In this document: positions 1 through 64,000 of the stretch, piece by piece
Layout: each line of letters opens with the position of its first letter
Position numbering within the stretch: the stretch's first letter is position 1
Assembly: GCF_000016645.1 (NCBI RefSeq)
Contig: NC_009441.1
Coordinates: forward strand, 5,580,001-5,644,000
Reading direction: 5' to 3'
DNA length: 64,000 bases
Origin: Flavobacterium johnsoniae UW101
GTDB lineage: Bacteria > Bacteroidota > Bacteroidia > Flavobacteriales > Flavobacteriaceae
The notes under the pieces: model-generated
What the model saw: the letters and a program-made list of their open reading frames with translations, nothing else
The model's database searches: none
What the model was told of the DNA's origin: nothing
Made by a program: the position numbers and the translations under genes

Positions 1-559
1 AGATATTGTTCTGAATATATTGTAGAATATCCATCGCTTTAGCCTCAGTATTTATGGTTACTTGTTCAGGCAAGTATTTCGCGATATTTCTCGCCACAAT
101 AATAATCAGTGTATTAACCAACTGCTGAATCAATTCCTGATTGTAAACATCTTTATCCTGATGTTCTCGGCAGATTGCTTCAATCATTACTTTTACCAGA
201 CACTTATCAGGATCATTTTTAAGAATACAGCCCGGCTGATGATTGGCGTTTTGAAGTATATATTCTAATCGCTGAATATTTTCATTCTGCAGACTCGAAT
301 TTTTCAAATAAATATCATTAAACCTCAAAAAGAAAAATTTCGTTTTGGTTTCAATTGTAAAATTATGACAATCCTCAGGCGTCAATAAAAACAAATGCCC
401 TGGATCATACTCAAATATATTCTTATTAATACACTGTCTTCCTGTACCTTCCAAAATGTAAACCAGTTCAAAAAAATTATGACGATCTCCAACATCCGGA
501 TATTCATCCAGCGTTTCAAAAGAAACCGTAAAAGGTTCATATAAGTTTTCTTTTTTCAT
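1..559 (-). CDS. AraC-family transcriptional regulator, N-terminal part (cut by window edge)
   Basis: Reading the minus strand from the ATG at 557-559 gives an open frame of about 186 codons that leaves the window without a stop. The visible part looks like the cupin sensor of an AraC/XylS regulator: an early HNFFELVYILEG segment, then DPGHLFLLTPEDCHNF, which is the usual second cupin strand pair of this family. The DNA-binding helix-turn-helix pair would lie beyond the window, so the family call rests on the sensor half only. It is divergent from the aldo/keto reductase gene, with both promoters in the 116-bp gap, so that gene is a plausible target (inference). Confidence 0.75.
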   Translation of the reverse strand, partial: MKKENLYEPFTVSFETLDEYPDVGDRHNFFELVYILEGTGRQCINKNIFEYDPGHLFLLTPEDCHNFTIETKTKFFFLRFNDIYLKNSSLQNENIQRLEYILQNANHQPGCILKNDPDKCLVKVMIEAICREHQDKDVYNQELIQQLVNTLIIIVARNIAKYLPEQVTINTEAKAMDILQYIQNNI

Positions 560-599
560 AATTCCATTTATTTGAAGATGCAAATATACCTAAAAAAGA

Positions 600-607
600 C
601 AAATATA
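600..607 (-). promoter_or_regulatory. -7 element of the AraC-type regulator
   Basis: TATATTTG on the minus strand matches the Bacteroidetes -7 consensus TAnnTTTG and lies about 40 bp before the regulator's start codon. Confidence 0.5.
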
Positions 608-634
608 TACCAAATAAGAATCATAAAAACAGTA

Positions 635-642
635 TAATTTTG
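635..642 (+). promoter_or_regulatory. -7 element of the aldo/keto reductase
   Basis: TAATTTTG matches TAnnTTTG and lies 33 bp before the ATG of the reductase. It is back to back with the promoter of the divergent AraC-type gene. Confidence 0.5.
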
Positions 643-675
643 CCTCATCAATTTTAAACACAAAAAATCACAATC

Positions 676-1662
676 ATGGAATATAGAAAACTAGGAAACT
701 CAGAACTTGAATTATCAGCAATTACATACGGTGCATTTGCTATTGGCGGAACCATGTGGGGCGGAACAGAAAAGAAAGACTCAATAGAATCTGTTCAAGC
801 TTCTATCGATCACGGCGTTACCACAATCGACACTGCTCCTTTTTACGGATTTGGTTTAAGTGAAGAAATGATCGGTGAAGCTATAAAACCTTATGATCGT
901 TCTAAAATTCAATTACTTACCAAATTTGGTTTGGTTTGGGACGGCAGCAACAACGGAAAAGGCGATTTCTTTTTCGAAGCAGACGATAACGGTAAAAAAG
1001 TTCCAATTTACAAATACTCATCAAAAGCAAACGTAATTAAAGAAATCGAAGAAAGTTTAAAACGCCTTCAAACCGATTATATCGATTTACTGCAAATTCA
1101 CTGGCCAGATTCAACAACTCCAATTTCTGAAACAATGGAAGCTGTTGAAACTTTAATTCAGCAAGGAAAAATTAGAGCATTCGGAGTAAGTAATTATAAT
1201 ATTGCACAAATTCAGGAAGCACAAAAAACAGTTCAAATAGCTTCAAACCAAGTAGCTTACAGTATGCTGAATCGCGGAATCGAAGCAGATTTAATTCCGT
1301 TTACAGTTGCAGAAAACATTGGAATCATTGCTTACAGCCCAATGGAAAGAGGTTTATTGACTGGAAAATATTTCACAGACAGCAAATTAAAAGAAAACGA
1401 CCATAGAAACGGTTATTTCGGAAAATTCGATTTGCAGCAGGTAAAAACCTTAATCGAAGAATTAAGCTCTTTAGCGCATTCAAAACACATTTCAATTTCA
1501 CAATTGGTTTTACGCTGGACAACTTTACAAAAAGGAATTTCAATTGTTCTAGCAGGTGCCAGAAACGCAGAACAAGCTATTTCAAACGCCAAAACAATGG
1601 ATTTCGATTTATCAGCTTCAGAATTGGAGTTTATTAATCATGCAATTGCTAAAATAAAATAA
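676..1662 (+). CDS. Aldo/keto reductase
   Basis: This 328-residue protein is a full-length NADPH-dependent aldo/keto reductase of the YajO/Tas type, a soluble TIM-barrel enzyme that reduces aldehydes or ketones. The catalytic tetrad can be traced: Asp in TIDTAPFYGFG, Tyr in the same segment, Lys in LLTKFGL and His in LLQIHWPD. The C-terminal coenzyme-binding segment (VLAGARNAEQ) is present. It stands alone, divergent from an AraC-type regulator and followed by a long inverted repeat. The substrate cannot be told from sequence. Confidence 0.93.
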   Translation: MEYRKLGNSELELSAITYGAFAIGGTMWGGTEKKDSIESVQASIDHGVTTIDTAPFYGFGLSEEMIGEAIKPYDRSKIQLLTKFGLVWDGSNNGKGDFFFEADDNGKKVPIYKYSSKANVIKEIEESLKRLQTDYIDLLQIHWPDSTTPISETMEAVETLIQQGKIRAFGVSNYNIAQIQEAQKTVQIASNQVAYSMLNRGIEADLIPFTVAENIGIIAYSPMERGLLTGKYFTDSKLKENDHRNGYFGKFDLQQVKTLIEELSSLAHSKHISISQLVLRWTTLQKGISIVLAGARNAEQAISNAKTMDFDLSASELEFINHAIAKIK

Positions 1663-1665
1663 TAT

Positions 1666-1847
1666 TTTAAACACATAGAAACATAGTTATACTTTGTCTA
1701 TAAAGGCGTTTCACTTGCATTAATAAACATAGTCAACGTAATCTTATCATTCCGAGGAATGACAAATTTTGTGAACTATGTGTTAGAAACTAGTTTCTTT
1801 CCATTCTCTTTTCCAGAAAGAAAATTCTATGTTTCTATGTGTTTAAA
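1666..1847. repeat. Interspersed inverted-repeat element, family R1, copy 1
   Basis: The ends are an inverted repeat of 21 bp (1666-1686 against 1827-1847) with the core ACACATAGAAACATAG. The interior carries a block around GGCGTTTCACTTGCAT and a nested palindrome near TCATTCCGAGGAATGA. Copies with the same ends lie at 10638-10779 and 48779-48932. There is no coding capacity. It fills most of the gap between the reductase and mdaB and could fold as a long hairpin or serve as a terminator. Confidence 0.75.
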
Positions 1848-1942
1848 AAAAATCTCAAAAATTAAATAATTAGAATTTGGGCGTGCCCTTCTGGGTCGGG
1901 CTTACCCTCACGCGTCCATTTTCAAAAGAAACAACAATAAAA

Positions 1943-2548
1943 ATGAAAAAGATATTTATAATTAACGGCGGACAAAAATTCGCGCATTCAGGAGGACAAT
2001 TCAATAAAACCGTTCAGGATTGGACAGTTGAATTTCTTTCTAAAAACAATAATTACGAAATAAAAACAACTCACATTGAAGACGAAATAGATCTTCAAAA
2101 AGAAGTAGAAAAATTCGTTTGGGCAGATTTAATTATCTATCACACACCCGTTTGGTGGTTTCAAATTCCTAATCTTTTCAAAAAATATATCGATGATGTT
2201 TTCACGCAAGGACACAACAACGGAATCTACAAAAGCGACGGAAGAAGCCGTGTAAACCCAGACATCAATTACGGAACCGGCGGACTTTTACACGGACGCA
2301 AATACATGCTTACTACAAGCTGGAATGCACCTGCAACAGCATTTACACTTCCGGGGGAATTCTTTGAAGAAACTTCTGTTGATGACGGCGTAATGTTTGG
2401 TTTCCACAAAATGAACAAATTTACCGGAATGGAACGCATAAACGGATTTCATTTTCATGATGTTGAAAAAGGTGCAACACCAGAAAATATTGTTATCTTT
2501 AAAGAACAGTACACCAAACATTTAGAAGAAACCTTTAAAACTTTATAA
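1943..2548 (+). CDS. mdaB: NADPH-quinone reductase MdaB
   Basis: MdaB is a flavodoxin-fold FAD enzyme that reduces quinones by two electrons. The 201-residue product matches E. coli MdaB along its length: IINGGQKFAHSGGQFN at the start, then WADLIIYHTPVWWFQIPNLF, KKYIDDVFTQGH and GRKYMLTTSWNAPATAF. An in-frame start exists 66 bp upstream, but that stretch is repeat-like sequence, so the ATG before KKIFIINGG is chosen. The stop is 2 bp from the next gene, a YgiN-like monooxygenase. mdaB and ygiN are also paired in E. coli, where they are proposed to form a quinone redox cycle. Confidence 0.92.
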   Translation: MKKIFIINGGQKFAHSGGQFNKTVQDWTVEFLSKNNNYEIKTTHIEDEIDLQKEVEKFVWADLIIYHTPVWWFQIPNLFKKYIDDVFTQGHNNGIYKSDGRSRVNPDINYGTGGLLHGRKYMLTTSWNAPATAFTLPGEFFEETSVDDGVMFGFHKMNKFTGMERINGFHFHDVEKGATPENIVIFKEQYTKHLEETFKTL

Positions 2549-2550
2549 TT

Positions 2551-2829
2551 ATGATCTCAATCACCGCAATCATTAAAAGTAAAAAAGAAAATCTTATAGA
2601 AGTTCAAAATATGATTACACATCTGGTTACAGAAACCAGAAAAGAAGAAGCATGCATTCGCTACGATCTTCACACTACAGAGAATGTGTTTATTATTTGG
2701 GAAGAATGGAAAGATCAAATCGGACTTGATTTACACAACAATCAGTCGTATTTAGTCGATTTCATTACAAAAAGCGAAGCTTTACTATCAGCTCCCGTTC
2801 AGGTTTATAAAACGGCACAAATTCTATAA
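2551..2829 (+). CDS. YgiN-like quinol monooxygenase (ABM domain)
   Basis: This 92-residue protein is a single ABM (antibiotic biosynthesis monooxygenase) ferredoxin-like domain: SITAIIKSKKENLIEVQNMI, then EEACIRYDLHTTEN and FIIWEEWKDQIGLDLH. Proteins of this size dimerise and act on quinols without a cofactor. It starts 2 bp after mdaB, so the two are surely cotranscribed. The YgiN role (quinol back to quinone) is inferred from this pairing. Confidence 0.88.
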   Translation: MISITAIIKSKKENLIEVQNMITHLVTETRKEEACIRYDLHTTENVFIIWEEWKDQIGLDLHNNQSYLVDFITKSEALLSAPVQVYKTAQIL

Positions 2830-2969
2830 TCTTTTCAAAGTTCTGAATTCCTTTCTGCATTGGTAATTCGAGAATTTGTAACTAAAAAATGTTACAGATA
2901 TAACGTAATTATACAAAATAATTATTCAGAAAAAAGCTAAATTGCCTCGCATTCAGAAACATAAAAAAT

Positions 2970-3434
2970 ATGAGTCATTATCATCTTGCCGAAATTAATA
3001 TTGCAAAAATGAAAGGGGTAAACATCAACGACCCCATAATGAAAGAATTCGTAGACAATTTAGACACTGTAAATACTTTAGCCGAAGAAAGTGAAGGTTT
3101 TGTCTGGAGACTAAAAGATGACACTGATAGTTACAACGCTACAAGCCTGAATCCGTACAATGACGAACAAATTATTATTAATGTATCGGTTTGGGAAAGT
3201 ATCGAAACTTTAGAACATTATATGTACAAAACTTTTCACAGTGACTTTTTAAGACGCCGAAAAGAATGGTTCCAAAAATTCGGTAAAGCGCATACGGCTA
3301 TTTGGTGGATTCCTAAAGGACATATTCCAACCATGGAAGAAGCCGTAGAAAAATTAGATTACCTCCAAAAAAACGGTCCGTCAGAATTAGTTTTCGATCT
3401 TCGAAACAAATATCTAATGCCGGTTAATCCATAG
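2970..3434 (+). CDS. DUF3291 domain protein
   Basis: The 154-residue product fits the DUF3291 family. Visible landmarks are HLAEINIAKMKG at the N terminus, GFVWRLKDD, and SVWESIETLEHYMYKTFHSDFLRRRKEWF, which resembles an ABM-like fold. There is no signal peptide. It follows the mdaB/ygiN-like pair by 140 bp and may belong to the same oxidative-stress group, but its function is unknown. Confidence 0.8.
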   Translation: MSHYHLAEINIAKMKGVNINDPIMKEFVDNLDTVNTLAEESEGFVWRLKDDTDSYNATSLNPYNDEQIIINVSVWESIETLEHYMYKTFHSDFLRRRKEWFQKFGKAHTAIWWIPKGHIPTMEEAVEKLDYLQKNGPSELVFDLRNKYLMPVNP

Positions 3435-3435
3435 T

Positions 3436-3518
3436 TGTATAGCCACGAATCACGAATTTATTTTTTTAAATCTATACGCAGACATTTTTAAATAAATTCG
3501 TGAATCATGGCTAACAAA
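3436..3518. repeat. Intergenic inverted repeat (CACGAATT family)
   Basis: The short gap between two convergent genes holds an inverted repeat built on CCACGAATCACGAATTTATTT and its complement AAATAAATTCGTGAATCATGG. It probably ends transcription from both sides. Related words recur at 11393-11745, 28499-28530 and 31333-31525. Confidence 0.55.
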
Positions 3519-3521
3519 AAA

Positions 3522-4229
3522 CTACTTTATTCCTCCAAAAGCTCCGAAACACATATTTTTATGCAATATTTCGACTTTTGAAAAACCAACTTTTTTCATC
3601 AAATCCAATTGGTAATTCATCGATCTTGGAGAATCCTCTTTTTCGATATAATCCAAAACCTTCTGGCGATACTCTGCTCCTCCTATTCCTTCCAAATATT
3701 CACCATAACGCTGCCAGGTATAATTATTCAATAATTCTGTGTCTTGCGTGATTAAATCAGAAATCATCAAACAACCTCCGGGTTTCAATAATTTGAACAA
3801 TTTTGCAAAAGTAGTTTCCCAATCCTGATCGTCTCTCAAATGATGCAAAACTGCACCAGCCAAAATAATATCAAAACTATTTTCCTCTAAATCTATTTCG
3901 CGAATATCACCTTGTTTTATTACTACTTTTCCATTGGTTTCAGCTGCAACTCTTTCAAAAGCGCGATTTAACATCGGTAAACTCAAATCGACCAAAGTGC
4001 AGTTTAAATCTGGCACTTTAGACAACATTTTTAAAGTGTAATTTCCAGCTCCACAGCCTACATCCAGCACAGTTGCAGCATTCGGAACAATACGTTTTGA
4101 AGCTTCGGTTATTAATTCCAAAGAAATAGTTGCATCGATTGTGGCTACTTGCCCTGTTTCTAAATTTGAAAATCGTTCGACATCATTATCAAATCTTTCC
4201 TTGATTTCTTCAATAGTTGATTTTTTCAT
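3522..4229 (-). CDS. Class I SAM-dependent methyltransferase
   Basis: The 235-residue protein has the Rossmann-type methyltransferase signature: motif I VLDVGCGAGNYTLKM, the acidic loop LVDLSLPML, and GDIREIDLEENSFDIILAGAVLHHLRD, followed by LLKPGGCLMISDLI. It is cytoplasmic, with no signal or membrane segment. The substrate cannot be inferred. It is divergent from a LysR-type gene, separated by an inverted repeat. Confidence 0.9.
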   Translation of the reverse strand: MKKSTIEEIKERFDNDVERFSNLETGQVATIDATISLELITEASKRIVPNAATVLDVGCGAGNYTLKMLSKVPDLNCTLVDLSLPMLNRAFERVAAETNGKVVIKQGDIREIDLEENSFDIILAGAVLHHLRDDQDWETTFAKLFKLLKPGGCLMISDLITQDTELLNNYTWQRYGEYLEGIGGAEYRQKVLDYIEKEDSPRSMNYQLDLMKKVGFSKVEILHKNMCFGAFGGIK

Positions 4230-4239
4230 GGTCTTTTGT

Positions 4240-4350
4240 TTTTTTAATCTCTCGCAGATTTCGCGAATCTTTTTGCTATTATTGATTGGAAATATTATGG
4301 TTTAGATGATTTTATCTAAATTAATAATCTGCTATATCTGCGAGAGACTT
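4240..4350. repeat. Intergenic inverted repeat (CTCTCGCAGATT family)
   Basis: AATCTCTCGCAGATTT near the left end is mirrored by ATCTGCGAGAGACTT near the right end, with an AT-rich middle. It lies between the divergent methyltransferase and LysR genes. Confidence 0.55.
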
Positions 4351-4385
4351 ATTTTTTGATTTTTCAAAACTATTCTTTTCTTAAA

Positions 4386-4432
4386 TACTTTAAAAATACT
4401 ATTTTTATCAATTAATAATACTTTAAAAGTAT
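4386..4432. promoter_or_regulatory. Candidate LysR autoregulatory operator
   Basis: A perfect 15-bp palindrome ATACTTTAAAAGTAT (4418-4432) ends 1 bp before the LysR start codon. A related copy, ATACTTTAAAAATACT, lies about 33 bp upstream. Repeated dyads just before a LysR gene usually serve autoregulation. The assignment is inference. Confidence 0.45.
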
Positions 4433-4433
4433 C

Positions 4434-5321
4434 ATGGAATTACGTCACCTAAAATATTTTATGGCTGTAGCCGAAGAACTAAACTTTACCAAAGCATCAG
4501 AAAAACTGTTTATCTCACAGCCTCCGTTGAGTCGGCAGATTGCTGAATTGGAAGACGAACTTCAGGCAAAACTTTTCATAAGAAACAATAAAAAGGTAGA
4601 ATTGACCGAAGCCGGGAAATATTTCGAAAAAGAAGTAATAGAACTTTTTCAGAATCTGGAACGTATTTCTATTAAAACAAAAAAGATTGCAGAAAATGTT
4701 TCGGGTGAATTTAGAATCGCTTATATAAGCTCTATATATTCTTCTATTATTTCAGATTTAATCAAACACCTCAAATCACAGTTTCCGTACGTAAATTTTA
4801 AACTTTTTGAAATTTCAACCACCAAACAAATCGATGCTTTAGAACAAGGAAAAATCGAAATGGGAATTATTCGATCACCAATTCAGTCACCAAAAATAAA
4901 ATCACATCTGTGGTTTAAAGATGGTTTTTCATTGGTTTACAACAAAAAATCCGTTCAGATAAAATCAGAAAATGAAATTGCAAACCTAAAAGACGAAACA
5001 TTTGTTTTCTTCAACAAAGATTATGCACCTCATTATCACGAAGTTTTATTAGAGCTTTGTGCTTTTTATGGCTTTACTCCGCAGATTATTCACGAAGCCA
5101 ATAACATCAATTCCATCGTACAATTAGTCAAAAACGGATTAGGAATTTCGATTGTTCCTTCAAACGTTGCCAAAAACAATCAGGATCCAGAAATTGGTTT
5201 TATTGAACTGAAAAAGGTTAATTTAAAAACAGATGTTTCGATTATCACATCCAAAGAAGATGAATCTGAAATCACGAAATCTGCTGTTGATTTTTTGTTG
5301 ATGAAGAATAATTCTCGATAA
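4434..5321 (+). CDS. LysR-family transcriptional regulator
   Basis: This is a full-length LysR-type regulator of 295 residues. The N-terminal winged helix-turn-helix is typical: MELRHLKYFMAVAEELNFTKASEKLFISQPPLSRQIAELE. The periplasmic-binding-like effector domain follows from about residue 90 (GEFRIAYISSIYSS) to the C terminus. LysR proteins often control a divergent neighbour, here the SAM methyltransferase, but a repeat element separates the two genes, so the target is uncertain. Confidence 0.93.
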   Translation: MELRHLKYFMAVAEELNFTKASEKLFISQPPLSRQIAELEDELQAKLFIRNNKKVELTEAGKYFEKEVIELFQNLERISIKTKKIAENVSGEFRIAYISSIYSSIISDLIKHLKSQFPYVNFKLFEISTTKQIDALEQGKIEMGIIRSPIQSPKIKSHLWFKDGFSLVYNKKSVQIKSENEIANLKDETFVFFNKDYAPHYHEVLLELCAFYGFTPQIIHEANNINSIVQLVKNGLGISIVPSNVAKNNQDPEIGFIELKKVNLKTDVSIITSKEDESEITKSAVDFLLMKNNSR

Positions 5322-5331
5322 GTTTTGATTT

Positions 5332-5573
5332 TTTAATCTCGCAAAGACGCGAAGTCGCAAAGTTTTTATTTATAAGTTGCGTCCAGCTTTAGCTGGATGA
5401 GAAAATAACTACGTTTAAAAGGCTTTAGCCAAATAACTACGGATTTGGCTAAAGCCTTTACTAATTTAACTTTTATACCTCCAGCTAAAGCTGGAGGCAA
5501 TTCAATAATCCTTTTAATCCCTTAATCTGTGGCAAAAAAAACTTTGCGCCTCTGCGACTTTGCGAGATTAAAT
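5332..5573. repeat. Nested inverted-repeat element, family R2, copy 1
   Basis: Three dyads are nested. The outer arms are TCGCAAAGACGCGAAGTCGC and its near complement GCGACTTTGCGAGA. The middle arms are CCAGCTTTAGCTGG and CCAGCTAAAGCTGG, and the inner arms are GGCTTTAGCC and GGCTAAAGCC. A second element with the same middle and inner arms lies at 45004-45124. No gene is visible in this 392-bp gap. Confidence 0.65.
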
Positions 5574-5713
5574 CATAAAAAAACATTCTGTCTTAACGCC
5601 TTCGTGGCTATAACAAAAAATCGTTACAATTTAGTACAGCAATCCACATTATAAAAAGAGAACTTTTAAATACCTTAGCAAATTATAATTCTACAATAAA
5701 AATTTCAATAAAA

Positions 5714-6997
5714 ATGGCTGAGCAATCTTCAATTCAGTGTCCAAACTGCGGAACTCCTATCGATGTCAATGATGTATTAAAACATCAGTTGGAAGACAGC
5801 ATCCGTAAAGAATTCCAGCAAAAAGCGACTATTCAAAATCGTGAATTAGAGCTTAAAAACGAACAATTGGACAAAGCCAAAGCCGAATTTGAAGCGAAAA
5901 AGAAACAAGAAAATGAACTTTTTGCAGAACGCTTAGAGCGCGAGAAAAAAACGGCTGAAAAAGAAATCTCTGAAAAACTAAAAGCCAAGCTCGAAGAAGA
6001 AAACAAAGATCGTTTGTTATTGATGGAAAAAGAACTCTCTGAAAAATCGGAAAAAATCAGGGAATTAAATAAAATGGAAGGTGAAATCGCCAAATTACAA
6101 CGCGAAAAACTGGAAATGAAAGATGCTATTCAGGCCGAAGCCGAAAAACAATTGAACACACAATTGGCTTTGGAACGCGAAAAAATCAGAAAGCAGGAAG
6201 ACGATAAAAACGAGTTAAAATTTAAAGAACTTCAAAAGCAATTAGAAGAACAGAAAAAATTAACCGAAGAAATGAAACGCAAGCAGGAACAAGGTTCTAT
6301 GCAATTGCAAGGTGAAGTAATGGAATTAGCTATCGAAGAATGGCTGGCAAACAATTTCCCTCTTGACAGCATTGACGAAGTTAAAAAAGGGGCAAACGGC
6401 GCTGATTGCCTTCAAATAGTCAACACTCGCGAACACCAAAATTGCGGTTCTATTTATTACGAAAGTAAAAGAACAAAAGCTTTTCAGCCTTCGTGGATTG
6501 AGAAATTCAAAAACGATATCAGAACCAAACGAGCCAACATTGGAGTTCTGGTTACCGAAGTAATGCCAAACGGAATGGAACGAATGGGCATGCGCGACGG
6601 TATCTGGATTTGTACCTACGAAGAATTTAAAGGTTTAAGTGCTGTTTTACGTCAGTCCTTGATTCAAATAAATCAAGCTGTTCAGGCTCAGGAAAACAAA
6701 GGCGATAAAATGTCAATGTTGTATGATTTCCTGACCAGCAACGAATTCCGTTTACAGATTGAAGGAATTGTAGAAGGTTTTACGCAAATGCAAAGTGATC
6801 TCGATTCTGAAAAAAGAGCCATGCAGAGAATCTGGAAACAGCGAGAAAAACAAATCGAAAAAGTAGTTCACAATACTTTAGGAATGTACGGTTCGATTCG
6901 CGGTATTGCCGGAAATGCAGTTCAGAGTGTAAGAGCCTTAGAATTGGATTTTATTGAAGGTAATGACGAAGAGGAAGAAACTAAGGAACTAGAATAA
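5714..6997 (+). CDS. DUF2130 domain protein with long coiled coil
   Basis: The 427-residue protein starts with a short zinc-finger-like segment (IQCPNCGTPIDV, one CxxC). A highly charged coiled coil follows over about residues 30-200 (runs of KAEFEAKKKQE and KEISEKLKAKLEEE). The C-terminal half is the DUF2130 domain, with GEVMELAIEEWLANNFPLDSIDEVKKGANGADC and YYESKRTKAFQPSWIEKFKNDI. The Asp/Glu-xLys pattern of that segment resembles a restriction-nuclease-like core, but this is only a resemblance. Function is unknown; the family is widespread and usually a single gene. Confidence 0.85.
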   Translation: MAEQSSIQCPNCGTPIDVNDVLKHQLEDSIRKEFQQKATIQNRELELKNEQLDKAKAEFEAKKKQENELFAERLEREKKTAEKEISEKLKAKLEEENKDRLLLMEKELSEKSEKIRELNKMEGEIAKLQREKLEMKDAIQAEAEKQLNTQLALEREKIRKQEDDKNELKFKELQKQLEEQKKLTEEMKRKQEQGSMQLQGEVMELAIEEWLANNFPLDSIDEVKKGANGADCLQIVNTREHQNCGSIYYESKRTKAFQPSWIEKFKNDIRTKRANIGVLVTEVMPNGMERMGMRDGIWICTYEEFKGLSAVLRQSLIQINQAVQAQENKGDKMSMLYDFLTSNEFRLQIEGIVEGFTQMQSDLDSEKRAMQRIWKQREKQIEKVVHNTLGMYGSIRGIAGNAVQSVRALELDFIEGNDEEEETKELE

Positions 6998-6998
6998 A

Positions 6999-7056
6999 TC
7001 CTTCGACTTCGCTCAGGAAGACAAACGAAATGTCAGGCTGAGCGAAGTCGAAGCCC
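6999..7056. repeat. Inverted repeat (GTCAGGCTGAGCGAAG family), copy 1
   Basis: CTTCGACTTCGCTCAGGAAG and CTGAGCGAAGTCGAAG form an inverted repeat between two convergent genes. Related copies lie at 14254-14370 and 23465-23533. Confidence 0.6.
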
Positions 7057-7064
7057 TTATAAAA

Positions 7065-7838
7065 CTAATCCACCTTCTTAAAAACCAAAAGTTTCCCAGA
7101 AGGATTAGACAAAGTCAATTGATTATTTCCAATAGAATAAGTTGTTGTGCTTTGCAATGCTTTTGTAAATTCACCTTCTTTATTTCCTTGTGGGCAAGCC
7201 ATTAGAGTCGATATTACTTTGGTAAATCTCAGCAAATCCTTTTCATAAAAAATAGAACCACTAATGGCATTACAGCCGCCATAGCCAGAAAATCTATTTT
7301 CAGTTGAATTAATTTCAATTCGAGGCATTTCCTTTTGAAAATCAGTGGCAAAGACTTTATATCCATTCAATTCTTCCAAAACCCAAATATCATGAAGTCG
7401 GTAATCAGTAAGATATTTTCCGCATCCGCTTAGTTTTTTTGCTTCTAATTCAGAATTGTTTTTAATTTCAACTTTTACGCTGTAAGGTGAAATTGCACCA
7501 GACATTGAATCCTGACAATCCAGCTGTTGGATTGTAATTGTTGCCGAAGTCGTTTCATTACTTACTTTATACATTTTCACATTGGCATCCATAGCTTTAA
7601 TCGCATCAACGGCAGGAAAAGTTATTTTTTCTTTTCCTGGTATTAATGATGTAAAGACAATTTCGTCATTCCCCATTTTGATTCCCCAAAACGGTTCGTT
7701 TCCTGTTCCTTTAAAATAATATTTTAAATCTTCTTCTGTCGAACTTGTTGAATCTGTTCCTGCAGTTTCTTTATTTGCTGTCGTTTTACAGCCTATCATT
7801 AAAAATGATAACAACAATATTGAGAGTACTTTTTTCAT
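7065..7838 (-). CDS. META-domain lipoprotein
   Basis: The 257-residue product starts with a lipoprotein signal, KVLSILLLSFLMIGC, with Cys17 as the lipidation site. Residues 40-140 resemble the COG3650-type domain (GTGNEPFWGIKMGNDEIVF). Residues about 150-255 are a META/HslJ-like domain, with IWVLEELNG, NRFSGYGGCNAISGSI and LMACPQGNKEGEFTKAL. It should sit in the periplasmic face of a membrane. HslJ-type proteins are tied to heat shock and novobiocin tolerance in E. coli; no role can be assigned here. Confidence 0.85.
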   Translation of the reverse strand: MKKVLSILLLSFLMIGCKTTANKETAGTDSTSSTEEDLKYYFKGTGNEPFWGIKMGNDEIVFTSLIPGKEKITFPAVDAIKAMDANVKMYKVSNETTSATITIQQLDCQDSMSGAISPYSVKVEIKNNSELEAKKLSGCGKYLTDYRLHDIWVLEELNGYKVFATDFQKEMPRIEINSTENRFSGYGGCNAISGSIFYEKDLLRFTKVISTLMACPQGNKEGEFTKALQSTTTYSIGNNQLTLSNPSGKLLVFKKVD

Positions 7839-7978
7839 GAGATCTTAGATTAAAAATGTTCTTTTTAGTAAAACACCTATAAAATTCTTATGAATTTACG
7901 ACATTTTTTTGAAACGCCTATTTAGAATCCTTTCAAATTTAAAAAAACCAAATCACTCAAAAATTACTTAAATCCCGC

Positions 7979-8075
7979 ACTACGTAAAAGATTCTGATAA
8001 AATACGTAGTAATAAAAACCTCCATCTACTTAAAAAAATAAAATTATTACGTATTTTAATAAGTATAAATACTTA
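7979..8075. promoter_or_regulatory. Cluster of TACGTA-type operator sites upstream of nirB
   Basis: The perfect palindrome TAAGTATAAATACTTA occupies 8060-8075. Further half-sites are ACTACGTA at 7979-7986, its mirror TACGTAGT at 8003-8010, and TACGTAT at 8048-8054. The same palindrome type lies before narK, the nitrate reductase and moeA. The 5-4-5 layout A(A/C)GTA-TAAA-TAC(T/G)T matches the geometry of Crp/Fnr sites. Confidence 0.7.
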
Positions 8076-8081
8076 TATTTG
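8074..8081 (+). promoter_or_regulatory. -7 element of nirB
   Basis: TATATTTG matches TAnnTTTG, lies 26 bp before the nirB ATG, and overlaps the end of the palindromic operator. Confidence 0.6.
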
Positions 8082-8107
8082 CGTAGTAATACTTAATTAA
8101 AGAAATA

Positions 8108-10621
8108 ATGATTAAAGTAATAGTAGTTGGAAACGGCATGGTTGGTTATAAATTTTGCGAAAAATTCGTTGCAAAATCAGGACAAGAAAAGTATCAAATC
8201 ACAGTATTTGGAGAAGAACCAAGACGCGCTTACGATCGCGTTCACTTAAGCGAGTACTTTGGAGGAAAAACAGCTGATGACTTATCATTATCAACAAGCC
8301 AATGGTACGCAGAAAACAATATTATTCTAAATACATCTGAACTAATTACAGATATAAATCGTGATGCAAAAACAATACATACACACTTAGGCAAAACACA
8401 TACGTACGACTACTTAGTTTTAGCAACAGGTTCTTCCGCTTTTGTACCTCCAATTGAAGGTGTAGAAAAAGAAGGTGTTTTTGTCTATAGAACCATCGAA
8501 GATCTGGATGCTATCATGTCCTATGCAAAAAAAATAAAAATAAAAGGCGCAACCGAAGCTGCAGTTTTAGGTGGCGGTTTATTAGGATTAGAAGCAGCAA
8601 AAGCAGTTCGTGATTTAGGCTTAAATCCGCATGTGGTGGAATTTGCGCCGCGTTTAATGCCGAGACAACTAGATCAGGGCGCAAGTGATATGCTTCAATC
8701 AAAAATTGAAGAATTAAACATCGGAATTCATCTTAACAAAGCAACCCAATATATCGACGGAAAAGAAAGTATAACAGGAATGATGTTTGCAAACGACGAA
8801 TTGTTAAAAGTAGACATGTTGGTTATTTCTGCCGGAATCAAACCTCGCGACGAACTGGCAAGAGTTTCAGGGCTTGAAGTTGGCGTACGAGGCGGAATTG
8901 TGGTAAACAATCAAATGCGAACATCAGATCCTTTTATTTTTGCGATTGGCGAAGCAGCTCTTTACAACCAAAACATTTACGGACTTGTTGCTCCTGGTTA
9001 CGAAATGGCTGATGTCGCTGCTGAGCAGATCTTAAATGGCGACAAAACCATGAGAGAAACCATCGATATGTCGACTCAATTGAAATTAATTGGTGTTGAA
9101 GTAGCGAGTTTTGGTGATCCTTTTATTGAAAACAATGACGTTACCGCTATTATTTATGAAAATAAATTAAGCAGCGTTTACAAAAGAATCAACGTTACAA
9201 AAGATTCTAAAAAACTTTTAGGCGGAATTTTAGTTGGAGATTCCAGCGATTACAATTCCCTTTTCCAGATTTATATCAATGAAATGGCATTGCCTAAAAA
9301 TCCTGAAGATTTGATTCTGGGTTCAAGAGACGGTTCAGAAGGTTCTCCTTTAGGAAGCGTGATGGATTTGCCGGATACAGCCGTAATCTGTTCTTGCGAG
9401 AATGTTACCAAAGGTGCGATCTGCTGTAAAATTTTAGACGAAAGCTGTTCTTCTCTTTCAGATGTTGTAAAAGCAACCAAAGCAACTTCAGGATGCGGCG
9501 GCTGTAAACCAATGGTTTCTGATTTAGTAAAAGCGACTCAAAAATCTTTAGGAAAAGAAGTAAAAGAAGTGATCTGTGAGCATTTCAATTATAATCGTCA
9601 GGAACTATTTGATTTGGTAAAAATCAATAAATACGAGAATTTCTACGATGTTCTGGATCATCACGGAAAAGGCGATGGTTGCGAAATCTGTAAACCAGTT
9701 GTCGCTTCTATTTTCTCTAGTATCTATAACGACACTGCAAACAAACACGTGACAACGCAAGATACAAACGATAGATTTTTAGCTAATATTCAACGAAACG
9801 GAACGTATTCTGTAGTTCCGAGAGTTGCCGGAGGCGAAATTACTGCCGAAAAACTAATCGTAATAGGTGAAGTTGCTAAACAATTCGATTTGTACACTAA
9901 AATTACGGGAGCTCAAAGAGTGGATTTATTCGGAGCACATTTGAGTGATCTTCCAAAAATCTGGAAAATTTTAATTGACAACGGTTTTGAAAGTGGTCAT
10001 GCTTACGGAAAATCACTTCGTGCCGTAAAAAGCTGTGTGGGAAATGCTTGGTGCCGTTACGGAATGGACGACAGCGCCGGATTTGCCATCGAACTAGAAA
10101 ATAGATATAAAGGAATCCGTTCTCCGCATAAACTCAAAGGTGGTGTTTCTGCCTGCATTCGCGAATGCGCTGAAGCACGCGGAAAAGATTTCGGATTAAT
10201 TGCCGTTGAAGGCGGTTGGAATTTATACATCGCAGGAAATGGCGGTGCAAATCCAAAACACGCGGTTTTACTAGCAGAGAAAATCGACAAAGAAACCGTA
10301 ATCAAATACATGGATCGTTTCTTAATGTATTACATCCGAACCGCTGGCCCGCTGATTAGAACTTCAACTTGGTTAGAAAAACTAGATGGAGGCTTAGAAT
10401 ATTTAAAACAAGTAATTATCGAAGACAGTTTAGGAATCTGCGAAACGCTTGAAGCTGAAATGCAGACTTTGGTAAATACTTTCGAATGCGAATGGAAACA
10501 AGTGCTGGAAAAACCAAGATTACTAAAACGATTCAATCACTTTATAAACTCAGACGAGAAAGACGATAATGCAGTTTTTGTTCCGTTACGAGATCAAAAA
10601 ATGCCTAAAGCTTGGTCGTAA
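8108..10621 (+). CDS. nirB: NADH-dependent nitrite reductase, large subunit
   Basis: NirB reduces nitrite to ammonium in the cytoplasm using NADH, FAD, Fe-S clusters and siroheme. The 837-residue protein has the full family length. It has a FAD/NAD(P)H oxidoreductase domain (VVGNGMVGYKF at the start, AVLGGGLLGLEAA mid-domain, about 1-400), then BFD-type [2Fe-2S] segments (CSCENVTKG with SGCGGCKP; a second with GDGCEICKP). NiR/SiR half-domains follow, with the siroheme/[4Fe-4S] cysteines SCVGNAWC (C643, C650) and CIRECAEARGKDFG (C683, C687), the E. coli pattern. The partner subunit NirD follows after a gap with a repeat and a strong hairpin. Confidence 0.97.
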   Translation: MIKVIVVGNGMVGYKFCEKFVAKSGQEKYQITVFGEEPRRAYDRVHLSEYFGGKTADDLSLSTSQWYAENNIILNTSELITDINRDAKTIHTHLGKTHTYDYLVLATGSSAFVPPIEGVEKEGVFVYRTIEDLDAIMSYAKKIKIKGATEAAVLGGGLLGLEAAKAVRDLGLNPHVVEFAPRLMPRQLDQGASDMLQSKIEELNIGIHLNKATQYIDGKESITGMMFANDELLKVDMLVISAGIKPRDELARVSGLEVGVRGGIVVNNQMRTSDPFIFAIGEAALYNQNIYGLVAPGYEMADVAAEQILNGDKTMRETIDMSTQLKLIGVEVASFGDPFIENNDVTAIIYENKLSSVYKRINVTKDSKKLLGGILVGDSSDYNSLFQIYINEMALPKNPEDLILGSRDGSEGSPLGSVMDLPDTAVICSCENVTKGAICCKILDESCSSLSDVVKATKATSGCGGCKPMVSDLVKATQKSLGKEVKEVICEHFNYNRQELFDLVKINKYENFYDVLDHHGKGDGCEICKPVVASIFSSIYNDTANKHVTTQDTNDRFLANIQRNGTYSVVPRVAGGEITAEKLIVIGEVAKQFDLYTKITGAQRVDLFGAHLSDLPKIWKILIDNGFESGHAYGKSLRAVKSCVGNAWCRYGMDDSAGFAIELENRYKGIRSPHKLKGGVSACIRECAEARGKDFGLIAVEGGWNLYIAGNGGANPKHAVLLAEKIDKETVIKYMDRFLMYYIRTAGPLIRTSTWLEKLDGGLEYLKQVIIEDSLGICETLEAEMQTLVNTFECEWKQVLEKPRLLKRFNHFINSDEKDDNAVFVPLRDQKMPKAWS

Positions 10622-10637
10622 CTTAAAAACATAATTT

Positions 10638-10779
10638 TTTAAACACATAGAGACATAGATTTTAAAAACTTAATAAAGGCGTTTCACTTGCATAAATACA
10701 CATAGCTATGTGTTAGAAACTAGTTTCTTTTAATTCTCTATCACAAAAAACAAAAAATCTATGTTTCTATGTGTTTAAA
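10638..10779. repeat. Interspersed inverted-repeat element, family R1, copy 2
   Basis: It has the same 21-bp inverted ends as copy 1, with one change in the left arm (ACATAGAGACATAG). The interior GGCGTTTCACTTGCAT block lies in the same orientation as in copy 1. It sits between nirB and nirD. Confidence 0.75.
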
Positions 10780-10890
10780 ATTAAAGCCACAGATTTAAGG
10801 ATTAAAAAGATTAAAAATGAAATCGGCTAAATCTGCGTGAAAAAAATAAGCTCCAAAAAAAGAAAAAAAATCATTAAACGTTTGCTGTCC

Positions 10891-10951
10891 TTCTTACCCT
10901 CTTTTTTACTGCGCCATCATAACTCTCATGATTGTAAAAAGAGGGCTAAGA
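10891..10951 (+). promoter_or_regulatory. Long hairpin directly before nirD
   Basis: TTCTTACCCTCTTTTTTAC pairs with GTAAAAAGAGGGCTAAGAA (about 18 bp with two small irregularities). ATCAT/ATGAT pairs inside the loop. The 3' arm ends about 25 bp before the nirD start codon and is not followed by a T run, so it is not a standard terminator. It may process or stabilise the nirB-nirD message or gate nirD translation. This is inference. Confidence 0.5.
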
Positions 10952-10976
10952 AACAGGAAATCAAAACACAATCAAA

Positions 10977-11354
10977 ATGGAAGAAATCTTAAATCAATAC
11001 GAAACAGTTCATGCGAGCGATGCTACAATTTGGTTCAAAGCAGGTAAAGTAGAAGATTTCCCGACCAACCGAGGCGGATGCATTAAATACAAAAACAAAC
11101 AAATCGCCATTTTCAATTTTACACGCAGAAATGAATGGTACGCTTGCCAAAACGCCTGTCCGCATAAAATGGAAATGGTACTTTCAAGAGGAATGACAGG
11201 TTCTGCCGATGATATCCCGAAAATCGCCTGTCCGATGCATAAAAAGACTTTCTCCTTAGTTGACGGTTCAAACCTAAACGGAGACGATTTTAAAATTGCC
11301 ACCTATCCAATTAAAGTAGTTGAAAATGAAGTTTTTGTTGGATTTGCAGACTAA
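10977..11354 (+). CDS. nirD: Nitrite reductase small subunit, Rieske type
   Basis: NirD is the small partner of NirB. The 125-residue product is a single Rieske-fold domain with both ligand pairs present: CPHK in CQNACPHKMEMVLSRGM and CPMH in KIACPMHKKTFSLVDG. It could therefore hold a [2Fe-2S] cluster. The gap to nirB (355 bp) is unusually long for the pair and carries a repeat element and a hairpin, so the two may be expressed in unequal amounts. Confidence 0.92.
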   Translation: MEEILNQYETVHASDATIWFKAGKVEDFPTNRGGCIKYKNKQIAIFNFTRRNEWYACQNACPHKMEMVLSRGMTGSADDIPKIACPMHKKTFSLVDGSNLNGDDFKIATYPIKVVENEVFVGFAD

Positions 11355-11392
11355 TTTATAGACTACAGATTACACAGATTAAAAGAATTAAA

Positions 11393-11745
11393 ATTTTTAG
11401 CCACGAATTTCACTAATTAGCACGAATTAAATTAGTGGAATTCGTGAAATTTGTGACGAAAAAAAATTCACACAAGATTAAATCCAAAAAATCCTTTAAT
11501 CTGTGGCAAAAAAGCAAAACAATAATTCATGCTAATTCGTGAAATTCGTAGCGAAAAAAATCACATAAGATTAAATCCAAAAAATCCTTTAATCTGTGGC
11601 AAAAACAAAACAATAATTCGTGCTAATTCGTGAAATTCGTGGCGAAAAAAAATCACATAAGATTAAATCCAAAAAATCCTTTAATCTGTGGCAAAAAACA
11701 AAAACAATAATTCGTGCTAATTCGTGAAATTCGTGGCGAAAAAAA
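11393..11745. repeat. Tandem array of about 92-bp intergenic repeats
   Basis: Three copies of a 92-93-bp unit follow one another. Their common word GATTAAATCCAAAAAATCC starts at about 11476, 11569 and 11661. Each unit also carries CTTTAATCTGTGGC and GCTAATTCGTGAAATTCGT. The left flank holds a related CACGAATT inverted repeat. No gene is visible in this 433-bp gap. Confidence 0.75.
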
Positions 11746-11756
11746 ACTTAATTCCG

Positions 11757-11764
11757 TATCTTTG
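11757..11764 (+). promoter_or_regulatory. -7 element of the DUF4202-kinase unit
   Basis: TATCTTTG matches TAnnTTTG and lies 23 bp before the DUF4202 start codon, just after the tandem repeat array. No TACGTA palindrome is present here. Confidence 0.5.
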
Positions 11765-11787
11765 AAATTCTATTATCAAACCAAAAA

Positions 11788-12372
11788 ATGACTACACCTT
11801 TTCAAAAAGCAAGCGAATGGATTGATGCTGAAAACGCTCAGGATCCAAACATCGAATTAGACCAAAACAAAGAATATCCAAAAGAATTATTGTATTCAAA
11901 CAGGATGTACGAAAGGCTGATGCAGTTTGAACCCAATGCATCCGAAGAAATTCAAATCGCATCAAAAGCACAACATATCTGCCGATGGAAAGTCGCTCGC
12001 GAATCATACCCAATGGATCGTGTTGGTTATTTGAAATGGAGAGAAGAATTGAAAAAATTCCACGCAAAAACCACTGCCGAAATTCTGGCAAAAGCAGGTT
12101 ACGATCAAACTTTTATAGATCGTGTTTCTTTTTTAATTGAAAAAAAACTGCTTAAAAAAGATGCCGAAACTCAATTATTAGAAGATGTAATTTGTTTGGT
12201 GTTCTTAGAATATTACTTAGAACCTTTTGTTCACAAACACGATGAAGAAAAACTAAAAAACATCATCAAAAAAACCTGGGATAAAATGTCCGACAAAGGA
12301 CATCAGGAAGCTTTAAAAATCAACTATTCTGAAGAAAATTTAAACCTAATAAAAGCTTCTTTAGGATTGTAA
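11788..12372 (+). CDS. DUF4202 domain protein
   Basis: The 194-residue soluble protein matches DUF4202: PFQKASEWIDAENAQDPN at the start, QHICRWKVARESYPMDRVGYLKWREELKKFHA, and LEDVICLVFLEYYLEPFVHKHDEEKL. The His-rich helical pattern hints at a metal-binding helical fold, but that is inference. It lies between nirD and the nitrate-type sensor kinase, 7 bp ahead of the kinase, so it is tied to nitrate assimilation by context. No function is known to me. Confidence 0.85.
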   Translation: MTTPFQKASEWIDAENAQDPNIELDQNKEYPKELLYSNRMYERLMQFEPNASEEIQIASKAQHICRWKVARESYPMDRVGYLKWREELKKFHAKTTAEILAKAGYDQTFIDRVSFLIEKKLLKKDAETQLLEDVICLVFLEYYLEPFVHKHDEEKLKNIIKKTWDKMSDKGHQEALKINYSEENLNLIKASLGL

Positions 12373-12379
12373 AAAAGAT

Positions 12380-14191
12380 ATGAAAAAAAGCAATCAGGAA
12401 GCTGCAGAAAAAATCACATTCAAAAATTTACGCCGTCTGTATTTTTTTGCGCTTCTTACTATTGCCTTAACTATAATTATCAGTCAGTTTTTAGTGCAAT
12501 ACAATCTGAATCAGCAGTTAAGCGATTCTAAAATCATCAATTTTTCTGGTAAACAAAGAATGCTGAGCCAGAAAATTGTCAAAGAAGTTTTGATCCAGCA
12601 TTACGTTTCTGATACCGCTTCTGCAAAGCAAATTTCACATTTAAATGACGTTTTAGCGCTTTGGAAAAAAAACCAAAATGCACTTGAAAACGGCAGTGAC
12701 AGTCTGGCTTTTCCAAAAGAAAAATCAGAAACACTTTCTAAATTATATCTTGAAATCAATCCGATTTTCAATAAAATTGCACAAACTACAGAAGCTTTTT
12801 TATTGAATGTAAAGCAGAAAAAAACAACTGCTGAAAACCAAAAATTCGTAAATACTATTTTAGAAAACGAAGGCATTTTCCTTTCTAAAATGAATCAAAT
12901 TGTAACCCAATACGATCTTGAAGCGCACGAAAAAGTAACCGAACAGCGCCGAATAGAATATTGGATTTTCGGTTTCACGCTTTTAGTTCTTCTTTTAGAA
13001 TTCTTCTTTATTTTCAAACCAACCAACAAAAAAATCGAAAGGTTAATTGCCAAGCTTTTATCTTCAGAAAAGAAAGCTCTAAAGCTCGCATACGACACAG
13101 AAATATTAAGCGAAATCAAAGAAAACTCGGTAAAAGAATTGAAATCTCTTAATTATGCAATGGAAAATACTTTATTGTATTGCCGAATTGCGCCAGATGG
13201 TTCGATCATTCATATTGGCGAAAAATTTGCTAAACTGCTTAATTATACCAAGTTTTCATCCAACAAAAAATTCTCCGAAGTTTTAACCGTTGACGAAAAA
13301 GAACAAACCAATTTCGACCGACTAATTTTCGAAAAACAAAGAAGTGGCTGGCAAGGCGAAATCAGTATTTTAAACAAAGAAAACGAAACCATTTGGCTTG
13401 ATTTATCAATGGTTCCGGTAATGATCAAAAAAGACGAACTTGAACTTTTAATTGTTTGTTTTAACATCACCGAACGCAAAAAAGCACAACGCGAAGTCGA
13501 ACGTTTGAACCTTGAAAATACGACCGAAAAAATCAATCAACAAAAGATTATTTCGAGCAAAATTGTTGAAAATCAGGAAAACGAGCAAAACCGAATCGCA
13601 AAAGAAATTCACGACGGAATCGGGCAAATGCTTACAGGTTTAAAATTCAGTTTAGAAAGCATTAATTTAGATGATAGAGGAAAATCAGAACAAAAAATTG
13701 AGTATTTAAAGAAGCTTTCGCTTGACATTATTAAAGGTGTCCGCACTGCAACTTTCAACCTAATGCCACCAGAATTAAGCGATCACGGAATCGTTTCTTC
13801 TTTAGCAAAACTCACGCAAGAACTTTCGAAACTTACGGGAAAAGAAATTCTCTTCTACAACAAAACCGATTTCGACCGACGTCTAGATTCCCTAATCGAG
13901 ATCAACATTTATCGTCTCACGCAAGAAGCCATCAACAACGCCATAAAATATGCAGAATCGTCGCACATTATTGTGCAACTTTCTCATAGCGAAACACTTC
14001 TAAGCATCATCGTTGATGATAACGGAAAAGGTTTTGATGTTAATTCAGTCGACAAAAAACGCAACAGCGAATCCGGAATGGGGCTTTTATTTATGAAAGA
14101 AAGAATCCAATACATTAACGGACGCGTTTTCATGAACTCCATTCCAGGCGAAGGAACAAGAATTACTTTTAATATTCCCATTCTCAAATGA
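12380..14191 (+). CDS. NarX-like sensor histidine kinase with PilJ-type sensor
   Basis: The 603-residue kinase has a membrane segment at about 20-40, an extracytoplasmic helical sensor to about 190, and a second membrane segment at about 193-212. A PAS domain follows (about 260-370, ending LLIVCFNITERKKA), then a HisKA_3 domain with phospho-accepting His411 in RIAKEIHDGIGQ, and a HATPase domain (VDDNGKGFDV, GMGLLFMKERI). At residues 53-65 it reads INFSGKQRMLSQK, which resembles the P-box nitrate-binding helix of NarX/NarQ and the PilJ sensor family. Nitrate or nitrite sensing is inferred from this segment and from the island around it. The cognate regulator is the next gene. Confidence 0.85.
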   Translation: MKKSNQEAAEKITFKNLRRLYFFALLTIALTIIISQFLVQYNLNQQLSDSKIINFSGKQRMLSQKIVKEVLIQHYVSDTASAKQISHLNDVLALWKKNQNALENGSDSLAFPKEKSETLSKLYLEINPIFNKIAQTTEAFLLNVKQKKTTAENQKFVNTILENEGIFLSKMNQIVTQYDLEAHEKVTEQRRIEYWIFGFTLLVLLLEFFFIFKPTNKKIERLIAKLLSSEKKALKLAYDTEILSEIKENSVKELKSLNYAMENTLLYCRIAPDGSIIHIGEKFAKLLNYTKFSSNKKFSEVLTVDEKEQTNFDRLIFEKQRSGWQGEISILNKENETIWLDLSMVPVMIKKDELELLIVCFNITERKKAQREVERLNLENTTEKINQQKIISSKIVENQENEQNRIAKEIHDGIGQMLTGLKFSLESINLDDRGKSEQKIEYLKKLSLDIIKGVRTATFNLMPPELSDHGIVSSLAKLTQELSKLTGKEILFYNKTDFDRRLDSLIEINIYRLTQEAINNAIKYAESSHIIVQLSHSETLLSIIVDDNGKGFDVNSVDKKRNSESGMGLLFMKERIQYINGRVFMNSIPGEGTRITFNIPILK

Positions 14192-14253
14192 GACAATGTG
14201 TCAATTAGATAATTAGATAATTAGATAATTTATCTAAACGTCGAATTTCTATT

Positions 14254-14370
14254 TGTCAGGCTGAGCGATCCCGAGGCTTCGGGAGAAGTCCAAGCAAGTA
14301 ACTCCACAAAGATTGGTGATTTAGATTACGGAATTTCTTAACGCGGGCTTCGACTCCGCTCAGCCTGACA
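14254..14370. repeat. Inverted repeat (GTCAGGCTGAGCGAAG family), copy 2
   Basis: GTCAGGCTGAGCG near the left end is mirrored by CGCTCAGCCTGACA near the right end, with a nested CCCGAGGCTTCGGG dyad. It fills part of the 409-bp gap between kinase and regulator. The rest is AT-rich, with short ATTG(A/T)NATTG repeats around 14410-14465. Confidence 0.6.
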
Positions 14371-14533
14371 ATACAACGTTTAAATTTATATTTAGATATT
14401 AAAATTGTTTTTTGCTATTGCTATTGATATTGTAATTGACATTGCAATTGTCATTGATATTGCATTATTTTCTAATGATTTTTTAATGTTGGAGTTTGGA
14501 ATTTCAAAAATTTGGAATTTTAAATAAAAAAAG

Positions 14534-14572
14534 TACGTATATTAGCATCTTCTTTTTAGATGAATATACGTA
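14534..14572. promoter_or_regulatory. Dyad upstream of the response regulator with TACGTAT half-sites
   Basis: TACGTATATT and AATATACGTA are perfect 10-bp inverted arms. Inside them CATCT and AGATG pair as well, leaving a 7-nt T-rich loop. The outer heptamers are the same words as in the palindromes before narK and the nitrate reductase, but about three helical turns apart. Autoregulation of the regulator gene, or an RNA hairpin in its leader, are both possible. Confidence 0.5.
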
Positions 14573-14600
14573 AAAATTCAGAATCAAAATTAAGTAAACT

Positions 14601-15260
14601 ATGAGTAATATCATTCGTGTAGTATTGGCAGATGACCATGTTTTTGTTAGAGACGGAATCAAATCTTTACTGGAAAACGAAGCAAACATAGAGGTTGTTG
14701 GTGAAGCAATTGACGGTGCAGATGCTCTGGAAGTGGTTACAGCAACAAAACCCGACTTACTTATAGTAGATATTCGTATGCCAAACTTAACGGGCATCGA
14801 GGTAGTAGAAAAACTTAGAAGCGAGAATAATAACGTAAAAATCATTATGCTTTCGATGCACGAATCAGAAGAGTATGTTTTGAAATCTATAAAAGCCGGT
14901 GCCGACGGTTATTTACTAAAAGGTTCATCAAAAGAAGAATTTTTAAAAGCTCTTCATGCCGTTTCTTCAGGCGGTAAGTATTTCAGCGGTGATATTTCTT
15001 CTATTTTAATAAGTCAATTAACAAATTCGACTGCATCTTTAGAACCTAAACAAACTTTAGGTGAAGAAATGATGATTACCAAAAGAGAAAAAGAAATCCT
15101 GACACTTCTTTTATCAGGAAAAGGAAATAAAGAAATTGCCGAAGCTCTTGAAATTAGTAAAAGAACTGCCGAAGTGCATCGTTTTAACCTGATGAAAAAA
15201 CTGAAAGTTAAAAACCTTATGGAACTTTCGAACAAAGCGGCTGAGTATTCTTTAATCTAA
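14601..15260 (+). CDS. NarL/FixJ-type response regulator
   Basis: The 219-residue regulator has a receiver domain (LADDHVFVRDG; phospho-acceptor Asp57 in LLIVDIRMP; conserved Lys in YLLKGSSKEE) and a LuxR-type helix-turn-helix (LTKREKEILTLLLSGKGNKEIAEAL and KRTAEVHRFNLMKKL). It follows the NarX-like kinase and precedes narK, so it should be the output half of a nitrate-sensing two-component system. The long gap to the kinase and its own TACGTAT dyad suggest separate control. Confidence 0.9.
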   Translation: MSNIIRVVLADDHVFVRDGIKSLLENEANIEVVGEAIDGADALEVVTATKPDLLIVDIRMPNLTGIEVVEKLRSENNNVKIIMLSMHESEEYVLKSIKAGADGYLLKGSSKEEFLKALHAVSSGGKYFSGDISSILISQLTNSTASLEPKQTLGEEMMITKREKEILTLLLSGKGNKEIAEALEISKRTAEVHRFNLMKKLKVKNLMELSNKAAEYSLI

Positions 15261-15264
15261 AAAA

Positions 15265-15280
15265 TACGTATAAATACGTA
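15265..15280. promoter_or_regulatory. Palindromic operator upstream of narK
   Basis: TACGTATAAATACGTA is a perfect dyad (7-bp arms, AA centre). It begins 4 bp after the response regulator stop and lies about 80 bp before the narK ATG. The identical 16-mer precedes the nitrate reductase. Confidence 0.7.
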
Positions 15281-15357
15281 ATTATTTTTCAAAAACTGCG
15301 TTTTAGCAGGTTTTAACTAAGTTATAGTACTTATTTTTACATAAAAATATAAGTGCT

Positions 15358-16842
15358 ATGAAAAATACAAACTCACTATCGCAATCACACAAAATTTTAG
15401 TTTTGAACACATTGGCTTTTACAGTGTGTTTTGCCTGCTGGACATTAAACGGGGTTCTGGTAACTTTTTTAGTCGATAACGGAATTTTCCATTGGGATGT
15501 TATTCAAGTCGGATGGCTTTTGGGTATTCCAATTTTAACCGGATCAATAATGCGTCTGCCAATTGGCATCTTAACCGATAAATTTGGCGGAAAATATGTT
15601 TTTTCACTTTTACTGCTTCTAAGTTCAATTCCGCTGTTCCTCCTTCCCTACGCTGATAGTTTCGCCATGTTTGCTTTACTAAGTTTTTTATTCGGAATGG
15701 TCGGAACGAGTTTTGCTGTCGGAATTGGTTACACTTCTATCTGGTATCCAAAAGAATGGCAGGGACGCGCGCTCGGAATATTCGGAATGGGAAATGCTGG
15801 AGCGGCAATAACTACTTTTCTTGCTCCTTCCTTATTAAATCATTTCTCTATTGATGATCCGCAAAACGGCTGGAAAGTGCTTCCTGTTATTTATGCAGTT
15901 TCATTAGTCGTAATTGGTATTGCGTTTTTAATTTTCGCTCAAAATAAAAAAATAGAAAGCAGCGGTAAAGCAATTTCGCAAATGCTTACACCTTTAAAAT
16001 CACAAAGAGTTTGGCGTTTTGGAGCTTATTATTTCTTAGTTTTTGGATGCTTTGTAGCATATTCGCAATGGTTGCTGCCAAATTTCATGAACGTTTACCA
16101 AACGAGTTTAGTTATGGGAGGTTTGTTTGCCACGATGTTCAGTTTACCTTCTGGTGTTATTAGAGCTTTTGGAGGTTATTTATCAGATAAATTCGGAGCG
16201 AGAAAAGTAATGTACTGGGTTTTGGGTTCTTCAGTAATTTTAAGTGCTTTTTTATCGATTCCAAAAATGGAAATAACTACTTCTGGTCCGGGAATTCTGG
16301 CTGCTAAAAAAGGAGTCGTAAACGAAATCAGTGACAAAACCGTAAAAGTTGGCGATAAAGAATATTCAATTGCACAAAAAACAGCCAATACAGCCGAAAA
16401 TGCCATTTTCCCTACTACTTCGAGCTGGCAGGATGTAGTTGTTGCTCACAATCAAAGTGTTGCTAAAAAAGAATTAATTGCCAAAGGCGTAACGGTTATT
16501 AAGTTTGATGCCAATATGTGGGTTTTCTTAGTCCTAGTTATTCTAATCGGGATTTCCTGGGGAATTGGGAAAGCGGCAGTTTACAAACACATTCCTGAAT
16601 ATTTTCCTAATGAAGTTGGCGTTGTAGGCGGCATGGTTGGAATGATTGGCGGTTTAGGCGGATTCTTTGGCCCAATTATATTTGGATATTTACTAACAGC
16701 AACCGGAATCTGGTCAAGTTCATGGATTTTTATTTTAATCTTTTCAACTGTATGTTTGGTTTGGATGCATTATACTATAACACAACTATCTAGAGAGAAA
16801 CAAGTTAAAGTAACTAAAGCAAAATTAGAACCAGCATATTAA
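15358..16842 (+). CDS. narK: Nitrate/nitrite transporter of the NarK family, with a large loop insertion
   Basis: This inner-membrane MFS carrier moves nitrate in or nitrite out. Both nitrate-signature stretches are visible: GIGYTSIWYPKEWQGRALGIFGMGNAGAA and GISWGIGKAAVYKHIPEYFPNEVGVVGGMVGMIGGLGGF. At 494 residues it is longer than usual because of an insertion of about 80 residues (about 304-385). The insert contains a hydrophilic KGVVNEISDKTVKVGDKEYSIAQ piece and lies between transmembrane helices in the C-terminal half. The operator lies in the gap upstream. Confidence 0.9.
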   Translation: MKNTNSLSQSHKILVLNTLAFTVCFACWTLNGVLVTFLVDNGIFHWDVIQVGWLLGIPILTGSIMRLPIGILTDKFGGKYVFSLLLLLSSIPLFLLPYADSFAMFALLSFLFGMVGTSFAVGIGYTSIWYPKEWQGRALGIFGMGNAGAAITTFLAPSLLNHFSIDDPQNGWKVLPVIYAVSLVVIGIAFLIFAQNKKIESSGKAISQMLTPLKSQRVWRFGAYYFLVFGCFVAYSQWLLPNFMNVYQTSLVMGGLFATMFSLPSGVIRAFGGYLSDKFGARKVMYWVLGSSVILSAFLSIPKMEITTSGPGILAAKKGVVNEISDKTVKVGDKEYSIAQKTANTAENAIFPTTSSWQDVVVAHNQSVAKKELIAKGVTVIKFDANMWVFLVLVILIGISWGIGKAAVYKHIPEYFPNEVGVVGGMVGMIGGLGGFFGPIIFGYLLTATGIWSSSWIFILIFSTVCLVWMHYTITQLSREKQVKVTKAKLEPAY

Positions 16843-16937
16843 ACTTAGATTAAAAAAAGATTAGAAATATGACTGCGATCATAGTATTCGACGGCATTTT
16901 CTTATAAATTTACCCTCGATAAAAATTTACCAATTTT

Positions 16938-18197
16938 ATGAAGAAACTAAAACTAATCTTAATACTTATCGCAGGATTAAGCTTTGAAATTCAGGCTCAG
17001 GAATTAGATGTCAATTTGCAAATCAGACCACGTTTTGAATATCGAAACGGTTACAAACAACTTCTTCAGGAAGGTCAAAAAGGCACATCACAAATTTCAC
17101 AGCGTTCACGTTTAAATTTCAATTACAAACAAGAAGATTTAATTGTAAAACTGACTTTACAGAATACCAGAACCTGGGGTGATGTTCCATCAACTGCAGC
17201 GGCAGATAAAAACGGGGTGGCTGTTTTTGAAGCTTGGGCACAATATAATTTTACTGAAAAATGGAGTGCCAGAATGGGGCGTCAGGTTCTTTCTTATGAT
17301 AACCAGCGTATTCTGGGTGAAATGGACTGGGCTCAGCAAGCTCAGAGTCACGATGCGCTTACCTTTACATATCAAACTGAAAAACAAAAACTTGATTTTG
17401 GAGGCGCATACAATTCAACTGCTGAAAATGTTCTTCAAACTCCATATACTGTTGCTAATTACAAAGCATTACAGTACGCATGGTACCACAATCAATTTAC
17501 TGAAAGTTTAGGTGCAAGCTTTTTACTGCTTAATACCGGTTACGAATATGCAAATGCTGATGCAAAACTACTGGTAGATTATAAACAAACTTTTGGACCA
17601 TATTTGACTTACAAAACAAGTAAAATCGACACTAATTTCTGGCTTTACGGGCAAACCGGAAAAAGTACAGATTTAAAAGTCAGTGCATGGAATGCCGCTA
17701 TTAATTTTAATTACAACCTAACTGATTCCTTTAAAGCTGGTCTAGGATATGAATTTTTATCTGGAAAAGCATCAAATGACGGAAGCACTGTAATCAAATC
17801 ATTCAATCCTATTTTTGGAACCAACCACGGGTTTAACGGTTACATGGATTATTTTTATGTTGGAAATCACTTAAACAATGTTGGTTTACAAGATGCTTTT
17901 ATAAAATTAAACTACAATGTAAATAAGTGGCAGTTTGCCCTGATTCCGCATGTATTCTTATCTGCTGCAGATGTAGTTACACCATTAAACGAAAAATTAG
18001 ATTCGTATTTAGGAACTGAGATTGATGCCACATTTGGTTATAATTTTAAAAAAGATATTACCGTTACCGGAGGATATTCTCAAATGTTTGGATCTAAAAC
18101 CATGGAATTTATCAAAAACGGTGATGCTGGTCATACTAACAACTGGGCGTGGCTGATGATTTCTGTAAATCCTAGAATTTTTACTTATAAAAAATAA
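16938..18197 (+). CDS. Outer-membrane beta-barrel porin, alginate-export family
   Basis: The 419-residue protein has a signal peptide (KLKLILILIAGLSFEIQAQ) and alternating amphipathic strands typical of a monomeric barrel. Landmarks are LQIRPRFEYRNGY, ISQRSRLNFNYKQEDLIVKLTLQNTRTWGD and repeated Gly/aromatic strand ends. The family is named for alginate export, but there is no alginate gene here. It follows narK by 95 bp, so a role as nitrate/nitrite pore across the outer membrane is the better guess (inference). Confidence 0.82.
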   Translation: MKKLKLILILIAGLSFEIQAQELDVNLQIRPRFEYRNGYKQLLQEGQKGTSQISQRSRLNFNYKQEDLIVKLTLQNTRTWGDVPSTAAADKNGVAVFEAWAQYNFTEKWSARMGRQVLSYDNQRILGEMDWAQQAQSHDALTFTYQTEKQKLDFGGAYNSTAENVLQTPYTVANYKALQYAWYHNQFTESLGASFLLLNTGYEYANADAKLLVDYKQTFGPYLTYKTSKIDTNFWLYGQTGKSTDLKVSAWNAAINFNYNLTDSFKAGLGYEFLSGKASNDGSTVIKSFNPIFGTNHGFNGYMDYFYVGNHLNNVGLQDAFIKLNYNVNKWQFALIPHVFLSAADVVTPLNEKLDSYLGTEIDATFGYNFKKDITVTGGYSQMFGSKTMEFIKNGDAGHTNNWAWLMISVNPRIFTYKK

Positions 18198-18228
18198 CGA
18201 TTTTATTAATCGGATTTTATAAAATTTT

Positions 18229-18261
18229 ACCCTTTTTCAAATTTGAGAAAGGGTATTTTTT
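18229..18261 (+). terminator. Intrinsic terminator after the porin gene
   Basis: ACCCTTTTTCAAA pairs with TTTGAGAAAGGGT (one G-U pair), followed by a run of T residues. Confidence 0.75.
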
Positions 18262-18320
18262 TTACCCCCTGAGGTTTTCTTAATTCATTATATTTGATTG
18301 ATATTTTTATAATTAAAATC

Positions 18321-18944
18321 ATGAACAATACCTGGACTCAAAGATGGGACGACCGTTACAAAAGCGAAGAATTTGCATACGGCGAAGAACCTAACAATTA
18401 CTTAAAAGAACAAATAGAAAAACTAGAAATCGGCACCATTCTTTTTCCTGCTGAAGGTGAAGGACGAAATGCCATTTTTGCCGCAAAACTAGGCTGGAAA
18501 GTTTCTGCTTTTGATATTAGTGAAGAAGGCAGAAATAAAGCTTTAAAACTCGCAGAAGCAAATGATGTTTCAATTGATTATCAAGTTGGCGAATTAGAAA
18601 CTTTAGATTTTCAAGAACAACAATTTGATGTGATTGCTCTGATTTACGCACATTTTCCTGCTGCCATAAAATCTGAAATTCACAAACAGTTGAATCAACT
18701 TTTACGAAAAAATGGCATCATAATTTTTGAAGCTTTCAGCAAAAAGCATTTAGAATATGTAACCAAAAATGAAAAAGTAGGCGGACCAAAAGATATTGAA
18801 TCTCTTTTTTCAATCGAAGAAATCAAAGCCGATTTCCCGAATTATGAAATTATAGAATTAGAAGAAAAAGAAATCGAATTAAACGAAGGATTATTCCATA
18901 ACGGAACTGGTTCTGTAATTCGATTTATTGGCAGAAAAAAATAA
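18321..18944 (+). CDS. Class I SAM-dependent methyltransferase (TehB-like)
   Basis: The chosen ATG opens [13 protein letters not shown], the usual start of this family; an in-frame start 27 bp upstream is less likely. The 207-residue protein keeps the pattern [17 protein letters not shown], then a variant motif I ([28 protein letters not shown]) and [18 protein letters not shown]. This arrangement is like TehB and thiopurine-type methyltransferases. It lies between the porin terminator and the FNR-like gene. A link to nitrate metabolism is not evident. Confidence 0.85.
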
Positions 18945-18957
18945 ATTACACTCGACG

Positions 18958-18999
18958 TAGAGACGCATACAGTAAAAACTCACTGCAGTGCGTCTCTAC
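18958..18999. repeat. Inverted repeat between convergent genes
   Basis: GTAGAGACGCA and TGCGTCTCTAC are perfect 11-bp arms. A small CACTGCAGTG palindrome overlaps the right arm. It probably ends transcription of the methyltransferase. Confidence 0.6.
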
Positions 19000-19045
19000 A
19001 ATCAAAAACCTTTGCAGCTTTGCCCCTTTGTAACTTTGTCCCTCA

Positions 19046-19750
19046 CTAAAAATACTTATGCTCCATAATTTCAGAACGTAATTCCTCAACATCCAAAATC
19101 CCAACACGTTTCCCTTCCGTTTTAATCAACGATTCTTTTTTGAGACTTGATAAAATACGGATTGCCTGTTCTTCTGTAGTTCCTGCAAAATCCGCAATTT
19201 CTTTTCGAGAAAGCTCAATATCAATCAAACCATTCGTTTGTCCGAATTTACGATGGATATAAAGTAACAAATCAATTACACGTTCACGAACATTCATGTG
19301 CGCAATCTTGCGGATGTTATTTTCACTTTTGTTCAATTCTTCGGCATAGAACAACATTAAAGCATACGTAAACTCAGGAACGTGCTGTAAAATTTCAAGC
19401 ATAGTCTCGTTGCTGAAATTGCATAAAACAGTATCTTCTAGTGCATAAGCACCAATTAAATAACGTTTACTCGTTCCAAATCCGCGAAAACCAATAATAT
19501 CACCATTAGTAGTTAAACGAACGATTTGCTCACGGCCATTAATACCCGTTTTTATGGTTTTGGCTTTTCCTTTACATATAAAATAAAGTCCCTGCAAAGG
19601 AGCGCCTTCTGTAATAAACCGATCTGATTTTTTACAAATAATACTTTGCTTTTTAGAAATATAAGCTTTCATCTGCTCCAAATACAAGTGTTTTTTTATA
19701 AAACAATTTTCATTGACACAGGAATAACAAATGGCTTGCTCTTCTTTCAT
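19046..19750 (-). CDS. Crp/Fnr-family regulator with FNR-like cysteines
   Basis: The 234-residue regulator has a cyclic-nucleotide-binding-like fold and a C-terminal helix-turn-helix (LSRKEIADFAGTTEEQAIRILSSLKK). Near the N terminus it reads CYSCVNENC (C8, C11, C16), and C110 lies in ALEDTVLCNFSNE. The latter aligns with the fourth cluster ligand of E. coli FNR (ALETSMVCEIPFE). A [4Fe-4S] oxygen or NO sensor is therefore plausible. In the recognition helix the FNR Glu and Arg positions are kept and the Ser is replaced by Ile. It is divergent from the nitrate reductase gene, with a TACGTA palindrome between them, so it is the best candidate to bind that motif. Confidence 0.85.
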   Translation of the reverse strand: MKEEQAICYSCVNENCFIKKHLYLEQMKAYISKKQSIICKKSDRFITEGAPLQGLYFICKGKAKTIKTGINGREQIVRLTTNGDIIGFRGFGTSKRYLIGAYALEDTVLCNFSNETMLEILQHVPEFTYALMLFYAEELNKSENNIRKIAHMNVRERVIDLLLYIHRKFGQTNGLIDIELSRKEIADFAGTTEEQAIRILSSLKKESLIKTEGKRVGILDVEELRSEIMEHKYF

Positions 19751-19836
19751 GAGTCTTAAACTTTAAGTATATTAAAAAACTAAGATGTTGTTCCTCATTT
19801 ATTTTCAATCAAAAATAAAAAAATAAATCAAAAAAA

Positions 19837-19852
19837 TACGTATAAATACGTA
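19837..19852. promoter_or_regulatory. Palindromic operator between the FNR-like regulator and the nitrate reductase
   Basis: TACGTATAAATACGTA is a perfect dyad ending 8 bp before the -7 element of the nitrate reductase gene. A half-site-like AAATACTTA follows directly, as it does at nirB. The position suits control of both divergent genes. Confidence 0.7.
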
Positions 19853-19860
19853 AAAATACT

Positions 19861-19868
19861 TATTTTTG
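19861..19868 (+). promoter_or_regulatory. -7 element of the nitrate reductase gene
   Basis: TATTTTTG matches TAnnTTTG. The surrounding AAATACTTATTTTTGC is nearly the same as AAATACTTATATTTGC at nirB. Confidence 0.55.
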
Positions 19869-19930
19869 CTTAAGTACTTTTCTAAAGTCAGACCATTCAA
19901 ATAAAAGTAGTATCTCTAAATAGAACTCAA

Positions 19931-22900
19931 ATGCAAACTACGAAGATCAAAACTACCTGTTCCTATTGCGGCGTTGGCTGTGGTATAATCGTAACCAATG
20001 ATGCAAAAAATGGTGTAATGGTCGAAGGCGACAAAGACCATCCGGTAAACAAAGGAATGCTGTGTTCTAAAGGAATGAATCTGCATTACGTAGTTAATGA
20101 TACTTCTGACCGGATTTTATATCCAGAAATGCGCGGAAGCAAATTTTATCCGTTAGAGCGCGTAAGCTGGGATACTGCTCTTGACCGCGCTGCAGCGGTT
20201 TTTTCTTCTATTATAAAAAAACATGGCCCAGACAGCGTTGGTTTTTATATTTCAGGACAATGTTTAACCGAAGAATATTACTTAGTAAACAAACTCGTAA
20301 AAGGTTTTCTAAAAACCAATAATATAGATACCAATTCCAGACTCTGCATGAGTTCTGCAGTTGTAGGTTACAAAAAAACTTTTGGAGAAGATTCTGTTCC
20401 CATTGCTTATGATGATATCGAACTGGCTGACACTTTTTTAATTACAGGCGCAAATCCTGCCTGGTGCCACCCTATTCTATTCAGAAGACTTGAAAAACAC
20501 AAAGAGAAAAATCCAAAAACAAAAATAATCTGTATCGATCCCAGACGAACTGATACTGCAGCTTTCGCCGATTTGCATTTACAGATTATTCCCGGTTCAG
20601 ACATTATTTTATACCATGCTATTGCCAAACGAATTATCGAAAAAGGATATGTAGATCATGATTTTGTAAAAAACCACGCAGAGAATTTCAAACAATACAA
20701 AGACTTAGTTTTAGGAACTTCGCTGGAAAAAGCTTCTAAACTCTGCGGTATTTCTGTAAACGACATAAAACTTGCCGCTGATCTTATTGGGAAAGCAAAA
20801 GGATTTATTTCGCTTTGGGCAATGGGATTAAATCAAAGTGCTGTTGGGGTTGATAAAAATACAGCTTTATTGAATTTATCTTTATTGACCGGACAAGTCG
20901 GAAAACCAGGTTCTGGTCCTTTTTCTCTTACGGGACAGCCCAACGCTATGGGCGGACGTGAAGTGGGCGGCATGGCAACGCTTTTAGCAGCGCATAAAGA
21001 CATTGCCAATCCAGCACACCGCAAAGAAGTTGCCGACTTTTGGGGCGTTGACGAAATATCAGACAAACCGGGTTTAACAGCGACAGAAATGTTTGAAGCG
21101 TTGGAATCAGGAAAAATGAAAGCCGTTTGGATTATCTGTACCAATCCATTAGTGAGTTTACCCGATTCTAGAAGAGCCGAAAAAGCTCTTCAAAATGCAA
21201 AATTCGTAGTCGTTCAGGATATTTCTCATAATGCAGATACAGCCAAATTTGCCGATTTACTTTTACCTGCTGCGGGCTGGCTGGAAAAAGAAGGAACGAT
21301 GACCAATTCTGAACGCCGTATTTCCTATCTGCCAAAAGGAATTAATCCGCCCGGAGAGGCACTTCCAGATATTGAAATCCTAATTCGTTTTGCTAAGAAA
21401 ATGAATTTCAACGGATTCAATTTCAACAGTGCCGAAGAAGTTTACAAAGAACATTGCGCCCTTACCAAAAATACCAATATTGATATTTCATTCTTAAACT
21501 ATAACCGTTTAAAAACCGAAGGCACTTTTCAATGGCCAGTTCCAGATTATAATCATCCGGGAACTCCGAGATTGTTTACCGATAAAAAATTCTATACGCC
21601 TTCAGGAAAAGCCATTTTTAATCTGCCTGTTTCTATCGAAAATACTTCGGTACAGCCAAACGACGAATTTCCTTTTATTTTAACGACAGGAAGAATCCGC
21701 GATCAATGGCATACAATGACCAAAACAGGTAAAGTCTCAAGATTATTAACCCATATTCCGAGTCCTGTTTTAGAAATAAACCCAATTGACGCTTTTAAAA
21801 ACGAGATTAAAAACGGTGATATTGTCGTGATTTCAAGCAAAAACGGAGAAGTCCGCGTAAAAGCAAAAGTTACAGATTCTATTAAAGAAAAAGTAGTTTT
21901 CCTGCCCATGCATTGGGGAAAACAGCTCGAAAATGATTTAAACCGAACCAATAATTTAACCAATACGGTTGTAGATCCCGTTTCAAAAGAACCTGATTTT
22001 AAATTCACAACCGTTTCGATTAAAAAATATGTAAAACCGTTTCAAAAAATTGCCATTGTGGGCGCCGGAGCAGCTTCATTCCGATTCATTCAAAACTACC
22101 GCGAATTCAATTCGACTGATGAAATTATTGTTTTTTCGAATGAAATAAATCCGTTTTACAATCGTGTTTTACTGCCAGAATATATGACAGGAGAATTCAC
22201 CTGGGAACAGCTTTTAAAAGTTAAGGACGGTGAAACTCTCAATAAACTCAATATCACCATGAAAGCCGGAGTTTCTATTGATAAAATAGATACCGGCAAA
22301 AAAACAATTTTAGATAGTCAGGGCGAAATTCACACTTTCGATTCGCTGATTTTAGCAACCGGAAGCCGTCCTTTTGTTCCGGAAAATGCACAGCTTCATC
22401 TTCCCGGGCGTTTTACCGTTAGAAGAAAAGAAGATGCTGACCGATTGAAAAAACATCTCGACAGCACCAATCTTCCGCCCGAAGAACAGCACGTAGTCAT
22501 TATCGGCGGCGGTTTATTAGGATTAGAATTGGCTGCAGCTTTAAAACATAAAAAAGTAAAAACAACCATAATTCAAAGAGCTTCACGTTTAATGGAGCGT
22601 CAATTGGATCGAATTTCAAGCAAATTACTGGCCGAAGAAGTACAGCTTCGTGACATTCAGATTTATTTTGATAACGAAGTCAGCACCGTTTTTGAAACCG
22701 ATTATCCAAACGAAATTGAGATTGCTTTAAAAAGCGGTAAAATCATTACGGCAAATGCAATCGTGTATACAATTGGAACAATTCCAAATATTGAAATTGC
22801 ACGTGAAAGCGGTTTAGCCTGCGGACGCGGCGTTAAAGTAAATCAGTATTTACAAACTTCAAATCCTAATATTTTCGCAATTGGCGAAATAGCCGAATTT

Positions 22901-23446
22901 AATAATAAGTTATTCGGAATCACTTCTGCTGCCGAAGAACAAGCCGATATTCTCGCCAATTACCTTGCGGGCGATATCAGCAGTTATTATAAAGGTTCTA
23001 TTTTAATGAACATTTTAAAATTAGAAGATATCAACCTTTGCAGTATTGGCGATTTGACAATTCCGGAAAACGACGATTCGTACGAAGAAATTGTTTTTAC
23101 AGATCTTAAAAAACGCTATTATAAAAAATGCATCGTAAAAGACGATCTTTTGGTTGGAGCCATTTTAATGGGCGATAAAAACGAGTTTGCCGAATTTAAA
23201 ACCATGATTGAAAGCAAAATCGAATTATCAGACAAACGAAATACGCTTTTAAGAGGAAGTTCAAATGCAAAACCGGTTTTAGGAAAATTAGTCTGTTCGT
23301 GCAGTCAGGTTGGAGCCGGAAACATCGAAGAAACCATAAAAAGCGGTGTAAGTGATTTTACGGATTTATGCAAAAATACAGGCGCAGGTTTAGGATGCGG
23401 AAGTTGCAAAACGGAGGTTAAGGAGATATTGGCGAAGTGTAAATAG
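19931..23446 (+). CDS. nasA: Assimilatory nitrate reductase fused to its NADH/FAD and BFD electron-input domains
   Basis: The 1171-residue protein joins parts that are separate in many bacteria. Residues 1 to about 700 are a NasA/NapA-type molybdopterin domain: an N-terminal [4Fe-4S] site (TCSYCGVGCG with GMLCSKG), Mo-ligand Cys139 in SRLCMSSAVVG, and LTGQPNAMGGREVGGMA. From about 700 (KIAIVGAGAASFRFIQN) there is a NirB-like FAD/NAD(P)H reductase (VVIIGGGLLGLELAA). The last 50 residues are a BFD-type [2Fe-2S] domain (VCSCSQVGAGN, GLGCGSCKTEV). It should reduce nitrate to nitrite in the cytoplasm directly with NADH. No Tat signal is seen. The symbol is used by homology of the catalytic part. 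Confidence 0.9.
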   Translation: MQTTKIKTTCSYCGVGCGIIVTNDAKNGVMVEGDKDHPVNKGMLCSKGMNLHYVVNDTSDRILYPEMRGSKFYPLERVSWDTALDRAAAVFSSIIKKHGPDSVGFYISGQCLTEEYYLVNKLVKGFLKTNNIDTNSRLCMSSAVVGYKKTFGEDSVPIAYDDIELADTFLITGANPAWCHPILFRRLEKHKEKNPKTKIICIDPRRTDTAAFADLHLQIIPGSDIILYHAIAKRIIEKGYVDHDFVKNHAENFKQYKDLVLGTSLEKASKLCGISVNDIKLAADLIGKAKGFISLWAMGLNQSAVGVDKNTALLNLSLLTGQVGKPGSGPFSLTGQPNAMGGREVGGMATLLAAHKDIANPAHRKEVADFWGVDEISDKPGLTATEMFEALESGKMKAVWIICTNPLVSLPDSRRAEKALQNAKFVVVQDISHNADTAKFADLLLPAAGWLEKEGTMTNSERRISYLPKGINPPGEALPDIEILIRFAKKMNFNGFNFNSAEEVYKEHCALTKNTNIDISFLNYNRLKTEGTFQWPVPDYNHPGTPRLFTDKKFYTPSGKAIFNLPVSIENTSVQPNDEFPFILTTGRIRDQWHTMTKTGKVSRLLTHIPSPVLEINPIDAFKNEIKNGDIVVISSKNGEVRVKAKVTDSIKEKVVFLPMHWGKQLENDLNRTNNLTNTVVDPVSKEPDFKFTTVSIKKYVKPFQKIAIVGAGAASFRFIQNYREFNSTDEIIVFSNEINPFYNRVLLPEYMTGEFTWEQLLKVKDGETLNKLNITMKAGVSIDKIDTGKKTILDSQGEIHTFDSLILATGSRPFVPENAQLHLPGRFTVRRKEDADRLKKHLDSTNLPPEEQHVVIIGGGLLGLELAAALKHKKVKTTIIQRASRLMERQLDRISSKLLAEEVQLRDIQIYFDNEVSTVFETDYPNEIEIALKSGKIITANAIVYTIGTIPNIEIARESGLACGRGVKVNQYLQTSNPNIFAIGEIAEFNNKLFGITSAAEEQADILANYLAGDISSYYKGSILMNILKLEDINLCSIGDLTIPENDDSYEEIVFTDLKKRYYKKCIVKDDLLVGAILMGDKNEFAEFKTMIESKIELSDKRNTLLRGSSNAKPVLGKLVCSCSQVGAGNIEETIKSGVSDFTDLCKNTGAGLGCGSCKTEVKEILAKCK

Positions 23447-23464
23447 TTTGTTTTGTTTCAACAC

Positions 23465-23533
23465 AATGTCACCCTGAGCGGAGTCTAAGGGCGCTCCAAT
23501 TAGAATCGGGCTTCGACTACGCTCAGCCTGACA
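23465..23533. repeat. Inverted repeat (GTCAGGCTGAGCGAAG family), copy 3
   Basis: CACCCTGAGCGGAGTC and GACTACGCTCAGCCTGACA form imperfect inverted arms around a short GGGCGCTCCAATTAG piece. It separates the nitrate reductase gene from the rubredoxin-domain gene. Confidence 0.5.
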
Positions 23534-23589
23534 CGCTTGGAGGAAACATCAAACCTGAAACAAAGCAAAACCTGAAACAAAAAAACAAA

Positions 23590-25020
23590 ATGGAACTAAC
23601 AAGATTAATAGTAAAAGGAGGCGTTATTTCGCCAGGAGAATTACAAGAAGTTGTAAATATTGCTTTAGAAGAAGGTTTGGATTCCATTTCGTTTGGTTCC
23701 AGACAGGATATTATTTTTCCGAAAGGATTTAAATCTTTAGATAAAACCACTTTAGGAAAACATCATTTTGTTTATCCTGATCAAAAAAGCGGCAACAACA
23801 TTGTTTCGTCTTATGTTTCTACTGATATTTTCAGAAATACAAACTGGCTTACCGGAAATAGGTTTTTATATATTTTAGAAGAATTTAAAGAACAGCCAAA
23901 ACTTAAAGTCAACATAACCGACCCTAAACAGCAATTGGTTCCGTTGTTTACTGGCCATTTGAATTTTATAGCTTCAGAACACGAAGATTATTGGTATTTA
24001 TACATTCGTCTTCCAAAATGGGAAAAAATAGAAGTTTATCCTGTTTTGCTGTACAGCTGGGATTTGGCTAAGATTTATTACGAAATTGAGAAAATCTCTG
24101 AAGAAGATACGGTTGATATAGAAACGCTATTCGTATTGGTGAGTGAAGTTTTAGATACCAATAACAGAACAATTGACAAACCATTAAATATTCCGTTTTA
24201 TCCGTTTCCGTATTACGAAGGAATGAACAGAATGGGAATCGATCAATATTGGCTGGGATTGTACTGGAGGAATAATTTATACGATTTGGATTTCCTGAAA
24301 GAAATGTGCGATCTGTGTTTTGAATGTAAAATTGGGAAAATCTGTATCACGCCTTGGAAATCTTTTATTATAAAAGGAATTCCGAAAGACCGAAAACTGG
24401 AATGGGAAAAATTCCTGGGAAAACGCGGCATCAATGTTCGCCATTCGCTATTAGAACTCAACTGGCATTTACCCGTTGCGATGGAATGGGCTTTGAATCT
24501 TAAAACTTTTCTAGTTCGAACTTTAGATCAATTCGACATTAGCACCTACGGATTGAATTTCGGAATTTCAGAATACAACCGCGACGGTCATTATTTTACT
24601 TCGATTGTAATCGAAAAAAATGAACTTCCGGCTGCTTTAGAATCTATCAAAATCAGAGATACCTATAATGTATTGTTTGCGAGAAATTTTGATCCAAATA
24701 CTCGCGAATATATTGTGCATTCACAAGATATTGACAAACTGGAACTGCCAACAATTTTAATTGAATTAAGCCGTAAATATTTTGAAGAACTTGGAAATTC
24801 TACAGCTGAAACCAATGAAAATCCACAGAAAAAAGAAAAACTGCAATTAGATATTTATCAATGCCAGGAATGTTTAACGCTTTACAATTCTGAATACGGA
24901 GACGAAACTCAGGGAATTCCAAAAGGTATTTTGTTCGAAAATCTGCCTGAAACCTATTGCTGTTCGCTTTGCGAAGCTCCAAAAAGCAATTTCAAAATTT
25001 TAGAATTAGTAAAAAACTAA
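23590..25020 (+). CDS. NiR/SiR-like half-domain protein with C-terminal rubredoxin
   Basis: The first part of this 476-residue protein resembles two ferredoxin-like half-domains of nitrite/sulfite reductases: GGVISPGELQEVVNIALEEGLDSISFGSRQDIIF near the N terminus and ICITPWKSFIIKGIP at about 252. The siroheme-cluster cysteine pattern of NirB is absent. There is instead a compact CDLCFECKIGKIC (C240, C243, C246, C252). The C terminus (about 420-475) is a canonical rubredoxin: YQCQEC (C425, C428), GIPKGILFENLP and CSLC (C458, C461). It probably carries electrons within nitrate/nitrite reduction rather than catalysing it. It lies directly after the nitrate reductase gene. Confidence 0.75.
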   Translation: MELTRLIVKGGVISPGELQEVVNIALEEGLDSISFGSRQDIIFPKGFKSLDKTTLGKHHFVYPDQKSGNNIVSSYVSTDIFRNTNWLTGNRFLYILEEFKEQPKLKVNITDPKQQLVPLFTGHLNFIASEHEDYWYLYIRLPKWEKIEVYPVLLYSWDLAKIYYEIEKISEEDTVDIETLFVLVSEVLDTNNRTIDKPLNIPFYPFPYYEGMNRMGIDQYWLGLYWRNNLYDLDFLKEMCDLCFECKIGKICITPWKSFIIKGIPKDRKLEWEKFLGKRGINVRHSLLELNWHLPVAMEWALNLKTFLVRTLDQFDISTYGLNFGISEYNRDGHYFTSIVIEKNELPAALESIKIRDTYNVLFARNFDPNTREYIVHSQDIDKLELPTILIELSRKYFEELGNSTAETNENPQKKEKLQLDIYQCQECLTLYNSEYGDETQGIPKGILFENLPETYCCSLCEAPKSNFKILELVKN

Positions 25021-25046
25021 AGGTTACTTCAATATTAATTAGGAGC

Positions 25047-25128
25047 TGTTCCTGCTGTCCGCTGTATCTTTTATCCGCCGCGGCGCGATAAAAGGATGCC
25101 GCTTCCATCAGGGCTAGGGCGCCTGTTT
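25047..25128. repeat. GC-rich interspersed repeat
   Basis: This block stands out from the AT-rich surroundings. ATCTTTTATC and GATAAAAGGAT form arms around CGCCGCGGCGC, followed by GCCGCTTCCATCAGGGCTAGG. I recall similar sequences as frequent intergenic repeats in flavobacteria; only this copy is clear here. The rest of the 356-bp gap (25129-25376) is AT-rich with no visible gene. Confidence 0.5.
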
Positions 25129-25376
25129 TCAAAAGAACTTATCAGCAAAACTCTTATTATACAGCAAATTCTTCTATTTTTTCATGTAGAATTGTTAAGA
25201 AATTCAGCTTTAAAATTTTAGAAAAAAAACTAACTTTTTAACAATCAGATATTTAATTCATAAAAATATCGAAAAACTTAACATTAGAAAGCTTGTTTTA
25301 TAATTATCTTTACTTAACCAAAAATTAACAATTTGGTTACATTGCTATTAATACACTCATTTAAAGCACTTAATAT

Positions 25377-25997
25377 ATGGAAAACAAACCCGAAGAAATT
25401 ACTCCTGAGAAAACTGATTCTCCAGCTGCAGAAAATGTAAAACCTGCCGCAGAAGAAACAAAAACTGCACCAGCTGCACCAGCTAAAACAACTGCTGCCA
25501 AAGCAGCTCCAGCTAAAACGACAACGGCAGCAAAACCAGCCGCTGCAAAATCTACTGCAACAAAAGCACCTGCTAAACCAGCAGCAAAAACAACTGCTCC
25601 TGCTGCAACGGTAAAAACAGCAGTACGCAGAACACCTGCAAAAAAAGTTACTGCACCTGTGGTTAAACCTGCAGTTATAGAACCAATAACTGAAATTAAA
25701 GAAGAAAACGCAGCAAAAAATACTTCAACTGAAGAAACAGCTGAAGATAAATCTAACAATAAAAAAGCTAAAAAGGTGAAAGACAAAGAAAAGGAAAAAG
25801 AGAAAAAGAAAGCTGCAAAGAAAAAAGATAAGGCTAAAAAAGATAAAAAGAAGGAGAAAGCTAAAAAAGCAAAATTAAAAGCGGCCGCTAAGAAAAAAGA
25901 AAAAGCTAAAAAAGCAAAAGATAAAGCGAAAGCTAAAAAAATTGCAAAAAAGAAAGCAAAGTCTAAAAAAAAGGCAAAAGCTAAAAAGAAAAAATAA
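25377..25997 (+). CDS. Histone H1-like Ala/Lys/Pro-rich protein
   Basis: The 206-residue protein is of very low complexity. After an acidic start (ENKPEEITPEKTD), residues 15-90 are repeats of AAPAKTT and KPAAKTT. A short acidic linker follows (about 100-125), then the C-terminal 85 residues are almost only Lys and Ala with some Asp/Glu (KKAKDKAKAKK). Such proteins bind nucleic acid like histone H1 tails, as in AlgP-type proteins. Its place in a nitrate island looks incidental. A bidirectional terminator follows. Confidence 0.75.
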   Translation: MENKPEEITPEKTDSPAAENVKPAAEETKTAPAAPAKTTAAKAAPAKTTTAAKPAAAKSTATKAPAKPAAKTTAPAATVKTAVRRTPAKKVTAPVVKPAVIEPITEIKEENAAKNTSTEETAEDKSNNKKAKKVKDKEKEKEKKKAAKKKDKAKKDKKKEKAKKAKLKAAAKKKEKAKKAKDKAKAKKIAKKKAKSKKKAKAKKKK

Positions 25998-26001
25998 TAT
26001 A

Positions 26002-26036
26002 TAAAAAAAGCTCAACTTAAAGTTGAGCTTTTTTTA
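26002..26036. terminator. Bidirectional terminator between the H1-like gene and moaA
   Basis: AAGCTCAACTT and AAGTTGAGCTT flank a single base, with an A run on the left and a T run on the right. It can stop transcription arriving from either side. Confidence 0.85.
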
Positions 26037-26040
26037 TTTA

Positions 26041-26092
26041 ATAATTAATAATTCATAATTCATAATTAATAATTAATAATTAATAATTAACT
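26041..26092. repeat. Short AT-rich direct repeats
   Basis: The word TAATAATTAATAATT, with variants TAATTCATAATTC, is repeated with a 7-8 nt rhythm between the terminator and the moaA stop. This is simple-sequence DNA. Confidence 0.6.
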
Positions 26093-26093
26093 T

Positions 26094-27101
26094 TTATCCT
26101 CCAATCGCAATCATACTTCGATTGTCTGAATGAAGCACAGGATCATTAATCTCATTAATGCCGGACATTCCGGCGCGAACTCTCTTTTTATTTTGAATAG
26201 ATTCCGAAATCAAATTTTCAATGGATTCACCATTTCTAAAAGGAGTTAATAAATCAGTTTCAGAATTGGAGAAAAGGCAGTTTTTTATTTTTCCGTCAGC
26301 TGTCAAACGGATTCTATTGCAACTGTCACAAAAAGGATTTGTGATAGAACTTATGATTCCGAAATCGCCTTGAAAACCTTTTATTTTATAATTTCTTGAA
26401 GTGAAGTTTTTTTCGTCTTCTAGTTTTTGAATTTCTTCTAATGAAAATTGCGTTTCAACTAACGATAAAATTTCGTTCTGTGATACCATTTTGCTTCTGT
26501 CCCATTCGTTTCCTGCAAAAGGCATAAATTCTATAAATCGAACGGAAATAGGCAGAAACTGAGTCAGTTTTACAAAATCTACAATTTCATTATCGTTAAA
26601 CCCTTTTATCAAAACCACATTTACTTTTACCTGAAAATCGTTATTCAAAAGCAAATGCAGATTATCAATCACTTTCTCAAACTGATTTCTAAGCGTTATT
26701 GAAGCAAATTTAGAAGAAACCAAAGTATCTAAACTCAGATTGATTTTTTTGACATTAAACTGCTTTAAAACGTCTATATGGCGGTCAATTAAAATTCCGT
26801 TTGTCGTTACAGAGAGAGAAACATCTAATACTGCTAATTTAGAAACAATTTCAGGAAAGTCTTTTCTCAATAAAGGTTCACCGCCTGTTAATCGTATTTT
26901 GTCAACACCATTTTGTGCGAAAGTCTGGGCGATACCAAAAATCTCGTCAGCCGTCATTAAGCTGGCTTTTGGAGAAAGCACAATTCCATCAGCCGGCATG
27001 CAGTACGTACAACGCAGATTGCATTTTTCCAGCAGGGAAATGCGCAGATAATTGTGTCTGCGCCCAAAACCGTCCGTCAAAATTGTGTTAGAGGCTGTCA
27101 T
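26094..27101 (-). CDS. moaA: GTP 3',8-cyclase MoaA
   Basis: MoaA is the radical-SAM enzyme that starts molybdopterin synthesis from GTP. The 335-residue product has the SAM cluster motif CNLRCTYCMP, the GGEPLLRKDF motif, the second cluster cysteines CDSCNRIRLTADGKIKNC and the C-terminal GG (MIAIGG). Its start overlaps the end of moaCB by 14 bp, showing translational coupling. It is the last gene of the minus-strand cofactor cluster. Confidence 0.96.
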   Translation of the reverse strand: MTASNTILTDGFGRRHNYLRISLLEKCNLRCTYCMPADGIVLSPKASLMTADEIFGIAQTFAQNGVDKIRLTGGEPLLRKDFPEIVSKLAVLDVSLSVTTNGILIDRHIDVLKQFNVKKINLSLDTLVSSKFASITLRNQFEKVIDNLHLLLNNDFQVKVNVVLIKGFNDNEIVDFVKLTQFLPISVRFIEFMPFAGNEWDRSKMVSQNEILSLVETQFSLEEIQKLEDEKNFTSRNYKIKGFQGDFGIISSITNPFCDSCNRIRLTADGKIKNCLFSNSETDLLTPFRNGESIENLISESIQNKKRVRAGMSGINEINDPVLHSDNRSMIAIGG

Positions 27102-28002
27102 GGTTTTTACCTTTTAAAATATGAAAAACGTGCATTACATGTGGAAACACAGCGTCCATCGATTCTCTTACTCCGTTTGTTGAGCCTGGCAAAGCCAAAA
27201 CCAGACTTTTACCCAACGTTCCTGCAACGCTTCTGGAAAGCATTGCATACGGCATTCTCTGTTGTCCGTAACTGCGAATAGCTTCTTCAATTCCCGGAAT
27301 TCTGCTTTCTAAAATTGGCGATAAAGCTTCCGGCGTTACATCTCTTGGTGATAAACCAGTTCCGCCTGTAAAAATTACCAGCTGATGTTCTTTGGCGAAA
27401 GCCTTAGTTTTTTCCTGAATGATTTCCAATTCGTCTGGAATAATTTCATAATGTGAAGTTTCAACTCCGTATGAATCTAATTTTTCTACAATTGTTTTTC
27501 CGGAACGATCTTCTTTATCGCCTGCAAAAATCGAATCAGAACAAACAAAAACTGCAGCTTTTATAACATTAGGAAATTTATTTTTGAAAGACGATTTTCC
27601 GCCTTCTTTATTAATCAATTTAATGGTCGAAATTTCGATTTCTTTGTCAATAGGTTTTAGCATATCGTACATGGTAAGCGCTACGATTGATGCACCATGC
27701 ATCGCCTCGACCTCAACTCCGGTTTTATAAACCGTTTTTACATTAAAAATAATCTGGATTTCTAAACCTTCAATTTTATATTCAACCGATGTAAATTCAA
27801 TTGGAATTGGATGGCAGTCCGGAATAGACAAATGTGTATTTTTTACAGCAAACAATCCTGCTGTTTTTGCCATTTCCAACACATTGCCTTTGGGCACTAA
27901 ATTATTTACAACAGCATCAATTGTTTCCTGTTTGCTGACTTTTACAATTGCCGTTGCCGCTGCTTTTCTTAATGTGCTTATTTTATGCGTAATATCTACC
28001 AT
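27088..28002 (-). CDS. Fused MoaC-MoaB/MogA molybdenum cofactor protein
   Basis: This 304-residue protein is a two-domain fusion. Residues 1 to about 150 are MoaC, cyclic pyranopterin monophosphate synthase (MVDITHKISTLRKAAA, YKTGVEVEAMHGASIVALTMYDMLK, LINKEGGKSS). The rest is a MoaB/MogA adenylyltransferase domain (VFVCSDSIFAGDKEDRSG, VIFTGGTGLSPRDVTPEAL, LALPGSTNGVRESMDAV). It shares 1 bp with moaE upstream and overlaps moaA downstream. Such MoaCB fusions are known in other bacteria. Confidence 0.93.
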   Translation of the reverse strand: MVDITHKISTLRKAAATAIVKVSKQETIDAVVNNLVPKGNVLEMAKTAGLFAVKNTHLSIPDCHPIPIEFTSVEYKIEGLEIQIIFNVKTVYKTGVEVEAMHGASIVALTMYDMLKPIDKEIEISTIKLINKEGGKSSFKNKFPNVIKAAVFVCSDSIFAGDKEDRSGKTIVEKLDSYGVETSHYEIIPDELEIIQEKTKAFAKEHQLVIFTGGTGLSPRDVTPEALSPILESRIPGIEEAIRSYGQQRMPYAMLSRSVAGTLGKSLVLALPGSTNGVRESMDAVFPHVMHVFHILKGKNHDSL

Positions 28003-28433
28003 TAACTATTTTGTTTCCAGGTGAATGTATCGTTTTCAAACATTTCTTTCCCAAAAATAGGAACATCGGTTTTAATCCAGTTTACAATGGCTTCTGTCGC
28101 TTCATAAACTTGTTTGCGGCGTGCTGCCGAAACAAAAACAAACAAGCAGATTTCGCCTGCTTTTACAACGCCCAGACTGTGGTAAATGTGCATGCAGGTT
28201 AAATCAAATTTGGCAAAAGCTTTTTCACGAATGGCGTATAATGCTTCATTCGCCATATCAGTATAAGCGGAATAATCAATCGCCACGACTGTATTGTCAT
28301 GAATTACATCGGCACGAACTTGTCCTAAAAAAATATTGTGTGCTCCAATCGTATGTTTGGATTGGTGTTTCGCAATCGACTCGGCTATAAATTCAGGAGA
28401 AATAGGTCCTTCTACAAATACATTTTTACTCAT
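28002..28433 (-). CDS. moaE: Molybdopterin synthase catalytic subunit MoaE
   Basis: MoaE moves sulfur from MoaD to the pterin precursor. The 143-residue product has IGAHNIFLGQVRAD, VVAIDYSAYTDMANEAL, IYHSLGVVKAGEICLFVFVSAARRKQVYEA and a Lys in VNWIKTDVPIFGKEMF. The stop and the next start overlap by 1 bp. Confidence 0.95.
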   Translation of the reverse strand: MSKNVFVEGPISPEFIAESIAKHQSKHTIGAHNIFLGQVRADVIHDNTVVAIDYSAYTDMANEALYAIREKAFAKFDLTCMHIYHSLGVVKAGEICLFVFVSAARRKQVYEATEAIVNWIKTDVPIFGKEMFENDTFTWKQNS

Positions 28434-28439
28434 TTTTTA

Positions 28440-28617
28440 TGTTTTTTTTGCCACTCCCGATAGCTATCGGGATATATGGATTATAAGGATTTTTTCTTTT
28501 GCCACGAATTACACGAATTTTCACTAATTATATTTTATAGCAACGAAAGTTAACCTCAATATTGTCATTTCTCCTTCGTCGAAATGACAAACTAGACGAA
28601 CATTTTAAAATCTGTAG
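28440..28617. repeat. Intergenic repeats between moaE and the moeB-like gene
   Basis: The gap carries the palindrome CCCGATAGCTATCGGG, a CACGAATT-type segment and a TGTCATTTC/GAAATGACA inverted pair. No gene is seen. Confidence 0.5.
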
Positions 28618-29685
28618 CTATATTTTTATTTCTTGTAATAATTGTTTCATTGCTAAAGCCCCTCCAGCAATACTTTTTACATTTTTAAATTGATGCTTTT
28701 GAAGCAATTCTACTGCGATTTTACTTCTTATTCCAGATTGGCAGAAAATATAAATCGTTTGGTTTTTATTCAATTTTTCGATTTCTTTTTCTAAATGCAT
28801 TAACGGAATCTGGAATTGATTTTGCAAAGTAATTTTTGGCGATTCATCAATATTTCTAACATCAAGAAAAAGCACCTCATCTTGGTTTATTTCATCTAAA
28901 ACAGATTCGAATCTTACTTCTTCAACTTCCCATTTATTGTATTTTTCTTCGAATGTTTCTCTGCTTATGGGTTGAAAATCACTTTTATCAAAATCATATT
29001 TTTGCTGTTCGTTATTCAAAACATTATAGACTAATATTTTACCGCTCAAAACTTCTCCAATTCCGAGAATCATTTTTAAAACTTCATTGGCCTGGAACAT
29101 TCCAATAATTCCAACTGAAACTCCAATTACGCCTGCATCTTCACAATTTAAAGCATTCGAGTTTTCATCTGGATACAAACATCTGTACGTTGGTCCGTTT
29201 TCATAATTGAAAACCGAAACCTGTCCCTGAAATCTAAAAATCGATCCGTAAACCATTGGTTTATTCGTTACTAAGCAAGCATCGTTTATGAGATATTTTA
29301 TCGAAATACTATCAGTTGCATCGACAACAATATCATATTTTTCGAATAAACTAAGAACATTTTTTCCTGATAATTTCTCCGAAATGGCTTTTACTTTTAC
29401 CAGCGGATTCAATTCAGAAATCATTTGTTTGGCTTCTTTTGCTTTAGATTTTCCAACTGCCGAACTTTTGTAAATTACCTGACGGTGTAGGTTTGAAATC
29501 TCAATAACATCATCATCAACAATTCCAATTTCTCCTACTCCAGCTGCAGCTAAATACGGCAGAATTGCTGCGCCCAAACCTCCGGCGCCAATAACCAAAA
29601 CTTTAGCTTTTGCTAATTTGTCCTGCCCACCTTCCCCAATTTCAGGAAGAATCATTTGTCGGTTATATCGATTTGATGTTTCCAT
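28618..29685 (-). CDS. moeB: MoeB/ThiF-type sulfur-carrier adenylyltransferase with rhodanese domain
   Basis: The 355-residue enzyme adenylates the C-terminal Gly of MoaD (next to it in the cluster). The E1-like domain is clear: RYNRQMILPEIGEGGQDKL, VLVIGAGGLGAAILPYLAAAGVG, VDATDSISIKYLINDACL and YRCLYPDENSNALNCEDAGV. Residues about 255-355 are a rhodanese domain with active-site Cys in IYIFCQSGIRSK, suited to loading sulfur on the carrier. MoeB-rhodanese fusions occur in many bacteria. Confidence 0.9.
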   Translation of the reverse strand: METSNRYNRQMILPEIGEGGQDKLAKAKVLVIGAGGLGAAILPYLAAAGVGEIGIVDDDVIEISNLHRQVIYKSSAVGKSKAKEAKQMISELNPLVKVKAISEKLSGKNVLSLFEKYDIVVDATDSISIKYLINDACLVTNKPMVYGSIFRFQGQVSVFNYENGPTYRCLYPDENSNALNCEDAGVIGVSVGIIGMFQANEVLKMILGIGEVLSGKILVYNVLNNEQQKYDFDKSDFQPISRETFEEKYNKWEVEEVRFESVLDEINQDEVLFLDVRNIDESPKITLQNQFQIPLMHLEKEIEKLNKNQTIYIFCQSGIRSKIAVELLQKHQFKNVKSIAGGALAMKQLLQEIKI

Positions 29686-29690
29686 ACTCT

Positions 29691-29930
29691 TTATCCTCCT
29701 GCAAACGGCGGTAATAAAGCAACAATATCACTTGTCTGTAAAGTGTAATCTGCTTTTTTTGAAATTATTTTTTGATTGACTGCCACGCTGAAAGTAAGTG
29801 AATCAAACTCATATTTTTCGTTTAAATTCTGCAATAATTTTTGCAGAGACAATTCTTCGGAAAAAGATAATTTTTCGAATTCGCATTTTGTTTTTTCGGC
29901 AACAGCTCCAAAATATTTAATCTCGATCAT
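29691..29930 (-). CDS. moaD: Molybdopterin synthase sulfur carrier MoaD
   Basis: The 79-residue ubiquitin-like protein ends in LLPPFAGG; the terminal GlyGly receives the thiocarboxylate. It lies 5 bp ahead of the moeB-like gene and 2 bp after cobA, so it is translated as part of the same message. Confidence 0.95.
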   Translation of the reverse strand: MIEIKYFGAVAEKTKCEFEKLSFSEELSLQKLLQNLNEKYEFDSLTFSVAVNQKIISKKADYTLQTSDIVALLPPFAGG

Positions 29931-29932
29931 TT

Positions 29933-30721
29933 TTATAAATTTAAATTCTGGAAAATGAATTCGTCTTCAAAATGTTCCTGAAAATAGGAAATCCAGCTCG
30001 AAGTATTTCTCACTACTTCGCCAATCACAATAATAGCTGGCGATGATATATTTTTTTCAGCAACCAATTTAGTGATTGTATTGATCGTTCCAATCACTTT
30101 TTGTTCTGAATTTTTGGTTCCGTTTTGAATGATGGCGATTGGTAAATCTTCATTTCTGTTTTCCTGATAAATCGAAATGATTTCGTTCAACTTGTGCATG
30201 CCCATCAAAATAACTACCGTTGCAGCCGATTTTGAAGCTAACTGAACATCTTTTGATAATTTATGATCGGATGTTGTTCCTGTAATAACCCAAAAACTTT
30301 CGGCAACTTTGCGCTGTGTTAAACTAATTCCAACCGAAGCAGGAACTCCCAAAGCCGATGAAATCCCGGGAACAATAGCAGTTTCAATTCCGAAATCTTC
30401 TGCAAACTCGATTTCTTCGCTTCCTCTTCCAAAAACAAACGGATCTCCGCCTTTTAAGCGCACCACATGTCCGTAAGTTTTCGCCATCGAAACAATCAAA
30501 TCGTTAATTTGATCTTGTGTGTATGCATGGCATCCTAATCGTTTTCCAACAAAAACAATTTCTGCATTTGATGCATATTCTAATAATTCTTCGTTGACTA
30601 AAGCGTCATACAAAACTACATCGGCACTTTTTAAAGCTTTTATAGCTTTCATTGTAATCAGCTCAACGTCGCCCGGACCTGCGCCAACAATTGTCAATTT
30701 TGGTGTTTTTAAGTTTTGCAT
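29933..30721 (-). CDS. cobA: Uroporphyrinogen-III C-methyltransferase
   Basis: CobA makes precorrin-2, the precursor of the siroheme needed by NirB. The 262-residue product has the SUMT motifs VGAGPGDVELITMKA, DALVNEELL, VRLKGGDPFVFGRGSEE and VPGISSALGVPA. Placing it inside the Moco cluster links both cofactors of the nitrate pathway. The oxidase/ferrochelatase step is not encoded in this window. Confidence 0.95.
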   Translation of the reverse strand: MQNLKTPKLTIVGAGPGDVELITMKAIKALKSADVVLYDALVNEELLEYASNAEIVFVGKRLGCHAYTQDQINDLIVSMAKTYGHVVRLKGGDPFVFGRGSEEIEFAEDFGIETAIVPGISSALGVPASVGISLTQRKVAESFWVITGTTSDHKLSKDVQLASKSAATVVILMGMHKLNEIISIYQENRNEDLPIAIIQNGTKNSEQKVIGTINTITKLVAEKNISSPAIIVIGEVVRNTSSWISYFQEHFEDEFIFQNLNL

Positions 30722-30726
30722 AATCT

Positions 30727-31299
30727 TTAACTTAAATTGATATTCAGATCGTTTAATTCGTCGGCTGAATTAATATTGGTTAAATGAAAGTTTTCGCTTT
30801 CTTCTATATTTAAAATCTGATGCGGTACTTTTGCCAACAAATCCATCATTTTCAATTCATCAGCTTCAATTGCACTTTTGATAATCGGAAGAATTTTTTT
30901 TGAATAAATTCCAATTAATGGATGTGTTTTACTTTCTGAAGCAAAAACAGTAATACCGGCTTCTTCGGTATGTTTTGATATTAATTCCTGTAATAATTCG
31001 GTTGAAATTAACGGAATATCGCAGCTTAAAATCAGATTGAATTCGGTTTCAGAATGGGATAATGCGGTATAAATACCGCCTAATGGTCCTTTATCTAAAA
31101 CCAGATCCGGGATTTTTTCATACGGCAGGTAATCGTATTCTTTTGATGCTGTAATTAATTTTATCTGCTCTGTAATAGGCAGAATTGCCTGAATTATATG
31201 TTCAATAAACGGTTTGTGCTGAAACAAAACCAATCCTTTTTCTGACTGCATTCTGGAGCTTTTTCCTCCGCAAAGAATAAATGTTGTTAGTGTTTCCAT
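30727..31299 (-). CDS. mobA: Molybdenum cofactor guanylyltransferase MobA
   Basis: The 190-residue protein has the nucleotidyltransferase start FILCGGKSSRMQSEKGLVLF and DLVLDKGPLGGIYTAL with SCDIPLIS. MobA adds GMP to make the guanine-dinucleotide cofactor used by NasA-type reductases. It is 5 bp from cobA. Confidence 0.94.
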   Translation of the reverse strand: METLTTFILCGGKSSRMQSEKGLVLFQHKPFIEHIIQAILPITEQIKLITASKEYDYLPYEKIPDLVLDKGPLGGIYTALSHSETEFNLILSCDIPLISTELLQELISKHTEEAGITVFASESKTHPLIGIYSKKILPIIKSAIEADELKMMDLLAKVPHQILNIEESENFHLTNINSADELNDLNINLS

Positions 31300-31332
31300 A
31301 TCATTTTTTGTTTCAGGCTTTTTCTATTTATT

Positions 31333-31525
31333 CAGCCACAGATTTCACAGATTAAACAGATTATTTTTAAATGTTTTGTCTTATTTTTTGCCACGATCCA
31401 AGCGATAGTGAACAGGAAAAGCAATTACGCAGATTTTCATTAATTTTTTTTGACTTTTCGAATAAAAATTAGTGTAATTCGCTGCAATAAAAATCCTTTT
31501 TAATCTGTGAAATCTGTGGCAAAAA
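31333..31525. repeat. Intergenic inverted repeat (CACAGATTTCACAGATT family)
   Basis: CCACAGATTTCACAGATTAA near the left end is mirrored by TTAATCTGTGAAATCTGTGG near the right end. Inside is a shorter dyad with words like TAATTCGC. It lies between mobA and the TauE/SafE gene. Confidence 0.65.
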
Positions 31526-31557
31526 AACTTTACAACAGAAACTCAGATTTATATATT

Positions 31558-32304
31558 TCAAGGAAAAATCAATTTGATGCTTGCCATCAAAATCACAGTT
31601 CCTAAAACCATTTTTAATGTTCTGTTAGAGAAAGAGCCGCTTCCGTAAAATCCGCCAAGCATTCCTCCTAAAACAGCAATTGGAACAAGATAAAAACTTT
31701 CTATTGGGATTGTTTTTTCTCCCAAAAAGAAACCCAGCATTCCTGCAGTCGAATTCACAAAAATGAACAGACTTGAAATCGCTGCCGATTCTTTGACAGA
31801 TGCCCATCCCAGAAATAATAAAATTGGACTTAGAATAATACCGCCGCCAATTCCCAGCATTCCTGATAATAATCCAATTGCAAAACCTATGGATAAAGCA
31901 AACGGCAGGTTTATTTTTACTTCTTCTTTTTCTTTAAAATTAAATACGCCAAATAATCTTAGTGCTGCAAAAACTAACACAATTCCTAATACGATTTTGT
32001 AAATTGCATTATCCAGTGTTATAAAACCTCCTATAAATGCCGCCGGAATTGACGCTATCGCAAACGGATAAAAGAGCTTGGGCTTGAAATAATTTTTACG
32101 ATAATAAAATATGAACGAAATACTCGAAACAAACAAATTCAATAATAGAGCCGATGGTTTCATGATCGAAACCGGAAATGCAAATATGCTCATCAAAGCC
32201 AAATATCCTGAAGCTCCGCCGTGCCCAACACTTGAATATAAAAATGCAATTATGATTAAGGCAAAACTGAATAAAAATATATTTTCGGAACTTAGGAGAC
32301 TCAT
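31558..32304 (-). CDS. TauE/SafE-family membrane transporter
   Basis: The 248-residue protein is very hydrophobic, with about seven to eight membrane helices and two repeated halves (SSVGHGGASGYLALM near the start, GLLSGMLGIGGGIILSPILLFLG in the middle). The family moves sulfite, organosulfonates or related anions. Its place inside the Moco/siroheme cluster might mean anion traffic such as sulfite or nitrite, but the substrate cannot be told. Confidence 0.85.
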   Translation of the reverse strand: MSLLSSENIFLFSFALIIIAFLYSSVGHGGASGYLALMSIFAFPVSIMKPSALLLNLFVSSISFIFYYRKNYFKPKLFYPFAIASIPAAFIGGFITLDNAIYKIVLGIVLVFAALRLFGVFNFKEKEEVKINLPFALSIGFAIGLLSGMLGIGGGIILSPILLFLGWASVKESAAISSLFIFVNSTAGMLGFFLGEKTIPIESFYLVPIAVLGGMLGGFYGSGSFSNRTLKMVLGTVILMASIKLIFP

Positions 32305-32437
32305 TTTTTTTGTTTAATGGTTTATTTGGTTAACTGTTTAATCGTTTTTCTTGCTTTATGTTTTTATTTATATACCGTTTTGCATCATCTTTTTCAAAAA
32401 TCTATTCTCTTTATTCCTGACTCTATTTTCTTAAAAT

Positions 32438-33610
32438 CTAATCAATTGGCAGTAAAGTCACTAATTGTCCTTTTTTGTATTCTTCTATATTTTGAGGAAC
32501 TATTAATAAACTATTGGCTGCTGCAAATGTATTCAGCATAGCTGAGCTTTGACTGCCTAAGACAGTTACATTAGTTTCGTCGTATTTTGCTTTTAGAAAT
32601 AATGTTTTCCCAGTATCATTTTTAATATCTGAATTTAACTTTCGAACTAATTTTGTTTTATGAATTTCAGAAAATCCTATTCTGTTTTTTATAGCCGGCA
32701 GTACATAAATGTAAAAATTAGTCAGCGATGAAGCCGGATTTCCCGGAAGGGCAAAAACCAAAGTTTCATCTTTTGCACCAAAGAACATTGGTTTTCCCGG
32801 TTTTTGATTGATTTTATAAAAAAGTTCTTTTACTTCGTTTTGTAATAAAGCTTCTTTTACAAAATCATAATCTCCAACAGAAATACCGCCGGAAATAAGA
32901 ACAATATCGTATTTTTTTAAAATGCTTTTTAAGGCTTTTCTTGTCGCTTTTAGATTATCCTTTACGTGATAAACTTTTGTTTTTTGAATTCCGATAGTCT
33001 GAAGTGCAGCTTCGAGCATAATTGAATTACTTTCGAAAATCTTTCCTTTTTTTAGTTTCTTTCCCGGTTGTACTAATTCGTTTCCTGTTACCAAAATGGC
33101 GACTTTAGGTTTTTTATAAACCTCAACTTCTGTAATTCCTAATCCAGCCAAAAAACCTATTGCAGCGGGAGTAAGCAGTGTCCCTGCTTCAAAAACAACA
33201 TCATTTTTTGCAATTTGTTCTCCTTTTGGGCGAACGTTTGAAAATTTTTCCGGCATTGCAGCAATCAAAATTGAATTTTTGTTTGCCATTACGTTTTCCT
33301 GCATTACAACTGTATCTGCATCATCCGGAACAAAAGCACCGGTAAAAATTCGGATTGCTTCTGTATTTTTTATTTTTATATTATTGTGATCTCCTGCCTG
33401 AGATGTTCCAATTATATCATATTGGTGTCGAATACTATGGGTAAAAGCGTATCCATCCATAGCCGACTGGCGAAATGGAGGCATATTAATTGACGAAATT
33501 ACTTTCTCTGCCAGAACATATCCTAAAGCTTTATGTATTGAAATCTGCTTTGTGGACATTTTAGTGCTATTCGCTTCAACTAATTCTATGGCTTTACTAA
33601 CTTCTATCAT
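32438..33610 (-). CDS. moeA: Molybdopterin molybdenumtransferase MoeA
   Basis: MoeA inserts molybdenum into adenylylated molybdopterin. The 390-residue protein has the family layout: MPPFRQSAMDGYAF, IRIFTGAFVPDDADTVVMQE, VAILVTGNELVQPG, VLISGGISVGDYDFV and LVFALPGNPASS. It is the promoter-proximal gene of the minus-strand cluster. A TAAGTATAAATACTTA palindrome and a -7 element lie just upstream. Confidence 0.95.
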   Translation of the reverse strand: MIEVSKAIELVEANSTKMSTKQISIHKALGYVLAEKVISSINMPPFRQSAMDGYAFTHSIRHQYDIIGTSQAGDHNNIKIKNTEAIRIFTGAFVPDDADTVVMQENVMANKNSILIAAMPEKFSNVRPKGEQIAKNDVVFEAGTLLTPAAIGFLAGLGITEVEVYKKPKVAILVTGNELVQPGKKLKKGKIFESNSIMLEAALQTIGIQKTKVYHVKDNLKATRKALKSILKKYDIVLISGGISVGDYDFVKEALLQNEVKELFYKINQKPGKPMFFGAKDETLVFALPGNPASSLTNFYIYVLPAIKNRIGFSEIHKTKLVRKLNSDIKNDTGKTLFLKAKYDETNVTVLGSQSSAMLNTFAAANSLLIVPQNIEEYKKGQLVTLLPID

Positions 33611-33630
33611 TTTATTCGAGTGAAAAAAAC

Positions 33631-33671
33631 TAAGTATAAATACTTATCGCAAATATAAGTATTTATTCGTA
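33631..33671. promoter_or_regulatory. moeA promoter with palindromic operators
   Basis: On the minus strand the -7 element TATATTTG (33650-33657) is flanked by the perfect dyad TAAGTATAAATACTTA (33631-33646, on the transcribed side). An imperfect one, TAAGTATTTATTCGTA (33656-33671), lies upstream and overlaps the -7 box by 2 bp. The stretch AATACTTATATTTGCG is the same as at nirB, so both promoters probably answer to the same factor. Confidence 0.7.
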
Positions 33672-34017
33672 GGATGGTTAAAAAAATTAAATTTTATTTT
33701 ATGCTGTATAAAATTACTCTAATTTATTCAAAATCAACTTTCAAAATGAATCTAGTTTTTATCATAAATTACATTTCAAGTCTAAAAATACCTTTTTATT
33801 TCTCTTTTGAGCTTCATTGTGGATATTTAAAACGGTATTAAACAAGTAAAAACAAGTAAAAAATACTACAATTTAAGGAGCGAGTTGTATTTTTTTTTAA
33901 CATTTTAAAAAACTGTAAAACAGCTTACAAACCCTTGTAAATAAAAGCTTCAAGCAAAAATTACTTTTAAAATTTTCTTTTAAAACACTCCCCTTTTCAA
34001 AAAAAAGCAAACATTTT

Positions 34018-34069
34018 TTTGGTTTTTATTATATTAAAATTAACTTTGTCTATAGGATTAGTAGAGTTT
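34018..34069 (+). promoter_or_regulatory. Promoter of the SusC/sulfatase unit with conserved start region
   Basis: TTTGG at the -33 position and TAACTTTG at -7 (34041-34048) are 19 bp apart, counted from TTG. Directly downstream is CTATAGGATTAGTAGAGTTT (34050-34069). The third sulfatase has the same three parts with identical spacing (46681-46733). The last block may be the transcript start or a regulator site. Confidence 0.7.
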
Positions 34070-34103
34070 GTGAATAAATATTTGAAACCAAAAAAACTAT
34101 ATT

Positions 34104-34190
34104 GTGAAAACAACCGAAAGCATATCGTATTATATTCTTCCTAAAAAATATACTTATAACACTTTTTGTTATATGTGCTTCTGTTGTTAA
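34104..34190 (+). CDS. 28-residue cysteine-rich leader peptide A
   Basis: A GTG-started frame of 28 codons begins KTTESISYYILPKK and ends TFCYMCFCC followed by TAA. A frame of exactly the same length lies at the same relative position before the third sulfatase; the two share MKT, IL, KK, TYN and the final CYMCxCC. Four Cys in the last seven codons point to a leader that measures Cys-tRNA supply (inference). The frame begins about 55 bp after the -7 element. No function has been described to my knowledge. Confidence 0.65.
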   Translation: MKTTESISYYILPKKYTYNTFCYMCFCC

Positions 34191-34206
34191 TTACCAACAC
34201 TATCCA

Positions 34207-34245
34207 TTCGTTTTATAAAGATTGATACAAAATCTAAAAAACGAA
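34207..34245 (+). promoter_or_regulatory. Hairpin following leader peptide A
   Basis: TTCGTTTT pairs with AAAACGAA, and AGATT with AATCT inside it. It begins 17 nt after the leader stop codon, a distance at which ribosome position could affect folding. The remaining sequence to 34374 is AT-rich with no clear gene. Confidence 0.4.
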
Positions 34246-34374
34246 ATCTCAATTTCACCACCTGATTATTTTTACTGAATTACAAATATCTAATTGATGC
34301 TTAAACTGCAGCAAAAGATTTTGAATATATCTGTGTTTTAAAAAGAAAAAAATTAACCAACTAAAAAAACTAAA

Positions 34375-34407
34375 ATGAAAACAATGCAAAGCTGCTGCTG
34401 TAAATAA
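34375..34407 (+). CDS. 10-residue poly-cysteine mini-ORF
   Basis: ATG followed by nine codons encodes MKTMQSCCCK and stops 8 nt before the conserved CGGCAA hairpin. Three consecutive Cys codons (TGC TGC TGT) so close to a hairpin resemble poly-Cys upstream ORFs that respond to cysteine in actinobacteria. The matching place before the third sulfatase has a mini-ORF of seven codons without Cys, so this feature is not conserved in both leaders. Confidence 0.5.
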   Translation: MKTMQSCCCK

Positions 34408-34415
34408 AAAGAAAA

Positions 34416-34465
34416 GCCATTTCTGCGGCAACAGAAATGGCGGGGCTTAAAGAACATTTATCACT
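34416..34465 (+). ncRNA. Conserved leader RNA element A: CGGCAA-loop hairpin plus downstream box
   Basis: GCCATTTCTG and CAGAAATGGC form a perfect 10-bp stem closing the hexaloop CGGCAA. The box TTAAAGAACATTTATCACT follows at 34447-34465. The copy before the third sulfatase (47023-47074) has the same loop and box, while one stem pair changes from C-G to T-A, which keeps pairing. It lies 78 nt before the SusC start. A translational or transcriptional switch is likely. Confidence 0.65.
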
Positions 34466-34542
34466 AAATCAAGGAAACAGTTAGAGGGTTGAAAATTCAA
34501 CGCTCAGGGCGCCTTGTTAATTATTTAAACCATTACAAAGAA

Positions 34543-37500
34543 ATGAAAAAAAATATAAACCTCATTTTATGGGTTACAATTTTGTTAACATCCCTGCAAT
34601 TTCAGGCACAAAATACAACACCGCTTATTCAATCTAAACTCGACGGAACTGTAGTCGATGACATTACAAATCAGCCTATTATAGGCGCATCAGTAAATAT
34701 TAAAGGTACAACACACGGCGTGCAGACAGATACTGAAGGAAAATTTTATTTTCAGACGGGTCAGAAATTTCCTTACACCTTAATCATTAGTTATATTGGA
34801 TATAAAAAACTCGAAATTGTAGTTGAAAAAAATCCGGTTATTATTCATCTAAAAGAAGAAAGACAAGAGTTAGATGAATTAGTAGTTGTAGGTTACGGAA
34901 CTCAAAAAAGAAAAGATATTACTGGTTCGGTAGCTTCAGTGCCAAAAGCCAACTTATCTCAAGTAACCTCATCGGCAGATAATTTACTTCGCGGTGCGGT
35001 ATCTGGTGTGGTAGTTACACAAAGTTCAGGCCGTCCGGGCGCATCTTCGAGCGTGCGTATTCGCGGCGGGAACTCTATTACAGCAGGTAATGAACCTTTA
35101 TATGTTGTAGACGGAATTTTAATTTACAATGATAACAACAATAGTTCTGCCGGAGTTTCTAATGCCGGAGCGAGTTTAAATGTTATGTCGACAATAAATC
35201 CTGGTGACATTGAATCTATTGAAGTTTTAAAAGATGCTTCGGCAACGGCAATTTACGGTTCCCGCGGTGCAAATGGTGTGGTAATTATTACTACCAAAAA
35301 AGGAACAAAAGGTCAGGACAATATTTCGTATCAGGGATATTTTGGAGTGCAGAATATTTCTAAAAAACTTCATATAATGAATGCCAGTCAATGGGCAAGT
35401 TTAAGAAACGATGTTCAGGCAAGCATTGGTCAGGCACCTTCGTTTACTGATGCTCAAATCGAAGCTTTTAAAAATTCCGGAAGCTACGACTGGCAGTCGG
35501 CGGCGTTTAGAAAAGCAACTCCGGTACAAAACCATCAATTGTCATTTTCAGGCGGTGACGAAAGATCCAGATACTCCATTTCTGCGGGATATTTTGATCA
35601 GGAAGGAATTGTTTTAGCATCAGATTTTAAAAGAATTTCACTTAGAGCCAATTACGAAAAAAATTATTCTCAGAATTTCAAATTTGGCGTAAATGCTAAC
35701 TACAGCAATTCTGTATCAAATGGCGTGGGAACAAACAGCAGCGGCGGAAGAAATCCAAACCCGTTAGTAAGTGTTTTACTAACTGCTCCGGTTGTTCCTA
35801 TCAGAAATCCAGACGGAAGTTATAACGTAACCAACAATCCGTATGCGACATCTGTAAATGGTTTTGTTCCAAATCCGATTAATGATTTAGAAAACACAAT
35901 AAACGAAACCAAAATCAACAGAATCTTAACGAGCTTATTTGGCGAATACAAAATCACTAAAAAACTGACGGCAAAAGTAGCGGTAAGCGGTGATGTTATC
36001 AGTACAAAACAAAATTATTATGCTCCGTCAAATACTTCAAATGGTGCCGGAACAAAAGGTCTGGCTTCTATTGGAGATCGATTAGTGAGTTCTGTATTAA
36101 ATGAAAACACATTGAATTACAACACCAACTTTGGCGAAAATCATAAATTTTCTGCTTTAGGAGGTTATACATTACAATATACCAAAGGTGAAGTCGTAAC
36201 AGCAGGATCCAATACGTTTGTAAACGATGCCAATACTTATAATGCTCTGCAGGATGGTGTAGCTGTAAAACCATACAGCGATGCTTTTGAAAGTGTACTG
36301 AAATCATGGCTGGCAAGAGTCAATTATTCATATAGAGGAAAATATAATTTTACACTTTCTGCACGTGCCGATGGTTCTTCAAGATTTGGTTCAGAATCCC
36401 GCTGGGGTTATTTCCCATCTGCAGGTTTCTCCTGGAATATTACCGATGAAGAATTTGCTAATAACATAAAAGGCGTAACCGAAGCTAAACTTAGAATTAC
36501 AGCCGGAACAACAGGAAACCAGGAAATTGGAAATTACCTTGCCCTGGCTCAAATGGGATCTGTAAATTATTCTTTTGGAGGCACTTTATACACAGGACTT
36601 GCTCCTACCCGACTGGCTAATCCGGATTTAAAATGGGAAAAAACAGATCAGTATAACGTTGGTTTAGATTTATCATTATTAGACCGAAAAATCAATTTTG
36701 TTTTTGATGTGTATTACAAAAAAACAAATGATTTATTAATCAGTGTTCCTGTGCCTTTAACTTCTGGATATGCAACTGTACTTCAAAATATTGGCGGTGT
36801 AGAAAATAAAGGTATCGAGATTGGTTTAAATACAGAAAACCTAAAAACAGAAAAATTCTCATGGAATTCTAACATTGTTTTTTCTGCAAATAGAAACAAA
36901 GTTACTTCTATTGGTAACGGTGTAGATCAGTTCTTTCCTGTTGTACCAAATGGTTCATTATTACAGCAGCAGCCTGTAACGGTAAAAGTAGGTCTGCCGT
37001 TGGGAACTTTCTGGGGATACAAAACAAACGGAATTTTCCAGACGCAGGAAGAAGTGAATACGCAGCCAAAAATCAACAGTTTGGCCAATACAAAAGTTGG
37101 AGACAGAAAATATGTTGATACAAATGGAGACGGTGTAATTACGGCTCTTGATAAAGGAGATTTAGGTTCGTCTCAGCCAAAATTTGTGGGCAGTTTCAGT
37201 AACACGATTTCGTATAATGATTTTGATTTGAATTTCTCTTTTCAGGGATCTTACGGCGGCAAAATCTTCAATGCTTTAAATCAACAGTTAGAAATTTCAA
37301 CTCTTGGAACTAATGCTAATGTGACTCTTGAAGACCGCTGGACGCCGACAAACCCAAGCAACGAAATTCCGAGAGCGACAAGTTCACCGCTTGGAATTGT
37401 TTCTGAGCGTTATGTAGAAGATGCTTCTTTCTTACGCTTAAAATTAATCACACTAGGGTACACTTTACCAAAAAGCGCCTCTAAAAAACTGGGAGCGAAA

Positions 37501-37668
37501 AGTGTTAAATTCTATGTATCGGCAGAAAATTTAGTGACCTGGACAAAATATACAGGCTATGATCCTGAGGTAAGTTCATACGAACAAAACAACTTATATC
37601 CGGGAATTGATTTTGGTTCTTATCCAAACGCAAAAACATTCATCTCGGGCCTGAACGTAACTTTCTAA
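34543..37668 (+). CDS. SusC-like TonB-dependent receptor
   Basis: This outer-membrane receptor imports a ligand captured by the neighbouring SusD protein. The chosen ATG gives KKNINLILWVTILLTSLQFQAQ, a clean signal peptide; the upstream in-frame extension reads through leader sequence. A carboxypeptidase-like domain follows (DGTVVDDITNQPIIGASVNIKGT), then the TonB box/plug region (DELVVVGYGTQKRKDITGSVASV) and a barrel ending in aromatic NVTF. The protein has 1041 residues. With only sulfatases and no glycoside hydrolase downstream, the ligand is probably a sulfate ester other than a large polysaccharide (inference). Confidence 0.93.
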   Translation: MKKNINLILWVTILLTSLQFQAQNTTPLIQSKLDGTVVDDITNQPIIGASVNIKGTTHGVQTDTEGKFYFQTGQKFPYTLIISYIGYKKLEIVVEKNPVIIHLKEERQELDELVVVGYGTQKRKDITGSVASVPKANLSQVTSSADNLLRGAVSGVVVTQSSGRPGASSSVRIRGGNSITAGNEPLYVVDGILIYNDNNNSSAGVSNAGASLNVMSTINPGDIESIEVLKDASATAIYGSRGANGVVIITTKKGTKGQDNISYQGYFGVQNISKKLHIMNASQWASLRNDVQASIGQAPSFTDAQIEAFKNSGSYDWQSAAFRKATPVQNHQLSFSGGDERSRYSISAGYFDQEGIVLASDFKRISLRANYEKNYSQNFKFGVNANYSNSVSNGVGTNSSGGRNPNPLVSVLLTAPVVPIRNPDGSYNVTNNPYATSVNGFVPNPINDLENTINETKINRILTSLFGEYKITKKLTAKVAVSGDVISTKQNYYAPSNTSNGAGTKGLASIGDRLVSSVLNENTLNYNTNFGENHKFSALGGYTLQYTKGEVVTAGSNTFVNDANTYNALQDGVAVKPYSDAFESVLKSWLARVNYSYRGKYNFTLSARADGSSRFGSESRWGYFPSAGFSWNITDEEFANNIKGVTEAKLRITAGTTGNQEIGNYLALAQMGSVNYSFGGTLYTGLAPTRLANPDLKWEKTDQYNVGLDLSLLDRKINFVFDVYYKKTNDLLISVPVPLTSGYATVLQNIGGVENKGIEIGLNTENLKTEKFSWNSNIVFSANRNKVTSIGNGVDQFFPVVPNGSLLQQQPVTVKVGLPLGTFWGYKTNGIFQTQEEVNTQPKINSLANTKVGDRKYVDTNGDGVITALDKGDLGSSQPKFVGSFSNTISYNDFDLNFSFQGSYGGKIFNALNQQLEISTLGTNANVTLEDRWTPTNPSNEIPRATSSPLGIVSERYVEDASFLRLKLITLGYTLPKSASKKLGAKSVKFYVSAENLVTWTKYTGYDPEVSSYEQNNLYPGIDFGSYPNAKTFISGLNVTF

Positions 37669-37683
37669 GTAAAAAAATATAAA

Positions 37684-39156
37684 ATGAAAAAGAGTATTAT
37701 AACATTCCTTTTTAGTGCCGGTTTATTAGTATCGTGCACGGACCTTGAGGTAACACCAACCTCATTTGTTACCGAAGATCAATACTTCGTAACCCAAGAC
37801 GATGCCGTTGCAAGTGTAACTGCCGTATATGCTTCATTAAGCCTTGATCCGGGTGAGCAGAGTTTATTTGGAAGAAACCTATATTTTTTAACTGATATGG
37901 GTTCTGATTATGCTGCTGCCGGAGTTTCGGCAACAAACCCGCAGGTTAGAGCAATGAGCAGTTTAACTCATGATGCCACTAACGACCGTGTTCAGGTAGC
38001 GTGGAGACAAATTTATGCAGGAATCAACAGAGCCAATGTTTCTATTGATAATATCCCAAAAGTATCAGGATCTGAAGTCGTTAAGACAAGATTAATCAAC
38101 GAAGCCAAATTTATTAGAGGTCTTCTTTATTTTCAGGCTGTTCGTATTTGGGGAGGCGTGCCAATTGTTCTGCATGAGCCTACTACTATCGAGCTTGAAA
38201 GTTTAAAAACAAAAAGAAGAACTGTAGACGAAGTGTATGCCCAAATTATTTCTGACTTAACAGCCGCAGAAGCACTGCCTGCCACATATACTGCTGCAGA
38301 TGCAGGACGCGCAACATCTGGTGCGGCAAAAGCAATTTTAGCAAAAGTTTATCTGACAAGAAAAGACTGGCCTAATGCAATTTTAAAATCGAGAGAAGTA
38401 ATTAATGGAGGTTACGGATATGCATTATTCGAAAACTTTCAGGACATTTTTACTAAAACAAAAAAGAACGGAAAAGAACATATTTTCTCTGTTCAGTTTG
38501 AGCCGAATCAGGCCGGAAACGGATCAAGCGGCAGTACGTTTCAGGCGACTTCTTTTACAGGTTTTACAGCAACAGAACCGGCAGATATTATTTCGGATGT
38601 AGCTTTGTTTTATGACATTTATGCTCCCGGAGATACCCGCAGAGATGTAAGTTATGCTAAACAGCTGTTGAACCCAACAACCGGAACATTGTATACTTTT
38701 CCTAAACCAATTTTTAAAAAATATCTGGATTTAACCAATTTGGCGACACCAGGAAACGTAGCAATCAATTTCCCTATTATTCGTTATGCCGACATTTTAT
38801 TGTCTTTGGCAGAAGCTATAAACGAACAAGGCACACCAACTCCTGAAGCTTTTGAACTTCTGAATCAGGTGCGAAGAAGAGCTTACGGAAAAGCCATTAC
38901 AACACCAGACCCAACAGTAGATTTAGCAGGATTAGATCAGGCAGGTTTTAGGGCTGCCATTCAGGAAGAACGCAAAAAAGAATTCGTTCAGGAAGGACAG
39001 CGCTGGTTTGACTTAGTCCGTTGGGGAACTCTGGTTACCGAAGTGAAAAAAGTAACAGCTAAAAATTCGGTTTCAGAAAGAAACAACCTTTACCCTATTC
39101 CACAAAGTGAAAGAAATATTGATCCGGCAGGTTTACCGCAAAACCCTGGATATTAA
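37684..39156 (+). CDS. SusD/RagB-family surface lipoprotein
   Basis: The 490-residue protein starts with the lipoprotein signal KKSIITFLFSAGLLVSC and then has the SusD pattern TPTSFVTEDQYFVTQDDAVASVTAVYASL. Helical repeats follow (INEAKFIRGLLYFQAVRIWGGVP), and the C-terminal part has RRKEFVQEGQRWFDLVRW-type residues. It starts 15 bp after the SusC gene and forms the lid of that receptor. Confidence 0.93.
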   Translation: MKKSIITFLFSAGLLVSCTDLEVTPTSFVTEDQYFVTQDDAVASVTAVYASLSLDPGEQSLFGRNLYFLTDMGSDYAAAGVSATNPQVRAMSSLTHDATNDRVQVAWRQIYAGINRANVSIDNIPKVSGSEVVKTRLINEAKFIRGLLYFQAVRIWGGVPIVLHEPTTIELESLKTKRRTVDEVYAQIISDLTAAEALPATYTAADAGRATSGAAKAILAKVYLTRKDWPNAILKSREVINGGYGYALFENFQDIFTKTKKNGKEHIFSVQFEPNQAGNGSSGSTFQATSFTGFTATEPADIISDVALFYDIYAPGDTRRDVSYAKQLLNPTTGTLYTFPKPIFKKYLDLTNLATPGNVAINFPIIRYADILLSLAEAINEQGTPTPEAFELLNQVRRRAYGKAITTPDPTVDLAGLDQAGFRAAIQEERKKEFVQEGQRWFDLVRWGTLVTEVKKVTAKNSVSERNNLYPIPQSERNIDPAGLPQNPGY

Positions 39157-39187
39157 ACTTGAACCATAAACCAAAAAACTATTAAAG

Positions 39188-41110
39188 ATGAAAAAAATTA
39201 TGAATAACGCTGTAATTAAAAGCTCTAAAAAAGGGCTTTTAATTACTGCAATTCTGGTTGCACAACTAGGAATTGCACAAGAAAAAGAAGAATTTAAAGG
39301 TACAATTGGCAAAACACTGGCTGATTCTAAAGAATACTGGCCAGATCCGGTAAAAGCGCCAAAAGGCGCTCCAAACATTGTCTGGATATTATTGGATGAT
39401 GTTGGATTTGGAGCTTCAAGCGCTTTTGGAGGTTTAATCAATACGCCTACTTTTGATAATCTGGCGAATAACGGTTTACGTTATACAAACTTTCACACTA
39501 CAGCTATTTGCGCGCCAACACGTGCTGCATTATTAACCGGAAGAAATTCTGGAAGAGTTCACGTAAGCGGTTTTTCTCACACTGTTTTATCAGCAGGTTT
39601 TCCCGGCTGGGACGGAAGAATTCCTTCTGATAAAGGAACAATTGCCGAAATTTTACGCGACAATGGCTATAACACTTTTGCCGTTGGTAAATATGGTGTA
39701 ACTCCTGATGAAGAAGCTACAGACGCAGGACCATTTGACAGATGGCCGACTGGAAAAGGTTTCGATCATTTTTACGGATTCCTGGGTTCGCAGACAGACC
39801 AATACAATCCTGATTTAGTGGAAGATCAGACTCATATTAAACCTGACGGACGTCATTTAAATGAATTGATTACAGACAAAGCCATCAGCTATATTAAAAC
39901 ACAGCAGAAAGCGGCGCCGGGAAAACCTTTCTTTTTATACTATGCACCGGGAGCTGTTCACGCACCTCATCAGGTAGCTGAAAAATGGAGCGACGCATAC
40001 AAAGGTAAATTTGACGAAGGTTATGATGTGTACCGCGAAAAAGTTTTAGCGAATCAAAAGAAATTAGGAACTGTTCCGGCTAATGCTGTATTGCCAGAAC
40101 GCAATCCGCTTATTACAGAATGGAAAAAATTAACTCCTGACCAAAAGAAAGTATATGCAAGATTCATGGAAGTTTACGCCGGATTCCTGACTTATACTGA
40201 TTATGAAATTGGAAGAGTGGTTAATTATTTAAAAGAAACCAATCAGCTTGATAATACTCTGATTTTTGTGGCAATTGGAGATAATGGAGCCAGTAAAGAA
40301 GGAACTTTGCAGGGAACGATCAACCAGAGTTTATTTTCACAAGGAAAATCAGATGAAGAAAATCTTCAAAGCAACTTAAACAACATTGGCGAAATTGGAA
40401 CTGCAAAAGGTCTTAATACCAACTATCCTTTAGGATGGGCACAGGCTACAAACGTTCCTTTCAAAAACTGGAAACAAGATGCACATTCTGAAGGAGGAAC
40501 ACGCAATCCGCTGATTGTATTTTATCCAAACGGAATTAAAGACAAAGGCGGTATCAGAAATCAATACAGCCACGTAACCGATTTACTGCCAACGACTTTA
40601 GATATTGCAGGAATTACTGCTCCGGAATATATCCGAAATATTAAACAAGATATTATTCAGGGCTCAACATTCAAAGCTTCATTGGATAATCCAAAAGCAG
40701 AATCTTTACACAAAGTTCAGTACTACTATATCTTTGGCAACAGAGCTATTTATAAAGACGGATGGAAAGCGGCAGCTGCACATTTACCAGATTCATTTGC
40801 CGTAAAACAATCATTAGGGAAAAATGAAAAACCTGCTGCAAGTAATTTTGATACTGATGTTTGGGAATTATACAACCTGAACGAAGATTTTAACGAACGT
40901 AACAATCTGGCTAAAAAGTATCCGGAAAAACTGGCTGAACTTCAAAAATTATTTGACGAACAGGCAAAAGAAAACAATGTTTATCCGTTAATTGACTGGC
41001 AGGACGTGTACAACAGAAGAATTCACAATACTGCTGCTGACAAAGGTAAAACATTACAGGATTTGGTAAAACAAGTAACCAAACCAGCTGATACAGGAAG
41101 CAGTAATTAA
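39188..41110 (+). CDS. Arylsulfatase-type sulfatase 1
   Basis: The 640-residue secreted enzyme has a signal peptide (SSKKGLLITAILVAQLGIAQ) and the sulfatase core: VWILLDDVGFGASSAFGG for metal binding and AICAPTRAALLTGR, where Cys108 in CxPxR is the formylglycine site. FAVGKYGVTPD and FVAIGDNGASKEG follow. It hydrolyses a sulfate ester in the periplasm once matured by a formylglycine-generating enzyme, which is not in this window. It follows SusD by 31 bp. Confidence 0.92.
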   Translation: MKKIMNNAVIKSSKKGLLITAILVAQLGIAQEKEEFKGTIGKTLADSKEYWPDPVKAPKGAPNIVWILLDDVGFGASSAFGGLINTPTFDNLANNGLRYTNFHTTAICAPTRAALLTGRNSGRVHVSGFSHTVLSAGFPGWDGRIPSDKGTIAEILRDNGYNTFAVGKYGVTPDEEATDAGPFDRWPTGKGFDHFYGFLGSQTDQYNPDLVEDQTHIKPDGRHLNELITDKAISYIKTQQKAAPGKPFFLYYAPGAVHAPHQVAEKWSDAYKGKFDEGYDVYREKVLANQKKLGTVPANAVLPERNPLITEWKKLTPDQKKVYARFMEVYAGFLTYTDYEIGRVVNYLKETNQLDNTLIFVAIGDNGASKEGTLQGTINQSLFSQGKSDEENLQSNLNNIGEIGTAKGLNTNYPLGWAQATNVPFKNWKQDAHSEGGTRNPLIVFYPNGIKDKGGIRNQYSHVTDLLPTTLDIAGITAPEYIRNIKQDIIQGSTFKASLDNPKAESLHKVQYYYIFGNRAIYKDGWKAAAAHLPDSFAVKQSLGKNEKPAASNFDTDVWELYNLNEDFNERNNLAKKYPEKLAELQKLFDEQAKENNVYPLIDWQDVYNRRIHNTAADKGKTLQDLVKQVTKPADTGSSN

Positions 41111-41307
41111 TGTATTCTTAACCTGCAGAATTAAAAGTTCTGCGGGTTAAAAATTTCTGACTTTAAACAGAATTATAAAATAAATTGCAAAATTGGTAAA
41201 AGACACATTATAAACACTACTAATTCTATAGAAATACAATATTTTATTTACATTTATAATTACAAACAACTGATTTTCAATAAAAACAAAATAAAATTTA
41301 TAAAATC

Positions 41308-41427
41308 ATGAAACGAGTAGACTACGAAATTATAGGAAAGAAGATTGTAGTAGGAGCAATTTTATTTCTGGTTCCACTGGTAATTTTAGCCGGGGGTTTA
41401 GTATTAATTAATCAATTTTTAAAATAA
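41308..41427 (+). CDS. Small single-span membrane protein, 39 residues
   Basis: The frame encodes MKRVDYEIIGKK, then a hydrophobic helix (IVVGAILFLVPLVILAGGLVLI) and NQFLK. It stops 6 bp before the desaturase-like gene, so it is likely translated in the same operon and may be a partner of that membrane enzyme. I know of no family. Confidence 0.6.
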   Translation: MKRVDYEIIGKKIVVGAILFLVPLVILAGGLVLINQFLK

Positions 41428-41433
41428 GAAATC

Positions 41434-42504
41434 ATGGCAATAGTTCAAAAAGAAAAATTAACAAGAGATTTAACGATCAGTTTTTTTATTTATTCACTGC
41501 CGGTAGCGGCAATTTACCTTTATTTTAAGTTAACGGGCGGAGCGGTAAGCGAATCGCATATTACACTGCCTTCGTTTTTAGAATTTGCAAAACCGGCATT
41601 CGAAAATATCCGCACCTGGGGATTAACCGTTTTCATGGTAGTTTTGGGAATTATAGAATTTGCGGCTGGTTTATATGATGATGAATGGACTGGTGAAGAA
41701 CGTAAAATAGACATTGTTTGTTTCTTAGCTCCAAAATTGCTTTTACCGCCTGTAATTGCTTTTTTCAGTTTAACAGCCTTACCTTATTTATTGCCAGATG
41801 CAGCAAATGCATTATCATGGGTTCCGTTTTGGGGAGGCTTCTTCTTAATCGCAATTGCCGATGATTTAACGCAGTACTGGTACCACAGATTACACCATCA
41901 GGTTCCGTTTTTATGGCGTTTTCACAGAACGCACCATTCAGCTCCGTACATGGGAATGGCAATGGCATCCAGACAAAACTTTATTTATACAATTTTCTTT
42001 TCGCAGATTTATTTAACTGCAACCTTAACCTATTTAGGTTTAGGATTACCGGCTTTATTTGTTTTGGTAATTAAAAGTTTCATCACATTAGGAGCGCATT
42101 CTAGTATTGCCTGGGACAAACCATTTTACAAATACAAAGTTTTACATCCAATTGCATGGGTTTTAGAAAGATTGATTTCTACTCCGGCAACACACCACGC
42201 ACATCACGCCGATACAAGCGGAGACGGTGTTGGTCATTTTAAAGGAAATTTTGGAAACATGTTTTTCATTTGGGACATGATTTTCGGAACCGGATTAATC
42301 ACTCGTAAATTCCCGGAATCTTACGGAACAAAATCATACAAACAAGAAGAATGGTACGCACAATTTTTATGGCCGATATTCAAATCTAAAAAAGAAGGAA
42401 GTTCTCTTGCCGAAGGCGTATTGTCATTTCCGTTAAAAGCCAAACCAGTCGAAAATGCTGTTGAGCAGCCAGTTGAACAAACGCCGGTTTTAGAGCAGGC
42501 ATAA
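41434..42504 (+). CDS. Sterol desaturase/fatty acid hydroxylase-family membrane protein
   Basis: The 356-residue integral membrane protein has the histidine clusters of the diiron hydroxylase family: HRLHHQ, HRTHHS and THHAHHAD, with helices between. The C-terminal 40 residues are low-complexity (repeated PVE and EQ). It would hydroxylate or desaturate a lipid-like substrate with oxygen. Its position between two sulfatase genes suggests it works on the released or imported compound, perhaps a sulfated lipid or sterol (inference). Confidence 0.88.
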   Translation: MAIVQKEKLTRDLTISFFIYSLPVAAIYLYFKLTGGAVSESHITLPSFLEFAKPAFENIRTWGLTVFMVVLGIIEFAAGLYDDEWTGEERKIDIVCFLAPKLLLPPVIAFFSLTALPYLLPDAANALSWVPFWGGFFLIAIADDLTQYWYHRLHHQVPFLWRFHRTHHSAPYMGMAMASRQNFIYTIFFSQIYLTATLTYLGLGLPALFVLVIKSFITLGAHSSIAWDKPFYKYKVLHPIAWVLERLISTPATHHAHHADTSGDGVGHFKGNFGNMFFIWDMIFGTGLITRKFPESYGTKSYKQEEWYAQFLWPIFKSKKEGSSLAEGVLSFPLKAKPVENAVEQPVEQTPVLEQA

Positions 42505-42594
42505 TCTTCAAAAAATTAAGTAAACATAAAGTACGGCAGTGTATTCAAAATTAACCTTGAATACGCTGCCCGCTTTTATCAAAACCTTTTCATT

Positions 42595-43311
42595 ATGAAA
42601 AATAATAAAATCAAAAACAGCATTACAGCCTTGATTCTGCTTTTTGCAATCACAGCATTTTCGCAGAATAAAAGCTCCAATACCGTTTCGCTTGATATTT
42701 TCTACAGCAAAATTCAGGCAGAAAAAAAGCCTCAGATAATTGATGCACGAGGTCCCGAAGAATTTGCTTTAAACCATATTAACGGCGCAGTAAACTTCAA
42801 TTTAGAATCAAAAAATTATGCCGAACAAGTTGCAAAACTAGACAAATCAAAACCTGTTTTCACCTACTCCATTGGAGCAGGAAGAAGCGTTTGGCTCGCC
42901 GATGAATTATTAAAAAACGGTTTTAAAGAAGCTTATAGTCTGGAAGGCGGTATTGCCAACTGGATTGGAAACGGAAAACCCTTTTATGCCAGTTCCAAAA
43001 GCAAATTAACTCTTACGGAATACACTAAAATCGTTGCTGACAACAAAACTGTTTTGGTCGACATTGGATCGAAATACTGCAGCGCATGCACAAAAGTAAA
43101 GCCCGTTTTAGAAACGATCAAAACACAATACGGCGAGAATTTAAAAATCGTAGAAATTGATCTCGAAACCAGTCCGCAGGTAATTGCCGACTTAAAAACG
43201 ATTAAAGTTTTTCCAACTCTGATATTATATCAAAATGGCAAAATTGTTTTCAAAAAAGACGGCTTCAACGATTTAAAAAAAGATGTTGATGTGGCTTTGG
43301 CTTCTAAATAA
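42595..43311 (+). CDS. Rhodanese-thioredoxin fusion protein, exported
   Basis: The 238-residue protein has a signal peptide (ITALILLFAITAFSQ), a rhodanese domain (about 30-130, PQIIDARGPEEFALNHINGAVNF) and a thioredoxin domain with CSAC in IGSKYCSACTKVKP. In the rhodanese loop, where a Cys is expected, the sequence is TYSIGAGRS, so the usual catalytic Cys is missing. It may bind rather than transfer sulfur, with the thioredoxin part as the redox-active piece in the periplasm. It lies in the sulfatase operon. Confidence 0.85.
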   Translation: MKNNKIKNSITALILLFAITAFSQNKSSNTVSLDIFYSKIQAEKKPQIIDARGPEEFALNHINGAVNFNLESKNYAEQVAKLDKSKPVFTYSIGAGRSVWLADELLKNGFKEAYSLEGGIANWIGNGKPFYASSKSKLTLTEYTKIVADNKTVLVDIGSKYCSACTKVKPVLETIKTQYGENLKIVEIDLETSPQVIADLKTIKVFPTLILYQNGKIVFKKDGFNDLKKDVDVALASK

Positions 43312-43338
43312 ACTTAATTCAAAACTAAACTAACCATA

Positions 43339-44958
43339 ATGGCAGTCTATAAAAAAATAACCAAAATTGTAATATCCATTTTAATAGTGCTTCTTATTCT
43401 GGCAGCATTTTTATTCTGGCCCATTAATACCGATGGAACGTTAATACAACCCGACCAAAAATTAGCCGAAGGAAAAGCAGCATTTCTTTCCCAGAAAGAT
43501 ACTTCTGCAGCTTCAGAAAAAAAGCCCAACATTATCATTCTCCTTGCCGATGATTTAGGCAAATATGATATTTCTTTATACGGGGGAAAATCAACGCCAA
43601 CGCCACAAATTGATTCACTTGCTGCATCTGGCGTAACTTTTACAGACGGCTATGTTTCGTCTTCTATTTGTTCGCCTTCACGCGCAGGATTGTTAACCGG
43701 CCGTTATCAGGAACGTTTCGGACATGAATATCAGCCCGGAGACCGATATCCTAAAAACAACTTAGAATATTATGCTTTTAAGTATCTTCTCAATACAAAC
43801 AGCTGGCGTTTAAATCCAAAAATTGAATATCCAAACGATGCCTCAATCGCTACTCAGGGACTTCCAAAATCTGAAATTACTTTTGCTGATTTAGCCAAAA
43901 AACAAGGTTATAGTACCGCCATTATCGGAAAATGGCATTTGGGACATACCAAAGGATTTTTTCCTTTAGACCGAGGCTTCGATTATCATTACGGCTTTTA
44001 TCAGGCATTTTCACTTTTTGCGCCGGAAGATAATAATCCTGATATTATCAACCATCACCATACCGATTTTACCGATAAAACAATTTGGGGCAATGGCCGT
44101 GTAGGAACTGGACAAATCCGCCGAGACAGCACCATTATTGACGAAAAGAAATACCTGACTGAAAAATTTGCAGAAGAAGCCGAAGCTTTTATCGATAAAA
44201 ACAAAAACAAACCGTTTTTGCTTTACGTTCCGTTTAATGCGCCGCACACGCCGTTTCAGGTTCGCAAAAAATATTACGATCGTTTCCCGAATGTAAAAGA
44301 CGAAAACAAACGGGTTTATTTTGCCATGATCAGCGCACTTGATGACGCTATTGGACTAATAAGAGCCAAAGTTAAAAAAGAAGGTCTGGAAGAAAACACC
44401 TTAATTTTCTTCGCCAGCGACAACGGCGGTGCCGATTATACTTATGCGACAACAAACGCACCATTAAAAGGAGGCAAATTTTCTCATTTTGAAGGCGGTG
44501 TAAATGTTCCGTTTGCACTTTCGTGGAAAGGAAAAATCAAACCGCATACTATTTATAAAACACCTGTAAGTTCACTGGATATTTTCAGCACTATTGCAGC
44601 CGTTACACATTCAGGTTTGCCAAAAGACCGAGTTTACGACGGAGTCGATTTAGTAGATGTGGTCAATAACAATAAACAAGCACATCAAAATTTATACTGG
44701 CGTTCCGGCGATGCAAAAGCTATTAGAAGCGGTGACTGGAAATTAATCATCAGCGGTAAAACCCATGAAACCTGGTTATACAATTTAGCCAAAGACAAAT
44801 CTGAAACTACGGATCTGGCTTCAAAAAATCCTGAAAAAGTAAAAGAATTACAAACTGCTTTACAAAACTGGGAAAAAGGATTAATTAAACCTTTATGGCC
44901 AAATCTAACTTATTACGAATTCGATTTTGGTAAACAAAAATACTTTGTTGATTTGTAA
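43339..44958 (+). CDS. Sulfatase 2, membrane-anchored
   Basis: The 539-residue sulfatase begins with an uncleaved-looking anchor (VISILIVLLILAAFLFWPI). The catalytic features are NIIILLADDLGKYDISLYG, the formylglycine site Cys111 in SICSPSRAGLLTGR, IIGKWHLGH, and FFASDNGGADY. The Ser at the second position of CSPSR differs from the CAPTR of the two other sulfatases here, which suggests another substrate. It starts 27 bp after the rhodanese-thioredoxin gene. Confidence 0.92.
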   Translation: MAVYKKITKIVISILIVLLILAAFLFWPINTDGTLIQPDQKLAEGKAAFLSQKDTSAASEKKPNIIILLADDLGKYDISLYGGKSTPTPQIDSLAASGVTFTDGYVSSSICSPSRAGLLTGRYQERFGHEYQPGDRYPKNNLEYYAFKYLLNTNSWRLNPKIEYPNDASIATQGLPKSEITFADLAKKQGYSTAIIGKWHLGHTKGFFPLDRGFDYHYGFYQAFSLFAPEDNNPDIINHHHTDFTDKTIWGNGRVGTGQIRRDSTIIDEKKYLTEKFAEEAEAFIDKNKNKPFLLYVPFNAPHTPFQVRKKYYDRFPNVKDENKRVYFAMISALDDAIGLIRAKVKKEGLEENTLIFFASDNGGADYTYATTNAPLKGGKFSHFEGGVNVPFALSWKGKIKPHTIYKTPVSSLDIFSTIAAVTHSGLPKDRVYDGVDLVDVVNNNKQAHQNLYWRSGDAKAIRSGDWKLIISGKTHETWLYNLAKDKSETTDLASKNPEKVKELQTALQNWEKGLIKPLWPNLTYYEFDFGKQKYFVDL

Positions 44959-45003
44959 TTAAACATAACAAACCCGACAGGTTTTTCATATCAAAAATAA
45001 ATT

Positions 45004-45124
45004 ACCTCCAGCTTTAGCTGGAGGTTTTAAAAATTAAAAGTAAAGAAGGCTTTAGCTAAACTTTTTATTCGGCTAAAGCCTTTTCTGTTTGCAAATTGGT
45101 TACCTCCAGCTGAAGCTCGAGGCA
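45004..45124. repeat. Nested inverted-repeat element, family R2, copy 2
   Basis: CCTCCAGCTTTAGCTGGAGG opens the element and CCTCCAGCTGAAGC closes it. Inner arms are GGCTTTAGC and GGCTAAAGCC. The same words build the middle of the element at 5332-5573. It lies between sulfatase 2 and the YeiH-type gene. Confidence 0.65.
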
Positions 45125-45176
45125 ATTGAAATAAAATCTTAGAATCGATAATTCTTAGAATAATCAAATCAAAAAT

Positions 45177-46436
45177 ATGTCAACTCAATCTAAAAAATTT
45201 AATATCCACGAAGACTGGACTGTTGTAATTCTGGGATTTATAATCATTGGGATTTCACTTTTTATATTTCTTCCCGAAGTTCCCGTTTTTAACTGGTCAA
45301 ACCCTGCCGATTTACAAGCAAAAGTATTCGATCTTCAAAACCTTGAAATTCTTTTTATTCAATTTATATATTTTATTTCCATTGGTACGCTGGGTACTTT
45401 TTTGATTGGAAGACCTGTAAGATATTTTCTATTTACTTTTCCTGTAGTATATATCTTAACATTAATTGCCCTTATTCTGGCTGGAAATGCAGCCATAAAA
45501 TCGATTAATCTCGAAGCTGTAATTTTTAGTTTGATAATTGGTTTGGCTATTGGCAACTTTTTCAAACTTCCGGAATGGTTTCGCTCTGCACTTTCTACAG
45601 AAGTTTTTGTAAAAATTGGACTGGTTTTATTGGGAACCAGTGTTATTTTTTCAGATATTTTAAAGGCAGGATCATTAGGCTTAATACAGGCATTGGTTGT
45701 TGTTATATCTGTCTGGTGTTTTGCCTTTTGGCTTTGCCGAAAATTAAAAGTCGACGATGAACTCACAATGATGATTTCGAGTGCCGTTTCTATCTGCGGT
45801 GTTTCTGCTGCAATTGCAACATCGGGCGCAATAAAAGGCGATTCTAAAAAATTATCATACGTTATTTCAATTGTTTTGGTAACCGCAATTCCCATGATGA
45901 TTTTCATGCCTATTATTGCCAGATATTTCAATTTTCCCGAAGAAGTAACCGGAGCATGGCTTGGCGGCAGTATCGACACATCTGGAGCTGTTGTGGCTTC
46001 GGGAACTTTGGTTGGCGAAACGGCTTTAAAAATCAGTACAATTGTAAAATTCTCTCAAAACGTTTTACTCGGATTAGCTGCTTTTGCCATTTCGGTTTAT
46101 TGGACGTATTCGCATAATACAACATCGGAAGCTGTCGAATCCAAACCAACTTTAAAAGTAATCTGGGAGCGTTTCCCAAAATTCGTAATCGGATTTATCG
46201 CTGCTTCTCTGCTCTTTTCATTTCTAATTACACCAGAAACCAGAAACAACGTAAAAGACAGTTTAAAAAACCTTCAGGGAATTTGGTTTGCACTGGCTTT
46301 TACAAGCATAGGTTTAGAAACCAATTTTAAGGATTTATTGAGCAATAACAGCCGTATACCATTATATGCTTTTTTAATTGCACAGTTATTCAATGTGATT
46401 GTTACATTGATTGTTGCGTTTTTGCTTTTTGGGTAA
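45177..46436 (+). CDS. YeiH/UPF0324-family putative sulfate exporter
   Basis: The 419-residue protein has about ten membrane helices and family landmarks: VKIGLVLLGTSVIFSDILKAG, SAVSICGVSAAIATSGAIKGD, GAWLGGSIDTSGAVVASG and FALAFTSIGLETNFKDLL. The family is annotated as putative sulfate exporters. Export of the sulfate freed by the sulfatases would fit this place, but transport direction is not known. Confidence 0.88.
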   Translation: MSTQSKKFNIHEDWTVVILGFIIIGISLFIFLPEVPVFNWSNPADLQAKVFDLQNLEILFIQFIYFISIGTLGTFLIGRPVRYFLFTFPVVYILTLIALILAGNAAIKSINLEAVIFSLIIGLAIGNFFKLPEWFRSALSTEVFVKIGLVLLGTSVIFSDILKAGSLGLIQALVVVISVWCFAFWLCRKLKVDDELTMMISSAVSICGVSAAIATSGAIKGDSKKLSYVISIVLVTAIPMMIFMPIIARYFNFPEEVTGAWLGGSIDTSGAVVASGTLVGETALKISTIVKFSQNVLLGLAAFAISVYWTYSHNTTSEAVESKPTLKVIWERFPKFVIGFIAASLLFSFLITPETRNNVKDSLKNLQGIWFALAFTSIGLETNFKDLLSNNSRIPLYAFLIAQLFNVIVTLIVAFLLFG

Positions 46437-46440
46437 TAGT

Positions 46441-46575
46441 TGAACCGCAAAGGGCGCTAAGTTTTACGCTAAGCACGCTAAGTCATTGCGAGGAACGAAG
46501 CAGTCACATTAACAATTAGCTGCAAAGCTTGATTAAACAAATGAGATTGCTACGTTCCTCGCAATGACATGCTTT
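46441..46575. repeat. Intergenic inverted repeat (TCATTGCGAGGAACG family)
   Basis: TCATTGCGAGGAACGAAGCA near the left end and TACGTTCCTCGCAATGACAT near the right end are inverted arms. The left flank has GCTAAG-type direct repeats. It follows the YeiH-type gene. Confidence 0.65.
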
Positions 46576-46680
46576 GTATCTTACAGCCAACTAAAACATT
46601 AAAAAACAACAAATTACAACCTAAAAACATACCTATACCCTATTACATCACATCTTTTTTTCAAAAAAAGTAAAGAATAA

Positions 46681-46733
46681 TTTGGTTTTTACAATATTAA
46701 ACATAACTTTGTCTATAGAATTAGTAGAGTTTA
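46681..46733 (+). promoter_or_regulatory. Promoter of the third sulfatase unit with conserved start region
   Basis: TTTGG and TAACTTTG (46704-46711) have the same 19-bp spacing as at the SusC unit. CTATAGAATTAGTAGAGTTT follows, one base different from the SusC copy. Sequence outside these blocks is diverged, so the match is not a recent duplication of the whole region. Confidence 0.7.
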
Positions 46734-46751
46734 AAATTAAAAACTTACATT

Positions 46752-46838
46752 TTGAAAACAGCAGTACACAATACGTTTCACATTCTTCGTAAAAAAAACA
46801 CTTATAACGCTTCTTGTTATATGTGCAGCTGTTGTTAA
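46752..46838 (+). CDS. 28-residue cysteine-rich leader peptide B
   Basis: A TTG-started frame of 28 codons begins KTAVHNTFHILRKK and ends ASCYMCSCC with a TAA stop. It matches leader A in length, position after the promoter and terminal Cys pattern, while the middle residues differ. A longer overlapping frame (46814-47002) exists but is not matched in leader A. The start codon is weak, as in leader A (GTG), which suits a low-level leader. Confidence 0.65.
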   Translation: MKTAVHNTFHILRKKNTYNASCYMCSCC

Positions 46839-46932
46839 TTCTTCCATTTATGTTCGCTTTCAATCGGTTTAAAATTAAAATCGGGACACATCAAAACGAA
46901 CTGCATTTATCCCAAATTCTATTGAAATATCA

Positions 46933-46952
46933 TTTGAAGCCTGTGCTTCAAA
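46933..46952 (+). promoter_or_regulatory. Hairpin between leader peptide B and the CGGCAA element
   Basis: TTTGAAGC and GCTTCAAA form a perfect 8-bp stem with loop CTGT. No such stem with the same sequence is seen in leader A, which has a different hairpin nearer the peptide stop. Confidence 0.45.
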
Positions 46953-46978
46953 AGTTATTACGTTATACTAAATCAAAA

Positions 46979-47002
46979 ATGAAAATGGAGACGACAAACT
47001 AA
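46979..47002 (+). CDS. Mini-ORF of seven codons before the conserved hairpin
   Basis: ATG plus six codons (MKMETTN) ends 20 nt before the CGGCAA hairpin. It sits where leader A has its poly-Cys mini-ORF but has no Cys codon. It may be chance. Confidence 0.25.
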   Translation: MKMETTN

Positions 47003-47022
47003 CATTCTTTTTGATTACAAAG

Positions 47023-47074
47023 GGTCATTTCTGCGGCAACAGAAATGACCTGATTTTAAAGAACATTTATCACT
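47023..47074 (+). ncRNA. Conserved leader RNA element B: CGGCAA-loop hairpin plus downstream box
   Basis: GGTCATTTCTG and CAGAAATGACC form an 11-bp stem around the loop CGGCAA, and TTAAAGAACATTTATCACT follows at 47056-47074. Against element A, one stem pair is changed on both strands, which supports a real RNA stem. It lies 39 nt before the start of the sulfatase gene. Confidence 0.65.
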
Positions 47075-47113
47075 TACAAAAACAAAAACCAACACACAAA
47101 AAAGTACATTACA

Positions 47114-48769
47114 ATGAATACAAAAATTACAAAACTTCTGTTTTCCATTCTTTTAACCGGAGCTTTCACTTCTCAGGAGTCAAATGCTCAAACCGAAACG
47201 AAACCCAATATTATTCTGATTTTGGTTGATGATATGGGATATTCAGATTTAGGAAATTATGGTTCAGAAATTAAAACACCAAATCTTGATAAACTGGCTT
47301 CAGAAGGTTTACGATTACGCGAATTTTATAACAATTCGATTTGTGCCCCAACAAGGGCTTCTCTCCTAACCGGACAATATCAGCATAAAGCCGGAGTTGG
47401 ATTTTTTGATGTAAATTTAGGTCTACCGGCTTATCAGGGCTACTTAAACAAAGAATCTTTAACGCTTGGAGAAGTTTTCCGTTCTGGCGGTTACAGCACA
47501 CTTTTATCTGGAAAATGGCACGTGGGTTCTGAAGATCAGGCGCAATGGCCGAATCAAAGAGGATTTGACAAATTTTACGGAATCTTAAAAGGCGCCTCAA
47601 ACTATTTTGACACCAAACCGCTTCCATTTGGAAAAACACCTTATCCGGTAAAATTAATCCGCAATAACGAAGAACTGCATCCAAAAGATGATTCATATTA
47701 TTTTACAGATGAAATTGGAAATAATGCAGTGACTTTTTTAGATGAGCAAAACAAAGAAAATAAACCTTTCTTTTTATACTTAGCCTTTACCGCACCTCAC
47801 TGGCCGCTACAGGCAAAACCTATTGATATTGCCAAATACAGAGGAAAATTTGACGAAGGCTGGGATGTTTTAAGAGAAAAAAGAATTCAGAAACTAAAAG
47901 CAAACGGCATTTTACCGGCAGACCAAACTATATCGCCAAGAGATCCTGAAGTTCCGGAATGGAATAAACTAACGTATGACGAAAAGCAATTTTGGAAAGC
48001 TAAAATGGAAGTTTATGCCGCAATGGTCGACAATATGGATCAAAATGTGGGTAAAGTTCTTGACAAACTAAAAGCTTTGAAAAAAGACAAAAATACGCTG
48101 ATTATTTTCATATCAGACAACGGCGCTCAGGGAGGATTCAATACATATAATCCGCTGGGAAGAGGTTTGGTTCGAAATGATGGACCAGTTGGAACTTCGG
48201 GTTCATTTGATTATCAGGAACAAAACTGGGCTTACTTATCTAATACTCCGTTACAGCAATATAAAAACAATATGCATGAAGGCGGTTTTAGTTCGCCGTT
48301 TATTGCCTGGTATCCGTCAAAAATCAAAGCGGGCAGAATTGATAAAGGAACCGGACACATTATTGACCTCGCTCCTACTTTTTATGAACTAGCCGGAATT
48401 GAATACCCAAAAGAATATAATGGTGTGACGACAAACGCCCTGGCTGGAAAAAGTTTGTTACCTGTTTTATTTAATAATGTTTCACAGGTCGACAGAGGCG
48501 CACCATTATTTTGGGAAAGAGCCGGAAACAGAGCCGTTCGCGATGGAAAATGGAAGTTAGTTTCGATTTATCCTTCTTATGAATGGGAATTGTATGATCT
48601 TGAAAAAGACCGAGGAGAAACTACAAATGTAGCCCAACAGAATCCGGCAATCGTAAACAAACTTTCGGCTTCGTATTTTGAATGGGCAGACAAAACGGGA
48701 GTTGTAGAATACAGCAAATTCAAACTAAAACCAGAAACAATGCCAGGCGGTGCGGCACTGAAAAAATAA
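47114..48769 (+). CDS. Arylsulfatase-type sulfatase 3
   Basis: The 551-residue secreted enzyme has a signal peptide (LLFSILLTGAFTSQESNAQ) and IILILVDDMGYSDLGNYGSEI for metal binding. The formylglycine site is Cys77 in SICAPTRASLLTGQ; LLSGKWHVGSEDQAQWPNQRGFDKFYG and IFISDNGAQGGF follow. Bacterial arylsulfatases of this class act in the periplasm after formylglycine maturation. It has its own Cys-leader promoter and is followed by an R1 repeat and then cysK. Confidence 0.93.
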   Translation: MNTKITKLLFSILLTGAFTSQESNAQTETKPNIILILVDDMGYSDLGNYGSEIKTPNLDKLASEGLRLREFYNNSICAPTRASLLTGQYQHKAGVGFFDVNLGLPAYQGYLNKESLTLGEVFRSGGYSTLLSGKWHVGSEDQAQWPNQRGFDKFYGILKGASNYFDTKPLPFGKTPYPVKLIRNNEELHPKDDSYYFTDEIGNNAVTFLDEQNKENKPFFLYLAFTAPHWPLQAKPIDIAKYRGKFDEGWDVLREKRIQKLKANGILPADQTISPRDPEVPEWNKLTYDEKQFWKAKMEVYAAMVDNMDQNVGKVLDKLKALKKDKNTLIIFISDNGAQGGFNTYNPLGRGLVRNDGPVGTSGSFDYQEQNWAYLSNTPLQQYKNNMHEGGFSSPFIAWYPSKIKAGRIDKGTGHIIDLAPTFYELAGIEYPKEYNGVTTNALAGKSLLPVLFNNVSQVDRGAPLFWERAGNRAVRDGKWKLVSIYPSYEWELYDLEKDRGETTNVAQQNPAIVNKLSASYFEWADKTGVVEYSKFKLKPETMPGGAALKK

Positions 48770-48778
48770 AATTATTAA

Positions 48779-48932
48779 TTTAAACACATAGAAACATAGA
48801 TCTTTTTTCTTGAGATAAAGATTAAAAAGATGACAGGTCGTCACACATAGTCACGATAGCTATCGGGATAAGTTAATGCAAGTGAAACGTCTTTTTTAAA
48901 GTGTCGAAATTCTATGTTTCTATGTGTTTAAA
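48779..48932. repeat. Interspersed inverted-repeat element, family R1, copy 3 (core inverted)
   Basis: The 21-bp inverted ends match copies 1 and 2. The interior carries TTAATGCAAGTGAAACG, which is the reverse complement of the CGTTTCACTTGCATTAA block of copy 1. A GATAGCTATCGGGAT palindrome piece is also inside. It lies between sulfatase 3 and cysK. Confidence 0.75.
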
Positions 48933-48967
48933 TTACTCAATAATTGAAGTTTAAAAATATCAAACAC

Positions 48968-49888
48968 ATGAAATATCAAAACATTTTAGAAACCATTGGC
49001 AATACGCCGCACATTAAGCTCAACAAGCTTTTTAAAACCCATGAGGTATGGATTAAGTTAGAAAAATCAAATCCGGGATCGAGTATCAAAGACAGGATTG
49101 CTCTGGCTATGATTGAAGATGCAGAGAAAAAAGGACTTTTAAATCCGGATTCTATTATTATTGAGCCAACATCCGGAAATACCGGAATTGGGCTTTCGTT
49201 AGTGGCAGCCGTAAAAGGGTATAAAGTAATTATTGTAATGCCGGAATCGATGAGTGTTGAACGCCGAAAAATTATCGAAGCTTATGGTGCCGAATATGTT
49301 TTGACACCGAGGGAAAAAGGAACTTCTGGAGCGGTTGAAAAAGCAAATGAACTGGCATCGACTATTAAAAACTCTTTCCTCCCTTCTCAATTTACCAATA
49401 GAGCCAATGTTGAAGTTCACGAAAGAACAACGGCACAGGAAATCCTTGCCGATTTTCCAGACGGTATTGATTATTTGATTACGGGAGTTGGTACAGGCGG
49501 GCACATTACTGGAGTTTCTAAAATTTTGAAACAGCATTTTCCAAATCTTAAAACAATTGCAGTAGAGCCTGCCCTTTCTCCGGTTTTAAGCGGCGGTATT
49601 CCTGCTCCTCACCCATTACAGGGAATTGGCGCCGGATTTATTCCTGAAGTTTTTAACTGTGAATATGTAGATGAGATTGTAACGATCGAAAAAAATGATG
49701 CTTTTTCATTTGCTAAAAAAATAGCAAAAGAGGAAGGCATTTTTGGAGGAATTTCTACTGGAGCAGCATTAGCAGCGGTTTCTAAAAAAATAAAAAATAT
49801 TCCGGAAGATGCCGTAATACTGACTTTTAATTATGATACCGGAGAACGTTATCTTTCTGTAGAAGAATTATTCGATTTTTTCTCATAA
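48968..49888 (+). CDS. cysK: Cysteine synthase A
   Basis: CysK joins O-acetylserine and sulfide into cysteine using PLP. The 306-residue product has [14 protein letters not shown], the PLP lysine in [46 protein letters not shown] and [14 protein letters not shown]. The ATG before KYQNILE is preferred over a TTG 24 bp upstream. Its place between a sulfatase and the cysteine desulfurase encapsulin makes it the centre of the sulfur flow of this region. Confidence 0.95.
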
Positions 49889-49993
49889 AAAACTAAATAC
49901 CAAAACATTACATAAAAATAAAACCCGTAATTTTAAGAGTTAAATCTTAGAATTGTTCAAAAAAATAAAAAGTAACCAAAAAACCTTAAAACT

Positions 49994-50914
49994 ATGGCAG
50001 ATTTACAAAAACAACAGACCGCATTAGGCGATGTTGCTGCAAGACAATTAGCAATCGCAACTCGTACCGTTCCTCAAATTGGTACTATTACACCACGCTG
50101 GTTAACGCATCTTTTGCATTGGGTTCCTGTAGAATCAGGAGTATTTCGTTTGAATAAAGTTAAAAACGCAAACCACATTGAAGTCGATTGTTCTGCCCGT
50201 GACGAAAGGGTTTTACCTAACACTTTCGTAGATTATATCGAAAATCCAAGAGAATACAATCTGGCAGCCGTACAAACTATTGTTGATGTTCATACCCGCG
50301 TTTCTGATTTGTACAGCAAGCCGTATAACCAAATTTCTGAACAGCTTCGTCTGGCAATCGAAACCATCAAAGAGCGTCAGGAAAGCGAATTAATCAACAA
50401 CAAAGATTACGGATTATTGAGCAACGTTGCGCCGTCTCAAATTATAAAAACCAGAACAGGAGCACCAACTCCGGATGATTTAGATGAATTGCTGACAAAA
50501 GTCTGGAAAGAACCTGGATTCTTTTTACTGCATCCGCTTGCAATTGCTGCTTTTGGACGCGAATGTACACGTCGTGGTGTTCCGCCTCCAACAACTTCAT
50601 TATTTGGATCCCAGTTTTTAACCTGGAGAGGAATTCCGCTTATTCCATCAGATAAATTGCCAATCGTAAAAGGAAAATCAAAAATCATTCTTTTAAGAAC
50701 AGGCGAAAGCCGTCAGGGCGTTATCGGATTAATCCAGCCGGGATTACAAGGCGAACAATCTCCTGGATTATCGGTTCGTTTTATGGGAATTAATGAAAAA
50801 GCCATTGCTTCGTATTTAGTATCGCTGTATTGTTCTTTGGCTATTTTAGTTGATGATGCTATTGCTGTTTTAGAAGATGTAGAAATAGGAAAGTATCATG
50901 AGTACAAATATTAA
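49994..50914 (+). CDS. Family 2A encapsulin shell protein
   Basis: The 306-residue protein matches the SrpI-like family 2A encapsulins, HK97-fold shells that self-assemble in the cytoplasm. Visible parts are RQLAIATRTVPQIGTITPRWLTHLLHWVPVESGVFRLNKV, EVDCSARDERVLPNTFVDYIENPREY, EKAIASYLVSLYCSLAILVDDAIAVL and the C-terminal VEIGKY. The next gene overlaps by 17 bp and encodes the known cargo type for this family, a cysteine desulfurase. Confidence 0.92.
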   Translation: MADLQKQQTALGDVAARQLAIATRTVPQIGTITPRWLTHLLHWVPVESGVFRLNKVKNANHIEVDCSARDERVLPNTFVDYIENPREYNLAAVQTIVDVHTRVSDLYSKPYNQISEQLRLAIETIKERQESELINNKDYGLLSNVAPSQIIKTRTGAPTPDDLDELLTKVWKEPGFFLLHPLAIAAFGRECTRRGVPPPTTSLFGSQFLTWRGIPLIPSDKLPIVKGKSKIILLRTGESRQGVIGLIQPGLQGEQSPGLSVRFMGINEKAIASYLVSLYCSLAILVDDAIAVLEDVEIGKYHEYKY

Positions 50915-52832
50915 CAACAACGGTTTACCAAACATCGACGATCTGCAAAATTTAGCAAACGAGTTGTTTAAAGCTTTACCGAATGAGTTTCCAAAAGAAA
51001 TTTCATTAAGTCCGGATAAAGCCGAACATCCCCGTGCGGTAAAAATTGCAGAAACGATTTTACATGCCGGAAACAGTGATCAGTTTGGTCATATTCCTGC
51101 GGTGAGTCCGTCGAGTGTACCGCCGGCGCCGCCTGCATTCAGCGGTTTTGGAGCTTCTCCTTCTGTATCAAATTACGGCAATACTGGAGCTTCAGCTTTA
51201 TACCCAAATGCCGGGGCAGGATTTAATCCGCAAAATAGAAATTCATCTTCAGGAGTTGAGGAAAACCATGATTTAAATATGAACAATCCACATAATGGGT
51301 TTTATGATTCAAATTTAAAAAACGGGAATTCCCCTCAATTGAATGAAGAAAGTCTTTTCTCGGTTTTTTCACTGAACCATCAATATCTGCCTTTTCAAGC
51401 TGAAAATTCTTCTTTTGAGATCGAATTGCAGGCGGCTTTGGCATCTGTTGATACTCAGTTTAAAAAACGTGAAGAATTTCCTTTAAACGGAAATGAAACA
51501 GCAAATTCGTATTATTTTTTAGATCAGAATCCTTTTGCATTTGATAAAAGAAGTACAGATCTTATAGTTGGAAATTCTTTCGATCATAAAGAGATCCAGC
51601 TTTTTAAAGGACATTATTTTGATGCTTCACTAGTAAAAAAGGATTTCCCGATTTTGAGAGAAACAGTAAACGGAAAGCCTTTAGTTTGGTTTGATAATGC
51701 GGCAACAACGCAGAAACCACAATCAGTTATTGACAGAATTGCGTATTTCTACGAACACGAAAATTCAAATATCCATCGTGCAGCGCATGAACTGGCGGCG
51801 CGTGCCTCTGATGCGTATGAAGCGGCGCGTGAAAAAGTGAAAGCTTTTTTAAATGCCGGTTCTGTAAATGAAATTGTTTTTGTGAGAGGCGCAACAGAAG
51901 GAATAAATCTGGTGGCTTCGACCTGGGGCGAACAGAATTTAAATTCAGGCGATGAAATTATTGTGAGTAATCTTGAGCATCATGCGAATATTGTTCCGTG
52001 GAAACGTCTTGCTGATAAAAAAGGCTTAAAACTAAGAGTAATTCCTGTTGATGACGATGGTCAGATTCTGCTTGATGAATATGCAAAACTGCTCACCTCA
52101 AAAACACGTTTGGTTGCTTTTACTCAAGTTTCAAATGCTTTAGGAACAGTAACACCTGCAAAAAAAATAGTTGAAATGGCACACGCTGCCGGAGCAAAAG
52201 TTTTAATTGACGGTGCACAATCGGTTTCGCATATGAAAGTCGATGTTCAGCATTTAAATCCAGACTGGCTGGTTTTTTCAGGACATAAATTATTTGGTCC
52301 AACGGGAATTGGAGCTTTGTACGGAAAAGAAGACTTACTAAACGAAATGCAGCCGTATCAATCTGGCGGCAACATGATTCAGGATGTGACTTTTGAGGAA
52401 ATAAAATACCACAAAGCACCCAATCGTTTTGAAGCCGGAACCGGAAATATTGCCGATGCCATTGGTCTTGGCGCGGCAATAGATTATGTCACCAAATTAG
52501 GAATCGAAGCCATTGGTCAATACGAGCATTATTTGTTAGAATATGCCACAAGATTATTGAAAGAAATTCCGGGTGTACGATTGATTGGAACTGCCAAAGA
52601 CAAAGCCAGTGTATTGTCTTTTAATTTACAAGGTTATTCAAACGATCAGGTGGGTCAGGCTTTAAACAAAGAAGGTGTTGCGGTGCGAACAGGACATCAT
52701 TGTGCACAGCCTATTTTAAGAAGAATGGGTGTTGAAACGACTGTTCGTCCGTCATTAGCATTTTATAATACAACCGAAGATGTCGATACTTTTATTAAAA
52801 CCATTTGGGAACTTAAAAAAGTGAGATTCTAA
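50898..52832 (+). CDS. Encapsulated cysteine desulfurase (SufS-type) with long disordered N terminus
   Basis: Residues about 240-644 are a complete SufS-like enzyme: WFDNAATTQKPQSVIDRI, SNIHRAAHELAARASD, the PLP lysine K464 in VFSGHKLFGPTGIG, and the persulfide cysteine C602 in RTGHHCAQPILRRMG. The first 240 residues are rich in Pro, Gly, Asn and Ser (APPAFSGFGASP, NPHNGFYDSN) and are the type of extension that loads cargo into family 2A shells. It releases sulfur from cysteine, which related compartments store as elemental sulfur. Coupling to the shell gene is by a 17-bp overlap. Confidence 0.93.
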   Translation: MSTNINNNGLPNIDDLQNLANELFKALPNEFPKEISLSPDKAEHPRAVKIAETILHAGNSDQFGHIPAVSPSSVPPAPPAFSGFGASPSVSNYGNTGASALYPNAGAGFNPQNRNSSSGVEENHDLNMNNPHNGFYDSNLKNGNSPQLNEESLFSVFSLNHQYLPFQAENSSFEIELQAALASVDTQFKKREEFPLNGNETANSYYFLDQNPFAFDKRSTDLIVGNSFDHKEIQLFKGHYFDASLVKKDFPILRETVNGKPLVWFDNAATTQKPQSVIDRIAYFYEHENSNIHRAAHELAARASDAYEAAREKVKAFLNAGSVNEIVFVRGATEGINLVASTWGEQNLNSGDEIIVSNLEHHANIVPWKRLADKKGLKLRVIPVDDDGQILLDEYAKLLTSKTRLVAFTQVSNALGTVTPAKKIVEMAHAAGAKVLIDGAQSVSHMKVDVQHLNPDWLVFSGHKLFGPTGIGALYGKEDLLNEMQPYQSGGNMIQDVTFEEIKYHKAPNRFEAGTGNIADAIGLGAAIDYVTKLGIEAIGQYEHYLLEYATRLLKEIPGVRLIGTAKDKASVLSFNLQGYSNDQVGQALNKEGVAVRTGHHCAQPILRRMGVETTVRPSLAFYNTTEDVDTFIKTIWELKKVRF

Positions 52833-52896
52833 AAATAAGGAGATTTTGTTCTCTCGAAATAATTACTTTTTTTGATATTTTAAGTAATTATAAACC

Positions 52897-52928
52897 AAAG
52901 CGATTGTTTTAGGACAATCGCTTTTTTA
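52897..52928 (+). terminator. Intrinsic terminator after the encapsulin operon
   Basis: AAGCGATTGT and ACAATCGCTT flank a 6-nt loop and are followed by a T run, 65 nt after the desulfurase stop. Confidence 0.85.
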
Positions 52929-52968
52929 ATATATAAATAGTAAGAAAGTAAAATAACAGTCATTTTTA

Positions 52969-53107
52969 AATATGGCTTTCGAAGAAGCTGAATATTTATA
53001 GAAAGCATTTATTATCCATGAATATGGCTTCGGAGAAGCTGAATATTTATAGAAAGCATTTATTATCCATGAATATGGCTTCGGAGAAGCTGAATATTTA
53101 TAGAAAT
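52969..53107. repeat. Tandem repeat, three units of about 51 bp
   Basis: Units start at 52969, 53021 and 53072; the last is partial. Each contains AATATGGCTTCGGAGAAGCT and GAATATTTATAGAAAGC. Units 2 and 3 are identical over their shared length. A REP-like CCGCCCCGCTGGGGC palindrome follows at about 53140. A 70-codon frame across it is a product of the repeat and is not called. Confidence 0.8.
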
Positions 53108-53188
53108 AAATTGCGAAATATCTATCGGTTGCAAAATATACCGCCCCGCTGGGGCTTTGTACTTCGGAGCACTCTTAATTGTAAAAAA

Positions 53189-53638
53189 TTAAGATGCCAT
53201 GGCAATTTCTGGTTCTGCAATACCTGCTAAAGTAAGCGGGTCTGAAAACCCTAAGAAAAACACATCTAATATTTCCTGAAAAATAGGATCTGCATTTTCT
53301 GTCTGAGAAAAAAGCGTCATTGAGGAACGAAGTTTTCGTGCATTTAATTCACCCAAAATTGCTTCAATAGATTTTGTTTTATATTCTAATAAAACCTTGC
53401 AAATTTCAATTAGATGTTTGGCTAAAATAGGATGATTTAGAAAATCTTCTGCCTCTTTTAAATCTGCAAGAGCATAATATTTAGCAATCGTACTTTTTCC
53501 TAAACCTTTTATCTGCGGAAAAATAAACCACATCCAGTGCGTTTCTTTTTTCCCTTTTTGTAATTCGGAGTAAGCCGTAAGATAAAGTTTGTTCTGTGCG
53601 TCTAAAAAGCGTGTTAAATCATTATTTGCGTAAGCCAT
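53189..53638 (-). CDS. DUF1810 domain protein
   Basis: The 149-residue soluble protein fits DUF1810: LTRFLDAQNKLYLTAYSELQKGKKETHWMWFIFPQI, then GLGKSTIAKYYALADLKEAEDFL and MTLFSQTENADPIFQEILDVFF. Function is unknown. It is a single gene with the tandem repeat behind its stop. Confidence 0.9.
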   Translation of the reverse strand: MAYANNDLTRFLDAQNKLYLTAYSELQKGKKETHWMWFIFPQIKGLGKSTIAKYYALADLKEAEDFLNHPILAKHLIEICKVLLEYKTKSIEAILGELNARKLRSSMTLFSQTENADPIFQEILDVFFLGFSDPLTLAGIAEPEIAMAS

Positions 53639-53762
53639 CTGAAATAATTTTTATAAGGTTAAACAAATTTTCAGGTCTTTTTTAAAGACATTCAAAACTA
53701 CTCACGTTCCTGATTTAAAATTTATATAATTAATACACTTCATTATATAATTCCAATTTGCC

Positions 53763-53799
53763 AAAAAACAAAACAGCTGCGAAAGATTTTCGCAGCTGT
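53763..53799 (-). terminator. Intrinsic terminator of rocD
   Basis: ACAGCTGCGAAA pairs perfectly with TTTCGCAGCTGT. Read on the minus strand it is followed by a T-rich tract, just after the rocD stop. Confidence 0.85.
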
Positions 53800-53822
53800 A
53801 CCTTTTATAATTGCAACTGAAT

Positions 53823-55076
53823 TTAGTTTTTAAACTCGTTTAAAGATTTCTCGATAATTTCAAGACATTCCTTAATTTGTTCTTCTGTCATTACCAATGG
53901 CGGTGCAAATCTAATTTTGTTTCCGTGTGTTGGTTTTGCCAGTAATCCGTTATCTCTAAATTTCAAGCAGATCTCCCAAGCCAAATCAGAATCTTCGCCG
54001 CTGTTAATTACAATTGCATTCAAAAGTCCTTTACCGCGAACCAGCGTAATTAAGTCATTCTTTTCGGCAATCTTGTTTAACCCTTCTCTTAGAATTATTC
54101 CTAAACGTTCTGCATTTTCGGCTAATTTTTCGTCTTTTACCACTTCAAGAGCTGCAATCGCAACCGCTGCCGCAACTGGATTTCCTCCAAAAGTAGATCC
54201 ATGCTGACCCGGCTTGATAACATTCATGATTTCATTATTACATAAAACTGCCGAAACCGGATAAACGCCGCCAGAAATTGCTTTTCCTAAAATCAGGATA
54301 TCCGGCTGTACATTTTCGTGGTGAACAGCTAATAATTTTCCGGTACGTGCAATTCCGGTTTGAACCTCATCTGCAATAAACAAAACATTGTGCTTTTCGC
54401 ATAATGCTTTTGCTTTTGCTAAATATCCTTCACTTGGCACATAAACTCCGGCTTCTCCCTGAATAGGTTCAACTAAAAATCCGGCAATATTTTTTGATGA
54501 TTCTAAAGCTTTTTCAAGGGCTTCAAGATTATCGTATTCAATTTTTATAAATCCATCTGTAAACGGACCAAAGTTTTTACGGGCTGTTTCGTCGTTAGAA
54601 AATGAAATGATTGTCGTTGTTCTTCCGTGAAAATTATTCTCGCATACAATAATCTGCGCCTGATTTTCAGGAATTCCTTTTACTTCATAAGCCCATTTTC
54701 TGGATACTTTTAGTGCAGTTTCAACAGCTTCTGCACCTGTATTCATTGGCAGTACTTTATCAAAACCGAAATATTTTGTAACGTATTCTTCGTAGTTTCC
54801 TAGTTTATCATTGTAAAAAGCACGAGATGTAAGCGTTAAGGTCTGTGCCTGATCTATCATTGCTTTCACAATTTTTGGATGGCAGTGTCCTTGATTTACA
54901 GCAGAATAAGCAGATAAGAAGTCATAATATCTTTTCCCGTCAACATCCCATACATAAACACCTTCTCCTTTTTCTAACACTACAGGAAGCGGATGATAGT
55001 TATGTGCTCCGTATTTATTCTCTTTTTCAATCAAAACTTCTGATTTTGACGAAAGTATTTCTTGAGTATTTGCCAT
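53823..55076 (-). CDS. rocD: Ornithine aminotransferase
   Basis: RocD converts ornithine and 2-oxoglutarate to glutamate semialdehyde and glutamate. The 417-residue PLP enzyme has [71 protein letters not shown], the PLP lysine in [15 protein letters not shown] and [14 protein letters not shown]. It is divergent from an Lrp/AsnC regulator gene, a common arrangement for amino-acid catabolic genes. Confidence 0.95.
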
Positions 55077-55270
55077 GATAATTTTATTTTTTCTGAAACA
55101 AAAATATAAAAATTATTTATTTAAGAACAAAAATCAAACATTTTTAACCTTATTTTAGTTTTAAAAAATAAATATAACTTATTTTAAAGCGTTTTTAAGT
55201 CATTTTAAAAAAATTGGCTTCAAATTCAATTGAGAGTTTTTTTATCTTTACAGAAATTAAAAATAACGGC

Positions 55271-55723
55271 ATGGATATGTTAGATGAATTTGACGTAAAA
55301 ATCATCAAAGAGTTAGAAAAAGACGGTCGAATTGCTTATTCGACAATTGCTTCTAATTTGAAAATTTCGAATACAATGGTGCATCAGCGTATAAACCGTT
55401 TATTTGAGCAGGGCATAATTACAGGAATCAAACCTATTTTAAACGAAAAACAAATTGGGTACGACTGGGCTTCTTTTACTGGAATTACATTAAATAAGGA
55501 TTCTGATTCTGAAAGAATTATTGAGGCTTTAAAAGAAATTCCCGAAATTACAGAATGCTATTTCGTAACGGGTTCGTTTACGCTTTACCTTAAAATTACT
55601 GCTCGAAACCACGAACATATGCGTAAAATATTATACGATAAAATCGACAATATTCCAGGAATTGCCAAAACCGATTCTATGGTCGAATTGGGATGCGCTT
55701 TTAAAAGAAATGTCTCTTTATAA
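55271..55723 (+). CDS. Lrp/AsnC-family transcriptional regulator
   Basis: The 150-residue regulator has an AsnC-type helix-turn-helix (LDEFDVKIIKELEKDGRIAYSTIASNLKISNTMVHQRINRL) and the C-terminal RAM ligand domain (ITECYFVTGSFTLYLKI). The ATG before DMLDEFD is chosen; a TTG start 57 bp upstream would add an unlikely extension. It is divergent from rocD across 194 AT-rich bp and probably senses an amino acid to control it (inference). Confidence 0.92.
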   Translation: MDMLDEFDVKIIKELEKDGRIAYSTIASNLKISNTMVHQRINRLFEQGIITGIKPILNEKQIGYDWASFTGITLNKDSDSERIIEALKEIPEITECYFVTGSFTLYLKITARNHEHMRKILYDKIDNIPGIAKTDSMVELGCAFKRNVSL

Positions 55724-55755
55724 AGAATCTCAATTTCATTCAATTTTAAGAATAT

Positions 55756-55789
55756 AAACCTCTCAAGAAATGGCTTGAGAGGTTTTTTT
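55756..55789 (+). terminator. Intrinsic terminator after the Lrp-type gene
   Basis: AAACCTCTCAAG and CTTGAGAGGTTT flank a 6-nt loop, with a T run continuing from the right arm. Confidence 0.85.
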
Positions 55790-55829
55790 GTAACATTTTA
55801 TTTCAGATATTTGTTAAAAATTGTAAAAA

Positions 55830-56603
55830 ATGAAAAATTCGATCACACTTATTTTCGCTGCAATATTGTTTTCAACTACTATGAATGCACAACTGAAACC
55901 CGTAAAATATTCTGAAGGAAGCCAGACTTTGAATGGTTTATTTATTAAATCGGCTAAAAAAAGCAATAATAATCCAGGAATTTTGCTTTTACCGGCATGG
56001 CTTGGAATTGACAATGCCTCTAAAGGAATTGCCGAAGATTTATCGAAACTGGGTTACCATGTTTTTATCGCTGATATTTATGGAGAAGGAAATTATCCAA
56101 AAAATACAGGTGAGGCTGGAAAACAAGCTGGTTTCTATAAAACAAATTACGAAGCGTATCAAAAACGAATTAACGCCGCTTTGCAGGAATTAGTTAAATC
56201 TGGAGCAAATGCAGATAATATCGTGGCTATTGGTTACTGTTTTGGAGGAACTGGAGTTCTTGAAGCAGCGCGCGGTCATTTAAACGTAAAAGGAATTGCT
56301 TCTTTTCACGGAGGTTTAGGAAAAGATGCTGCGAGAAAAACAGAACCTATTACAGCCAAAGTTTTAATTTGTCACGGGGCTGATGATCCGTTTGTGCCAA
56401 AAGAAGAAATTACATCATTTCAGCAGGAAATGCGTGATTCTAAAGCTGACTGGCAGATGATTTATTATGCCAATTCAGTACACTCATTCACAAATCCCGA
56501 AGCTGGAAACGACAATTCTAAAGGCGCTGCTTATAACCCGGTTGCTGCCAAAAGATCTTTTGAACATTTACAGCTTTTTTTAAACGAAGTGCTTAAGAAA
56601 TAA
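55830..56603 (+). CDS. Dienelactone hydrolase-family protein, exported
   Basis: The 257-residue alpha/beta hydrolase has a signal peptide (ITLIFAAILFSTTMNAQ). The catalytic triad of the family is visible: nucleophile Cys in AIGYCFGGTGVLEAA, Asp in CHGADDPFVP and His in NSVHSFTNP. The substrate is unknown; the family acts on lactones and esters. Confidence 0.9.
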   Translation: MKNSITLIFAAILFSTTMNAQLKPVKYSEGSQTLNGLFIKSAKKSNNNPGILLLPAWLGIDNASKGIAEDLSKLGYHVFIADIYGEGNYPKNTGEAGKQAGFYKTNYEAYQKRINAALQELVKSGANADNIVAIGYCFGGTGVLEAARGHLNVKGIASFHGGLGKDAARKTEPITAKVLICHGADDPFVPKEEITSFQQEMRDSKADWQMIYYANSVHSFTNPEAGNDNSKGAAYNPVAAKRSFEHLQLFLNEVLKK

Positions 56604-56705
56604 TACTTTTTTATAGCACGCAGATGACGCTTGATTATACAAATTTGTTTAACCCGTATAATCGGCGGCCAAAAATAACCAAATCAAAACCAACTAAAAT
56701 AACCA

Positions 56706-57674
56706 ATGTCACACAACAAAATTAGAGAAGACAAAACCTGTTTAAACTGCAGGCATGTTGTTGAACAAAAGTTTTGTCCAAACTGCGGGCAGGAAAACAG
56801 CGATTCCAGAAAAACTTTTCATCATTTGTTTATTCACTTTTTTGAAGATTTAACGCATTATGAAAATGCATTCTGGAAAACAATAAAAAATCTTCTTTTT
56901 AAGCCTTCTACGCTTACTAAAGAATATCTTTCCGGAAAGCGTTTGTCTTATCTTGCTCCGGTTCGTCTTTATATTTTTATAAGTTTTATTACTTTTTTAA
57001 TGATTTCCCTGTTTCCAGCCAACATAAACGAAAAAATTGATAAAAGTGAAACTGCGCTGAACAAAGAAATTTCTAAAACTAATGAAAGTATAGATAAAAA
57101 GAAAGACAAAAGGTATTTTCATTTTAAGACGATAAAAGAACTTGATTCGATTCAGAAATATGGAAAAGAAAATGAGAAATTGAATGCTTCATCGTATTGG
57201 TTTTCTGAAAAAGCAATACATGTGACTGAAAAATATACCAAAAAAGAGATTTATGAAAAGTTCGTTGAATCGTTCTTTCATAATCTGCCGAAAATCTTAT
57301 TTATCATTATGCCCTTTTTTGCTTTTTTTCTGTGGCTTTTTCACAACAAAAAAAGATGGTATTATTTTGATCACGGGATCTTTACGCTTCATTATTTTTC
57401 CTTCCTCCTTCTTATCTTTCTCATTATGTTTGTAGTTGACAGGATTGTAGGTTTATTTGGAGAAGACAGTCCGTTGTCATACGTTTCCGGGTTAACGACT
57501 TTTGCAGGAACAGTCTGGATGTGTTATTACTTTTATCCGGCGCATCATCGTTTTTATGGCGAGTCCAGAATAGTATCTTTTATAAAAAGTTTCTTACTGT
57601 TTATAATAAATTCTCTTTTTATTCTATTTTTACTCACTTTATACATTCTTTACACATTTATTAATTTACACTAA
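56706..57674 (+). CDS. DUF3667 membrane protein
   Basis: The 322-residue protein begins with a zinc-ribbon (CLNCRHVVEQKFCPNCGQ) and the DUF3667 helix region (FHHLFIHFFEDLTHYENAFWKTIKNLLFKPSTLTKEYLSGKR). About five membrane segments follow, split by a hydrophilic loop (about 105-195). Function is unknown. It ends 10 bp before the M28 peptidase gene and is probably cotranscribed with it. Confidence 0.88.
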   Translation: MSHNKIREDKTCLNCRHVVEQKFCPNCGQENSDSRKTFHHLFIHFFEDLTHYENAFWKTIKNLLFKPSTLTKEYLSGKRLSYLAPVRLYIFISFITFLMISLFPANINEKIDKSETALNKEISKTNESIDKKKDKRYFHFKTIKELDSIQKYGKENEKLNASSYWFSEKAIHVTEKYTKKEIYEKFVESFFHNLPKILFIIMPFFAFFLWLFHNKKRWYYFDHGIFTLHYFSFLLLIFLIMFVVDRIVGLFGEDSPLSYVSGLTTFAGTVWMCYYFYPAHHRFYGESRIVSFIKSFLLFIINSLFILFLLTLYILYTFINLH

Positions 57675-57684
57675 CAAGTAAGAA

Positions 57685-58710
57685 ATGAAAAAATTACTCA
57701 TTTTATTTTTAATTGGTGCAACAGCGTTTTCATGTAAAAACACGCAGTCGGCAGCAAACAAAGACAATTCAGATCCCTCTAAATATGTCAAGCTTATCTC
57801 TGAAAAAGACCTTAAAACAATGCTTTATGTTGTGGCTTCAGATGAAATGGAAGGTCGTGAAACCGGATCTGCAGGACAAAAAAAAGCAGGTCTTTATATG
57901 ATTGACCAATACAAAAAAAGCGGTATCTCTTTCCCAAAAGGTGCTTCAGATTTTTACCAGCACATTCCTGCATCTTATTTAAATGCAAAACGTAATCAAA
58001 ATTTACCAGATTCAGAAAATATCTGGGCTTACATCGAAGGTTCTGAAAAACCGGATGAAGTTTTGGTTATTTCTGCTCACTACGATCACGTAGGGATTAA
58101 AGACGGCGAAGTCTACAACGGAGCTGATGATGATGGTTCTGGAACTGTAGCGGTTATTGAAATGGCTAAAGCTTTTGCTAAGGCTAAAAAACAAGGACAC
58201 GGACCAAAACGTTCTATTTTGTTTTTGCACGTAACTGGCGAGGAGCATGGACTGCACGGATCTCGTTTTTACTCAGAAAACCCTCTTTTCCCAATTGCAA
58301 ACACAATTGCTGATATCAATATCGACATGATCGGACGCCGTGATGTTGAACACGCAAACACTAACAATTATGTGTATGTTATTGGTGCCGACAGATTATC
58401 ATCTGATCTTCATAATGCGGTTGTAGCTCAAAACGAGAAATACATCAAAATGGACTTAGATTTTAAATTTAATGATCCTAAAGACCCAAATCATTTTTAT
58501 GAGCGTTCTGACCACTATAACTTCGCAAAACACGGTATTCCTGCAATTTTCTTCTTTAACGGAGTTCACGAAGATTACCACGGAAAAGGCGACGAACCTC
58601 AAAAAATCGAATACGATGCTTTAACCAAAAGAACAAAACTTGCTTTTGTACTTGCATGGGATTTAGCTAATAGAGAGAATAGACCGGTAGTGGATAAACC
58701 GATTAAATAA
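57685..58710 (+). CDS. M28-family metallopeptidase, lipoprotein
   Basis: The 341-residue protein has a lipoprotein signal (KKLLILFLIGATAFSC). The two-zinc peptidase core reads VLVISAHYDHVGI, YNGADDDGSGTVAVIEMAKAF, FLHVTGEEHGLHGSRFY, NIDMIGRRD and ERSDHYNFAKHGIPAIFFF. All expected metal ligands (His, Asp, Glu, Asp, His) can be placed. It is an aminopeptidase or cyclase-like enzyme acting outside the inner membrane. Confidence 0.93.
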   Translation: MKKLLILFLIGATAFSCKNTQSAANKDNSDPSKYVKLISEKDLKTMLYVVASDEMEGRETGSAGQKKAGLYMIDQYKKSGISFPKGASDFYQHIPASYLNAKRNQNLPDSENIWAYIEGSEKPDEVLVISAHYDHVGIKDGEVYNGADDDGSGTVAVIEMAKAFAKAKKQGHGPKRSILFLHVTGEEHGLHGSRFYSENPLFPIANTIADINIDMIGRRDVEHANTNNYVYVIGADRLSSDLHNAVVAQNEKYIKMDLDFKFNDPKDPNHFYERSDHYNFAKHGIPAIFFFNGVHEDYHGKGDEPQKIEYDALTKRTKLAFVLAWDLANRENRPVVDKPIK

Positions 58711-58712
58711 GG

Positions 58713-58863
58713 TTCTGAGATACTAAGCTACTAAGATGCTAAGGTTCTAAGATAAAAACAAAGGGATGAGCTTATAAAACTCATCCCTTTTTATATTATT
58801 AACTAAAGTTTAAAGTTAAACAAAAAAGCTTAGCGCCTCAGAACCTTAGCATCTTAGAACCTC
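58713..58863. repeat. Intergenic inverted repeat (TTCTGAG/CTAAGATGCTAAGG family)
   Basis: GGTTCTGAGATACTAAGC and CTAAGATGCTAAGGTTCTAAG on the left are mirrored by CTTAGCGCCTCAGAACC and TTAGCATCTTAGAACC on the right. The terminator hairpin lies in the centre. The gap separates convergent genes. Confidence 0.65.
58760..58793. terminator. Terminator between the M28 peptidase gene and rho
   Basis: AAAGGGATGAG and CTCATCCCTTT flank a 9-nt loop, with a T run on the right and an A-rich tract on the left. It can serve both convergent genes. Confidence 0.8.
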
Positions 58864-58866
58864 TTT

Positions 58867-60681
58867 TTAGTCATTCATAGAAATCAAAAACTCTTCGTTG
58901 TTCTTTGTTTTCTTGAAACGGTCGTTTACAAAATCCATAGATTCTACCGGGTTCATATCTGATAGATATTTACGCATGATCCACATCCTTTGTAATGTTT
59001 TCTCGTCAAGTAATAAATCGTCGCGGCGTGTACTTGAAGAAGTAAGATCGATTGCAGGGAAAATACGTTTGTTAGCAATTTTACGATCTAACTGAAGTTC
59101 CATGTTACCAGTTCCTTTAAATTCTTCAAAGATCACCTCATCCATTTTAGAACCAGTTTCGGTTAATGCAGTTGCAATGATACTTAATGAACCTCCATTT
59201 TCTACATTTCTTGCTGCTCCAAAGAAACGTTTTGGTTTTTGTAATGCATTCGCATCAACACCACCACTTAACACTTTTCCAGATGCCGGCTGAACTGTAT
59301 TGTAAGCTCTTGCTAAACGTGTAATAGAATCTAACAAAATTACAACATCATGTCCGCATTCAACTAAACGTTTTGATTTCTCCAAAACAATATTAGCGAT
59401 TTTTACGTGTTCCTGCGGTTCTCTGTCAAAAGTTGACGCGATAACTTCGCCGCGAACACTTCTCTGCATATCGGTAACCTCCTCAGGACGCTCATCAATC
59501 AAAAGAACGATTAAATAAACTTCCGGGTGATTAGCTGCAATTGCGTTGGCAATGTCTTTTAAAAGCATTGTTTTACCTGTTTTTGGCTGTGCAACGATCA
59601 TTCCACGCTGTCCTTTTCCAATAGGAGAAAACAAATCGATAATACGAGTTGATATAGAGCTGCCTTTTTCGGCTAATTTAAATTTTTCAGAAGGGAAAAC
59701 CGGTGTCAGGTGCTCAAAAGAAACTCGGTCGCGGACAACCTGCGGATCATGTCCGTTAATTTTTAAAACGCGAACAAGAGGGAAAAACTTCTCTCCTTCT
59801 TTTGGAGGACGAACCACACCTTTTACGGTATCTCCAGTTTTTAAACCAAATAATCTGATTTGTGAAGTTGATAAATAAATATCATCCGGAGAAGCTAAAT
59901 AATTATAATCAGAAGAACGCAAAAATCCGTAACCGTCCGGCATCATTTCAAGAACACCTTCGCTTTCGATAATTCCATCGAATTCAAAATCAGAATCTCT
60001 GAAATTGTTGTTGTTCTTTTTGTTTTTGTGGTTTTGGTTTTGATTCCCATTGTTACCATTTCCGTTCCCGTTTTGATTTGGGTTTTGGTTTTGATTTTGA
60101 TTCGGATTTTGATTCTGGTTGGGATTTTGGTTTTTATTCTGATTAGGATTAATCTTTTTAACCGGGGCAGTATTTTCAGTTTTTTCAGCAACTGGTGCTG
60201 TTGTGGTATTTTCTGCTGTTTCTTCTGTCGAAATCACTTCTTTTACAGCTTCTTTTTCCTTTTGCTGTGCGACCTTTTTTTCATAAGCCGACTTATTGAA
60301 TTTGACAACTTTTGGACCTTTTTTCTCTGCTGTTTTATCTTCAGATACTTCTTCGGCTTCTGCCGGCTGTTTTTCTTCTACAGCTGCAGGAGTTACAATT
60401 TCCTTTGGAGCTTCCTCTACAGCATCAAATTCTAGAACCGGAGCACTTTTACTAACTGTTTTTTTAGCAGGAGCAATTCGGGCTCTTTTTGGTTTTTCAG
60501 TGTTTACTTCCTTTTCTGCAATAGTTTCTGCCGGCGGTGCAGCTGCCGCTTCCTGATGCGCTAATATCTGAGTAATCAGAGTATCTTTTTTAACGCCGTT
60601 AATCTTTATTGTTTTAGCTAGCTTAGCTATTTCTTGAAGCTCAGAAAGCTTCATTTCTTTTAATGCAGAAATATCAAACAT
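58867..60681 (-). CDS. rho: Transcription termination factor Rho with long disordered insert
   Basis: Rho is the RNA-dependent helicase that ends transcription. At 604 residues it is far longer than E. coli Rho (419). The Rho N domain ([25 protein letters not shown]) is followed by about 190 residues of low complexity. This insert is first Ala/Glu/Lys-rich, then an Asn/Gln tract at about 176-225 ([26 protein letters not shown]). The RNA-binding domain resumes at [13 protein letters not shown], and the motor has the Walker [12 protein letters not shown] and [13 protein letters not shown]. Similar inserts occur in other Bacteroidetes; in Bacteroides thetaiotaomicron the insert drives condensate formation. 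Confidence 0.96.
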
Positions 60682-60864
60682 GAATGTTCTATGAATTTAA
60701 TTATTTTAAAGGAAATACTGTAAAAAGAATAGGTAGATAATTTATTTCAATTGACCGCAGTATGAAGTGCTTACGGTATTTTGATGCAATAATACGAATA
60801 AAATTTAATCATACAATAGTATTTTAAAAAAAGAAAATATATTTTTGTAAAACAATTTCAAGTT

Positions 60865-61281
60865 ATGTTACAACGAATTCAAACCGTATATTTAATTCTA
60901 ACCTTTGTAGTTACTGGGGTTTTAATGTTTTTTACGCCGCTTTGGACATTAAATACAGGTAAGGCTTTTTATTTCATGCAAAGCCAGCTTTACACTGTAA
61001 TTTTAGGTTTAAGCACAATGCTTACTATCATTAGCATTATTTCATACAAAAAAAGACAAAATCAGTTTGTCATGGGCAGACTGAACATAATATTAAATTT
61101 AATTTTATTAGGATTGTTTGTATATCGTTCTCTAAATTTATCTGGAGAAACAGCAGAAGCTGTTTCTGAGAAAGGTATTGGGATGTTTCTTCCTATTGCT
61201 GCTATCGTGTTATTAGTTTTAGCTAATAAGGCCATCAAGAAGGACGAAGATCTTGTAAAATCTGTAGACCGTTTGAGATAA
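60865..61281 (+). CDS. DUF4293 membrane protein
   Basis: The 138-residue protein matches DUF4293: MLQRIQTVYLILTFVVTGVLMFFTPLW at the start, then VILGLSTMLTIISIISYKKRQNQ, and a fourth helix FLPIAAIVLLVLANKAIKKDEDLVKS. It has four membrane helices. Function is unknown. It is divergent from rho, with a 183-bp AT-rich gap holding both promoters. Confidence 0.9.
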   Translation: MLQRIQTVYLILTFVVTGVLMFFTPLWTLNTGKAFYFMQSQLYTVILGLSTMLTIISIISYKKRQNQFVMGRLNIILNLILLGLFVYRSLNLSGETAEAVSEKGIGMFLPIAAIVLLVLANKAIKKDEDLVKSVDRLR

Positions 61282-61311
61282 ACCTATAAACTTAATTTTT
61301 TGTGCGAAGAG

Positions 61312-61338
61312 AACCCGAATTTATATTCGGGTTTTTTT
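61312..61338 (+). terminator. Intrinsic terminator after the DUF4293 gene
   Basis: AACCCGAAT and ATTCGGGTT flank TTAT and are followed by a T run. Confidence 0.85.
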
Positions 61339-61442
61339 GTGCCTTATTTTTCTCTTAAACAGAATATCCCAAATCATTTCCAAATATCATTTTTGTAAGA
61401 TATTTTATTCATAAATTTGCATTTTGTGCAAAGAAGCATTTT

Positions 61443-62102
61443 ATGACTAAAATAAAAATACATCTTGCCGATGATCATCAGGTACTGATCGACGGACTGA
61501 CCAATTTATTACAAACGGTTTCAAACTTTGAAATTGTGGGCAGTTCATTGAATGGTGTAACTGTATATGATGATGTAATTCAAGACCAGGCTGATATTCT
61601 TGTTTTAGATATTAGTATGCCTCAAAAAGACGGGATTGAAGTTTTAAAAGAATTCAATCAAAAAGGTCTGCCTTGCAAAGTCATTATTTTATCGAGTTAT
61701 GACGACCTGAAAATCATTAAAGAAGTAATGAAACTGGGTGCTAAAGGTTATTTGACAAAAAAATGTGCCGGAGAAAATATGATTGAAGCTATAGAAGCTG
61801 TTTATGAAGGGCAGGAATATTTTTCGGATGCAGTGAGAGAAAAAATATTCAGCATGTTTTCTCAAAACAACCCAAAACTGAATAAGAATGTTTATATCGA
61901 AAATCCTATTTTAAGTCCGAGAGAAATTGAAATCGTAACCTTAATTTGTCTGGAATACAGTGGAAAAGAAATAAGCGAAAAGCTATTCATTAGTGTAAAC
62001 ACTGTCGAAACACACCGAAAAAACATTATGAAAAAGCTCAACATAAAAAATACTATCGGACTTGTAAAATATGCTTTAAAAAACAATTTAATTAACGAGT
62101 AA
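61443..62102 (+). CDS. NarL/FixJ-type response regulator (second two-component system)
   Basis: The 219-residue regulator has a receiver domain (IHLADDHQVLIDG; phospho-acceptor Asp56 in ILVLDISMPQKDG; Lys in YLTKKCAGENM) and a LuxR-type helix-turn-helix (LSPREIEIVTLICLEYSGKEISEKLFISVNTVETHRKNIMKKL). The kinase gene follows closely. It differs from the regulator in the nitrate island in domain linker and helix residues. No target is evident. Confidence 0.92.
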   Translation: MTKIKIHLADDHQVLIDGLTNLLQTVSNFEIVGSSLNGVTVYDDVIQDQADILVLDISMPQKDGIEVLKEFNQKGLPCKVIILSSYDDLKIIKEVMKLGAKGYLTKKCAGENMIEAIEAVYEGQEYFSDAVREKIFSMFSQNNPKLNKNVYIENPILSPREIEIVTLICLEYSGKEISEKLFISVNTVETHRKNIMKKLNIKNTIGLVKYALKNNLINE

Positions 62103-62137
62103 TTCAATTGAGAAACATTCAAAATCAAATAAAATCT

Positions 62138-63058
62138 ATGTCTTTTATTAGAGTTTTCATATTAGTATTTTTCTTTGTTCCAATTGAAAATAAAGCTTTT
62201 AGCCAGGATACTATTTCTTCTGAAAAGTCAAAAACGACAATTTCTGAAAGTTCAAATAAAACCAACGTTTTCAAACAAATCAAACTGGAACAATTACGAA
62301 ATAAAAAAGTCGTAAGCTTATCTATTGTTCTTATTATTATATTGTTTTTTCTTTTCTATTTTGTGTATCAAAACAACCGATTAAAACAAAAGATAAAGCG
62401 AAAAGACACCAAGCAGAAAATCCTCTTAAATGTAATAAATGCCGGAATTGACAGTCAGGAAACTGAACAAAAAAAAATTGCTTCTTTTTTACATGATAAT
62501 ATAAATTCGCTTTTATCTTCGGCCGGACTGCATTTAAATGTTTTTACAACAAAAACCAATATTCAGTCTGAAGAAATTCAAAAAGCAAAAGCCATTCTGG
62601 CACAAGCTCATGATCTTTTACGAGATATATCACATGACCTTGTTCCTACCCTATTGGTTCGTTTTGGCTTAATTTATGCTTTAGAAGATTTATGCGAAAG
62701 GAATTCTAATTCGAGTATTGAGTTTGCATTTTCAAGCTCAGTTGCGTCAGAAATCAGATATTCTGAAAAATTCGAAACGAAGCTTTATTTTATTGTTTCA
62801 GAATTGGTGAGTAATATAATTAATCACAGTGAAGCGAAGAAAGCTCAAATTTCACTGCATGAAAATAAGAATCAGTTAATTATTATTATTCACGACAACG
62901 GAAAAGGTTTTGATTCTGAAAAACTCAACGAAATTGAAGGTTTTGGTTTAAACCGAATCAGGGTTAGAATAAAAAAATTAAAAGGATCATTTTCTATTAT
63001 ATCGCGGGCAAATGAAAACACAGGAACTTCTATAAAAATAAAAGTTCCCATTTCGTAA
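62138..63058 (+). CDS. Sensor histidine kinase, HisKA_3 type
   Basis: The ATG before SFIRVFILVFFFVPIENKAFSQ gives a proper signal peptide; a TTG start 30 bp upstream is possible. The 306-residue kinase has a short extracytoplasmic segment (about 25-60), one membrane helix (VVSLSIVLIIILFFLFYFVY), a coiled linker, the HisKA_3 domain with His in KIASFLHDNINSLL, and HATPase motifs (ELVSNIINHSEA, IIIHDNGKGFDSEKL, GFGLNRIRVRIKKL). The very small sensor suggests it reads membrane state or a partner protein. Confidence 0.88.
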   Translation: MSFIRVFILVFFFVPIENKAFSQDTISSEKSKTTISESSNKTNVFKQIKLEQLRNKKVVSLSIVLIIILFFLFYFVYQNNRLKQKIKRKDTKQKILLNVINAGIDSQETEQKKIASFLHDNINSLLSSAGLHLNVFTTKTNIQSEEIQKAKAILAQAHDLLRDISHDLVPTLLVRFGLIYALEDLCERNSNSSIEFAFSSSVASEIRYSEKFETKLYFIVSELVSNIINHSEAKKAQISLHENKNQLIIIIHDNGKGFDSEKLNEIEGFGLNRIRVRIKKLKGSFSIISRANENTGTSIKIKVPIS

Positions 63059-63061
63059 TTT

Positions 63062-63556
63062 TTATTTTTTACCAATTTCTATAATTTCCAGATCTTTTAT
63101 TTTATCATCGTCTATTACAAAACGAAGCATAGTACGCATTTGATGAAATCCGCTTTTTCCTGCTGCACCTGGATTCATGTGCAATAGGTTATTTTTTTTA
63201 TCAAACATCACTTTTAAAATATGCGAATGTCCGCAAATAAATAATTTAGGCGGATTTGAAGCCATTTCATCTCTAATCGCAGGATTGTATTTTCCGGGAT
63301 AACCGCCAATGTGCGTAATCCAAACCGATACATTTTCGCACATAAATCTATTATTAAGCGGAAATTCTAATCTTGCTTTTGCATCATCAATATTTCCATA
63401 CACACAACGAAGCGGTTTCAGCTTTTTGATAGTATCTGTAACATGCAAATCTCCAATATCACCCGCATGCCAGACTTCATCGGCCTGAGCGACATATTTT
63501 AAAATGGTATCATCAATATGAGAGTGTGTATCTGAAAGGAGAAGGATTTTTTTCAA
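63062..63556 (-). CDS. YfcE/MJ0936-type metallophosphoesterase
   Basis: The 164-residue protein is a small calcineurin-like phosphodiesterase. Its metal-binding motifs are LLLSDTHSHID, VWHAGDIGD, VYGNIDDAKA, WITHIGGYP and FICGHSHI, with a final MNPGAAG. The first codon is taken as the TTG before KKILLLSDTH. An ATG 42 bp upstream would add 14 residues encoded by an intergenic repeat (TTTGTACCTTTGCATC), which I judge untranslated. The stop is convergent with the kinase stop, 3 bp away. Confidence 0.87.
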   Translation of the reverse strand: MKKILLLSDTHSHIDDTILKYVAQADEVWHAGDIGDLHVTDTIKKLKPLRCVYGNIDDAKARLEFPLNNRFMCENVSVWITHIGGYPGKYNPAIRDEMASNPPKLFICGHSHILKVMFDKKNNLLHMNPGAAGKSGFHQMRTMLRFVIDDDKIKDLEIIEIGKK

Positions 63557-63564
63557 TTTTTTAT

Positions 63565-63811
63565 TAAGGTGCAAAGGTTCATAGATGCAAAGGTACAAAG
63601 GTTTTTCCTGTATAAAAACATTAATAACTATGTGTAAATTCTGTCTTTATTTACTTATTAGACATTATGTGCCTGCTTTGAATCTCTACAAATGAGACGT
63701 TTTTACAACATCCCTAAAAAGAAAACTTTGAACCTCTGTCCCTTTGAACCTTTGAACCTCAAAAAGAAAAAATCTTTGTACCTTTGCACCTCAAAACCTC
63801 TGTACCTCACA
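63565..63811. repeat. Intergenic repeats built on TTTGAACCTTTG words
   Basis: Words such as CCTTTGAACCTTTGAACCTC, CTTTGTACCTTTGCACCTC and ACCTCTGTACCTC on the right are inverse to AGGTTCATAGATGCAAAGG on the left. They flank the start of the phosphoesterase gene and run up to the truA start codon. No gene is seen in between. Confidence 0.6.
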
Positions 63812-64000
63812 ATGAGATATTTTATTCATTTTGCTTATAACGGAACTCATTATCATGGCTGGCAGTTTCAGCCAAATGCTTCTTCAGTTCAGGAAACTTT
63901 AAATAAAGCGCTTTCGGTTTTATTAAATTCAACCATAAATGTTATGGGCGCCGGAAGAACAGATACTGGGGTGCATGCCGAGGAAATGTACGGACATTTT
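63812..64000 (+). CDS. truA: tRNA pseudouridine synthase A, N-terminal part (cut by window edge)
   Basis: The 63 visible residues begin [35 protein letters not shown] and include [14 protein letters not shown], which holds the catalytic Asp (RTDxGVHA) of TruA. TruA modifies tRNA positions 38-40. The gene continues past the window. Confidence 0.95.

Follow-up and report, generated by a model that had tools for sequence, protein, structure and literature searches.

Cysteine-tailed leader ORFs probably switch on sulfur-scavenging operons of Flavobacterium when cysteine is scarce

Short open reading frames (ORFs) ending in runs of cysteine codons stand before sulfur-scavenging operons of Flavobacterium and probably switch them on when cysteine is scarce. 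The stretch of DNA analysed here (the window) comprises 64,000 nt of the forward strand of Flavobacterium johnsoniae UW101 (GCF_000016645.1, NC_009441.1, positions 5,580,001-5,644,000), and it contains two such ORFs, LP1a and LP1b (LP1). It is likely that LP1, together with a further ORF termed LP2, encodes leader peptides whose Cys codons would gauge charged Cys-tRNA, with ribosome-mediated attenuation of the sulfur genes. The LP1 ORFs and the genes around them are the following.

34104..34190, +, leader ORF 1 (LP1a), 28 codons, GTG start, CYMCFCC end; reads VKTTESISYYILPKKYTYNTFCYMCFCC, then stop
34543..37668, +, SusC/RagA TonB-dependent transporter (TIGR04056 above cut-off, scanned as 34489-37668)
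37684..39156, +, SusD family lipoprotein (PF07980, PF14322)
39188..41110, +, sulfatase 1 (PF00884)
43339..44958, +, sulfatase 2 (PF00884)
46752..46838, +, leader ORF (LP1b), 28 codons, TTG start, CYMCSCC end; reads LKTAVHNTFHILRKKNTYNASCYMCSCC, then stop
47114..48769, +, sulfatase 3 (PF00884)
48944..49888, +, cysK, cysteine synthase A (TIGR01139 above cut-off)
49994..50914, +, family 2A encapsulin shell (NF041162 above cut-off)
50898..52832, +, encapsulin cargo cysteine desulfurase (NF041166 above cut-off)

The original prediction had described two ORFs of equal length with non-ATG starts, which share MKT, IL, KK, TYN and the CYMCxCC tail and have cysK and a cysteine desulfurase nearby; translations and profile matches agree with it, and the pair is part of a larger pattern. 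As a correction, the first ATG of the SusC frame lies at 34543, the TTG at 34489 being merely a mechanical ORF start.

Within the 6.1 Mb genome, CYMCxCC followed by TAA occurs only at LP1a and LP1b, and CxxCxCC-stop, found twice in the window, appeared in 0/200 first-order Markov windows. The Cys residues occupy codons 22, 25, 27 and 28, and the two intergenic leaders can be aligned to one another also outside the ORFs. With a looser criterion (at least three Cys within the last eight codons) there are five places on the gene strand, all intergenic in sulfur loci, and on the opposite strand five in the window plus four in the met cluster, five of these lying inside genes.

Upstream of both ORFs lie a predicted promoter element, corresponding to the -7 consensus TAnnTTTG (PMC7366714), and a conserved box.

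34041..34048, +, predicted promoter -7 element TAACTTTG (TAnnTTTG type), from sequence
34050..34069, +, conserved box CTATAGGATTAGTAGAGTTT, where transcription probably starts
46704..46711, +, predicted promoter -7 element TAACTTTG, from sequence
46713..46732, +, conserved box CTATAGAATTAGTAGAGTTT, where transcription probably starts

LP1 begins about 55 nt past TAACTTTG, which, with the transcription start only predicted, would speak against leaderless initiation. At three or fewer mismatches the box was found at 51 places in 30/150 genus genomes (control 0); from the F. johnsoniae genome, the two exact copies and a copy adjoining an H3 variant (L198; hairpin H3 is described below) were used, while a degenerate form of the box performed no better there than its reversed control (9 matches vs 18). 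The box may additionally be a protein operator.

The tail pattern was present in 25/150 genus genomes, with 0 in the control. Recurrence upstream of sulfur genes, as predicted, was seen in 136/150 pattern matches, which come from two overlapping genome collections and are not independent: the next gene encodes SusC in 100, a sulfatase in 23, a serine acetyltransferase in 11 and encapsulin in two, mostly 180-435 nt after the LP1 stop. The other 14 comprise metX (two), stretches with no readable gene (nine) and chance-like matches (three). Directly before the nearest cysE-like gene of F. johnsoniae (49% identity), no Cys frame is found. A search by the box, blind to the peptide, gave a Cys-tailed frame at 29/29 newly fetched loci (of the 51 places), each open from TTG or GTG as far as the Cys residues at its end, even though ATG was allowed in the scan; the frameshifts and stops that would have refuted the original prediction were thus not seen. 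An A occupies position -3 of the LP1 start, which is Kozak-like in F. johnsoniae (PMC6847099), in 109/110 ORFs. Among the 28 distinct box-found ORFs, the last seven codons hold three Cys (n=2), four (n=23) or five (n=3), and the tails include CYMCFCC, CCMCFCC, GYMCFCC, CYMSICC, CCMCNCF and RMCCCC.

Codon-level conservation, the check proposed with the original prediction, is found in the tail, where pN/pS is 0.18 (110 ORFs) or 0.22 (26 box-found ORFs) and Cys codons change synonymously; one of 115 ORFs (L091) was an out-of-frame start without Cys, the true frame there being intact. The body of LP1 has values of 0.68 and 0.75, respectively, and for the whole ORF in the box-found set frame +2 gives 0.63 and frame +1 gives 1.23; since the body is hardly constrained as protein and frame +2 reaches 0.63, only the tail supports translation. 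Comparison among genomes shows that these ORFs are kept as Cys-tailed frames with Cys codons varying synonymously, and that the downstream genes, as predicted from sequence, mostly serve sulfur acquisition or its SusC importer.

In 295 genomes of the class, the broader pattern CxMCxCC gave nine matches in seven genomes. Outside F. johnsoniae there were seven matches in six genomes: three, one of them CCMC-tailed, belong to leaders of two Flavobacterium genomes, one (L186) is a SAM-riboswitch leader, and three (L187, L189, L190) were rejected as leaders, looking like stretches within genes. With so few matches beyond Flavobacterium, the box with a 28-codon LP1 appears confined, among the matches listed (80 of at least 120 loci), to Flavobacterium and "Flavobacteriaceae bacterium" records.

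Three features of the leaders were absent from the original prediction: the conserved box, a second Cys ORF and a hairpin with a 22-base core. The RNA features are listed here.

34110..34118, +, helix P1 within LP1, 5' side; pairs with 34179-34187, the final three codons
34153..34161, +, helix P2 within LP1, 5' side; pairs with 34167-34175; the RMCCCC clade shows compensatory changes
34207..34245, +, possible hairpin H1 directly after LP1 (TTCGTTT..AACGAA), by eye in the alignment, weak
34375..34407, +, leader ORF 2 (LP2) of the SusC leader, ATG start, MKTMQSCCCK
34416..34441, +, hairpin H3, GCCATTTCTG-CGGCAA-CAGAAATGGC, 10-bp stem in the consensus fold
34449..34465, +, conserved motif AAAGAACATTTATCACT after H3, from the alignment
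34470..34516, +, hairpin H4 before SusC; compensatory changes in the inner stem, outer CAAGG/CCTTG by eye
47023..47050, +, hairpin H3, GGTCATTTCTG-CGGCAA-CAGAAATGACC, sulfatase 3 leader
47058..47074, +, motif AAAGAACATTTATCACT, sulfatase 3 leader

The H3 core has the same 22 bases in both window leaders (34418-34439, 47026-47047). Its motif is found in 98/100 SusC-type leaders, of which 92/100 also have a Cys-tailed LP2; in two (L007, L017) the LP2 Cys run is lost and H3 is kept. Sulfatase leaders have LP2 in 0/23 cases and lack the H3 motif in 7/23, and H3 was found in 0/11 serine-acetyltransferase leaders.

As for the helices inside LP1, five pair measures were compared with shuffles. P1 and P2 together are paired in 84.3% of cells, against 81.4 (sd 0.4) in shuffles, with a covariation score of 0.146 against 0.099, neither value being reached by any of 500 shuffles; two measures, double-change pairs (6 vs 3.9; 42/500) and pair types (19 vs 17.7; 129/500), do not exceed shuffles. 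P1 alone pairs in 79.9% of cells, and the double changes in P2 derive from a single clade of four sequences. Synonymous recoding of LP1 gave a mean z of -2.0, with 8.4% of recodings as stable or more, while swapping 5' ends between different tails reduced stability only from -14.4 (native) to -13.3 kcal/mol, a loss of about 1 kcal/mol. H1 is absent from the RNAalifold consensus; together with the C-rich, G-poor stretch after LP1 in SusC-type leaders (C 0.173, G 0.104; background 0.143 and 0.122) it provides no more than hints of a possible Rho-dependent termination. At the Rfam gathering score the sole match in the window is Flavo-1 at 25044-25119, outside the LP1 leaders, and at E up to 10 the SusC leader matched no sensible cis-regulatory family.

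Attenuation looks textbook-like at metY. In F. johnsoniae this gene is preceded by a Met/Cys-rich leader, MKTIAGKNMMCCSMMQMCIQPCCCQK, with its ORF at 1715791-1715871 of the genome, and a similar box, CTATCGAATTAGTCGAG; the leader, found also in three other Flavobacterium genomes, ends in CCAAAAG, complementary by eye to CTTTTGG of a terminator (-18.2 kcal/mol, then TTTTTT). A terminator is present in 4/4 Flavobacterium metY leaders, the antiterminator there being seen by eye only. The anatomy of the F. johnsoniae metY leader matches classical attenuation: its intrinsic terminator is predicted to be strong, and an antiterminator may form by pairing. Among the SAM-riboswitch loci of the class, a Cys-tailed ORF occurs at metY (6/8) and cysH (1/1), and none at metH (0/35), metB/patB-like genes (0/9) and metX (0/4); the best 30 SAM-riboswitch matches, mostly metH, have no Cys tails by the criterion used.

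Sensing of charged Cys-tRNA by LP1 is the best reading, because the Cys codons are conserved, the downstream genes are sulfur genes and the metY leader bears a terminator. We infer the translation of LP1, the stalling and the direction of the response as follows. When cysteine is ample, the ribosome would pass the Cys codons, end at the stop and depart; the leader RNA would then refold, with the 5' end of LP1 on the Cys codons and P2 formed, and the genes for SusC/SusD/sulfatase, serine acetyltransferase or encapsulin would be weakly expressed. Under cysteine shortage, it would stall at the Cys codons instead and keep P1 and P2 open, shielding or exposing downstream RNA, so that the sulfur-scavenging genes would be expressed. 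Two traits of trp-type attenuators are present in LP1 leaders, namely a run of end-product codons (four Cys in the last seven; three to five in 28/28 box-found ORFs) and conservation of the control codons at the amino-acid level (pN/pS 0.18-0.22). The third, an intrinsic terminator with a competing antiterminator, is not: by hairpin and U-tract criteria, U-tract terminators were found in 4/41, 0/15 and 1/8 leaders and are mostly missing.

For the last step in LP1 operons (SusC, sulfatase, encapsulin) we infer that transcription may terminate in a way that needs no U-tract, such as by Rho, instead of control of first-gene translation. Under the latter, which is less likely but the strongest alternative, the sensor would be the same and the stalled ribosome would alter folding where the first gene begins, while transcription would not terminate. 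The scarcity of U-tract terminators speaks for it, as do the position of LP2, which in the window ends 8 nt before H3 so that a ribosome there would disturb the hairpin, and the closeness of H4 to SusC; however, 26 nt separate the end of H4 from the SusC ATG, the start codon is unpaired in the consensus fold, and the usual 180-435 nt from LP1 stop to gene is far for coupling.

It is rather improbable that what is conserved is an RNA or DNA regulatory element, such as an operator box at the transcription start or H3, with the ORF incidental. The box and H3 are indeed more invariant than the LP1 body, and conserved helices lie inside LP1 itself; but the low pN/pS of the tail, the retention of Cys content although nucleotides and neighbouring codons change (RMCCCC, CCMC), and the Cys runs that likewise end unrelated leader sequences at metY and cysH argue against it. 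It is very improbable that the peptides work as Cys-rich products in their own right, for instance by binding metal or by sensing it as nascent chains (the latter known from PMC9973294), and not as sensors of tRNA charge: CYMCxCC could bind metal, but the LP1 body is barely constrained as protein, tails vary provided Cys is present, the downstream genes are mostly sulfur genes, and in metY leaders Met codons are mixed with Cys codons and a terminator is present.

With the sensing of Cys-tRNA charge retained as the preferred explanation, a broader reading can be offered tentatively, with somewhat less than even confidence: Cys-codon leaders of Bacteroidota may be a widespread cysteine sensor in three wirings. 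It would stand alone with a terminator at Flavobacterium metY; behind a SAM riboswitch, as a two-input switch for SAM and cysteine, at metY, metX and an OsmC-like gene in other families; and as a doubled ORF next to an invariant hairpin. The loop and 3' arm of that hairpin (GGCAACAGAAAUG) can pair with tandem Cys codons by complementarity, and the arrangement would be a new output device that lacks a terminator and controls SusCD outer-membrane import, sulfatases and the sulfur-storage encapsulin. If true, Bacteroidota would have a cysteine sensor built solely of ribosome, tRNA and RNA; sulfatases, cysteine synthesis and the sulfur encapsulin would form one cysteine-responsive set; and, as is suggested, SusCD nutrient importers could be controlled by amino-acid supply and not by glycan alone.

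Among known systems, the mycobacterial polycysteine leaderless short ORFs (Canestrari et al. 2020, via PMC9094748) and the cys leader ORFs of Mycobacterium, P. acnes and B. longum, described for Mycobacterium as having no conserved terminator hairpin (PMC1262725), resemble LP1 in being short, with runs of Cys codons near the stop, upstream of sulfur genes. LP1 differs in starting, at TTG or GTG, about 55 nt after the predicted -7 element; its leaders contain helices inside LP1, an invariant hairpin and a further Cys ORF, precede SusCD, sulfatases and encapsulin, and belong to the phylum Bacteroidota. The uORFC-8-2 motif of Rhodobacterales cysS, a Cys-codon uORF for which attenuation was proposed, likewise has its Cys codons inside a stem (PMC8632094); it is described with tandem Cys usually at 14-15, an AUG start, a 3' U-run and cysS only, whereas LP1 has TTG/GTG starts (29/29 box-found loci), carries its Cys codons at the 3' end, mostly lacks a U-run and precedes other genes. 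Two cases share the phylum and the general mechanism: attenuation by leader peptides has been suggested for amino-acid operons in Flavobacterium psychrophilum, of the same genus (PMC9723704), and sORFs resembling leader peptides lie in 5' UTRs in Bacteroides thetaiotaomicron (PMC7366714). The passages on these cases name no cysteine example, and none in Bacteroidota was among the matches listed from full-text open-licence literature, mostly titles and beginnings of abstracts. The SAM-I riboswitch (RF00162) is directly followed by Cys-tailed ORFs at metY/metX of other Bacteroidota, unlike the window LP1 leaders, which have no Rfam match at gathering score.

The original prediction had described two matching 28-codon leader ORFs with a CYMCxCC end, here named LP1, and both were found in the window as described. 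In the whole genome, a single contig of 6,096,872 bases, these two are the only CYMCxCC frames, and none of 200 Markov windows with matched composition contained the tail pattern. Similarity between the two leaders extends outside the ORFs: both loci display, in order, a promoter element TAACTTTG, a conserved box at the probable transcription start CTATAGRATTAGTAGAGTTT, LP1, the hairpin H3 and AAAGAACATTTATCACT. H3 (CATTTCTG-CGGCAA-CAGAAATG) has two exact copies in the genome, and in the SusC leader it is directly preceded by a second short Cys ORF, LP2, which had escaped the original prediction. The features of the window are the following:

34104-34190: LP1 before SusC
34375-34407: LP2 (MKTMQSCCCK), directly 5' of H3 in the SusC leader
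46752-46838: LP1 before sulfatase 3
49994-52832: family 2A encapsulin shell and cysteine desulfurase cargo, directly 3' of cysK
25044-25119, minus strand: Flavo-1 RNA (RF01705)

The neighbourhood comprises SusC, SusD, three sulfatases, a rhodanese-thioredoxin protein, cysK and the encapsulin shell with its cysteine desulfurase cargo; a YeiH-like protein is also present, with a score below the NCBIfam cut-off. The same genome holds another SusC/SusD-like operon (L286, G000:C1:5424500-5434400), whose SusC is 30% identical to that of the window and whose other genes gave no match with the window's sulfur genes. It is preceded by the box and a short frame ending in CNFC; this leader (in L198) carries, by eye, an LP2-like MKKRMCCR, and an H3 variant with the loop UUGCAG.

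The recurrence in related genomes on which the original prediction depended was observed, since the tail pattern, searched as DNA, was present in 25 of the 150 Flavobacterium genomes and its reversed control in none. Downstream genes were read for 150 matches (30 loci of the genus search and 120 listed from a named collection, the two overlapping), 14 of which, left as "other" by the script, were assigned by hand. Among these matches listed, the next gene was SusC in 100, a sulfatase in 23, a serine acetyltransferase-like gene in 11 (NF041874 barely over its cut-off, TIGR01172 under it), an encapsulin shell in 2 and metX of Mucilaginibacter in 2; for 9, no gene could be read in the stretch, and 3 were chance-like. 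Both LP1 and H3 stand upstream of the encapsulin shell gene at L029 and L081, and the L029 shell shares 96% identity with the one in the window.

Because the tail search selects on the tail, the same 150 genomes were searched by the box alone (up to 3 mismatches), yielding 51 places in 30 of the 150 genomes, and 0 for the control. All 29 newly fetched loci, one per genome, contain a Cys-tailed frame with a TTG or GTG start. Their tails are diverse (CYMCFCC, CCMCFCC, GYMCFCC, CYMSICC, CCMCNCF, RMCCCC); the last seven codons of the 28 distinct ORFs include three Cys in 2, four in 23 and five in 3. An A at -3 is found in 109 of 110 ORFs. Codon-level conservation, proposed as a check, is evident at the tail: pN/pS is 0.18 (110 ORFs) and 0.22 (26 box-found ORFs), versus 0.68 and 0.75 in the body; for the whole ORF, frames +1 and +2 give 1.23 and 0.63. 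Thus, the box-found tails and the tail-to-body difference argue that the conserved feature is a Cys-codon run ending a translated frame, not a protein.

Cys leaders are also found in the met cluster of the own genome (L270). There, the leader MKTIAGKNMMCCSMMQMCIQPCCCQK follows a box CTATCGAATTAGTCGAG and lies upstream of metY (TIGR01326); it is followed by a terminator (-18.2 kcal/mol) bearing TTTTTT. In the minimum-energy fold its 5' end pairs with its own Cys codons, while CCAAAAG in its last codons is, by eye, complementary to CTTTTGG of the terminator. The CCCQK-stop pattern occurs in 12 of 150 Flavobacterium genomes, 4 of which, the own included, have this metY leader, the other 8 being chance-like (reversed control, 5 matches). 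A second leader, ending in ICVCVC and with a terminator of -15.2 kcal/mol, is flanked by homoserine dehydrogenase and a SAM riboswitch. By eye, a small ORF lies between each leader/terminator and the next gene (about 13963-14152 and 17270-17462 of L270), both small proteins sharing the motif SLLFxMY. A SAM-II riboswitch match (L270:10232-10338, minus strand) that exceeds the gathering score stands directly 5', on the same strand, of a gene that is probably metK, judging from its N-terminus.

Across the class, 116 SAM-riboswitch matches were listed in 119 genomes; 70 were examined (the best 30, and 40 picked from genomes with at least 2 matches), of which 2 incomplete ones were dropped, and gene classes were assigned by short sequence signatures. 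Among the 68 loci, Cys-tailed ORFs were found at metY (6/8), cysH (1/1) and unclassified genes (2/6), and at none of the metH (0/35), metB/patB-like (0/9), metX (0/4) or other loci (0/5). At metY the ORF starts 7-14 nt 3' of the riboswitch; the two loci scored negative seemingly have, by eye, short frames with CC close to the end. Rfam confirmed the riboswitches at L042, L086 and L186, where the Cys leader precedes a gene presumed, from the N-terminus and not by a family call, to be metX or OsmC-like. In L042 and L086 (Mucilaginibacter) the riboswitch is followed by a 33-codon ORF ending in CYMCRCC, with an LP1-type tail and an otherwise unrelated peptide, and then by metX; at L254 it is followed by the Cys leader MKKTTTFPSKTTVANAFKFAAACCCCQKFAACCCKC and a cysH-like gene.

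Two helices can be drawn inside LP1: P1, in which codons 3-5 are able to pair with the last three codons, and P2, a hairpin immediately 5' of CxCC. In 52 divergent ORFs out of 110, chosen by more than 5 differences, paired cells of P1 and P2 reach 84.3% (81.4% in shuffles) and the covariation score 0.146 (0.099 in shuffles), values attained by 0 of 500 shuffles in each case; slid versions score lower. Pairs with a double change (42/500) and the number of pair types (129/500) remain within the shuffles. RNAalifold recovers most of P2 unaided, and the P2 double changes all come from one clade. H3 is nearly invariant in 38 aligned SusC-type leaders (of 41 non-redundant), hence the absence of double changes in its stem; between the two window leaders, an outer stem pair differs in a compensatory way (GCC..GGC versus GTC..GAC). 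The loop and 3' arm of H3, GGCAACAGAAAUG, are by eye complementary both to the LP2 sequence UGUUGC and to UUCUGUUG in the LP1 tail, and may compete for pairing with these Cys codons. U-tract hairpins are present in 4/41 SusC-type, 0/15 sulfatase-type and 1/8 cysE-type leaders.

Taken together, these leaders probably act by ribosome-mediated attenuation, with Cys-tRNA as the signal. The metY leader has, judging from its sequence, the parts of classical attenuation. The LP1 operons would use the same sensor, and their output would be either Rho-dependent termination, a candidate because the RNA 3' of LP1 is C-rich and G-poor, or translational control through LP2 and H3. In the window, 8 nt separate the end of LP2 from H3; a ribosome on the LP2 stop codon would therefore sit over the foot of H3, whereas stalling on the LP2 Cys codons would leave H3 free. 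The box may also be bound by a regulator.

The cysteine desulfurase-cargo encapsulin of a cyanobacterium is described as induced by sulfur starvation (PMC8049743). Cys leader ORFs are already reported for Actinobacteria (PMC1262725; Canestrari et al. as cited in PMC9094748) and, before cysS, for Rhodobacterales (PMC8632094); leader attenuation has been proposed to act at amino-acid operons in F. psychrophilum (PMC9723704), and leader-like sORFs have been proposed in B. thetaiotaomicron (PMC7366714). A cysteine leader in Bacteroidota was absent from the matches listed in the open-licence literature. The system described here therefore appears to be a variant of known Cys leaders, new in its phylum (within the literature searched), its gene targets, the mostly absent terminator, the double ORF with an invariant hairpin and the pairing with SAM riboswitches.
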